Shown: positions 1-35,963 of the stretch, piece by piece
Numbering within the stretch: the first letter of the stretch is position 1
Layout: each line of letters begins with the position of its first letter
Source of the DNA: an uncultured Verrucomicrobiota bacterium
Lineage (GTDB): Bacteria; Verrucomicrobiota; Kiritimatiellia; RFP12; UBA1067
DNA length: 35,963 bases
Assembly (NCBI GenBank): GCA_946610035.1
Contig: CAMOCC010000023.1
Span: 1-35,963, forward strand
Direction of reading: 5' to 3'
The notes under the pieces: generated by a model
What the model saw: the letters and a program-made list of their open reading frames with translations, nothing else
Database searches by the model: none
Told to the model about the DNA's origin: nothing
Program-made: the position numbers and the translations under genes

Positions 1-90
1 CTCCGCCTGCTTGGCGTCGGCCTTCTCGAACGTGAAGTCGCCGTTGTTGAGCGCCCGCATCGTGTACTTCTTGTTTCTCTTGCTTGCCAT
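1..90 (-). CDS. Start of a small hypothetical protein (partial)
   Basis: An ATG at 90 reading leftwards opens a frame that stays open to the window edge. It gives 30 residues beginning MASKRNKKYTMRALNNGDFT and rich in Lys, Arg and Asn. A purine-rich AAAGAAAGG lies 9-17 bases upstream of the start on the minus strand and would serve as a ribosome binding site. The A-rich leader (about 91-129) is preceded by a perfect 8-bp hairpin at 130-149. I do not recognise the family from this fragment. The gene is divergent from ribH, so the spacer 91-539 serves both. The start is well supported; the function is unknown. Confidence 0.6.
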   Translation of the reverse strand, partial: MASKRNKKYTMRALNNGDFTFEKADAKQAE

Positions 91-129
91 GTTGTGTTTT
101 CCTTTCTTTGTTTTTGTTTGTTTGTTTTC

Positions 130-149
130 CCCGCCGCACCTGCGGCGGG
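130..149. other. Perfect GC hairpin in the leader region of the minus-strand gene
   Basis: Positions 130-137 (CCCGCCGC) pair perfectly with 142-149 (GCGGCGGG) around a 4-base loop. There is no T-run on the 3' side in either direction: the minus-strand reading runs into A-rich sequence and the plus-strand reading into AAATCC. It is therefore unlikely to be an intrinsic terminator. It lies about 40 bases upstream of the minus-strand ATG and may be a 5'-leader structure. Confidence 0.45.
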
Positions 150-185
150 AAATCCGAAAATTTGCCCGCAAGGCGCATACCGTCC

Positions 186-277
186 ACCTCGCGAGCTGCC
201 CTATGCCCACCTCGCGAGGTACCTGCCATGTACCTCGGGAGGTGCCCGTTATGCAGCTTGGGAGGACTTTGCCTTCA
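186..277. repeat. Four tandem 23-bp repeats built on a palindromic core
   Basis: A core close to ACCTCGCGAGGT, a perfect 12-bp palindrome, starts at 186, 209, 232 and 255, an exact 23-bp period. The second copy (209-220) is perfect. The first has one changed base (AGCT end), the third reads ACCTCGGGAGGT, and the fourth is degenerate (AGCTTGGGAGGA). The linkers also resemble each other (TGCCC..TATGC). A weakly matching fifth unit may precede it at 163-185. The array sits between divergent genes. It could be a set of protein-binding sites or a dispersed non-coding repeat; the sequence does not decide. Confidence 0.7.
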
Positions 278-299
278 GCTTCATGCTCATCGTCGCGAC

Positions 300-424
300 G
301 CGAACGAGCCCGAGCTCGGCGAGTGCGTTGCCTTGTTTCGGCGACGCACCGTCCACGGTAGGGCGGGCGCGCCGCGCACGCCGCCGTCCCCCTACCCCCA
401 CGGCGGACGCGACGGAGCGCGTCC
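300..424. other. Dense cluster of perfect inverted repeats (possible structured element)
   Basis: This non-coding GC-rich stretch contains several perfect stems: a 10-bp palindrome CCGAGCTCGG (310-319), GTGCG/CGCAC (323-327 with 345-349), ACCGT/ACGGT (348-352 with 355-359), CCGCCGT/ACGGCGG (381-387 with 400-406) and GGACGCG/CGCGTCC (405-411 with 418-424). Some are mutually exclusive. Frames across it look like composition artefacts, with no ribosome binding site or family resemblance. It may be a structured RNA or a repetitive element. Between 425 and 473 I see nothing further. Confidence 0.4.
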
Positions 425-473
425 CTCCCCAAATTTGGAACGCCGCGTTCAAAAGCCTTGCCATCGTCCCATA

Positions 474-503
474 TTGACAGAAACGGGCGAAAATTGGTAT
501 AAT
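474..503 (+). promoter_or_regulatory. Sigma-70-type promoter of ribH
   Basis: TTGACA (474-479) and TATAAT (498-503) are both perfect consensus hexamers, separated by 18 bp. The bases before the -10 are TTGG, giving an extended TGG-TATAAT. Initiation would fall near 510, leaving a leader of about 30 bases with GGAG (529-532) 7 bases before the ribH ATG. This is the best promoter in the window. Confidence 0.85.
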
Positions 504-539
504 TTCCGCCGTTTTATTTTTACAGAACGGAGTGTGACA

Positions 540-1001
540 ATGAAAGAAATCAACGGAGAGCTGACGGCGGCGGGGCTCAAAATCGCCCTGGTGGCGAGTC
601 GCTTCAACAGCTTCCTTGTGGAACAGCTCGTCAAGGGCGCGGTGGATGCGTTCACGCGTCTGGGCGGCGACGAAGCCGATCTCACGCTTGTGCGCGTCCC
701 CGGGGCGTACGAGCTGCCCGTCGTGGCGAAGAAGCTCGCCGAGGGCGGCGTCGACGCCGTGGTGTGCCTCGGCGCTGTCGTGCAGGGCGCGACGGCGCAC
801 GCAGGGCTCATAAACGGCACGACGAGCGAGGCCTTCAGCAGGATCGCTCTCAAGACCGGCGTCCCCGTGCTGGACGGCGTCGTCGCGGCCGAGAACCTCG
901 AGCAGGCCGTGGAGCGCTGCGGGACGAAGCAGGGCAACAAGGGCTTCTCCGCGATGCAGTCCGCCATCGAGATGGCGAACGTCATCAAGAAACTTGCATG
1001 A
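540..1001 (+). CDS. ribH: 6,7-dimethyl-8-ribityllumazine synthase (lumazine synthase)
   Basis: The enzyme condenses 5-amino-6-ribitylamino-uracil with 3,4-dihydroxy-2-butanone 4-phosphate, the penultimate riboflavin step. The 153-residue length is normal. Family landmarks are present: RFN (21-23), VPGAYELP (53-60), catalytic His87 in GATAH, Arg126 and Lys134 in GTKQGNKG, and the C-terminal SAIEMAN. Against the Bacillus subtilis enzyme, the segment after His is unusual (HAGLINGT where HYDYVCNE is found), and the active-site Phe113 equivalent is Asp112. The start at 540 is set by GGAG seven bases upstream and by the promoter at 474-503. No other riboflavin gene lies nearby; the next gene is 22 bases downstream. 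Family assignment is sure; full activity is less certain because of the substitutions. Confidence 0.93.
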   Translation: MKEINGELTAAGLKIALVASRFNSFLVEQLVKGAVDAFTRLGGDEADLTLVRVPGAYELPVVAKKLAEGGVDAVVCLGAVVQGATAHAGLINGTTSEAFSRIALKTGVPVLDGVVAAENLEQAVERCGTKQGNKGFSAMQSAIEMANVIKKLA

Positions 1002-1023
1002 TTTGAACTTGAAAGGAAAAAAG

Positions 1024-2253
1024 ATGAAAGAAGTGAAGAAAGTCGCGTTTTTGACGGCGGGAGGCCTTGCGCCCTGCCTCAGCTCATCCATCGGGTTCCT
1101 GATCGACGAGTACAACAAGGTCGCCCCGAACGTCCAGATGATCGGCTACATCAACGGCTACATGGGGCTTCTCAAGGGCGAGTCCATCCCGGTGACGGAC
1201 GTCGTGCGCGCGAACGCGCTCGTGCTCACGAAGCACGGCGGCAGCCCGATCGGCAACAGCCGCGTGAAGCTCACGAACGTCGCCGACTGCGTCAAGCGCG
1301 GACTCGTCCGCGAGGGCGAGGACCCCTTGAAGGTCGCGGCCGACCAGCTCGTCAAGGACGGCGTCGACGTGCTCCACACCATCGGCGGCGACGACACGAA
1401 CACGACGGCGGCCGACCTCGCCGAGTACCTCGCCCGCAACAACTATCCGCTGATCGTCGTCGGCCTGCCCAAGACGATCGACAACGACGTCTATCCGATC
1501 AAGCAGTCCCTCGGCGCCTGGACGGCGGCGGAGGAGGGTGCGAAGTTCTTCATGAACGTCGTGAAGGAGAACAGCGCCAACCCGCGCGCCCTCACCGTCC
1601 ACGAGGTCATGGGCCGCAACTGCGGATGGCTCACGTACAAGACGGCGGACTACTACCGCAAGATGCTCAAGCGCACGAAGTTCCTCCCCGAGTTCATGCT
1701 CACTCCCGAGCGCCAGGACATCCACGCGATCTACGTGCCCGAGTCACGCATCGACTTCGAGACCGAGATCGAGCGCCTGAGGAAGGTCATGGACAAGTAC
1801 GACTCGGTCAACATCTTCGTGTCCGAGGGCGCGGGCGTCGCGGACATCATCAAGGAGATGAAGTCGCGCGGCGAGGACGTCCCCGTCGACGCGTTCGGCC
1901 ATCCGAGGCTCGACAAGGTCAACGTCGGCAAGTACATCGGCAGCCGCATCGGCGAGGCGCTCCACGCCGAGAAGATACAGGTCTTCAAGTCCGGCTACTT
2001 CGCCCGCTCCGCGGCCCCGAACAAGAAGGACCTCGGCCTCATCGAGAAGTGCGCGCGCACTGCCGTCAAGTGCGCCCTGGCAGGGGAGTCCGGCGTCGTC
2101 GGACCCGACGAGGACGCCGCGGCCGAGATCCGCGCATGCGAGTTCCCGCGCATCAAGGGCGGCAAGCCCTTCAACGTCCGCAAGGGATCGTTCCGCAAGA
2201 TGCTGGCCGAGATCGGCCAGCCCAACCCGCGCAAGAAGCGCGCTTCAAAGTAA
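1024..2253 (+). CDS. pfp: Pyrophosphate-dependent 6-phosphofructokinase
   Basis: It transfers phosphate between PPi and fructose 6-phosphate reversibly, serving glycolysis and gluconeogenesis in the cytoplasm. The 409-residue protein has the phosphofructokinase fold signatures: an N-terminal TAGGLAPCLSSSIG, GGDDTNTTAADLA (121-133), PKTIDND (149-155) and MGRNCGWL (196-203). The second Asp of GGDD and the Lys of PKTIDND are the classical marks of PPi-using enzymes; ATP enzymes have GGDGS/T. The start at 1024 is preferred over an in-frame ATG at 994 because AAAGGA (1012-1017) lies 6 bases upstream, and 994 overlaps ribH. It follows ribH by 22 bases and precedes the HAD-like gene by 12, so it is probably co-transcribed. 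Confidence 0.93.
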   Translation: MKEVKKVAFLTAGGLAPCLSSSIGFLIDEYNKVAPNVQMIGYINGYMGLLKGESIPVTDVVRANALVLTKHGGSPIGNSRVKLTNVADCVKRGLVREGEDPLKVAADQLVKDGVDVLHTIGGDDTNTTAADLAEYLARNNYPLIVVGLPKTIDNDVYPIKQSLGAWTAAEEGAKFFMNVVKENSANPRALTVHEVMGRNCGWLTYKTADYYRKMLKRTKFLPEFMLTPERQDIHAIYVPESRIDFETEIERLRKVMDKYDSVNIFVSEGAGVADIIKEMKSRGEDVPVDAFGHPRLDKVNVGKYIGSRIGEALHAEKIQVFKSGYFARSAAPNKKDLGLIEKCARTAVKCALAGESGVVGPDEDAAAEIRACEFPRIKGGKPFNVRKGSFRKMLAEIGQPNPRKKRASK

Positions 2254-2265
2254 GGAGGCATCGAA

Positions 2266-2940
2266 ATGGCAGAGGAACAGAAGAAGGGCGTGATCGTCGA
2301 GTTCGACTTCACCGCGATGAACGGCGCCGAGCTTCTCTACAAGACGATGGAGAAGATTCTCGTCGACAACGAAATACCGTTCGACACGCGCGCCGAGGCG
2401 CAGTACCTCGCCGGCGGCAACTACCAGGGCGGACTCGCCGAGTACTTCGCGGTCGTCAAGACGAAGAAGACCGCGGCCAAGGCGGCGAAGGACATTGCGG
2501 ACGCCTTCCGCGCCGCGCTCAACACCGCCGTCCCGAAGGCCGTGTCGCCCGACTTCACCGCCTTCGTGAAGGCGCTGGCGGACAAGGGCGTGTTCGTCGT
2601 CATCTCGACCCGCGCCGACCTCGACGCCGTCAAGGACGCGTTCGCCGGGCTCCTGGGCGACAACGTCGCGCTCTACCAGGAGACGGCCTCGACCTACGGC
2701 AGCGTCAAGTGGGACGCCTGGCGCAGGGCGTGCGTCTCCAATAGGCTCAGGAACTTCCTCACGATCGCCGTAACCGGCTCCGGATTTGGCGTCAAGAGCG
2801 CGCTCCTCGCCGGAATGGGGTCCGTCGCCGTCATCAACGACCACGTCGCCTACCAGGACTTCGGAGGCGCCGACGAGGCGGTCGACAAGCTCGACGCCGC
2901 CGCCGCCGCCAAGATACTGAAGATACTCCGCGTCAAGTAG
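2266..2940 (+). CDS. HAD-like protein with an altered nucleophile motif
   Basis: The 224-residue protein looks like a haloacid dehalogenase superfamily hydrolase. Motif I would be residues 12-16, but reads Glu-Phe-Asp-Phe-Thr, so the usual nucleophilic Asp of DxDxT is Glu12 while Asp14 and Thr16 are kept. A hydrophobic strand ending in Ser-Thr (VFVVIST) matches motif II. The tail VAVINDHVAYQDFGGADEAV resembles the acidic motif IV region of phosphoglycolate phosphatase-like members. A cap domain probably lies between motifs I and II. The start has a perfect AAGGAGG (2252-2258) overlapping the stop of the phosphofructokinase gene. It may be a sugar-phosphate phosphatase, or a catalytically impaired relative with a binding role; the substrate cannot be told. 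Confidence 0.6.
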   Translation: MAEEQKKGVIVEFDFTAMNGAELLYKTMEKILVDNEIPFDTRAEAQYLAGGNYQGGLAEYFAVVKTKKTAAKAAKDIADAFRAALNTAVPKAVSPDFTAFVKALADKGVFVVISTRADLDAVKDAFAGLLGDNVALYQETASTYGSVKWDAWRRACVSNRLRNFLTIAVTGSGFGVKSALLAGMGSVAVINDHVAYQDFGGADEAVDKLDAAAAAKILKILRVK

Positions 2941-2951
2941 TGGGTGCGGAT

Positions 2952-3749
2952 ATGACCGGAATCGAGCGTCTGCACGACATAATGGTCCGCCTCAGGGATC
3001 CCTCGAAGGGGTGCCCGTGGGACCGGGTGCAGACGCTCGAATCGCTCAAGCCCTGCCTCCTGGAGGAGACCTACGAGCTCCTCGCCGCGATGGACCGTCC
3101 GGGGGACCAGGCGAACTACATAGAGGAGCTGGGCGACGTCCTCCTCCAGATAATGTTCCAGAGCGTGATGGCCGAGGCCGAGGGCCGCTTCACGTTCGAC
3201 GACGTCGCGAACGCCGTATCCGACAAGCTCGTCCACCGCCATCCCCACGTCTTCGGCGACGTGAAGGCGGACGATCCGGCGACGGTCCTCAGGAACTGGG
3301 AGCAGATAAAGCAGCTCGAGCACAGGAAGGAGTCGCGCCATTCGGCGCTGGACGGCGTCCCCTCGACGCTGCCGGGGCTCCTCAAGGCCCAGCGCACGCA
3401 GGAGAAGGCGGCGAGGGTGGGCTTCGACTGGAGGGACGCGGCGGGTCCGCTCGCGAAGATACGCGAGGAGCTCGCCGAACTCGAGGCCGAGGTCGCTAAG
3501 AGGAAGAGCGATAATCCGGCTGATTCGGACGCCGTGAAGCGCGAACTCGGAGACCTCCTCTTTTCCGTAGCGAACCTCGCCCGCCACCTGAAGGTGGACG
3601 CCGAATCCGCAGTGGAGCTCACGACGTCCAAGTTCTCCCGCCGTTTCCGTGCGGTCGAGGCGGGCGCAAAGGCGGACGGCAGGGCTCTCAAGGACATGTC
3701 CATCGACGAGATGGAAGCCCTCTGGCGGAAGGCCAAGGCGTCCGAATGA
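2952..3749 (+). CDS. mazG: Nucleoside triphosphate pyrophosphohydrolase MazG
   Basis: MazG hydrolyses NTPs and dNTPs to monophosphate and PPi, clearing non-canonical nucleotides. The 265-residue, two-domain length is typical. The opening GCPWDRVQT is the family hallmark. The first all-alpha domain has EETYELL and, about 20 residues on, EELGDVLLQ, forming the EExxE..ExxD metal site. The second has REELAELEAEV and RELGDLLFS. The intervening HPHVFGDV is also typical. I chose ATG 2952; an in-frame GTG at 2940 overlaps the previous stop and has no better binding site. The gene end overlaps the gluQ start by four bases (ATGA), implying translational coupling. Confidence 0.93.
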   Translation: MTGIERLHDIMVRLRDPSKGCPWDRVQTLESLKPCLLEETYELLAAMDRPGDQANYIEELGDVLLQIMFQSVMAEAEGRFTFDDVANAVSDKLVHRHPHVFGDVKADDPATVLRNWEQIKQLEHRKESRHSALDGVPSTLPGLLKAQRTQEKAARVGFDWRDAAGPLAKIREELAELEAEVAKRKSDNPADSDAVKRELGDLLFSVANLARHLKVDAESAVELTTSKFSRRFRAVEAGAKADGRALKDMSIDEMEALWRKAKASE

Positions 3750-4702
3750 CCGCGTCCGCCTACGTTGGACGCCTCGCACCAAGTCCGACGGGTGCTTTGC
3801 ACCTCGGGAACGTCCGCACCTTCATGATCGCCTGGCTTAGGGCGCGATCCGTCGGCGGAAGGGTTGTCTTGAGGACAGAGGACCTGGATCATCCGAAGGA
3901 CAAGCCAGGTGCGGCCGCGCAGGCGATTGCCGACCTCGAATGGCTCGGTTTCGACTGGGACGAGGAGTACGTCCAGTCCGAGCGCAAACCCCTGTACCGC
4001 GAGGCGCTGGGCGAACTTTGCAGGCTCGGTCTCGCATATCCGTGCGTCTGCTCGCGAAGGGACGTCGAGGCTGCGCAGTCCGCCCCGCACGCGGGCGAGC
4101 AGCTGTTCTACCCCGGGACGTGCCGCGGACGCTTTGCGAACTGGGAATCCGCCCGTCGTTCAATGGAGGGGGGGCGGATTCCGTGCTGGCGCTTCATGAC
4201 GAGGCCCGGTTCCCCCGTCTCCTTCGACGACGCCTTTCGCGGACGCTTCACCGAGGACGTCGCCGCCACGCTCGGCGACTTCCCGCTCGCACGCGACGAG
4301 GGCGGGGCGGGGTACACGCTCGCGGTGGTCGTGGACGACCTCCTCATGGGCGTCACCGAAGTCGTGCGCGGGGACGACCTCCTCGCCGCGACCCCGGCCC
4401 AGATACTTATAGCCGAGGCGCTCCTTCCGTGGGCGCGCAAGCTCCTTCCGTCCGCCCGTCCGCCCGCCTACTGCCACGTCCCCCTCGTCGTGGGGCCGGA
4501 CGGACGCCGCCTGGCGAAGCGCCACGGCGACACGCGCATCGCGTCCTATCGGGAGGCGGGGGTGCGTCCGGAGGACGTCCTCGGCATGCTTGCGGCCTCA
4601 TGCGGCTGGTGCGGTCCGTCGGAATCGCCCTCCCTCGGGGCCCTCCTCCCCCGCTTCTCCCTCGAATCCATACCCAAGGAGCCGTTCGTCGTCCGCTTTT
4701 GA
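3746..4702 (+). CDS. gluQ: Glutamyl-Q tRNA(Asp) synthetase
   Basis: This truncated class I synthetase attaches glutamate to queuosine in the anticodon of tRNA(Asp). The 318-residue protein has the GlxRS catalytic core but no anticodon-binding domain. Visible signatures are PSPTGALHLGNVRT near the N-terminus (HIGH-type motif HLGN), RTEDLDHPK, and a KMSKS-like LAKRHGD. The zinc-type cysteine pattern of GluQ-RS is present: CVC followed by YPGTC. These separate it from full-length GltX, which would be about 470 residues. The start ATG overlaps the mazG stop. A non-discriminating short GlxRS is the only alternative and less likely. Confidence 0.9.
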   Translation: MTASAYVGRLAPSPTGALHLGNVRTFMIAWLRARSVGGRVVLRTEDLDHPKDKPGAAAQAIADLEWLGFDWDEEYVQSERKPLYREALGELCRLGLAYPCVCSRRDVEAAQSAPHAGEQLFYPGTCRGRFANWESARRSMEGGRIPCWRFMTRPGSPVSFDDAFRGRFTEDVAATLGDFPLARDEGGAGYTLAVVVDDLLMGVTEVVRGDDLLAATPAQILIAEALLPWARKLLPSARPPAYCHVPLVVGPDGRRLAKRHGDTRIASYREAGVRPEDVLGMLAASCGWCGPSESPSLGALLPRFSLESIPKEPFVVRF

Positions 4703-4753
4703 CTGCGCTGTCCGTTTGTCATTCTGCGGTGGCGCGCGGGGGTGGCTATTTGG

Positions 4754-4759
4754 TATAAT
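4754..4759 (+). promoter_or_regulatory. Extended -10 element upstream of rpoN
   Basis: TATAAT at 4754-4759 is preceded by TTTGG, giving an extended TGG-TATAAT. There is no acceptable -35 at 16-19 bp. Initiation near 4766 would give a leader of about 46 bases before the rpoN ATG. Confidence 0.65.
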
Positions 4760-4811
4760 ATTGCCGTGAAAATTTCAGAAGACAGATTCGCAGCCGTGGC
4801 ACGGGAGGGGT

Positions 4812-6227
4812 ATGGGCCTTTCCGGTGAACTACGGCAGAGCCAGTCGCAGACGCTGACCCTGGCGCCGCAGCTGCGGCAGGGGCTGCATCTGCTCGCCAT
4901 GAGCCTTCCCGAGCTGAGGGCTGAGCTCCATCGCGAGATGGACCGCAATCCGGCGATAGAGGACGTCGAGTCGACGCTGGAGCGCGAGACGGTGTCCCAG
5001 CGGGAGCGAGAGACGGCGGCGGCGGACCAATCCCTCGGCAGCGACGACTATCCCGACTACGACGAGGCCCCCGAGCGCGACTACACGGCGGACGCCGACG
5101 CGCTGGAGCGCAGGAGGCGCTTCTTCGACTCCCAGACGAAGGAGGAGACGCTTGAGGAGCACCTCCAGAACCAGCTTGAGATGTCCCCCATCGACCCGCG
5201 CGACTTCCCTCTTGCGGAGATGCTGATAGGGGACCTCGACTCGAACGGATACTTCGCCGGCTCCATCCCCGACCTCGTGATGGTCTCCGGCGAGGACGAG
5301 GCGAAGATACGGGCGCTGCTAGGCGAGATAATGGCCCTCGACCCTCCGGGGTGCGGCGCGACGTCGCTGGAGGAGTGCCTCCTTGCGCAGATCGACAAGC
5401 TTGACGGCTCGCCCTACCAGCAGGAGGTGAGGGAGATACTGGAGCGCCACCACCTCAAGGACATCGCCGAGGGACGGCTTGCGGCGGTCGAGAGGGACCT
5501 CGGCATGAGCCACGAGCGGTATGCGGACGTCCTGTCGGCGCTGCGGACGCTCGAGCCGCGTCCCGGCAGGGCGTACACGCGCGCCGGGAAGGGCGTCACC
5601 TACGTGAATCCCGAGGTCCACGCGGTGAAGGGCGCGGACGGCAGGTGGATGGCGCGTGTGGACGACAGGAGCCTTCCCGACATCCACATCTCCAAGCGCT
5701 ACATAAAGATGCTGGAGGATCCGAAGACGACGCCTGAGACGAAGGCGTACATAAGGGAGAAGATCGCCGCCGCGGAGGCGTTTCAGGAGGCCGTCGAGAG
5801 GCGCGAGGAGACGATAACGAACATCTCGCAGGCGATATTCGACGCCCAGCCCGGCTTCTTCGAGGAGGGGCTTAAGGGGCTGAGGCCGCTCACGATGCAG
5901 GAGATCGCCGACAAGGTGGGCGTCCACCACACGACGGTTTCGCGGACGGTCCGCGACAAGTACGCGTCTACGCCGAGGGGGACCGTCGAGCTGAGGAAGT
6001 TCTTCACGTCCGGCATCGTCACGGAGTCCGGCGAGCAGGTCTCCCGCGATTCCGTGCAGGACAGGCTCAAGTCCGTCATAGGCGCGGAGGACGCGGCGCA
6101 TCCGCTCTCCGACGAGAGGCTTTCGGAGATCCTCAAGTCGGAGGGCTTCCCGGTCGCCCGCCGCACCGTCGCCAAGTACCGGATGCAGCTCGGCATCCCC
6201 GGCGCCTTGGAGCGGCGGAGGCAGTGA
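4812..6227 (+). CDS. rpoN: RNA polymerase sigma-54 factor
   Basis: RpoN directs RNA polymerase to -24/-12 promoters opened by AAA+ enhancer-binding proteins. The 471-residue length is standard. Region I is the Gln/Leu-rich start (SQSQTLTLAPQLRQGLHLLA). An acidic region II follows at roughly 55-110. The core-binding region lies in the middle. A helix-turn-helix appears at MQEIADKVGVHHTTVSRTVR, and the RpoN box ARRTVAKYR starts at residue 449. A GGAGG (4804-4808) precedes the ATG with short spacing. No enhancer-binding protein and no convincing -24/-12 promoter were seen in the window. Confidence 0.96.
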   Translation: MGLSGELRQSQSQTLTLAPQLRQGLHLLAMSLPELRAELHREMDRNPAIEDVESTLERETVSQRERETAAADQSLGSDDYPDYDEAPERDYTADADALERRRRFFDSQTKEETLEEHLQNQLEMSPIDPRDFPLAEMLIGDLDSNGYFAGSIPDLVMVSGEDEAKIRALLGEIMALDPPGCGATSLEECLLAQIDKLDGSPYQQEVREILERHHLKDIAEGRLAAVERDLGMSHERYADVLSALRTLEPRPGRAYTRAGKGVTYVNPEVHAVKGADGRWMARVDDRSLPDIHISKRYIKMLEDPKTTPETKAYIREKIAAAEAFQEAVERREETITNISQAIFDAQPGFFEEGLKGLRPLTMQEIADKVGVHHTTVSRTVRDKYASTPRGTVELRKFFTSGIVTESGEQVSRDSVQDRLKSVIGAEDAAHPLSDERLSEILKSEGFPVARRTVAKYRMQLGIPGALERRRQ

Positions 6228-6234
6228 AGAGCGG

Positions 6235-6263
6235 TTGCATCCGCCGCCTCTCTTTGGTAGAAT
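6235..6263 (+). promoter_or_regulatory. Promoter of the secreted CBM-like gene
   Basis: TAGAAT (6258-6263) is preceded by TTTGG, giving an extended -10. TTGCAT (6235-6240) lies 17 bp upstream as a weak -35. The -35 falls in a small hairpin GCGG/CCGC (6231-6234 with 6241-6244) just after the rpoN stop. Initiation would be near 6270, very close to the AAGGAG (6271-6276) that precedes the ATG at 6284. Confidence 0.55.
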
Positions 6264-6283
6264 ATCGTAAAAGGAGAAAAACG

Positions 6284-6766
6284 ATGAAGGAATCGATTCT
6301 GACGCTGGCGGCCGTCCTTGGCGCCTTCGCCGCATCGGCAGAGGAGGGCGGGGTCGTGTTCAGGGACTGCCCGAAGTGCGACAGGCAAATCCGCATATCG
6401 AAGGACTGTAGGACGGCGTTCCCGCGCAGGGCGGACGGCGCCTCGGGCGGCATGGAGGTCGGCTATCTCGGCAACAGGAGGACGAACTACCTCGCATGGA
6501 ACGACGTGAACATCGTCGGGGGCGGAGAGCGCACGCTCGCGTTCTTCTGCCGTACGGGCGAGCCGCGCTCATTCGCCGTGACCGTCGACGACGGACAGCC
6601 CGTGACGCTCGACGTCGAGCCGACCGGCGGGGCGTTCAAGGAGGTGTCCGTCGACGTGGCCCTCACGGCCGGGGCGCATTCGATTCGCATATCCAATTCG
6701 GAGGCGTGGACGCCTGATTTCGACAAGATGGAGATTCGCGACAGGAAGGCGGGGGGCTTGAAATGA
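6284..6766 (+). CDS. Secreted CBM6/CBM35-like carbohydrate-binding protein
   Basis: The 160-residue protein begins with a clear signal peptide (MKESILTLAAVLGAFAASA, then EEGG). The mature part resembles a single beta-sandwich carbohydrate-binding module of the CBM6/CBM35 type. It has a VGYLGN...YLAWNDVNIVGGG strand pair, a central FAVTVDDGQPVTLDV, a GGAFKEVSVDVALTAGAHSIRIS stretch matching the 'L-x-aG-x-h-x-I-x-h' strand, and a closing DFDKMEI with the usual calcium-site Asp. A CPKC pair sits near the N-terminus. No catalytic domain is attached. AAGGAG seven bases upstream fixes the start. It overlaps the downstream methyltransferase gene by four bases (ATGA), an odd pairing of a secreted protein with an RNA enzyme. 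The module family is inferred by eye. Confidence 0.6.
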   Translation: MKESILTLAAVLGAFAASAEEGGVVFRDCPKCDRQIRISKDCRTAFPRRADGASGGMEVGYLGNRRTNYLAWNDVNIVGGGERTLAFFCRTGEPRSFAVTVDDGQPVTLDVEPTGGAFKEVSVDVALTAGAHSIRISNSEAWTPDFDKMEIRDRKAGGLK

Positions 6767-7953
6767 CATCGTCCGTCTACATAGCAAAGAACGTCTACGG
6801 CGGCGACGGACTCGGCCGGCTCGGCGACGGCAGGGTCGTCTTCGTCCCCGGCGCCTTCGCAGGCGAGCAGGTGAAGGCCGAGATCGTCGAGGAGAAGAGG
6901 AACTGGGTCAAGGCGAAGCTCGTCGCGGTGGAGGATCCGAGCGAGGACCGCATGGACGCAGGCGCGAACCGCATCCCGGGAATGGTGTATGCGGACCTCT
7001 CGTTCAAGGGCGAGATGAAGGCCAAGGAGGCGCAGCTGAAGGAGTTCCTCGAGCGCAACCGCATCGAGACGCCGTCCTTCACAACTGCGCCGGAGACCTC
7101 GCCCGACCACTACCGCAACAAGGCGGTGTACCATTTCGCCCGCCAGGACGGGAAGTGGGCGATAGGCTACCGCGAGGAGCCGTCCCACCGCATCGTCGAC
7201 GTAGCGGAGGATCCTCTGGCGCGCCCCGAGATCAACGCGAAGCTGCCGGAGATCAGGCGCAGCGTGGTGACGCTCCTCACGACGGGCGCGCAGAGCGTCC
7301 GCAAGTCGGTCGAGCAGCAGGGGAACGTGACCGTCCGCTGGACGCAGCGCAGCGGAGTGCAGTGGTGGATCGGGAAGCCGCGAGACCCCGTCGTCCTCAA
7401 GGAGGTCACGTGCGGCAAGGTGTTCGAGGTGCCGTCCGACGGCTTCTACCAGGTGAACCCCGAGATGGGCGAGGCGCTCGCAAAGGCTGTCGTCGAGGAG
7501 TACGAGAAGGGGAGGGATGCAGCGCCCGAGGTCGTCGACCTGTACTGCGGCGTCGGGGTATTCGGGCTCCTGTGCCGTCCCGGACGCCTTACGGGCGTCG
7601 AATCGGGACGCCAGGCGGTCGATTTCGCGAGGAGGAACGCAGAGGCGCAGAGCGTCGCCGGGGCGAAGTTCTATGCGGAGGAGGTCGGGAGGAACGTCCG
7701 CCGCCTGCCGCTCAATTCGCGCGCGTGCGTCATCGTCGACCCTCCGCGCGGCGGCATGGAGCCGAACGTCCCGAAGGCGCTTGCGGAGTCGAAGGCGCCG
7801 CGGATCATATACGTGAGCTGCGACCCCGCGACGCTGATGCGTGATTTGAAGACGCTTGCGCGCGCCTACGCGGTCGAATCGGTCCGCTGGTTCAACATGT
7901 TCCCGCGCACCGCTCGTTTCGAGACGCTCGTCGTCCTCTCCCGCCGCGTGTAG
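6763..7953 (+). CDS. RlmD/TrmA-type 23S rRNA (uracil-5-)-methyltransferase
   Basis: This SAM-dependent enzyme would make 5-methyluridine in rRNA (or tRNA). The 396 residues comprise a TRAM RNA-binding domain (about 1-57, with GDGLGRLGDGRVVFVPGAFAGE), a central domain, and a Rossmann methyltransferase domain with the SAM motif VVDLYCGVGVFGL. VDPPRGG follows as motif IV, and YVSCDPATLMRDL holds the catalytic Cys353. The four cysteines that bind the 4Fe-4S cluster in E. coli RlmD are absent from the 60-100 region, as in cluster-free relatives such as RlmCD. The exact uridine target cannot be told, so no symbol is given. Its ATG overlaps the preceding stop. Confidence 0.85.
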   Translation: MTSSVYIAKNVYGGDGLGRLGDGRVVFVPGAFAGEQVKAEIVEEKRNWVKAKLVAVEDPSEDRMDAGANRIPGMVYADLSFKGEMKAKEAQLKEFLERNRIETPSFTTAPETSPDHYRNKAVYHFARQDGKWAIGYREEPSHRIVDVAEDPLARPEINAKLPEIRRSVVTLLTTGAQSVRKSVEQQGNVTVRWTQRSGVQWWIGKPRDPVVLKEVTCGKVFEVPSDGFYQVNPEMGEALAKAVVEEYEKGRDAAPEVVDLYCGVGVFGLLCRPGRLTGVESGRQAVDFARRNAEAQSVAGAKFYAEEVGRNVRRLPLNSRACVIVDPPRGGMEPNVPKALAESKAPRIIYVSCDPATLMRDLKTLARAYAVESVRWFNMFPRTARFETLVVLSRRV

Positions 7954-7961
7954 CATTGATC

Positions 7962-8090
7962 ATGATGCAGCTTCTCCAGAAACGGATTGCTGAAATTGCA
8001 GATAACGTAGCGAAAGCCGATGGCTTTGCGCAGAGATCGCATGAAAGTTGTACGGTAAATCCTAAAAACTGGAGTGAGGTTGTACAGTAA
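7962..8090 (+). CDS. Possible 42-residue small ORF in an AT-richer spacer
   Basis: ATG 7962 opens a 42-residue frame ending in TAA at 8088-8090. The peptide begins MMQLLQKRIAEIADNVAKAD, which could form an amphipathic helix, and ends NWSEVVQ. The stretch is less GC-rich than its neighbours. There is no ribosome binding site and no known family. It may be a remnant of a longer gene or chance. The second copy of a 13-bp direct repeat runs through its stop codon. Confidence 0.25.
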   Translation: MMQLLQKRIAEIADNVAKADGFAQRSHESCTVNPKNWSEVVQ

Positions 8091-8091
8091 A
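8047..8091 (+). repeat. Pair of 13-bp direct repeats, 32-bp spacing
   Basis: GTTGTACGGTAAA (8047-8059) and GTTGTACAGTAAA (8079-8091) match at 12 of 13 positions. They start 32 bases apart, just upstream of miaB (start 8111). The spacing is about three helical turns, as expected for two protein-binding sites on one face of DNA. They could equally be left over from a local duplication. Confidence 0.45.
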
Positions 8092-8110
8092 GCGCATTTT
8101 GGGCACAGTT

Positions 8111-9454
8111 ATGAAATTCCTGATACACACTTACGGATGCCAGATGAACGTGCGGGACTCGGAGGCCGTCGAGGCGCTCCTGGTCGCGGCGGGCTACGAG
8201 AAGGCCGAAGGCGAGGAGGATGCGGACATCGTGATCGTCAACAGCTGCACGGTCCGCCAGAAGGCCGAGGAGAAGGCCGTCGGCAAGGCGGGGAACCTCA
8301 TCGCGGCGAAGAAGATCACGGGGCTGATGGGCTGCGCGGTCAAGCGGATGGGGGAGGACGTATTCAGGCGGCTCCCGAAGCTCGACTTCGCCGTCGGTCC
8401 GCGCCGCTTCGGACTCATCCCGCGCATCCTCGAGCGAATCCGCGCGGGCGAGAGCCGCATCCTCGAGACAGGCGACGACGAGGTCCCGTCCGGGATGGAC
8501 GCCCACCCCGACTCCGGCAAGTCCGCCGGCTCCTTCCAGGCGTTCGTCACCGTCCTTCTCGGATGCGACAACCGCTGCAGCTACTGCATCGTCCCGGACG
8601 TGCGCGGACACGAATACTCGCGCCCCGCCAGGGAGGTGGTGGCCGAGGTCCGCGCACTCGCCGCGCACGGCGTGAAGGAGGTGTGCCTGCTCGGTCAGAG
8701 CGTCCTCCGCTACGGCGTCCGCAACGCGGCGTGGGAGGGCGAAGGCCCCGATCCCGACGGCTACACCGAGGCGTTCCCGCGCCTTCTCAAGGAACTTTGC
8801 AAGATCGACGGGATCGAGCGCATCCGCTTCACCTCCGCGCATCCCAGGGGCTGCACGGACGAGCTCGTCCGCGTCTACCGCACGGAGCCGAAGGTCTGCC
8901 GCCACCTGCACCTTCCCGTACAGTCAGGCAGCGACCGCGTCCTCGCCGAGATGGGGCGCAGGTACACGCGTGCGGAGTACCTCGCGGCGGTGAGGAAGCT
9001 GAGGGACTTCGACCCCGAGTTCGCGGTGACGACGGACGTCATCGTGGGCTACCCGGGCGAGACGGAGGAGGACTTCGAGGCGACGCGCTCGCTCATGGAG
9101 GAGGCGGGCTTCGACAACTCCTTCGTCTTCAAGTATTCGCCGCGACCGGGCACGCGAAGCGCGAAGCTGCCCGACGACGTCCCCACAGCGGAGAAGGAGC
9201 GCCGCGACCAGGTGCTTCTCGCCGACCAGGAGGCGAGGGGGCAAAGGCGGAACGACCGGCTCGTGGGCACCGTCCGCGAAGTCCTCGCGGAGGGGCCCTC
9301 GAAGCGCAACGCGGCGCGGTGGTCGGGGCGCGACTCCGGGAACCGCATCGTCGTGTGGGACGTCGCGGAAGGCTGCCGCGAGACGGTCGGCGCACGTGTC
9401 AAGCTCCGCATAACCGCGGCCCATCCGCAGATACTTGTCGGGGAAAAGGTGTAG
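8111..9454 (+). CDS. miaB: tRNA-2-methylthio-N6-isopentenyladenosine37 synthase (MiaB)
   Basis: MiaB is a radical-SAM methylthiotransferase that thiomethylates i6A37 in tRNAs. The 447-residue protein has the three domains: an N-terminal MTTase domain with cluster cysteines Cys10 (YGCQMN), Cys46 (NSCTVR) and Cys75 (MGCAVK); a radical-SAM core with CDNRCSYC (152-159), IVPDVRGHEYSRP and the HLPVQSGSD strand; and a C-terminal TRAM-like domain (about 380-447). The IVPxxRG and ExSRP signatures favour MiaB over MtaB and RimO, although the usual LGQNVNSYG reads LGQSVLRYG here. I chose ATG 8111 because MKFLIHTYGCQMN matches the family N-terminus; an in-frame TTG at 8099 is less likely. Its ribosome binding site is weak. 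Confidence 0.9.
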   Translation: MKFLIHTYGCQMNVRDSEAVEALLVAAGYEKAEGEEDADIVIVNSCTVRQKAEEKAVGKAGNLIAAKKITGLMGCAVKRMGEDVFRRLPKLDFAVGPRRFGLIPRILERIRAGESRILETGDDEVPSGMDAHPDSGKSAGSFQAFVTVLLGCDNRCSYCIVPDVRGHEYSRPAREVVAEVRALAAHGVKEVCLLGQSVLRYGVRNAAWEGEGPDPDGYTEAFPRLLKELCKIDGIERIRFTSAHPRGCTDELVRVYRTEPKVCRHLHLPVQSGSDRVLAEMGRRYTRAEYLAAVRKLRDFDPEFAVTTDVIVGYPGETEEDFEATRSLMEEAGFDNSFVFKYSPRPGTRSAKLPDDVPTAEKERRDQVLLADQEARGQRRNDRLVGTVREVLAEGPSKRNAARWSGRDSGNRIVVWDVAEGCRETVGARVKLRITAAHPQILVGEKV

Positions 9455-9591
9455 AGGGCGGTCTGCGAGGGGCGTATGAGGCGGAAAACGGTCTTGGGAT
9501 TCCGACATGCGAGAGCCTTCCTTCGCAGATCTTTCGCCGGGTCCGTGAAGGTGCATGGACTTGATTGACTTCAAAAACAAGGAGAGAACAC

Positions 9592-10323
9592 ATGAAAATC
9601 GCAATAGTCGGCGCGGCGGGCCGGATGGGGAGGAAACTCATCGAACTCGCCGAGGGAACGGAACTCGAGGTCGTCGCGAAGGTCGACGTCGCAGAGGGAT
9701 ACGAGAGGACCTGGGGCGCGGGCGTGGAGGGGGTCATCGACTTCTCGTACCACACCGGGGTCCCTGCGGGAGTCACGAAGGCGGCTCAGGAGGGGATTGC
9801 CTACGTCATCGGCACGACGGGCATAACGGCGGAGGAGCAGAAGGCCGTCGATGCTGCGGCGAAGAGGATACCGGTCGTCCAGAGCGGCAACTACTCGCTC
9901 GGCGTGAACCTCCTTCTGGAGCTTGTGAAGAAGGCCGCGACGATCCTCGGGCCGGACTACGACGTCGAAATCACGGAAATGCACCACAGGCACAAGAAGG
10001 ACGCGCCATCGGGGACGGCGCTGATGCTTGCGAAGTCCGTCGCGTCCGGGCGCGCTGTCTCGCTCGACGAGAAGGCGATATACGGCAGGAAGGGCGACAT
10101 CGGCGAGCGTCCCGTTGGCGAGATCGCGGTCCACGCGCTGCGCGGAGGGTCCGTGGTCGGCGACCACACCGTGATGTTCGCGGGCGACCTGGAGCGCGTG
10201 GAGCTCACGCACAAGGCGCAGGACCGCGCCGCATTCGCGGCGGGCGCGCTGAAGGCGCTCGCGTGGGCGAAGGGGCGTGCGGCCGGCATCTACACGATGC
10301 GCGACGTCCTCGGATTCGCCTGA
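9592..10323 (+). CDS. dapB: 4-hydroxy-tetrahydrodipicolinate reductase
   Basis: DapB reduces 4-hydroxy-tetrahydrodipicolinate with NAD(P)H in the lysine/diaminopimelate pathway, feeding peptidoglycan. The 243-residue protein starts with the nucleotide-binding GAAGRMGRKL. It has VIGTTGITAEE in the middle and the diagnostic EITEMHHRHKKDAPSGTAL with the catalytic His pair and Lys. It ends with the GIYTMRDVLGF of the family. AAGGAG (9579-9584) lies 7 bases before ATG 9592. The 137-base spacer after miaB shows no clear promoter. A short GACGG/CCGTC hairpin follows the stop, too weak to call a terminator. Confidence 0.95.
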   Translation: MKIAIVGAAGRMGRKLIELAEGTELEVVAKVDVAEGYERTWGAGVEGVIDFSYHTGVPAGVTKAAQEGIAYVIGTTGITAEEQKAVDAAAKRIPVVQSGNYSLGVNLLLELVKKAATILGPDYDVEITEMHHRHKKDAPSGTALMLAKSVASGRAVSLDEKAIYGRKGDIGERPVGEIAVHALRGGSVVGDHTVMFAGDLERVELTHKAQDRAAFAAGALKALAWAKGRAAGIYTMRDVLGFA

Positions 10324-10385
10324 CGGCGGATCCGTCGGCGCGCCTTCGACCGGGCATCCCGCGCTTCCCGCCTTGGACTGGATTG

Positions 10386-10415
10386 TTGCGCCTTTGCGGG
10401 TCAGTTTGATATAAT
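10386..10415 (+). promoter_or_regulatory. Promoter of the tagD surface-polymer operon
   Basis: TATAAT (10410-10415) preceded by TTTGA gives an extended TGA-TATAAT. A weak -35, TTGCGC (10386-10391), lies 18 bp upstream. Initiation near 10422 would leave a short leader before ATG 10440. Confidence 0.7.
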
Positions 10416-10439
10416 ACCCGCGTCAGACAGAGAACAGGC

Positions 10440-10841
10440 ATGAAGAAAGTAATAACCTACGGCACGTTCGATCTGCTCCACTACGGGCACATTAACCTGT
10501 TGCGTCGGGCGAGGGAGCTGGGCGACTACCTTGTGGTCGCGCTTTCCACCGATGAATTCAACTGGCATGAGAAGCACAAGAAGTGCTACTTCAGCTACGA
10601 CCGGCGCAAGCAGATGCTCGAGGCGATTCGCTATGTCGACCTGGTAATTCCCGAGGAGAACTGGGAGCAGAAGAAGACCGATGTCGTGAAGTACGGCGTC
10701 GACGTCTTCGTCATAGGGGACGACTGGAAGGGAAAGTTCGACTTCCTCAGGGACCAGGGCTGCGAGGTGGTGTACCTCCCCCGCACACCCGAGATTTCCA
10801 CGACGGAGATCAAGAATTCGCTGGGAGGGGCGGGGGAATGA
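10440..10841 (+). CDS. tagD: Glycerol-3-phosphate cytidylyltransferase
   Basis: TagD couples CTP and sn-glycerol 3-phosphate to give CDP-glycerol, the donor for phosphoglycerol polymers. The 133-residue protein is full length for the family. It shows TYGTFDLLHYGHINLLRRA with the HxGH nucleotidyl-transfer motif, a central YFSYDRRKQMLEAIRYVD, and the RTPEISTTEIK signature near the C-terminus. It opens a tightly packed operon: its stop overlaps the ATG of the next gene, a polymerase-like protein that would use CDP-glycerol. This pairing is well known from Gram-positive teichoic-acid loci and unusual in a Gram-negative setting. Use of another polyol phosphate is possible. Confidence 0.92.
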   Translation: MKKVITYGTFDLLHYGHINLLRRARELGDYLVVALSTDEFNWHEKHKKCYFSYDRRKQMLEAIRYVDLVIPEENWEQKKTDVVKYGVDVFVIGDDWKGKFDFLRDQGCEVVYLPRTPEISTTEIKNSLGGAGE

Positions 10842-13270
10842 GCGGACCCTGCTTTCTCGCCCGGTTTCTGGGCGACATGGGGCATGCGGCCAAGGCCACG
10901 CTCAAGTCCGCCGGAAAAGCGGCCAGGGGCAGGATTCGCCTGCTGAAGGACGTGCGCATCGTGCGCAGCTCGCGGTTCTTCGACGGCGACTGGTACCTCA
11001 GGAACAATCCCGATGTGGCGGCGGCGGGCATGGACCCCGCGGTCCACTACCTCAAGTTCGGCGCAAAGCAGGGACGCAATCCGTCGAAGGACTTCGTCGG
11101 CGACGAGTACCTCGCGCTCCATCCAGACGTCCGCCATTGCGGACTCAACCCCCTCCTGCACTACGAGACGTTCGGGCGGCGGGAAGGGCGGGCCGTGAGC
11201 CTGCTCGAAGTCGGCGAACCGGTCTTTCCCGACGGCGCCGCCGCATACGAGCGGACGTATCCCGTGAAGCCGCCCAAGTTTCGCCGCACGGCGGTCTTCG
11301 CGTCCTATTCGGGGTCCGGGAGGATCTCCGATGCCGACATCATCTACCTGGAGAGTCTGGCAAAGGTCGTCGACAACGTGGTCTTCGTCGCCGACAATCC
11401 CCTCTTCCCCGGTGAACTCGAGCGCCTCGACGGCCTCGTCTGCCATGCGTCCTGCGGCCGTCACCGGCAGTACGACTTCGGGTCGTACAAGGTCGGCTAC
11501 CGCTGGGCTGAGGAGCACGGACTGCTGGACGACGGCGTCATGGACGAATTGGCCCTGGTCAACGATTCGTGCTATGCCGCCGTCCTTCCGTTCGAGCCGA
11601 TCTTCGCGGAGATGGCCCGCCGTCCCGTCGACTTCTGGGGCATGTCGCCGTGTACGTTCGCCGGCGAAGATCACATCCAGTCGTTCTTCTACGTCTTCCG
11701 CCGCAAGGTCGTCGAGTCGCGCCTAGTGCGCGACTTCCTCGACGGTATCGTCGGCCCGCAGGAGCGAGGTCATGTGATCGTCCGCTATGAATTCCGGCTG
11801 ACCCGCGATCTCGAGTCGGCGGGATTCGTCTGGGACACCTACGTGCCGAAGGGATTGTTCAAGGGCTCCCCGACCCGCTGGCCCGTGACGCTGATGACCC
11901 GCTACGGCATGCCGCTCCTCAAGGTCAAGGTCATGAACGGCGATTCCTTCGAGGACACGCGCAAGGCCCTGCAGTTCGTGCGCAGGCACAATCCGAGGCT
12001 CGCCGCGGCGATCGTCGCCCGGCCGATCAAGGCCGAGCACAAGCTCATCGGCGGCGCAGAGCACCGGGCCTCGTTCCCGGCCAAGGTGGCCGCGCTCGCC
12101 GCCCGGGCCGCTGCAGGCGAACGCCTCAAGGCCGTCTTCTTCGTGACGACGCCGTCGATGTTCCCGGCGCGTCCGCTCTTCGAGCGGATGAAGGAGTGCC
12201 CCCTCTTCAAGCCGCAGGTCGTCGTGATACCCGACACGCGATGGCTTGACACGGACCCGAAGCCGGGCATGGAGCGGTGCGCGAAGGAGTTGCGCCGACT
12301 GTGCGGCGAAGGCTTTGTGTCGATGGTCGAACAGGACGAGCTCGGCCTCTGGCCGGATGTCCTCGAGGACGCGGCCGTCGTCTGCTACCCGTCGCCGTAC
12401 GACGTGTCGGCGTTCCGCTACAATCCGCACTATTCGGTGGGGCGTGACTTCCTTCCTGTCGGCGTCAACTACGGCTTCTACCGCTCCACCTACGATCGCC
12501 ACATCGTCGCGTGCGAAAACTACGCATACCTCTGGAAAGCCTTCTTCGAGTGCGACGAGACGATGGAGGAGTATGCGAAGTACTCGGTCCTGAAGGGCGC
12601 GAACGCCGAGAAGGTCGGCTACGTCAAGATGGACGCCCTCGCGTCCGCAGTCCCCGAACCGCATGCGCGCAAGCGCATTCTGGTCGCCCTGCACCATTCC
12701 GTCGACGGCGGCGTGAACAAGGAGCTTTCGCTCGCCAACTTCGTGCGGTATGCGGACTTCTTCGGTGCACTGCCGGACAGGTACCCGGAGATCGACTTCG
12801 TCTTCCGTCCGCATCCGTTCCTCTTCCAGATCATGTCGCGTCCGAACCTGTGGGGGCCGGAGCGCGTCGAGGAGTACATCGCCACGCTAAAGGCGAAGTC
12901 GAATGTGACATGGTCCGACGGCGGCGACTACTTCAGGGAGTTCGCGGAGTCCGACGGCTGCATCCAGGACTGCGGGTCGTATCTCGTCGAGTACATCTAC
13001 ACAGGGAAGCCCTGCTGCTACATGCTGAAGTCGCCCGGCGACATCGACGCGAAGTTCGCGCCTCTCGGGAGGAAGTGCCTGGAGCAGTGCTACATCGCCT
13101 ACGACAAGGATGCCATGGACGCCTTCATCCGCGATGTCGTAGTCGGCGGGAGCGATCCGAAGGCGGCGTCCCGCGCCGCGTTCGCGAAGACGGTGATGGT
13201 CAACTACCCGCATGCCGCGGACGCGGCCTTGAAGGTGATAACCGACGCCTTGGGGCGGACGGATCGGTAA
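10838..13270 (+). CDS. Multidomain RgpF / CDP-glycerol glycerophosphotransferase-like protein
   Basis: The 810-residue protein has three parts. Residues 48-118 hold two copies of a WYLRNNPDV...HYLKFGAKQGR-type repeat, seen in surface-glycan glycosyltransferases. Residues about 140-375 resemble the rhamnan-synthesis protein F (RgpF) domain: FASYSGSGRISDADIIYLESL, HRQYDFGSYKVGYRW, LVNDSCY, and FWGMSPC. Residues about 430-805 resemble a TagF-type CDP-glycerol glycerophosphotransferase with VFRPHPFLF, SDGCIQDCGSYLVEYIYTGK and a final YPHAADAAL. There is no signal peptide, so it probably acts on the inner face of the cytoplasmic membrane. TagD immediately upstream would supply its donor. Its C-terminal part is paralogous to the protein at 14390. 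The exact glycan is unknown. Confidence 0.8.
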   Translation: MSGPCFLARFLGDMGHAAKATLKSAGKAARGRIRLLKDVRIVRSSRFFDGDWYLRNNPDVAAAGMDPAVHYLKFGAKQGRNPSKDFVGDEYLALHPDVRHCGLNPLLHYETFGRREGRAVSLLEVGEPVFPDGAAAYERTYPVKPPKFRRTAVFASYSGSGRISDADIIYLESLAKVVDNVVFVADNPLFPGELERLDGLVCHASCGRHRQYDFGSYKVGYRWAEEHGLLDDGVMDELALVNDSCYAAVLPFEPIFAEMARRPVDFWGMSPCTFAGEDHIQSFFYVFRRKVVESRLVRDFLDGIVGPQERGHVIVRYEFRLTRDLESAGFVWDTYVPKGLFKGSPTRWPVTLMTRYGMPLLKVKVMNGDSFEDTRKALQFVRRHNPRLAAAIVARPIKAEHKLIGGAEHRASFPAKVAALAARAAAGERLKAVFFVTTPSMFPARPLFERMKECPLFKPQVVVIPDTRWLDTDPKPGMERCAKELRRLCGEGFVSMVEQDELGLWPDVLEDAAVVCYPSPYDVSAFRYNPHYSVGRDFLPVGVNYGFYRSTYDRHIVACENYAYLWKAFFECDETMEEYAKYSVLKGANAEKVGYVKMDALASAVPEPHARKRILVALHHSVDGGVNKELSLANFVRYADFFGALPDRYPEIDFVFRPHPFLFQIMSRPNLWGPERVEEYIATLKAKSNVTWSDGGDYFREFAESDGCIQDCGSYLVEYIYTGKPCCYMLKSPGDIDAKFAPLGRKCLEQCYIAYDKDAMDAFIRDVVVGGSDPKAASRAAFAKTVMVNYPHAADAALKVITDALGRTDR

Positions 13271-13295
13271 GTCGGAGCCGATGGAGGATTCATTT

Positions 13296-14390
13296 ATGCA
13301 GGAAAGCGGGATGACCGGACTCGTCGCAATTCTCATACCAGCCTACAACCCCGACGAGAAGCTGCTGAGGCTGGTCGAGGATCTGAAGCCCCGGTTCGGC
13401 AGGATCCTCGTCGTCGACGACGGTTCGACGTCTGGAAGGGAGGTCTTCCCCGCCGTCGAGCGGCTGGGCGTACCGGTCGCCGTCCATGAGGTGAACCGCG
13501 GCAAGGGCGCCGCGCTCAAGACGGGCTTCGCGTGGATCGAGGCGAACTGGCCGGGCATACGGTCGGTCGTCACGGCCGATGCGGACGGACAGCACCGTCC
13601 GGACGACATAGCGCGCGTCGCCGAGGCGTCGCTCGCGCATCCCGGCGGACTCACCCTCGGCGTCAGGGCGTTCTCCGGCAAGGTGCCGCTCCGCTCGCGC
13701 TTCGGCAACTGGTGGACGCGGCAGTTCTTCTGGCTCATGACGCGCATCAGGGTCAGCGACACGCAGACCGGACTGCGCGGCATCCCGTGCGGGCTCCTCA
13801 AGCGGATGCTTACGCTGGAAGGGGACCGCTACGAGTACGAAATGCAGATGCTCGCCGACGCCCGCTTCCACGATGAGCCGCCGTGCCAGGTTCCGATAGA
13901 GACGGTGTACATCGCCGGAAACGCCTCCTCGCACTTCAATCCAGTCCTCGACTCGTTCCGCATCTACGGGGCGCTCGTAAAGTTCTGCATCTCGTCCGTC
14001 TTCGGATTCGTGGTGGACAACGTCATCTTCACCGTCGTCCTCTTCGCCGGGATGAACATGGCGGGGTGGAGGCGCGCGGGCGCGATGCTGGTCGCAATAG
14101 TCGTGGCCCGCGCCTTGTCGGCGACGTTGAACTACATATGCAACAGGAAGCTCGTGTTCAAGTCAAAGGTCCCGAAGCGCACCTCCTTTGCAAAGTACTG
14201 GCTTCTCGTGCTCTTCATAATGGCGTCCGGCTACGCCTCGACAGCCTTCCTTTCGCGCATATTCGACGTCCGGGGCATAGCGATTACAGTCCTGAAGATC
14301 GTAGTCGAGACGGTGCTCTTCTTCGTGTCCTACAATATCCAGAAGCGCTGGATATTTCCGGGCGAGCAAGGGTCTGGAGGGGTGAAGTGA
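13296..14390 (+). CDS. GT2 glycosyltransferase fused to a GtrA-like membrane domain
   Basis: The 364-residue protein joins a family 2 glycosyltransferase of the polyprenyl-phosphate hexose synthase type to a GtrA-like membrane domain. The N-terminal 230 residues show AILIPAYNPD, VVDDGSTS, NRGKGAALKTG, TADADGQHRPDD (the DxD-like metal site) and DTQTGLRG. The rest has about four hydrophobic helices, with FCISSVFGFVVDN, LNYICNRKLVF and FVSYNIQKRWIF typical of GtrA proteins. The natural role would be to make a polyprenyl-phosphate sugar and help flip it for decoration of the polymer built by the neighbours. ATG 13296 is preferred over 13281 because GGAGGA (13283-13288) lies 7 bases upstream. Confidence 0.87.
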   Translation: MQESGMTGLVAILIPAYNPDEKLLRLVEDLKPRFGRILVVDDGSTSGREVFPAVERLGVPVAVHEVNRGKGAALKTGFAWIEANWPGIRSVVTADADGQHRPDDIARVAEASLAHPGGLTLGVRAFSGKVPLRSRFGNWWTRQFFWLMTRIRVSDTQTGLRGIPCGLLKRMLTLEGDRYEYEMQMLADARFHDEPPCQVPIETVYIAGNASSHFNPVLDSFRIYGALVKFCISSVFGFVVDNVIFTVVLFAGMNMAGWRRAGAMLVAIVVARALSATLNYICNRKLVFKSKVPKRTSFAKYWLLVLFIMASGYASTAFLSRIFDVRGIAITVLKIVVETVLFFVSYNIQKRWIFPGEQGSGGVK

Positions 14391-15817
14391 TGAAGAGGTC
14401 CGCCTTGAAAAGCGCCTTGAGGCTGGTCGTCAAGAACCTCGTCCCGTACTGCGTCGAGGACGCCTACGTGAGGCGCAGGTACGGGAAGGCGGGGTACTTC
14501 GACGGACTCGATGCGCTGGAGGGCGGCGGCGTCGTCGCGCGGACGATTCGGGCGGCGCTCCCCTACGGGCTCGTCATGGCCCTGCGCAGGCGGAGGTTCC
14601 GGACGCCTTCCGCGTCCGAGCACCAGGCGGATTTCCCCCGTGTTGTCGCGCTGCTGAGGGAGCGGCTTCTATCCGGCGGGCGTCTGCGAGCCCTGTTCCT
14701 CGTCGCGGACGAGTCCATGTTCCCTGCGGCGCCCCTTTGCCGTGCGATGTCCGATGACGCATCTTTCGAGCCTGTTATCGCCGTCGTCCCCGATTTCCGC
14801 CATGCGGCGCGGGACGTCCTGCCGCGCATGGAGCGGTGCGAGAGGAGCCTTGCGGCGTCGTTCCCCTCCGTCCGCATGCTGCGTCTGCGTCCGTTGCGGA
14901 ACGGTGATTGGCCCGATGTGCTGGGGGAGACGGACGTCGTGTGCTATCCGACGCCGCACGATTCGTCGTTCGTCAGGTACTGCATCCGCTATTCCGCCGG
15001 ACGCGACGTCCTTCCGATACACGTCAACTACGGCTACTACAGGTCCGTCTACGACCGCGCCGTCATGTCCGGCGAGAACTACGCTCATTTCTGGAAGGTC
15101 TTCTTTGAATGCGACGAGACGATGAAGGAATACAGGGCGCATTCGATTCTCAGGGGCGGCAATGCGGAACTTTCGGGCTACGTGAAGATGGACGACCTTG
15201 CGCTGAAATCGTCCGCCCCGCGCACGCGCAAGCGCATACTCGTCGCGCTGCACCATTCCGTGGAGGGGGGGAAGAACGAAAGGCTCTCCCTCGCGAACAT
15301 CGTCAGGCTTGCGGATTTCTTCCTGTCGCTTCCGGGGCGATATCGCGGCGTAGACTTCGTCTTCCGTCCCCATCCGTTCCTGGTGGAGACGCTCTCAAGG
15401 GAAGATGTATGGGGGGCGGAGCGCACTCGCGCGTATTTCTCGCAGTTGAGGTCGCAGGCGAACGTCGTGTGGTCCGAAGGCCCCGACTACTTCCAGGCCT
15501 TCGCCGACTCGGACGCGTGCATACAGGACTGCGGATCGTACCTTGTGGAGTACCTGTACACAGGCAAGCCGTGCTGCTACATTTTGAAGTCCCCGTCTGA
15601 CGTCGAGGCGAAATTCGCCCCTCTCGGACGGAAGTGCCTTGACGCCTGCCACATAGCATACGATGCAGGGGACATCGACGCCTTCATCCGCAAAGTCGTG
15701 CTTGCAGGCGAGGATGACAAAGCCGCCGCCCGCCGTGCGCTGCTGCCGTCAATCGCGGTGAACTATCCGCACGCTTCCATAGTGGCGCTAAACGCAATCA
15801 AGAAGGACTTATCCTAA
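14390..15817 (+). CDS. CDP-glycerol glycerophosphotransferase-like protein (second TagF-like)
   Basis: The 475-residue protein has a basic amphipathic N-terminus (LKSALRLVVKNLVPYC). A TagF-like domain from about 95 onward aligns throughout with the C-terminal half of the protein at 10838: shared blocks include HVNYGYYRSVYDR, FFECDETMKEY, ALHHSVEGG, DFVFRPHPFL, DACIQDCGSYLVEYLYTGK and KFAPLGRKCLD. It lacks the WYL repeat and RgpF parts. It may act as primase or second transferase beside its longer paralogue. Its ATG overlaps the previous stop (TGATG), and GGAGG (14376-14380) is well placed. It ends the operon; a structured element starts at the base after its stop. Confidence 0.8.
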   Translation: MKRSALKSALRLVVKNLVPYCVEDAYVRRRYGKAGYFDGLDALEGGGVVARTIRAALPYGLVMALRRRRFRTPSASEHQADFPRVVALLRERLLSGGRLRALFLVADESMFPAAPLCRAMSDDASFEPVIAVVPDFRHAARDVLPRMERCERSLAASFPSVRMLRLRPLRNGDWPDVLGETDVVCYPTPHDSSFVRYCIRYSAGRDVLPIHVNYGYYRSVYDRAVMSGENYAHFWKVFFECDETMKEYRAHSILRGGNAELSGYVKMDDLALKSSAPRTRKRILVALHHSVEGGKNERLSLANIVRLADFFLSLPGRYRGVDFVFRPHPFLVETLSREDVWGAERTRAYFSQLRSQANVVWSEGPDYFQAFADSDACIQDCGSYLVEYLYTGKPCCYILKSPSDVEAKFAPLGRKCLDACHIAYDAGDIDAFIRKVVLAGEDDKAAARRALLPSIAVNYPHASIVALNAIKKDLS

Positions 15818-15912
15818 GTTCCGTCGCGAGATGCGCCTGCGCCGAAGGCGTCAGGTTGGGTGAGCGCGTAGCGCGAACTGCGAAGCAGCCGCAAGGCCCC
15901 GCGCGACGGAAC
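15818..15912. other. 95-nt multi-hairpin structured element after the polymer operon
   Basis: A perfect 11-bp outer stem, GTTCCGTCGCG (15818-15828) with CGCGACGGAAC (15902-15912), encloses several small hairpins. They are 15836-15855 (CCTGCGCC/GGCG-T-CAGG, GAA loop, one bulge), 15864-15874 (GCGC/GCGC, GTA loop), 15878-15888 (CTGC/GCAG, GAA loop) and 15889-15896 (CC/GG, GCAA loop). It begins right after the TAA at 15815-15817. There is no T-run immediately after it, so it is not a simple terminator. It could be a REP-like dispersed repeat, a transcript-end stabiliser or a small structured RNA. Confidence 0.6.
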
Positions 15913-15919
15913 CCCCTCT

Positions 15920-15954
15920 AATGGGCCCTTTCAATAGCTGTCTGTTTGCCCATT
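15920..15954. other. Inverted repeat AATGGGC/GCCCATT
   Basis: AATGGGC (15920-15926) pairs with GCCCATT (15948-15954) across a 21-base loop, shortly after the structured element. A longer-range terminator or a chance match are both possible. Between 15955 and 16003 I see nothing further. Confidence 0.3.
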
Positions 15955-16003
15955 CTAAACTTCCCAAACTCTACCTCGCGATGCGCGGCGACCGGATTTT
16001 TGG

Positions 16004-16009
16004 TATAAT
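16004..16009 (+). promoter_or_regulatory. Extended -10 element before the small secreted protein
   Basis: TATAAT at 16004-16009 is preceded by TTTTGG, an extended TGG-TATAAT. No -35 is evident. The leader to the start codon at 16067 is about 50 bases. Confidence 0.65.
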
Positions 16010-16066
16010 GACGTCCCGAGACTGCAAATTTTCAAAGACTGAATACACAACTCGGAGGTCGCCCTC

Positions 16067-16444
16067 TTGAAAACACTCTTGAAATCATTGGCTTTCCTCG
16101 CTGTTGCCACGCTTGCCGGAACGGCGTTCGGTTACGGCATCGGCGACAGTTTCTTCTACTTCAATGGCACGAGGTACACCGGGTCCAATCCTTATGAGGA
16201 ATCTGCCGGTTATGCCGATGGGGCCGAGTTGGGCGAAATCACCGAGCTGACCATCGGCGCCGAGTTGATCGTCGACTTCGTTGACGGCGATTCGATCTTC
16301 GACACCGAAAAGGTTGATGGCCGGGTCACGCAGTCCGTGACCGCCACCATTGACACCTCCTATGTCACGGAGAAGTTCTTCAAGGCCGCCATTGGGGCCC
16401 CGCAGACCGAAGATCCGTGGGAAGAGCCGGGCGAGGAAGAGTGA
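16067..16444 (+). CDS. Small secreted protein of unknown function
   Basis: A TTG start at 16067 is supported by GGAGG (16054-16058) eight bases upstream and by a promoter at 16004. The 125-residue product has a signal peptide (KTLLKSLAFLAVATLAGTAFG). The mature part is aromatic at first (YGIGDSFFYFNGTRYTG), then beta-rich and acidic with few basic residues, and ends in a very acidic tail (EDPWEEPGEEE). The composition suggests an exported, possibly calcium- or surface-associated domain, or the surviving N-terminus of a once longer secreted protein. I do not recognise the family. Its stop overlaps the ATG that opens the GH31 relic. Confidence 0.6.
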   Translation: MKTLLKSLAFLAVATLAGTAFGYGIGDSFFYFNGTRYTGSNPYEESAGYADGAELGEITELTIGAELIVDFVDGDSIFDTEKVDGRVTQSVTATIDTSYVTEKFFKAAIGAPQTEDPWEEPGEEE

Positions 16445-17116
16445 TGAAGACTCTTGCAATATCCGTCGCCGCGGTGCTCGCGGCAAACGCGACCCTCCCG
16501 TCGCTTGCGGGCGAAGCGCGCCGCGCGCAGCAAGGCGACGCGCGTAACGGTTCCGGAAGGCGGCAAGGCGTTCGACTTCCGCATCGACTACTTCAACGAC
16601 AAGTTCGATCGCTCGGTCAAGTTCTGGATTCGCACGCCCGAGGAGGTGGCGAAGCTTGAGCAGGAGAGCCGCAAGATCGAGGTCTCGCTTCCCGTCGGAG
16701 CGGACTGGTACGACTTCCGCACGGGCGAGAAGTTCGCAGGCGGCACCAAGCTGCAGAGGGAGTATCCTATCGACAGCTTCCCGATCTTCGTGAAGGCCGG
16801 CTCGGTGCTTCCGCTCGGACCCGACGTGCAGTACGCGACGGAGAAGACGGACAAGCCGATCGAGCTGCGCGTCTATCCCGGCGCGGACGCCTCGTTCACG
16901 CTCTACTGCGACGACAACGAGACTTACGCATACGAGAAGGGCGCGTTCGAGAAGATCCCGCTCAAGTGGGACGACGCCGAGAAGACGCTCACGATCGGCG
17001 CGCGCGCGGGCTCGTTCCCCGGTATGCGGAAGACCATCGAGTTCCGCTTCGTCTGCGGCGATGCAGCGAAAACCATCCACTACGACGGCAGGTCTGTTGC
17101 GGCGACATTGCAATAG
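16444..17116 (+). pseudogene. Decayed GH31 alpha-glycosidase: signal peptide plus C-terminal domain, frameshifted
   Basis: ATG 16444 encodes a signal peptide (MKTLAISVAAVLAANATLPSLAG) in one frame. From about 16530 the meaningful coding is in another frame, so a one-base indel lies between roughly 16507 and 16535. That second frame, ending at 17116, has a PA14-like strand block (GGKAFDFRIDYFNDKFDRSV) followed directly by the C-terminal beta domains of a GH31 enzyme (LPVGADWYDFRTGEKF, FPIFVKAGSVLPLGPDVQYA, IPLKWDDAEKTLTIGAR). The end closely matches the intact GH31 at 32750-35008. The whole catalytic barrel is missing, so no hydrolase activity is expected. Confidence 0.85.
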
Positions 17117-17173
17117 GCGCATCACTCCCGCATTCGATGTCGAAGTCCGTGGACGCCCAGCCTGTCCATCCCG

Positions 17174-17193
17174 CATAGCCCGAAAGGACTATG
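17174..17193. promoter_or_regulatory. Palindromic operator-like site upstream of the GH43 gene
   Basis: CATAGCCCGAAAGGACTATG has 7 of 8 arm positions paired around a 4-base GAAA spacer. Its centre (17183.5) is 32.5 bp before the -10 at 17216. That is the same geometry as the TCACAC-type sites at 24027 and 32635, although the arm sequence differs. It is placed where an activator would contact polymerase. Confidence 0.5.
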
Positions 17194-17215
17194 GCGCATC
17201 TTCTGTCATGTGAGG

Positions 17216-17221
17216 TATAAT
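17216..17221 (+). promoter_or_regulatory. -10 element of the GH43 gene
   Basis: TATAAT at 17216-17221 is preceded by GAGG. No -35 matches at 16-19 bp. Initiation near 17228 would give a leader of about 118 bases before the GH43 start. That leader would begin exactly at an ATG opening a 9-codon frame (17228-17257, MGCFVQEQR). Confidence 0.65.
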
Positions 17222-17345
17222 GTGCGCATGGGATGTTTTGTCCAGGAGCAGCGTTGATGGCGGCGATTGGAGCCATCGGCCTGACGAACGGACTTCTGAT
17301 GAAAACGCGGACCCGAAGGGCGCGATCAAAGCGAAAGGGAAAGAA

Positions 17346-18710
17346 ATGAAGAAAGTAGCAATGGCCGTTTCGACGGCGATGCTCGCGGGGGCGTCGCTCG
17401 CCGTCAATCCGATACTCACCCACAAGTATTCCGCGGACCCTAACGCGTTCGTCTGGAAGGACAGGCTCTACGTCATGTGTAGCCACGACCTCGACGGACA
17501 GAAGGGCTTCGACATGAAGGACTACGTTCTTCTGTCTACTGACGACCTTGTCAACTGGACGGACCACGGCGATGTCTTCGTCGGAGGCAAGGACGTCAAG
17601 TGGTGCTGGAACCTCTACGCGCCAGGCGTTGCGCAGAGGAATGGAAAGATATACCTCTACTATCCCAATTCGGGCGGGCCAATTGGCGTCGCTGTTGCGG
17701 ACAGTCCAGAAGGTCCCTACACAGATCCGCTCGGCAAGCATCTGATCGGGCGCGAGATGCCGGGCTGCGACTCGGCGTGGGTGTTCGACCCGGCGGCGTT
17801 CGTCGACGACGACGGCAGGGGGTATCTGTACTTCGGCGGCAACGGCGACACGATGGCCCGCGCGGTGAAGCTGAACGACGACATGATCAGCGCGCAGTTC
17901 CCCGGAATAATGATGAAGGCGTCAAAGGACGGCAGGGAGGCTACGGGCATGCCGAGCTTCTTCGAGGCGTCGTATATGCACAAGCACAACGGGAAGTACT
18001 ACTTCTCTTATTCGGCGAACTTCCCCGACCGCGGCGCGTCCATCGACTACGCGATCGGCGACTCGCCGCTCGGTCCGTTCGAGTGGAAGGGCGCGATCCT
18101 TCCGAACTTCAACGACAACTCCTGGAACAAAAACCACCATTCCGTCGTCGAGTTCCGCGGAAAGAACTACATCCTCTACCATTCGCGCCTGCTGACGAAC
18201 AGGCAGGGGCACGGCAACGTCTACGAGCGCTCCGTGTGCATAGACGAGCTCAAGTACAACGACGATGGAACGATTGTCCAGGTTGTTCCGACGCACGAGG
18301 GTCCGAAACAGCTTAAGTCCATGAATCCGTACAAGTCAAACCTGTCCGTGACGATTTGCCAGGACGAGAACGTCAAGGTGACGATGGCGGACGTAAAGGG
18401 AAAGAACCGCAGTGTAGTCGCAGTCGGAGGCGATGGGGCGTGGATACGCTACGCCGGCTTTGCGTTCGACAAGGCACCCGCTTCCGTCGAGGTCTTGTGT
18501 CGCGCCAAGGGCGAGGCGACTGTTGAGATACGCAAGGGAACTGTGGACGGTCCTGTAGTCGCCGCGGTTCCGCTCAAGAACACGAATGGCGCGTTCGCGA
18601 AGGCGACCGCAAAGACAGGTAACATCGTCAAGGAGACGTGCGACCTTTACTTTGTGTTCAAGGGCGCGGCCGAGGGAATCGAGTTCGCCGCCTATCAGTT
18701 CAGGAAGTGA
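17346..18710 (+). CDS. Secreted GH43 glycosidase with C-terminal CBM6-like domain
   Basis: The 454-residue protein has a signal peptide (MKKVAMAVSTAMLAGASLAV). A five-bladed beta-propeller GH43 domain covers about 24-330. The catalytic trio can be placed: general base Asp31 (YSADPNAF), modulator Asp148 (VFDPAAFVDDDG) and general acid Glu207 (FFEASYMHK). A CBM6-like beta sandwich (about 345-454) follows, with AWIRYAGFAFDKAP and GIEFAAYQF. Likely activity is beta-xylosidase or alpha-L-arabinofuranosidase on xylan or arabinan oligomers, inferred from family and context. ATG 17346 is chosen because an AAAGGGA tract lies just upstream and the signal peptide starts there; in-frame starts further up would add 42 unrelated residues. 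Confidence 0.88.
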   Translation: MKKVAMAVSTAMLAGASLAVNPILTHKYSADPNAFVWKDRLYVMCSHDLDGQKGFDMKDYVLLSTDDLVNWTDHGDVFVGGKDVKWCWNLYAPGVAQRNGKIYLYYPNSGGPIGVAVADSPEGPYTDPLGKHLIGREMPGCDSAWVFDPAAFVDDDGRGYLYFGGNGDTMARAVKLNDDMISAQFPGIMMKASKDGREATGMPSFFEASYMHKHNGKYYFSYSANFPDRGASIDYAIGDSPLGPFEWKGAILPNFNDNSWNKNHHSVVEFRGKNYILYHSRLLTNRQGHGNVYERSVCIDELKYNDDGTIVQVVPTHEGPKQLKSMNPYKSNLSVTICQDENVKVTMADVKGKNRSVVAVGGDGAWIRYAGFAFDKAPASVEVLCRAKGEATVEIRKGTVDGPVVAAVPLKNTNGAFAKATAKTGNIVKETCDLYFVFKGAAEGIEFAAYQFRK

Positions 18711-18902
18711 CTTCACGAATCATGCAACGCCGTCCCCGCGTTGACCTTGTGAGAAATCGGCGGATGCTGGCCATGCCTTCTGTAGAAGCTTCTTCAGGGC
18801 CGTCGTAGCGGCATCGAGCGCGAGCGGGCGTTCAGCGACTCAAGCCAGAGCACAACCGCGACCGCTGGGGCTACATGGGGGGGGCGACGACCGATCGATC
18901 CA

Positions 18903-18918
18903 TCACTCATTTGGGTAA
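18903..18918. promoter_or_regulatory. TCACAC-type palindromic site upstream of GH95
   Basis: TCACTCATTTGGGTAA is an imperfect copy of the palindrome found at 24027 and 32635. It is likewise followed by TATC. Its centre (18910.5) lies 31.5 bp before the -10 at 18942. It is the weakest of the three copies. Confidence 0.55.
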
Positions 18919-18941
18919 TATCCTGTGGCGGTGCGATATGG

Positions 18942-18947
18942 TAGAAT
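18942..18947 (+). promoter_or_regulatory. Extended -10 element giving an apparently leaderless GH95 transcript
   Basis: TAGAAT (18942-18947) is preceded by TATGG. Only six bases separate it from the ATG at 18954, so transcription should start at or within a base or two of the start codon. There is no ribosome binding site between, which agrees with a leaderless mRNA. The rest of the spacer (18711-18902) shows only an AGAAGCTTCT palindrome and no gene. Confidence 0.6.
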
Positions 18948-18953
18948 GGTGGC

Positions 18954-21272
18954 ATGAAAACGACTGACCAGATTCGCATAATCGGCTCTGCCTTCCTAAC
19001 CGCCGTGCTGTCGCTTACCGCGTCCGCCGCGTATGAACTGAAATACGACTCCCCGGCAAGGATCTGGGAGGAGGCGCTGCCGCTCGGCGGCGGCTCTGTC
19101 GGCGCGATGGTCTGGGGCGGCGTCCAACACGAGACCGTCGACCTCAACGAGGACACCGTCTGGAGCGGCTCGCCCAACTCCAACGTCAACCCCGACTTCA
19201 AGGCTTGCCTCGACGAACTAAGGAAGGCAATCCTCGCCGGCGACTGGGAGAAGGCAAATCCCGGACGCATCCCCGGCGCGCGCAACCACGGTATGAACTA
19301 CCAGTTCCCCGGTTCGCTCAAGCTGGACTTCGATGGCGTCGGCGAAAAGATCGACGGCTATCAGCGCGAGCTTTCGCTTGACTCCGCGTGCGCGACCGTC
19401 TTGTTTGCCGCCGATGGAATACGCAATGAGAGAGTCGCCTTCACGCCGCTAGGAAAGGGAGGCTTAGTCTATTGCCTCGCCGCCAAGAAGGGCAAGAAGG
19501 GCGCCCTTGCGTTCCGCGCCTCGCTCAAGCGCGCGCACGACAATGCGACGGTTTCCGTCGAAGACGGAACTCTCGTCCTTCGCGGCGTGACGTCCGACAA
19601 GGACGGCGTCCCCGGGAAGGTGCGCTATACCGTCCTCGTCAAGGTCGCGGACTGCGACGGAAAGGTTGCCCCCGAAGGCGACGCCATTCGAGTCTCCGGC
19701 GCATCAAAGGCCACGGTCTATGTCGCGATAGGCACGAACTTCAAGAGATACGACGACATCTCCGGCGATGCGGACACCGTTGCGCGGAAGCGGCTCGCCG
19801 AACTGACGGCGGGGAACGCGAAATCGCTTTTCGCCGCGCACTGCAAGGCATACCGCGAGCAGGCGGACCGGTGTACGCTCGACCTAGGGACGGATAAGTT
19901 TCCGCAGAAGACGACGGACCGCCGCCTCGCTGATTTCGCGTCTTCGGACGATCCGTATTTCGCCGCGCTGTATTTCCGCTTCGGACGCTACCTGCTCATC
20001 TCCTGCTCGCAGCCAGGCACGCAGCCTGCGAACCTCCAGGGGCTGTGGAACAACAGCCTCACCCCGCCGTGGTGCTCGAAGTACACGGTGAACATCAACA
20101 CCGAGATGAACTACTGGCCGAGCGAGGTGACCAACCTCGGCGAGCTTTCCAATCCGCTCTTCAAGATGATCGGCGAGCTTTCCGTCACAGGCGCGAAGGC
20201 GGCGGAGGAGATGTATGGCGCGAAGGGCTGGGTGACGCACCACAACACGGACATCTGGCGCATTGCCGGACCCGTCGACACCTGGATAGCCTGCGGCTGG
20301 TGGCCCTCCGGCGGCGGATGGCTTTCGACTCACATCTGGGAACACTACCTGTACACGCGCGACAGGAAGTTCCTGGAGGAGAACTACGGAGTCCTCAAGG
20401 GCGCAGCGGAGTTCTTCGACACCTTCGCCGTGGTGAACCCGCAGACTGGACGCCTTGCGTTCATTCCGTCGAACTCCCCGGAGAACACGCCCTACCAGCG
20501 CCCGCACGGACTCGACCCGTCCTGCACGATGGACCACGCGATTGCGCGCGACGTGTGGAACGCCGTCATCGAGGCGGCGCGAATCCTCGGACGAGACGCC
20601 GACTACGCCGCACATCTTGCGGAGCGCGTGAAGATGCTCGAGCCGTACCATGTCGGCAACTGGGGTCAGCTTCAGGAGTGGGGCAAGGACGTTGACGTCC
20701 CATGGGATACTCATCGCCACGTCTCGCATCTCTACGGACTCTACCCCTCGGCGCAGATAACTCCCGAGACGCCGGAGCTCTTCAACGCCGCGCGCGTCTC
20801 GCTCGCGAAGCGCGGCGACGTCTCGACCGGATGGGCCATGGGCTGGCGAGTGTGCCTTTGGGCGCGCCTTCTCGACGGAGACCACGCGTTCAAGCTTATA
20901 CAGAACCAGCTATCGCCTCTCGGCAAGGTCGAGGGCGGCGGCGGAACATATCCCAACCTCTTCGACGCGCATCCCCCGTTCCAGATCGACGGCAACTTCG
21001 GCTGCACTGCCGGCATCGCCGAGATGCTGATGCAGAGCCACCGCGGTTTCGTCGAGCTCCTGCCTGCTTTGCCGTCCGCATGGCCCAACGGCTCTGTCAA
21101 GGGACTTCGCGCGCGCGGCGGATGGACGGTCGACTTCACGTGGAAGAATGGTGCGGTCACGGACTGCAGGGTCAAGGCTGGCGTCGGCGGAAAGCTGAAG
21201 ATAAAGATCAACGGCAAGATGTCCGAGTATAGCGTCAGGCCGGGTGCTACGGTCCGACCGAAGACCGAGTGA
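18954..21272 (+). CDS. Secreted GH95 alpha-L-fucosidase/alpha-L-galactosidase
   Basis: GH95 enzymes remove terminal alpha-1,2-L-fucose or alpha-L-galactose by inversion, for example from xyloglucan side chains or host glycans. The 772-residue protein has a signal peptide ending near ASAAYELKY. An N-terminal beta-sandwich follows (LPLGGGSVGAMVWGG, LNEDTVWSG), then the (alpha/alpha)6 catalytic barrel from about 320 to 700. The catalytic asparagines are Asn380 and Asn382 in NINTEMNYW. Asp679 in QIDGNFGCTAGIAEM is the conserved acidic residue near the end. HRHVSHLYGLYP is also typical. I could not place the catalytic Glu with certainty. Its promoter carries the shared palindrome at 18903. It converges on the response-regulator gene with a 33-base gap. 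Confidence 0.93.
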   Translation: MKTTDQIRIIGSAFLTAVLSLTASAAYELKYDSPARIWEEALPLGGGSVGAMVWGGVQHETVDLNEDTVWSGSPNSNVNPDFKACLDELRKAILAGDWEKANPGRIPGARNHGMNYQFPGSLKLDFDGVGEKIDGYQRELSLDSACATVLFAADGIRNERVAFTPLGKGGLVYCLAAKKGKKGALAFRASLKRAHDNATVSVEDGTLVLRGVTSDKDGVPGKVRYTVLVKVADCDGKVAPEGDAIRVSGASKATVYVAIGTNFKRYDDISGDADTVARKRLAELTAGNAKSLFAAHCKAYREQADRCTLDLGTDKFPQKTTDRRLADFASSDDPYFAALYFRFGRYLLISCSQPGTQPANLQGLWNNSLTPPWCSKYTVNINTEMNYWPSEVTNLGELSNPLFKMIGELSVTGAKAAEEMYGAKGWVTHHNTDIWRIAGPVDTWIACGWWPSGGGWLSTHIWEHYLYTRDRKFLEENYGVLKGAAEFFDTFAVVNPQTGRLAFIPSNSPENTPYQRPHGLDPSCTMDHAIARDVWNAVIEAARILGRDADYAAHLAERVKMLEPYHVGNWGQLQEWGKDVDVPWDTHRHVSHLYGLYPSAQITPETPELFNAARVSLAKRGDVSTGWAMGWRVCLWARLLDGDHAFKLIQNQLSPLGKVEGGGGTYPNLFDAHPPFQIDGNFGCTAGIAEMLMQSHRGFVELLPALPSAWPNGSVKGLRARGGWTVDFTWKNGAVTDCRVKAGVGGKLKIKINGKMSEYSVRPGATVRPKTE

Positions 21273-21305
21273 TCGGACTCTGATGCCGCACGGCGTGAAT
21301 GACCG

Positions 21306-21920
21306 TCAGCTTGAGGCCAGGCCGCGGCGGATCGCCTCCGCGACCGCCTCGGCGCGCGTTTCGACGTCCATCTTCGCGAAGACGTGCCGAAGGTGCGACT
21401 TGACGGTGTCCACGCTGATCTCGAGAACCGACGATATGTCCTTGTTGGTGAGTCCGCGCGCCATGAGGCGCAGGAGCTCCAGTTCGCGCGGCGTGAGGTC
21501 GGGGAGAGTCTTGCGCATTTCGTAGATTCTCCGCACCTGGTCCGTCATGTACGTCTCGCCTGCTGCAATCTTGTTGACGGCGTCGACAATGATTTCCGGA
21601 CGGTTGTCCTTCACTACATATCCGCGCGCGCCTGCCTCAAGCGAGCGGAAGATGTCCTCCTCCGCGTCTGAAGTTGAAAGCATCAGCACCTTGAGCTTCG
21701 GGAAAGCGGCGAGAATCTCGTCGAGCGCGGAGAGTCCGTCTCGCCCAGGCATCCTTATGTCCAGGAGGAGGATGTCGGGATTGTGCTCGCGCACGGCCTT
21801 CATGGCCTCGTCTCCATCCGCCGCCTCGGCTACTACTTCGATTTTCGGGTTGATCTTAAGGACGAACCTTAGCCCCATCCTCACGACCGCGTGGTCGTCT
21901 GCAATTACGAGTCTGATCAT
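21306..21920 (-). CDS. NarL/FixJ-family response regulator
   Basis: The 204-residue protein has a receiver domain (1-120) with the acidic pair Asp8/Asp9, phosphoacceptor Asp54 (LLLDIRMPG), a switch Ser/Thr at 82-83 and Lys104 (YVVKDN). A LuxR-type helix-turn-helix covers about 138-204 (LTPRELELLRLMARGLTNKDI, VSVDTVKSHLRHVF-like). It is probably an activator. Its ATG overlaps the stop of the histidine kinase, so the two are co-translated and presumably partners. The pair lies among hemicellulase genes whose promoters carry a shared palindrome, making it the local candidate to bind those sites. Confidence 0.93.
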   Translation of the reverse strand: MIRLVIADDHAVVRMGLRFVLKINPKIEVVAEAADGDEAMKAVREHNPDILLLDIRMPGRDGLSALDEILAAFPKLKVLMLSTSDAEEDIFRSLEAGARGYVVKDNRPEIIVDAVNKIAAGETYMTDQVRRIYEMRKTLPDLTPRELELLRLMARGLTNKDISSVLEISVDTVKSHLRHVFAKMDVETRAEAVAEAIRRGLASS

Positions 21921-23980
21921 GTCTTCACCTCGATTCTGAAAACGTTCCAGCGCTTGCGCGTTTCCCAGAATATCCGTACGCCCGCGCGCTTCGCTCGCTC
22001 TCGCATGCCAACGAGCCCGTAGTGGCCAGATTCCGGACCGGGTGCGGACGCCGCGTCGAACGGCTCGCCGTCGTTGAGGAGCCGGACGGTGAAGCCGCCG
22101 GGAACCGGATCAGCGACGAGGATGAAGTTTCTCGCGCCGCCGTGCTTTACGGCGTTCGTGTGCGCCTCCTCGACAAGATGCAGTATCGTTGTGAGGAGCT
22201 GCGCAGGAATGCGCTGCGGAATGCCGCGCAGCATGTTGCGCACCCTGAAGAGCCCATGGGCGGAAAGCCGTTTCGCGAACTCGGCGAAGACGGTCTTCGC
22301 ATCCTTGTCGAAATTGTCGTCCGACCGGAGGTTGAATATCGTCTCTCTTATCTCGGCTTTGGCGCGGTCGAGTATTTCGGCGGCGCTTTCGACGGCCTCA
22401 GACACGCATTGGGGTGTTTCCGGCGACAGGCGAAGCGAGGTGCGCATCAGCATCCGCGCAGCGGTGAGGTTCTGCTCGATGGAGTCGTGCAGGTCGCTTG
22501 CCATCCGCTTGCGTTCCGCCGCGACGGCCTCGAGCCTGCCTCTGCGCCTGTTGGAGACGACGAGACGGGCGACGACAATCGCGGCGAGCGCGAGGGCGGC
22601 GACGCTGAGGATTGTGAGGAGGTCGGAGAGGAGCGATTTCCTGCGCCTCGACAGCCATTCCGGATCGCTGACGAACGCGATGTCTTTCGGTCCGGATATG
22701 TCGAAGTGCACACCGCTGACCTCCGGCATGCGCGCGAGCGGGGTCGAATCCGCAAGGGATATCTCGGCCACGGCCGTTATGCTTGCGAGCGGCATCATCT
22801 CCTTTGCGTCGGCGAACGCGTCCGGAAGCTCTCCGTGCAGAAACGCGGTGCATGTCCTGTCGTCGTCCGAAAGCAGCAGGTCAAATCCTCCGCGCGCGGG
22901 CGTAGCGGAGATCACGCGCGCGATGAAGCGCACGCGGCACCAGCCGAAGTCCCTGAGCCCTCCGTCTACTCTTCCGACGGGCCACAGGCTGTAGTGGGCC
23001 ATCTTTACGTCGACTGGATCCGGGAGACGTTTCCTCCCGACTGTCCTGCATACGGCGCCGTGGAGTTCGCCGAAGCCGCCGATGGAAACCGGGAAGCCCG
23101 CGACTTCGACGGCATCCCCGACCTTCGCCTCGTGTTTTCCGCTGCACTCGACCTTAATTCCGCGCTGCTCGTCCTGCATGAAGAACACTTCGTCGGACGC
23201 GACGAACGTGACTGTTCCGCGAACCTTCTTGGCGTGTCCGTCGTACGGAGCAGGCGAGTACGAGAGGATTTCGGAAAGCTTCGTCTCGGGGATGTCGAAG
23301 AGCGACGAAGGGGCGTTCTTCGTGACCTTTATGTCGGAGGCGTCGCCTACCTCGAGCCTGACGCCGAGGAACTCCGCGCGGAGGTTGAAGAGGCTCATGG
23401 CGCATCCCGATATCTCAAGTTCGGCGTCGACCGCGTGCGTCCAGGGTTCGGGTTCGCCGGGGACGCGCGCGACAAAGCTTCCGTCCGAGGTGTTGAGAAG
23501 AAGCGCCGTGCCGGACTCCGTCTCTCCGGTTCTGTGTGGAGCTATTACGGATTTCACGAGCACGCCGCTGAGCGTCACGCGCGTGTTGTCCATAGCGCCC
23601 CATCCGAGGTCGGCCAGACGCACGCGCGGAGGAGGCGGCAGCGCTGTCTCGCCTATCTTGCGGATGACGTCGGCCTTGATTCCGGGGGCGAAGGAGAGGC
23701 AGGCTGTCCTGCCGCGGATCTCCACGACATCGCCTTGCTTCAACCTGTCTGAGCCTTCGAGGCGCGAACTTGTCAGCATCTGCGTCTCGCCGAGGAAGTA
23801 GACGCCGCGTCCGTTGGGGTTTTCCGGGTCTGCCGCGACGCCCGAATTGGTGCGCCATTCCGTGGCTACGGTGACGACGCCGGTCGCGACCACTTCGCGT
23901 CCGAACGCCGCCTCGTCGCGCGACATACGCGCGACGTCCGTAAGCGAGAGGGCCGCAATCAAAAGGGCGGTAGCATGCAT
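21917..23980 (-). CDS. Membrane sensor histidine kinase with exported OB-like domains
   Basis: The 687-residue protein starts with a short hydrophobic export signal (MHATALLIAALSL). A long exported region (about 20-450) follows. Its repeated pattern (GREVVATGVVT, NTRVTLSGVLVKS, GHAKKVRGTVTFV) suggests several OB-fold-like beta domains. A membrane helix lies at about 454-475. The HisKA_3 dimerisation domain has the phosphoacceptor His498 in DLHDSIEQNL. The ATPase domain shows the N-box Asn609 (EEAHTNAVKHGG) and a G-box near 652-658. It would phosphorylate the co-encoded NarL-type regulator. No ribosome binding site precedes the ATG; TGTAAT (23994-23989, minus strand) eight bases upstream might be a -10 of a near-leaderless transcript. 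Confidence 0.88.
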   Translation of the reverse strand: MHATALLIAALSLTDVARMSRDEAAFGREVVATGVVTVATEWRTNSGVAADPENPNGRGVYFLGETQMLTSSRLEGSDRLKQGDVVEIRGRTACLSFAPGIKADVIRKIGETALPPPPRVRLADLGWGAMDNTRVTLSGVLVKSVIAPHRTGETESGTALLLNTSDGSFVARVPGEPEPWTHAVDAELEISGCAMSLFNLRAEFLGVRLEVGDASDIKVTKNAPSSLFDIPETKLSEILSYSPAPYDGHAKKVRGTVTFVASDEVFFMQDEQRGIKVECSGKHEAKVGDAVEVAGFPVSIGGFGELHGAVCRTVGRKRLPDPVDVKMAHYSLWPVGRVDGGLRDFGWCRVRFIARVISATPARGGFDLLLSDDDRTCTAFLHGELPDAFADAKEMMPLASITAVAEISLADSTPLARMPEVSGVHFDISGPKDIAFVSDPEWLSRRRKSLLSDLLTILSVAALALAAIVVARLVVSNRRRGRLEAVAAERKRMASDLHDSIEQNLTAARMLMRTSLRLSPETPQCVSEAVESAAEILDRAKAEIRETIFNLRSDDNFDKDAKTVFAEFAKRLSAHGLFRVRNMLRGIPQRIPAQLLTTILHLVEEAHTNAVKHGGARNFILVADPVPGGFTVRLLNDGEPFDAASAPGPESGHYGLVGMRERAKRAGVRIFWETRKRWNVFRIEVKT

Positions 23981-24026
23981 GACACTAGATTACAATTTTC
24001 CGGAGCGGATGTCAACGGCGGAGATG

Positions 24027-24042
24027 TCACACCTTTGAGTGA
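24027..24042. promoter_or_regulatory. TCACAC-type palindromic site in the kinase/NPCBM-operon divergent spacer
   Basis: TCACACCTTTGAGTGA has five of six arm positions paired around a 4-base spacer and is followed by TATACC. Its centre (24034.5) lies 32.5 bp before the -10 at 24067. It is shared by the divergent histidine kinase gene, whose start is 47 bases to the left. Confidence 0.7.
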
Positions 24043-24066
24043 TATACCTTTCTCTGGGCAAAATGG

Positions 24067-24072
24067 TAGAAT
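24067..24072 (+). promoter_or_regulatory. Extended -10 element of the NPCBM-GH51-GH5/43 operon
   Basis: TAGAAT is preceded by AATGG (extended -10). No -35 fits, in keeping with an activator-dependent promoter. A GAAAGGA tract lies between it and ATG 24100. Confidence 0.65.
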
Positions 24073-24099
24073 AGCGCCGCAAACGAAAGGAACGCCACA

Positions 24100-27000
24100 A
24101 TGAAGAATGTGCTCATGTCGGTTACTCTCGCGTCCGCCGTCGCCCTGCTTTCGCAGTGCGCATCGGCGGAAGTCACCTATCATCTGGAGGATCTCGACCT
24201 TTCCACGATGACGAAAGGCAGCGACCAGGTGCGGAAGAACCAGTCGACGGGCGGCAATACGCTGACCATGAATGAGGTCCAGTATTCGACAGGCGTCGGC
24301 ACTCATGCGGAAAGCCACTACGTCATCTATCTCAACGGCAAAGGCGTAAGCTTCAGCGCAAAGGTCGGCATCGATGACGAGTCACTCGACGGCGAAGGCA
24401 GGAGCAGGTCGAACGGCGTCATATTTAGGGTTGTCAGCCTGGATGACGGAACAGACCTAGCCAACAGCGGGGTTGTCAACGCCGGAGAAGGCGCGAAGGA
24501 AATATCGGCTAGCCTCGAAGGTGTCGCCAAAATCGACCTTGTCGTTGACACGAACGGCGCCTCTGACTGGGATCACGCCGACTGGGTGGAGACAGAACTC
24601 GTGTGTTCGGAGGCGATATTCGCCGACGAGACAAGGCGTCTGTGGAATCCGACGGGGAGCGGGAAGTCCATTGCCGACGGAGCGGAATGGAACCCGACGT
24701 TTACAGGCGGCTATCCAACTCACTGCGACTTTCTCGCGATAAACAGCGAAACTGCGGCATCGCTTGGCGAAGGCGAATCCTTCTCGGCCAAAAAGCTCTT
24801 CGTCGGGTATGGCGTCACGCTGGATCAATCCGGCAATTTCCACCAGGATGCTGCAAGCGACCGCGGTGCGGTTTTCAACATGACAGGCGGAACGCTCGAT
24901 GTCATCGATGAACTGCGTATAGGTGCAGCATTTGCGGACAACAACAACTGCATTATGAATGTCACTGGTGGAAAGGTGACGGCGGGCAAGCTCATCATGG
25001 GCGATTGCGCGTCGAATGGCGGCAAGCACAACGGACTGACGATCGACGGAGCTGAGATGGAGTTGAATGTCGGCGAATCCTATATATCGCCGTACAGGGA
25101 AGGCAATTCGAAGATCGAAATCAAAAACGGCGGAAAACTCACGAGCAAATCCCGCTTCTATGTCGGCGAGCAGGGCTTCGGAACTTTGACAGTCGAAGGA
25201 ACAGACAGCTCGTTCATATCGTCCGGTAATCTCCATATCGCCCAGGAGTCCTCTGCCACGGGTGTTGTGCATGTCGTGTCCGGCACGCTTAAGGCAGGAA
25301 ATGACATCTACGTCGGCAACAAGGGATTCGGAACTTTGACCATCGACGGAGGAACTGTCTCCTGCACGTACTGGCTCGACTTCAACCGCGAGGAGGGCAG
25401 TTCTTCCGAGCATGGCGGCGTCGTTAACTTCAACGGAGGCGTGCTGAACGTCGGCAAAGTCCACAGCGCTAGAGGTCCGTCCATCTTCAACTGGAACGGA
25501 GGCACTTACAAACCCAACGGAAATTACAGCGACTGCTTTGAGGCTTCCGAAGGACTTACCGTGAACGTCCTCGCAGGTGGCGCGGTCCTTGACACCTCCA
25601 GTTGTTCAGAGAGCATAATCGCTCCGGCGCTTGCCGGCTCCGGCTTCCTCAAAAAGACCGGATCAGGAACAGGCGAACTGAGAGGTTCTGTCGATCTCAG
25701 GCGTGGATTCATCGTGGAAGAGGGGACGCTGAAGATAACTGGAACGATCGCCTCCACGGCCACGACTCCGCTGAAGGAGATATCCGTCGCGGACGGTGCG
25801 TCGCTCGACTTGAACGGACAGACGGTCCATGTCCTGGCATACAAGGTGGCTGGCGTCGAGCAGGAGACCGGCACATATTCCGAGCAGAACGGAACGATCA
25901 TCGTCATCGACGCAGACACGACTCCTGTTTCGGCGGTCTGGACGAACGGATCTGGTGATGGTGATGTCGCCAATGCCGCGAACTGGGAGGCGCGCAATAA
26001 GGACGGTGTTCTTCTTTACGATGTCCTGCCTACTGATTCCACGGTCGTGACAATACCATACGAAGGCAGGCTTGAGAAACTCGGCGAGTTCGATTCCGCA
26101 GAGACGATTCTCGCCGTCTCCGGCGCAGCGACGCTTGCCGGCTTCGCCGCGGCTCCTGTCATCGCGAAGTCCGCTGTCGGCTGGTACGACGCGTCGGACC
26201 GTGCGTCGCTGACGGTTGCGGATGACGGCACCGTGAACGGAATCAACAACAAGGGTTCCTCGAGCGTCGATCTCGACCTCGCTCTTGCAAAGCCCGACAA
26301 GGCGCGCCAGCCGTCGTACGATCCGGAGAAGTGGAGCCTGAACGGGCTGCCTGTCATTGCCTTCACGAACGCCTACGGTTTCGCATCGAAGGACGAGACG
26401 GGAATCGCGAGTTCCGCCGACAAGACGATTATGGTCGTCTCGCGCCATCAGTGCAACACGTTCCACAAATACGACAACAGCGGGGCGGAGACGGGCGAGT
26501 ATTATAACGAGATGATGCCGCTCGGAATCGAAAGCACAAGCACGAACGACGATGGGTTCCGCATAGAAGACTGCGACTGGGGATGGCGCCTGAGCTACTG
26601 GGACGAAGGGAACGAGAGCGATCGGTTCAGGGATCTCGCTCGAGGTTCTATAACCGGACGTGACGCATCCAACAACGAGCGCTGGCAGATGTGGGATATG
26701 GGCATTAAGGATATGACGGTGCTGGCGCACTGCTGGGATTCCGACACAGGCCATTTGGGAACGTCCGCGTCCGAGACGATTTCCGCTGCGGGCGAAAGGA
26801 CCGACAACAAGATATACCTCGGCTACAGAAAGCTCTACAGTGCCTCTTCGTCCGGATTCATCGCCGAAGCGTTTCTGTTCGACAAGGCTCTTGCGGAAGG
26901 CGAGCTTGCGGCAATGCGCGACTATCTGCAGCAGAAGTGGTTCTCGTCCGATTCAGTCTCCACGCTCCCTGAATCGCTGAGGCTTGAAAGCGGTGCGTCG

Positions 27001-27363
27001 CTCGATCTTAACGGAAGGCCGGTCGAGTTTGCGAAGGTGTATGGCGGCGGAACGCTGTCGAACGGCGCGGCGACAATTACGGACACCTTGGTCGTCACTG
27101 TCAACGACGACGGAACGATCGATCCGCTTGCTGTTGACGGCGCTCTTGTGATCGGCGAGAACGCGAAGCTTGTCGTGAAGAACGCGAGGAATCTGGTCGG
27201 GATGAACCCCGTCGTCGTGGCGAGCGCGACAGAGGGAATCACGGGCGCATTCGCATCGGCGGTGTCCGACCCGGAGGGGCTGCCCCTTCGGTCCGTAAAG
27301 TCCGCTGACGGCAAAAGCATAACAATCGCGCGGCGCGGCGGTCTGATGTTGATTTTCCAGTGA
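24100..27363 (+). CDS. Large secreted NPCBM / beta-helix / LamG-like surface protein
   Basis: The 1087-residue protein has a signal peptide (MKNVLMSVTLASAVALLSQCASA). An NPCBM domain (about 24-170) is recognisable by YHLEDLDLSTM, STGGNTLTMNEVQYSTGVGTHA and DWDHADWVETEL. A repetitive beta-helix region (about 190-600) resembles autotransporter-associated strand repeats: FNMTGGTLDV, MNVTGGKVTAGKL, FGTLTVEGTDS, FGTLTIDGGTV. From about 690 to 960 comes a LamG/concanavalin-like domain (VGWYDASDRASL ... AEAFLFDKALAEGELAAMRDYLQQKWF). A final beta region ends in GGLMLIFQ. There is no outer-membrane barrel. It probably binds polysaccharide at the cell surface or as a scaffold, and heads the operon with GH51 and GH5-GH43. 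It has no catalytic motif that I can see. Confidence 0.75.
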   Translation: MKNVLMSVTLASAVALLSQCASAEVTYHLEDLDLSTMTKGSDQVRKNQSTGGNTLTMNEVQYSTGVGTHAESHYVIYLNGKGVSFSAKVGIDDESLDGEGRSRSNGVIFRVVSLDDGTDLANSGVVNAGEGAKEISASLEGVAKIDLVVDTNGASDWDHADWVETELVCSEAIFADETRRLWNPTGSGKSIADGAEWNPTFTGGYPTHCDFLAINSETAASLGEGESFSAKKLFVGYGVTLDQSGNFHQDAASDRGAVFNMTGGTLDVIDELRIGAAFADNNNCIMNVTGGKVTAGKLIMGDCASNGGKHNGLTIDGAEMELNVGESYISPYREGNSKIEIKNGGKLTSKSRFYVGEQGFGTLTVEGTDSSFISSGNLHIAQESSATGVVHVVSGTLKAGNDIYVGNKGFGTLTIDGGTVSCTYWLDFNREEGSSSEHGGVVNFNGGVLNVGKVHSARGPSIFNWNGGTYKPNGNYSDCFEASEGLTVNVLAGGAVLDTSSCSESIIAPALAGSGFLKKTGSGTGELRGSVDLRRGFIVEEGTLKITGTIASTATTPLKEISVADGASLDLNGQTVHVLAYKVAGVEQETGTYSEQNGTIIVIDADTTPVSAVWTNGSGDGDVANAANWEARNKDGVLLYDVLPTDSTVVTIPYEGRLEKLGEFDSAETILAVSGAATLAGFAAAPVIAKSAVGWYDASDRASLTVADDGTVNGINNKGSSSVDLDLALAKPDKARQPSYDPEKWSLNGLPVIAFTNAYGFASKDETGIASSADKTIMVVSRHQCNTFHKYDNSGAETGEYYNEMMPLGIESTSTNDDGFRIEDCDWGWRLSYWDEGNESDRFRDLARGSITGRDASNNERWQMWDMGIKDMTVLAHCWDSDTGHLGTSASETISAAGERTDNKIYLGYRKLYSASSSGFIAEAFLFDKALAEGELAAMRDYLQQKWFSSDSVSTLPESLRLESGASLDLNGRPVEFAKVYGGGTLSNGAATITDTLVVTVNDDGTIDPLAVDGALVIGENAKLVVKNARNLVGMNPVVVASATEGITGAFASAVSDPEGLPLRSVKSADGKSITIARRGGLMLIFQ

Positions 27364-27385
27364 TGGATTACAAAACAGAAGTTAT

Positions 27386-29866
27386 ATGAAAACGACTTTG
27401 ACGGCATTGGCGGCGGCGGCAATCGCGGCCACGGCATTTGGAGGAGTACGGATCGCGGTCGATCCAGGCGCGAATGGACACGACGTTCCGAAGACGCTGT
27501 ACGGAATCTTCTTCGAGGACATCAACCATGCGGCGGACGGCGGGGTGTATCCAGAGCTGATCGAGAACCGCGGATTCGACTGGAAGACGAAGGATCTCGA
27601 GGGTTGGCAGACCGACTTCCGCGGAGACGCGATGGCACGCGTATCGCTTCAGGACGGACGCCCCGTGCATCCCGCGACGGCGCGCCACCTGCGCATCGAG
27701 TGCTTCGGCGCTGGCGATGGATGCGGCGTGAGGAACTTCGGCTACGGCGGCGTAAGCGTGGAGGCGGGGAAGAAGTACGACCTCACGTTCTATGCGCGCG
27801 GACTCGACGGCTACAGGGGCGGCTTGAGGTGCGTCCTCGAACGCGGCGGAAGCGTCCTCTGCGAGGCGAAGGTCGCCAATAGCGACATGAGCGTCGCGCC
27901 GGCAAACGAGTCCCTCGACTTCGAGCTTCCCGAGTGGAAGCGACATGCGTTTGTGTTCGAACCGCGCGAGACGGTCTCGGACGGCACCTTCTCGATTCTC
28001 CTCGATGCGCCCGGTGCGGTCGAGATCGAGCAGGTGTCGCTGTATCCGCAGGACACGTTCAACGGGAGGAAGAACGGACTTCGCAAAGACCTTGTGCAGT
28101 GGCTGAAGGACATGAAGCCTGGCGTCCTGCGATTCCCGGGCGGATGCATCGCCGAGGGCCACGACTTCCAGCACTGGTTCGACTGGAAGCGCACCGTCGG
28201 CGCGCTCGAGCGACGCGAGACGATCTGGAACACGTGGGGGTACTGGCAGTCGATGGGGCTCGGCTACTACGAGTACTTCTGCCTTGCCGAGGATATCGGC
28301 GCGGAGCCGCTCCCCATCTGCATCGCAGGCCTCACGTGCCAGTTCCGCGGGCCCAAGTTCGCACCGATGGAGTCGATGGAATACTTTGCGGACAACATCT
28401 GCGACCTCATCGACTTCGCGAACGCAGATCCCGAGACTAACGTCTGGGGGAAGCTCAGGGCCGACATGGGGCATCCGGCGCCGTTCAACCTCAAGTATGT
28501 CGGAATCGGAAACGAAAACTGGGACAAGGTGTTCCTCGACCGCTATCTCGCAGTCTCGGAAATCGTAAGGAAGCGCCATCCCGAAATTCGAATCGTCTCC
28601 TCCTCCGGCGCGCAGCCGGGCGGCAGGGAGTTCGAGCTCGCGTGGAGCACCCTCACGGACAGGACGGCCGATGTCATCGACGAGCATTACTACATCGAGC
28701 CGCACTGGATGATCGACACGGAGTCGCGCTACGACAAATACGCGCGCGCCGGGAAGCCGCATGTCTATGCCGGAGAATACGCGGCGCATGAGCCGGACCG
28801 TGCGAACAACCTGCATTCCGCTCTCTGCGAGGCCGTCGCGATGACGGGATTCGAGCGAAACTCGGACGTCGTCGAGATGACGAGCTACGCGCCGCTCTTC
28901 AACAAGGTGGGGTGGAACGGATGGAAGCCCGACCTGATCTGGTTCGACAACCTCAAGTCATTCGGAACTCCCAACTACTACGTGCAGAAGATGTTCTCCG
29001 CGAACCGTCCGACGAAGTACCGTCCGTCGGCGGCGGAAGGCGCTGAGAACTTTCCGAAGCCGAAGGGTGCCGTAGGCTTCAGCATGTGGACGAGCGTTGC
29101 CGAGTTCAAGGACATCAAGGTGACTGCTGCGGACGGAGGAACGCTCTTCAAAGGCTTCCCCGAGATTGAGAAGTGCCCGCGCGGACCCGGCGCGCGCTGG
29201 CGCATGGTCGACGGAGCGATGCGTCAGGAGAACGGCGAGGCGACCTGGGACAGCGAGATCACGTTCGGCGATTCTGGATGGCGCGACTACGACTTCACGT
29301 GCAGGGCGAGGAAGGTTTCCGGAAGAGAGGGGTTCACGCTGCGCTTCTGCGTCGAGACAAAACGCAGCCTTACCCTGAACATCGGCGGGTGGGGCAATAC
29401 GCGCACAGCTCTCCAGGGAGGAGGATACGAAATACCGGAATCGGCATCTTGTCCGTTCACTGTCGAGGAGGGGCGTTGGTACGACGTCGCGGTCTCGGTT
29501 CGCGGAGGAAAGGTGTCCGCGAAGATCGACGGCAAGGCACTGTGGGATGACGTCGAGGTCGCGAGCAAGCCGCTGAGGACGTTCTACCACGTCTGCGGAA
29601 TGGACGAGGCGACGAACGAATACATCGTCAAATGCGTCAACCTTGACGTGGATGGACGCCGCAGGGTTACCGTGGACTTTGGTGAAAGGCTTCCGTCCGG
29701 ATTGGTCAAGATCGAGTCTCTCTCCGGCGATCCGAAGGTCGTCAACGATCTCGGCAATCCGACGCGCTGTGCAACGAAACTTTCCACGATGTCGTTCGCC
29801 GGAGGAACGTCTTTCACCACCGAAGTCGAGCCGTTCTCCCTCACCGTGTTCAGGATCGGCAGGTAA
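27386..29866 (+). CDS. Secreted GH51 alpha-L-arabinofuranosidase
   Basis: GH51 retaining enzymes release alpha-L-arabinofuranose from arabinoxylan, arabinan or arabinosylated xyloglucan. The 826-residue protein has a short signal peptide (MKTTLTALAAAAIAATAFGG) and an N-terminal carbohydrate-binding beta-sandwich (about 70-220). The catalytic barrel holds acid/base Glu377 in YVGIGNENWDK and nucleophile Glu464 in VYAGEYAAHE, plus LRFPGGCIAEGHDF. Residues about 570-725 form an inserted LamG/DUF1080-like jelly roll (DIKVTAADGG ... GFTLRFCVETKRSL). The last part (to 826) completes the C-terminal beta-sandwich usual in the family. It lies 22 bases after the NPCBM protein with a weak ribosome binding site, so it is probably read from the 24067 promoter. 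Confidence 0.93.
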   Translation: MKTTLTALAAAAIAATAFGGVRIAVDPGANGHDVPKTLYGIFFEDINHAADGGVYPELIENRGFDWKTKDLEGWQTDFRGDAMARVSLQDGRPVHPATARHLRIECFGAGDGCGVRNFGYGGVSVEAGKKYDLTFYARGLDGYRGGLRCVLERGGSVLCEAKVANSDMSVAPANESLDFELPEWKRHAFVFEPRETVSDGTFSILLDAPGAVEIEQVSLYPQDTFNGRKNGLRKDLVQWLKDMKPGVLRFPGGCIAEGHDFQHWFDWKRTVGALERRETIWNTWGYWQSMGLGYYEYFCLAEDIGAEPLPICIAGLTCQFRGPKFAPMESMEYFADNICDLIDFANADPETNVWGKLRADMGHPAPFNLKYVGIGNENWDKVFLDRYLAVSEIVRKRHPEIRIVSSSGAQPGGREFELAWSTLTDRTADVIDEHYYIEPHWMIDTESRYDKYARAGKPHVYAGEYAAHEPDRANNLHSALCEAVAMTGFERNSDVVEMTSYAPLFNKVGWNGWKPDLIWFDNLKSFGTPNYYVQKMFSANRPTKYRPSAAEGAENFPKPKGAVGFSMWTSVAEFKDIKVTAADGGTLFKGFPEIEKCPRGPGARWRMVDGAMRQENGEATWDSEITFGDSGWRDYDFTCRARKVSGREGFTLRFCVETKRSLTLNIGGWGNTRTALQGGGYEIPESASCPFTVEEGRWYDVAVSVRGGKVSAKIDGKALWDDVEVASKPLRTFYHVCGMDEATNEYIVKCVNLDVDGRRRVTVDFGERLPSGLVKIESLSGDPKVVNDLGNPTRCATKLSTMSFAGGTSFTTEVEPFSLTVFRIGR

Positions 29867-29896
29867 TGCACATCATCAGGCAAGGGACCGCCGGAG

Positions 29897-32632
29897 ATGA
29901 AATCTAAGTCATGGTTCGTGATTGCAGCGACAATCGCCGCCGTGCAGTGCGTGCACTGCACGGCGCTTGCCGCACCGCTGCCGCCAATCCACGTGCAGGG
30001 GCGACATTTCGTCGACGACCGGGGGAACTGCGTGCGCATGGGCGGAGTGATGCAGTCCATCAACTCGTATTTCAACGACAACGAATGGGGATGGGGCAGT
30101 GGCGACCACCTCATTCCGCGCATGCTCGAGTACTACGACAAGACGACAAAGGCGCTGACGGACCGTTCGCAGGGGTGCTACGTAAACATGGTGCGGCTCA
30201 CGGACGACGGATGGTGGACGCAGGACGACAATCTCAAACCGTCGAAGGACGCGCCGCACTTTTACGCCTGCGACTGGTCGAAGTACGACCGCTATGTCGA
30301 GAAAGTGCTCGTCCCGGTCACGACGAACGCTGTTGCGCATGGGCTCTACGTGATCATCCGTCCGTCGTACAACACGCCTGGTGACACGAAGGTCGGAGAC
30401 GACTACCAGAAGCACCTGCTGAAGGAATGGGAGCATCTCGCTGCGAACAAGGTTCTGCAGAAGCTCGCCGGACGCGTCCTCTTCGAACTGGAGAACGAGC
30501 CGATAAAGATTGAGCCGCGCGAAGGGATGCCGCGCGAAAGTGCGCTTGCGGAATACATGCAGCCCATGATTGACGTTATTCGCGCGAAGGGCTTCAAGGG
30601 GCCGATCCTCGCGCCGGGCCTCTATTGGCAGTCAAACTTCGAGGACTACGCGAAGTATCCGCTGCGGGACGGCAATCTCGGCTATGCCGTGCATGCCTAT
30701 CCGGGATGGTACGATCAGAACGACGACAACGCCGATGTCGAGAAGTTCCTTGCGCGCTTCCGCCAGCTTGTGCCGGTTGCGGACTTTGCGCCGATTGTGG
30801 TTACCGAAGTGGACTGGAGCCCGATAAAGCCCGGCAAGGGCAAGAACAACGAGTTCGGGCAGTGGGTGCCGGAGAACTGGGGCACGTGGGGAACGGGGTC
30901 GTCGTCAAAATGGGGGCGCGCGTATATCGGCACGATTGAAAAGCTTGGCAACGTGTCCACGCTCGCAGGGGATGCGCGCGTTCTCTTCGAGGTCAAGAAG
31001 TACCTTGAGACGGGGAAGTTCGAGCTGCGATTCGGCGGAGAGAAGGAATGCTGCGGGGCGGCTTTCGCACAGCTGTTCAGGAAGTGGGCGAACGCCCCGA
31101 AGAGAAAGGCACCGAAAAGCGCGACGTTCCGCAACCCGGTCATCCTGGCGGACTGTCCCGATCCGAGCATGTGCCGCGCGGGAGACTACATCTACATGGT
31201 CTCGACGACGATGCATTTCATGCCTGGCGCGCCGGTGATGCGTTCTAAGGACATGGTGCACTGGGAGATCGTGTCCTATATCTTCGACGGAATCGATTCG
31301 CCGGAGTATTCGTTCGAGGCCGAGAACGGAAAGACGGGATACGGCGCCGGACAGTGGGCGACGTCGATCGTCCACCACAAGGGTAAGTTCTATGCATGGT
31401 TCATCGTCAACGACGTCGGCGGCTTCATGTATACCGCAGACAGACCCGAAGGTCCGTGGCGGCTTCTCAGCCGCGGTCCGTATCTGCACGACGGCTCGCT
31501 CGTGTTCGATGACGACGGAAGGGTGTACGTGTTCCATGGCTCCGGGCGTGTCACTGAGATGAAGGAAGACCTGACTGGCGCAAAACCCGGCGGACTTGAC
31601 CGGCAGCTCTTCGAGCGCGGGGAGGAGACGGCGCTGCTCGAGGGCTCTGCCGCTTTTAAGAAGGACGGATACTACTACCTGATGATGGTGTCCTGCTTTC
31701 TGCCGAACCATCCGAGGCGGGAGGTGTGCTATCGCTCGAAATCCCTTGATGGCGAATGGGAGAAGAAGGTCATACTCGAGACGGAGTTCGAGAACTGGGG
31801 TGGCGTGGGGCAGGGATGCGTCGTGGAGTGTCCGGACGGAAAATGGCGTGCGATGGTGTTCCAGGACCGCGGCGGCCTCGGGAGGATCCCGTGTCTGATG
31901 GGCGTGACGTGGAAGGACGGATGGCCGATTCTCGGCAACCGGGAGGGGAAGATTCCAAGCGATTTCACCAAGCCGTATCCGTCGCTTTCGGGCATTGTCG
32001 GATCAGACGGTTTCAAAAAGAAGACGCTTGATCTCAGGTGGCAGTGGAACCACAATCCGCTCGACGGCGCCTGGTCTCTCGTTGAGCGACCAGGCTGGAT
32101 GCGGCTCAAGGCGCAGAAGGTCGCGCCGAACATCTTCCTTGCGCGCAACACGCTGACGCAGCGCATGATAGGTCCGCAGTGCGAAGGTGAAATCAGAATG
32201 GACGTCTCGAGGATGAAGGACGGTGACCGCGCTGGACTTGCCGCGTTCCAGTCCGATAGCGCCGTGCTTGCCGTTGTCTGCGAAGACGGCAGGAAGCGGC
32301 TTGTCATGAGCGAGGAGAAAAGCGTGTTCGAGGAAGGACGCAGAAATCCGCGCGCCGAGGTTTCGGAAAAGGAGTCCGTGGCGCTTTCGTCCGACATTGT
32401 CTACTTGCGCATACGGACGGATTTCCGCCCTGGACAGGACTGGGCCGAGATGGACTGGAGCCCCGACCGAAAGACGTGGCGCCGAATCGGCACGCGCTTC
32501 CCGCTGCGCTTCGACTGGACGCGCATGTTCGTTGGCTCGCGCTTTGCGATATTCTGCTATCCGACGAAATCCCCCGGCGGATATGTAGACGTCGACTACT
32601 TCCGGTTCTCCTGCGAAGGACACGAGAGGTAG
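29897..32632 (+). CDS. Secreted bifunctional GH5-GH43 hemicellulase
   Basis: The 911-residue protein begins with a signal peptide ending near CTALAAP. A GH5-type (beta/alpha)8 domain (about 31-395) follows, with acid/base Glu201 in FELENEP and nucleophile Glu304 in VVTEVDWS. A short basic linker (KRKAPKSA) leads to a GH43 propeller (about 411-695) with base Asp422 (ADCPDPS), modulator Asp532 (LHDGSLVFDDDG) and acid Glu582 (LLEGSAAF). A C-terminal beta-sandwich (about 710-911) of the kind that completes the GH43 active site follows. It would combine backbone cleavage with xylose or arabinose release. The gene sits 30 bases after GH51 in the same operon. The GH5 subfamily, and so the backbone cut, is not determined. 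Confidence 0.88.
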   Translation: MKSKSWFVIAATIAAVQCVHCTALAAPLPPIHVQGRHFVDDRGNCVRMGGVMQSINSYFNDNEWGWGSGDHLIPRMLEYYDKTTKALTDRSQGCYVNMVRLTDDGWWTQDDNLKPSKDAPHFYACDWSKYDRYVEKVLVPVTTNAVAHGLYVIIRPSYNTPGDTKVGDDYQKHLLKEWEHLAANKVLQKLAGRVLFELENEPIKIEPREGMPRESALAEYMQPMIDVIRAKGFKGPILAPGLYWQSNFEDYAKYPLRDGNLGYAVHAYPGWYDQNDDNADVEKFLARFRQLVPVADFAPIVVTEVDWSPIKPGKGKNNEFGQWVPENWGTWGTGSSSKWGRAYIGTIEKLGNVSTLAGDARVLFEVKKYLETGKFELRFGGEKECCGAAFAQLFRKWANAPKRKAPKSATFRNPVILADCPDPSMCRAGDYIYMVSTTMHFMPGAPVMRSKDMVHWEIVSYIFDGIDSPEYSFEAENGKTGYGAGQWATSIVHHKGKFYAWFIVNDVGGFMYTADRPEGPWRLLSRGPYLHDGSLVFDDDGRVYVFHGSGRVTEMKEDLTGAKPGGLDRQLFERGEETALLEGSAAFKKDGYYYLMMVSCFLPNHPRREVCYRSKSLDGEWEKKVILETEFENWGGVGQGCVVECPDGKWRAMVFQDRGGLGRIPCLMGVTWKDGWPILGNREGKIPSDFTKPYPSLSGIVGSDGFKKKTLDLRWQWNHNPLDGAWSLVERPGWMRLKAQKVAPNIFLARNTLTQRMIGPQCEGEIRMDVSRMKDGDRAGLAAFQSDSAVLAVVCEDGRKRLVMSEEKSVFEEGRRNPRAEVSEKESVALSSDIVYLRIRTDFRPGQDWAEMDWSPDRKTWRRIGTRFPLRFDWTRMFVGSRFAIFCYPTKSPGGYVDVDYFRFSCEGHER

Positions 32633-32634
32633 TC

Positions 32635-32650
32635 TCACACCTTTGTGTGA
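32635..32650. promoter_or_regulatory. Perfect TCACAC/GTGTGA palindrome upstream of GH31
   Basis: TCACACCTTTGTGTGA is a perfect 6-bp inverted repeat around CTTT, starting two bases after the previous stop codon and followed by TATC. Its centre (32642.5) lies 32.5 bp before the -10 at 32675, the same as at 24027. It is the best copy of the shared motif. Confidence 0.75.
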
Positions 32651-32674
32651 TATCGCTTTGGCAAACGTCTTTGA

Positions 32675-32680
32675 TATACT
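32675..32680 (+). promoter_or_regulatory. Extended -10 element of the GH31 gene
   Basis: TATACT preceded by TTTGA (extended -10). A TTGGCA at 32658-32663 is too close (11 bp) to act as -35. The leader to ATG 32750 is about 63 bases. Confidence 0.55.
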
Positions 32681-32749
32681 AGGGTTGCGTTGCGAGGAAT
32701 AGCGCATGTTGCGCAGCTCGCGTGTGGCAAAAGAAAAAAGGAGCATTGA

Positions 32750-35008
32750 ATGAAGACACTAATGTTGGCCGTTGTAACCGCGGCAGTCGTCTCGGCAGGC
32801 GCCGCGACGGACGTGAAGGTCGAATTCTGGCGCGATGACGTCGTCAGGATTCTCAAGATACCAGGTGGCGGCAAGGCGCCGGAGAAGAGCTATGTCGTCA
32901 CCGCGAAGCCTGAGAAGGTGGCCGTTGCGAAGTCCGAAAAGGACGGCGCGGCGACGTACTCCTCGGCGAAGCTCCGCGTCACGGTCGATGCAGAAGGGCG
33001 CGTCGCATTTGCCGCGGCGGACGGCACTCCGCTTCTCGCAGAGGAGGGCACGACCTTCACGCCGCGGGCGAAGGGCGATCCGGACGAGAACAGCTTCTCG
33101 GTGCGCCAGGCGTGGCTTCTGGACGGCGACGAGCCAGTGTACGGACTCGGCATCGTGCAGGAGGATTCCATCTCACGCCGCGGCATCACGAAGAAGGTGC
33201 TGCAGGACAACATCGAGGACTATTCGCCAGTTCTCCAGTCCATCAAGGGATGGGGTGTTTTCATCGACAGCTCGTCCATCGCAGAATACAAGGAGCTGAA
33301 CGGAGTCATGTCCTACACGAGCGAGGTAGGCGACGCGAGCGACTACTACTTCATGTACGGAGGCACTTCGGACGGCGTGGTGCGTCAGATACGCTGGCTC
33401 TCCGGCGAGGTGCCGATGCTGCCGAAGTGGTCGCTCGGCTACTATGTGAGCCGCGAGCGCTACACAAGCTGGTCGCAGCTCGCGGAGATTGTCGATGAGC
33501 ACAGGAAGCGCGGCATCCCGATGGACTGCATCGTGCAGGACTGGCAGTACTGGGGCGGAAACGAGAACTGGAATGCGCTTGATTTCATCGCCGACGGATT
33601 CAAGGACACTCCCGAGGCGGGCGTGAAGGCCGTCCACGACCGCAATGCGAAGCTCATGATCTCGTTCTGGCCTGACTTCGGTCCGAACGCGAAGCCCAAC
33701 AAGGACTTCAGGGACCGCGGCTGGTACTTCAAGGACTTCGTGACATGGCCGCGCGACGAGGGCGTGATTGTCTACGACGCGTTCAACCCCGCCGCACGCG
33801 ACCTCTACTGGAAGTACGTGCGCCGTCTCGTTGACTGCGGAATCGACGCGTGGTGGATGGACTCCACCGAGCCGGACCACTGGCCGCACACGAAGGAGAG
33901 CTTCGACGCGCCAACTTTCCTCGGCAGCTACCGCCGTGTGTGCAACCTCTTCCCGCTCTTGACCGTCGGCGGAATCTACGACCACCAGCGCGCGGACGAG
34001 CCGGACGGACGCCGCCGCGTGTCAATCATGACGCGTAGCTGCTTCACAGGGCTCCAGCGCACCGGCGCGAACACATGGTCGGGTGACGTCGATTCGAAGT
34101 GGGAGGTATTGCGCAGGCAGATCCCCGCCGGACTCGGCTTCGGCCTCACGGGCAATCCGAATTTCAACACCGACATCGGCGGATTCCATCCGTGGCACTT
34201 CAGCGGATATCCGGGCGGCATACTCAAGTGCCCCGAGTTCATCGAGCTGAACGTCCGCTGGATGCAGTACGCGCTCTTCAATCCGATCTTTCGTAGCCAC
34301 GGCACGGGCGCGCCGCGCGAGATATGGCAGTTCGGCGAGAAGGGGACGCCGGCGTACGACGCGATGGTAGAGGCGGTTAAGCTCCGCTACCGCTTCATGC
34401 CGTATCTCTACTCCACGGCGCGCTGGGTGTCGAAGGACAGCGGCACGATGATGCGTCCGCTCTTCGCAGAGTACCGCGCAGATCCCGGGACGTGGGAGGT
34501 TTCGGACCAGTTCCTCTTCGGAACCGAGCTGATGGCCGCGCCTGTCGTGCGCTACCGCGCTGGCCAGAGGCGCGTGTATCTTCCGGCAGGGACGAAATGG
34601 ACGTCGTTCTTCGACGGACGCGTCTTCGAGGGCGGAAGGTGGATTGCCGAGGACGTCTCGCTTGGCACGATTCCGCTCTACGCGAAGGCGGGCGCGATCG
34701 TCCCGATGGGTCCTGTCATGCAGTATGTCGACGAGGTGAAGAATCCAGTTGTCGAGATCAGGGTGTTCCCCGGCGTGGACGGCGCGTTCACGCTGTACGA
34801 CGATGCAGGCGACGGCTATCAATACGAGAAGGGCGAGTTCAGCGAGATTCCGCTCAAGTGGGACGACGCGAAGCAGGCGCTGACGATCGGCGCGCGCCGA
34901 GGTTCCTATCCCGGCATGGCGAAGACGCGCGAGTTCCGTGTCATCTGCGGCGCATGCTCGAAGACGGTCCGCTACGACGGCAGCCCAGTCGCTGTTGCGG
35001 TGCAGTAG
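32750..35008 (+). CDS. Secreted GH31 alpha-xylosidase/alpha-glucosidase
   Basis: GH31 retaining enzymes cleave alpha-xylosyl or alpha-glucosyl ends; the context favours alpha-xylosidase acting on xyloglucan oligosaccharides. The 752-residue protein has a signal peptide (MKTLMLAVVTAAVVSAGAA). An N-terminal beta-sandwich runs to about 220. The barrel has nucleophile Asp371 in WWMDSTEPD and acid/base Asp446 in WSGDVDS. RSHGTGAPREIWQFG is also typical. Two C-terminal beta domains follow (VYLPAGTKWTSFF, IPLYAKAGAIVPMGP). AAGGAG (32738-32743) is 6 bases before the ATG. It is transcribed from its own palindrome-bearing promoter. Its C-terminal 150 residues are closely related to the relic at 16530-17116. 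Confidence 0.93.
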   Translation: MKTLMLAVVTAAVVSAGAATDVKVEFWRDDVVRILKIPGGGKAPEKSYVVTAKPEKVAVAKSEKDGAATYSSAKLRVTVDAEGRVAFAAADGTPLLAEEGTTFTPRAKGDPDENSFSVRQAWLLDGDEPVYGLGIVQEDSISRRGITKKVLQDNIEDYSPVLQSIKGWGVFIDSSSIAEYKELNGVMSYTSEVGDASDYYFMYGGTSDGVVRQIRWLSGEVPMLPKWSLGYYVSRERYTSWSQLAEIVDEHRKRGIPMDCIVQDWQYWGGNENWNALDFIADGFKDTPEAGVKAVHDRNAKLMISFWPDFGPNAKPNKDFRDRGWYFKDFVTWPRDEGVIVYDAFNPAARDLYWKYVRRLVDCGIDAWWMDSTEPDHWPHTKESFDAPTFLGSYRRVCNLFPLLTVGGIYDHQRADEPDGRRRVSIMTRSCFTGLQRTGANTWSGDVDSKWEVLRRQIPAGLGFGLTGNPNFNTDIGGFHPWHFSGYPGGILKCPEFIELNVRWMQYALFNPIFRSHGTGAPREIWQFGEKGTPAYDAMVEAVKLRYRFMPYLYSTARWVSKDSGTMMRPLFAEYRADPGTWEVSDQFLFGTELMAAPVVRYRAGQRRVYLPAGTKWTSFFDGRVFEGGRWIAEDVSLGTIPLYAKAGAIVPMGPVMQYVDEVKNPVVEIRVFPGVDGAFTLYDDAGDGYQYEKGEFSEIPLKWDDAKQALTIGARRGSYPGMAKTREFRVICGACSKTVRYDGSPVAVAVQ

Positions 35009-35045
35009 GCGGTTCTTCGCATTCATCCTGTAAGGGGGATAGCGC

Positions 35046-35938
35046 AAGAGGACGGACGCTTCTGAGTCTTCGCCACGGAGGCAGGCAACCCGTACAAGGT
35101 GCGCCTTAAGGAAATGAAGCCGGACTTCTCCGGCTTCGTCGACGACGGAATGATAACGCTCGACAACGTCACCGACTGCGTTGGCGGAGAGGGGCTCGGC
35201 GAAGGCGCGCAGGTGATGAAGCGCAACGGCTGGTACTGCATCGTCAACATCTGCTGGCCCGCGGGGAGTTGCCGGTCTGTGGTCGTGCATCGCGCGCGCT
35301 CGATGCAGGGTCCGTGGGAGGGACGCGGCGAAGTCTCTCGCCAGTATCACCGCTGGGCGCGAAACCACCTAATGCCGCACGGACTGGACCTGCATCCCGT
35401 CCTCCTCAACAGCTGGGAAGGTTCGTATTTCTCGTTCACGGAGAAGACGCTCACGGACATGATGGACGGCGTGAAGGAGATGGGCGGCGAGATGTTCGTC
35501 CTTGACGACGGCTGGTTCGGGCGCAGCAAGTACGCGCGCGACGAAAAGAACCAGGACAAGGTGGGCTTGGGCGACTGGTTCGTGAACGAGGAGAAGCTTC
35601 CACGCGGACTCGGCTACCTTGCAGACGAGGCGGCGAAGCGCGGACTGAAGTTCGGGCTATGGATCGAGCCGGAAATGGTCAATACAAGAAGCTGGCTCGC
35701 CGAGGAGCATCCCGAGTGGATTCTCCGCGAGGAGGCGCGTCGGCTCGCCCTGGGGCGCGGCGGCACGCAGGTCGTGCTGGACTACACCAACCCCGCCGTG
35801 CGCGATGGCGCTAAGTACGACATCTCCGAGATCAACGGCGCTCCGTCTCACGGCGCAAGGCTCGACGGGCGCAATCTCAAGCTGGCCTTGAGCGGATCCT
35901 ATGACTCAGCTGTCTTTGAACTGAAGACGTGTGAGTGA
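35046..35938 (+). pseudogene. Chimeric glycosidase relic: GH43 fragment joined to GH36 fragment
   Basis: From about 35046 the frame reads EDGRF, an in-frame TGA (35063-35065), then VFATEAGNPYKV, a GH43-like 'DDGR-x-Y' blade broken by the stop. The GH43 part continues to about 35330, including a probable general-acid Glu in LGEGAQVMKRNGWY. It then changes abruptly to the middle of a GH36 alpha-galactosidase (HPVLLNSWEG, MFVLDDGWFG, LGDWFVNEEKLPRGLGYLAD, FGLWIEPEMVN, VVLDYTNPAVRD). That part stops before the GH36 catalytic Asp pair. A third unrelated tail of about 45 residues ends at the TGA at 35936-35938. No signal peptide, start or complete active site remains. From 35939 to the edge I see nothing. 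Confidence 0.8.
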
Positions 35939-35963
35939 TACTAGCGCTGTATGTCCTACATGC

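Follow-up and report, generated by a model that had tools for sequence, protein, structure and literature searches.

Three promoters in a cluster of glycosidase genes share a palindromic sequence, and the question raised by this locus is which protein reads the palindrome and with what effect on transcription. The locus lies within a stretch of 35,963 nucleotides, referred to here as the window, from a draft genome of an uncultured Verrucomicrobiota bacterium.

Palindromes, promoters and genes of the cluster

Re-reading of the sequence bore out the palindromes and coordinates given in a first-pass annotation. All three lie on the forward strand and are followed by TAT. The first, TCACTCATTTGGGTAA (18903..18918), is found upstream of a gene for a GH95-family glycosidase and pairs at four of its six inner arm positions; the second, TCACACCTTTGAGTGA (24027..24042), occupies the intergenic region between the divergent kinase and NPCBM genes and pairs at five; the third, TCACACCTTTGTGTGA (32635..32650), pairs at all six. 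The sites thus differ in strength, and site 1 is a weak, imperfect palindrome. Each is followed by an extended -10 element on the same strand, with TGn before the hexamer: TGGTAGAAT at 18939..18947 (hexamer TAGAAT, 18942-18947) and again at 24064..24072 (TAGAAT at 24067), and TGATATACT at 32672..32680 (TATACT at 32675). The distances from palindrome centre to -10 hexamer are 31.5, 32.5 and 32.5 bp for sites 1, 2 and 3, as annotated, and support an activator-type site common to the three promoters at about -44. A reading of the palindromes as transcription terminators or attenuators is ruled out, as they lie upstream of the -10 element of the gene that they precede.

The promoters would serve three transcription units on the forward strand, assigned mainly from Pfam matches. 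The GH95 gene (18954..21272) probably encodes a secreted enzyme, having a signal-peptide-like N-terminus by eye. The second unit is a probable operon that begins with a gene for a probably secreted NPCBM-domain protein (24100..27363) and continues with an alpha-L-arabinofuranosidase (ASD1/Alpha-L-AF_C; 27386..29866) and a GH5-like plus GH43 enzyme (29897..32632). The NPCBM-domain protein has an additional match to a T5SS/PEP-CTERM repeat, and palindrome 3 begins two bases after the stop codon of the gene before it. The third unit is a GH31 glycosidase gene (32750..35008), also with a signal-peptide-like N-terminus by eye, perhaps cotranscribed with a Melibiase-family gene (35099..35938). All three sites are therefore followed by secreted glycosidase or polysaccharide-binding genes, as had been proposed. 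A fourth palindrome of other sequence, CATAGCCCGAAAGGACTATG (17174..17193, forward strand), stands upstream of a GH43 plus CBM6 gene (17220..18710, forward strand; Pfam), its centre 32.5 bp before a TATAAT at 17216; the spacing is the same, without TGn.

Between the target genes, on the reverse strand, sit the genes of a response regulator (21306..21920) and, overlapping it upstream, a sensor histidine kinase (21917..23980). The regulator has a receiver domain (PF00072, E 4.9e-27) and a C-terminal GerE helix-turn-helix (HTH; PF00196, E 1.3e-17), which place it in the NarL/FixJ type, and near full-length matches to VraR, NarL and DevR. Its scores fall below the curated NCBIfam cut-offs for named equivalogs (160 bits against 300 for MctR, 155 against 250 for NarL and 154 against 300 for MadR). 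The kinase carries PF07730 (HisKA_3), found in 20/20 members of the kinase alignment, itself included, and a long N-terminal region that matched no Pfam family. Among the Pfam-scanned open reading frames, several of which matched no family, those next to the targets included no further regulator.

Extent of the proposed regulon in this genome and its relatives

With up to two mismatches, TCACNCNTTTGNGTRATAT occurs at five places in the draft genome (3.03 Mb, 88% complete), the exact ones being only the three sites of the window; the reversed pattern, searched as a control, occurs at none. Within the window, TCACACCTTTGTGTGATAT with up to three mismatches finds sites 2 and 3, with 0 expected from shuffles. 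Palindromes with at least five of six pairs at 31.5 or 32.5 bp before an extended -10 number two in the window, against a mean of 0.04 and a maximum of 1 in 200 first-order resamplings, site 1 being too imperfect for this count. Since no exact site falls outside this cluster in the draft genome, the regulon is read as local. Of the undescribed hemicellulose regulon proposed in the first-pass annotation, the regulon stands in this local form, with the NarL-type regulator of the cluster as its likely binder; the enzyme families suggest hemicellulose as the substrate.

Of 61 genomes of the genus (G000 included), only G062 and G032 have the regulator at 95% identity, the next best match being 52% identical. 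The word TCACACCTTTGWGTGATAT at zero or one mismatch is likewise limited to G000, G062 and G032; genus-wide conservation of the exact word is ruled out (3/61 genomes). The site is kept in the two genomes with the orthologous regulator, but this is partly weak evidence because the loci are ~90-98% identical DNA over most of their aligned length. The GH95 gene of G032 (protein 79% identical) lies at a different place, behind GH31, yet its promoter keeps the right half-site GTGTGA, 21 nt from TGGTACAAT as in site 3 (counted by eye). A single two-mismatch match to TCACACCTTTGWGTGATAT in G079 was rejected as a site, no box being visible by eye at the right distance in the 120 bp shown. One-mismatch matches to a looser pattern in G004 (contig C22) and G032 (contig C89) were rejected as orthologous sites, since there the palindrome lies directly before a TATAAT-like box, a different geometry.

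Palindrome position at paralogous kinase-regulator loci

Paralogous kinase-regulator loci of the genus carry palindromes at the same place, and these differ in sequence from locus to locus. A palindrome 30.5-32.5 bp before the -10 is present at 31/207 extended -10 promoters, compared with 2/103 at control loci (Fisher p=1.6e-4), after removal, here as in the held-out sets below, of near-identical promoters (at most 12 mismatches in 51 bp from one already retained); the 31 are not fully independent, some being mutual orthologues (L098/L116, L135/L145). Of the 79 two-component loci, from which L080 and L081 were excluded, 64 passed the test for kinase plus regulator and 76 had a regulator, and 22 had a promoter with at least five of six pairs; one of 40 control loci was dropped as it held a regulator. 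By offset, palindromes of at least five pairs number 10, 12 and 9 of 207 at 30.5, 31.5 and 32.5 bp, while 37 other offsets have a mean of 1.5 and a maximum of 4 (Poisson p about 2e-16). Such a fixed distance from operator to -10 is as expected of an activator-dependent promoter. The first-pass annotation had named random spread with respect to promoters, or loss of the three copies from related genomes, as grounds against its proposal; in the part of that check that was run, neither was seen.

Two held-out sets gave different results. The first had a palindrome at 2/43 promoters, which is not significant (p=0.58), and the other at 7/55 (p=0.009 against the same controls). The sets overlap, with several contigs and one counted palindrome in both, and the set of 55 was compared with the 207 promoters and not with the set of 43. 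Promoters without TGn show weaker enrichment (1, 5 and 5 of 219 at 30.5, 31.5 and 32.5 bp, and also 4 at 26.5 bp and 5 at 27.5 bp), and kinase loci of Verrucomicrobiia and Planctomycetes have a palindrome at 1/15 promoters from 27 loci. Secreted-looking genes follow 25/31 palindromic promoters, 72/176 other promoters of the same loci and 28/103 control promoters; the Pfam scan covered 26 of the 31 first genes behind palindromic promoters. Lack of a -35, noted earlier, does not set these promoters apart: the match to TTGACA averages 3.0/6 at palindromic promoters, 2.8 at others of the same loci and 3.0 at controls, and the weaker -35 expected of an activator-dependent promoter is not seen.

When regulators are assigned to operators by nearness, operators are more alike within loci (similarity 0.72, 10 pairs) than between them (0.45, 455 pairs; permutation p=2e-4). 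Operator similarity correlates with that of the recognition helix (Mantel r=0.29, p=0.005, 22 loci), with r=0.25 for the receiver domain and r=0.24 for the HTH. The receiver correlates as well as the HTH, and the link therefore follows the ancestry of the regulators and is not specific to the helix. The word TCACTCTTTCGTGTARG, at up to two mismatches, has two matches in this genome, and both fall on C12, a contig with a kinase gene. Not every other locus has a strictly local word: one of the three exact places of the C70 word is on another contig (C154), and five one-mismatch places are on C8, C69 and C119. The C20 word was uninformative as a genome-wide test (one place within three mismatches against three for the reversed control). 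Scored by a matrix derived from the 31 sites, control promoters too are in excess at this position (5.8% against 0-1.9% elsewhere), and some sites may therefore be those of unlinked regulators.

Predicted mechanism and its relation to known systems

From these comparisons we conclude that the palindrome is very probably the operator of the adjacent response regulator, predicted to activate from about -44. The N-terminal region of the kinase would perceive a signal, either derived from polysaccharide or arising in the envelope, and the kinase would in turn phosphorylate the regulator, which would recognise two 6-bp arms around 4 bp. At about -44 a regulator dimer would overlap the -35 region and recruit RNA polymerase to the extended -10 promoters. 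Phosphorylation, binding, ligand, substrate and activation rather than repression are all predictions.

The palindrome could instead be the target of a regulator whose gene lies elsewhere, such as one of LacI, GntR or CRP type, with the local two-component system acting at other targets. The link to the local regulator is a prediction, the fourth palindrome at 17174 is a window promoter whose word is unlike the local set, and both the control promoters that score with the matrix and the further contigs bearing the C70 word would fit such an arrangement. It is nevertheless unlikely: a global regulator would be expected to have the same word at many loci, whereas the exact sites here keep to one cluster, operators resemble one another more within loci than between them, and palindromes at this offset are enriched beside kinase-regulator genes over control loci. 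We regard it as similarly improbable that the sites are repressor operators, at which bound protein blocks RNA polymerase until induction releases it; overlap with the -35 region could keep polymerase out, but repressor sites are usually less constrained in position, and a place 30.5-32.5 bp before an extended -10 is the one required by an activator in contact with polymerase. Chance resemblance and shared ancestry of promoter copies without regulatory meaning, to which the near-identical DNA of G062 and G032, the imperfection of site 1 and the held-out set of 43 might point, are very improbable given near-zero expectation in shuffles, a motif-free positional peak against control loci with replication in the set of 55, and the prior removal of near-identical promoters.

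Activation by the adjacent regulator may be one instance of a wider arrangement. The genus has many paralogous kinase-regulator pairs, with other palindromes at the same place before nearby secreted-protein genes; as many as about 20 kinases were found in a genome. On balance we favour the view that promoters in this genus of gut Kiritimatiellae follow a modular code. Kinases with a sensor region outside Pfam families, paired with separate NarL-type regulators, would act on nearby secreted glycan-degrading genes and surface genes, each pair through its own palindrome at about -42.5 to -44.5. This would be a counterpart, built from different parts, of the hybrid two-component systems (HTCS) of Bacteroides polysaccharide utilization loci (PUL).

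HTCS combine the kinase and the regulator in a single protein; like the pairs described here, they are expanded in paralogues and encoded within the locus. The present regulator is of NarL type and is a protein distinct from its kinase; the pair in the window is two genes with no AraC-type domain among its Pfam matches, and is not an HTCS. In both systems a sensor-regulator controls, here by prediction, polysaccharide-degrading genes, the Bacteroides proteins being described with an AraC/XylS-type HTH in the available part of PMC10766802. ComA of Bacillus subtilis, a NarL-family protein, binds TTGCGG and its inverted copy across a 4-nt spacer, according to the portion available of PMC4797271. 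It resembles the present case in its receiver and GerE-type HTH and in a pair of 6-bp elements, 4 bp apart, that precede the polymerase site. The arm sequence differs, and here a genome has many paralogous pairs, each with operators of its own near genes for secreted glycan-degrading proteins. XydS/XydR of Clostridium cellulolyticum, tied to a straw-induced hemicellulase gene cluster in the accessible text of PMC3572039, is likewise a two-component system with a hemicellulase cluster, in a different phylum and likened by gene cluster only. In Pontiella agarivorans (Kiritimatiellota), a PF07730 kinase and a PF00072 regulator adjoin glycoside hydrolase and sulfatase genes and substrate sensing has been suggested; the accessible part of PMC10880615 describes the gene neighbourhood and mentions no operator.

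Literature searches limited to open-licence PMC papers surfaced no operator for this group. If each locus has its own word at a fixed distance from the -10, that rule would make the regulons of uncultured fibre degraders readable from their draft genomes and would tie regulators to their target genes. The many paralogous regulator-operator pairs would provide material for studying the evolution of NarL-type specificity. The near relatives of the window are metagenome-assembled genomes, several of them from ruminant gut.

The palindromes of the probable hemicellulase cluster

The three palindromes reported in the first-pass annotation (sites 1, 2 and 3 at 18903-18918, 24027-24042 and 32635-32650) are present on direct reading of the sequence, which likewise confirmed that their centres precede the extended -10 boxes (TGn plus hexamer) by 31.5, 32.5 and 32.5 bp. 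Downstream of them start, respectively, the genes for a GH95 enzyme (18954), an NPCBM-domain protein (24100) and a GH31 enzyme (32750). The NPCBM gene is followed by an arabinofuranosidase and then a GH5/GH43 enzyme (gaps of 22 and 30 bp) and the GH31 gene by one of the Melibiase family that extends nearly to the contig end; the sites probably serve three transcription units. These enzyme families have established links to hemicellulose substrates, and a reasonable guess from the families alone is fucosylated xyloglucan or another substituted hemicellulose.

The weakest palindrome is site 1, with four of six positions matching between its arms. A pattern search of the draft genome (G000; 3.03 Mb, 88% complete) found TCACNCNTTTGNGTRATAT exactly three times, all in this cluster, and with two mismatches in two more places, one of which, on contig C12, is part of another locus's own palindrome sequence, or word. 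The chance expectation of such sites within the window is near nil. The three palindromes are a real, locally confined set of predicted operators.

A fourth palindrome, CATAGCCCGAAAGGACTATG, lies upstream of a GH43/CBM6 gene, its centre 32.5 bp before TATAAT (palindrome and box within 17174-17221). It differs in sequence and is therefore probably the operator of a different regulator. The GH43 gene is preceded by ORFs at 16067-17116, the second of which (16454-17116) has Pfam matches limited to C-terminal GH31 domains (GH31_3rd, DUF5110) and looks like a GH31 fragment.

The adjacent two-component system

Between the target units, on the opposite strand, lie genes for a NarL-type response regulator (receiver plus GerE HTH; 21306-21920) and a HisKA_3 histidine kinase (21917-23980) that overlap by 4 bp. 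No further regulator was found beside the target genes among the ORFs scanned, several of which have no Pfam family; a sigma-54 gene is located at 4812. Judged from sequence, the operator set is best read as the target of the adjacent response regulator, the candidate binder. A dimer of this type would occupy two hexamers flanking a 4-nt spacer, the arrangement described for ComA, also a NarL-type dimer (PMC4797271). Assuming that the hexamer lies at -12 to -7, the palindrome centres fall at about -43.5/-44.5, which would fit an activator overlapping the -35 region.

The N-terminal region of the kinase (~430 aa) matches no Pfam family; by eye it contains OB-fold-like repeats. Among 20 aligned kinases, this one included, three families besides the kinase families were matched, by one member each (E 0.0035-0.0087). 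Solved structural relatives cover only the kinase core, and relatives over most of the length come from Kiritimatiellae, Verrucomicrobium, Chthoniobacter and Akkermansia-type genomes.

By analogy, the system would work like a local two-component regulator of the PUL type. It is not an HTCS, as kinase and regulator are separate proteins and the regulator is NarL-type, not AraC-type. For a marine Kiritimatiellota species, PMC10880615 mentions genes for a kinase and a regulator close to those for glycoside hydrolases. A text search of the main text of a review of hemicellulase regulation (PMC10766802) found no NarL, LuxR, Verrucomicrobi- or palindrom-, and searches of the open-licence literature brought up no operator for this group.

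Palindrome position and sequence across the genus

Promoters were collected from 79 loci around kinase-regulator genes, the window included, as extended -10 boxes (TGNTANNAT or TGNTANACT) lying 12-199 bp before an ATG that opens at least 200 codons; removal of near-identical copies left 207. Palindromes with at least five of six matching arm pairs, counted motif-free at every distance before the -10, numbered 10, 12 and 9 at 30.5, 31.5 and 32.5 bp, against a mean of 1.5 and a maximum of 4 at the 37 other offsets. These 31 of 207 compare with 2 of 103 promoters from control loci of the same genus that contain no regulator (556 kb in 39 loci retained from 40; Fisher p=1.6e-4). Held-out loci gave 7/55 (Poisson p=0.0014; p=0.009 versus controls) and an earlier held-out set 2/43, not significant; they have several contigs and one counted palindrome in common. 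When promoters were scored with a matrix derived from these 31 sites, 29% of the 207 (a figure that includes the training set), 12.7% of the held-out 55 and 5.8% of the 103 controls reached at least 5 at the peak place; at other places the share was 0-3.6%.

Signal-peptide-like N-termini, called by a simple hydrophobicity rule, stand behind 25/31 palindromic promoters, compared with 72/176 non-palindromic promoters of the same loci and 28/103 controls. A Pfam scan covered 26 of the 31 first genes, and 13 of these encode catalytic domains of carbohydrate-active families: GH31, GH97 (three genes, one of which also has a GH29-type fucosidase), GH43 (two), GH10/GH43, GH28, GH88/GH28, arabinofuranosidase, GH115, GH127 and a carbohydrate esterase. 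The others were the NPCBM protein of the window, a kinase, seven other or unassigned genes and four with passenger-type repeat matches, three of them under Pfam's cut-off. Two of the five first genes outside the scan (loci L108 and L113) have N-termini without a signal peptide by eye, and their palindromes may be chance. Palindromes at the same spacing also precede histidine kinase genes (L121 12286, L135 537, L145 6280), which suggests that these kinase-regulator pairs are autoregulated.

The palindrome sequence varies by locus: TCGCYC...GGGYGA at L083/L093/L094, TACACTTTCGTGTA or close at L098/L116, TATAC...GTATA at L131 and TCATYC...GGGTGATG on contig C70. Operator similarity is 0.72 within loci (10 pairs) versus 0.45 between them (455 pairs; permutation p=2e-4). 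The window cluster is best read as one example of a genus-level scheme in which placement is fixed and sequence is locus-specific. Mantel tests over 22 loci, each assigned its nearest regulator and some being mutual orthologues, relate operator to regulator similarity (r=0.24-0.29, p=0.005-0.008). The correlation is about equal for HTH and receiver, and therefore tracks regulator ancestry and is no proof of helix-base contacts.

Within G000, the C12 word (up to two mismatches) occurs in two places, both on C12. The C70 word occurs exactly twice on C70 and once on C154, and with one mismatch in five places on C8, C69 and C119, so it is not strictly local. Four of five related loci in other genomes (L086-L089, with L085 the exception) retain a further word, GGYCCGAATGGRCTATA, at this distance; its spacer varies between copies, and the DNA upstream of it is likewise conserved. 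A palindrome on C70 (L082 9640-9770) is a possible two-way operator: on one strand it lies 31.5 bp before the -10 of a GH43 promoter, and on the opposite strand, facing a divergent gene, a TATAAT box follows at 32.5 bp.

Conservation in related genomes

Among the 61 genomes of the genus, G000 included, G062 and G032 alone have regulator orthologues at 95% identity, the next best match reaching 52%; their kinase orthologues are at 97 and 92%. The named near relatives are Kiritimatiellae, Verrucomicrobia and Lentisphaerae MAGs, several from ruminant gut. TCACACCTTTGWGTGATAT with at most one mismatch is confined to G000, G062 and G032; G079 has one match with two mismatches. Sites 2 and 3 are retained in both orthologous loci and site 1 in G062, which is weak evidence by itself because the surrounding DNA is ~90-98% identical across most of the aligned length.

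Stronger evidence, beyond plain conservation, comes from the GH95 gene. Its upstream DNA in G062 is unrelated to that of the window until the palindrome and conserved from there onward (18901 versus G062:C111 17346). The G032 orthologue of GH95, 79% identical at the protein level, is located behind GH31 instead. Its promoter does not align with that of the window, yet it reads GTGTGA, 21 nt and TGGTACAAT, the half-site and distance of sites 2 and 3 as counted by eye; the left half-site is imperfect, with a one-base offset. Either the GH95 gene has been relocated within the cluster or the assemblies differ. Palindromes of similar sequence at G004:C22 4411 and G032:C89 6411 directly adjoin a downstream TATAAT-like box; this geometry is different and perhaps marks another class of regulator.
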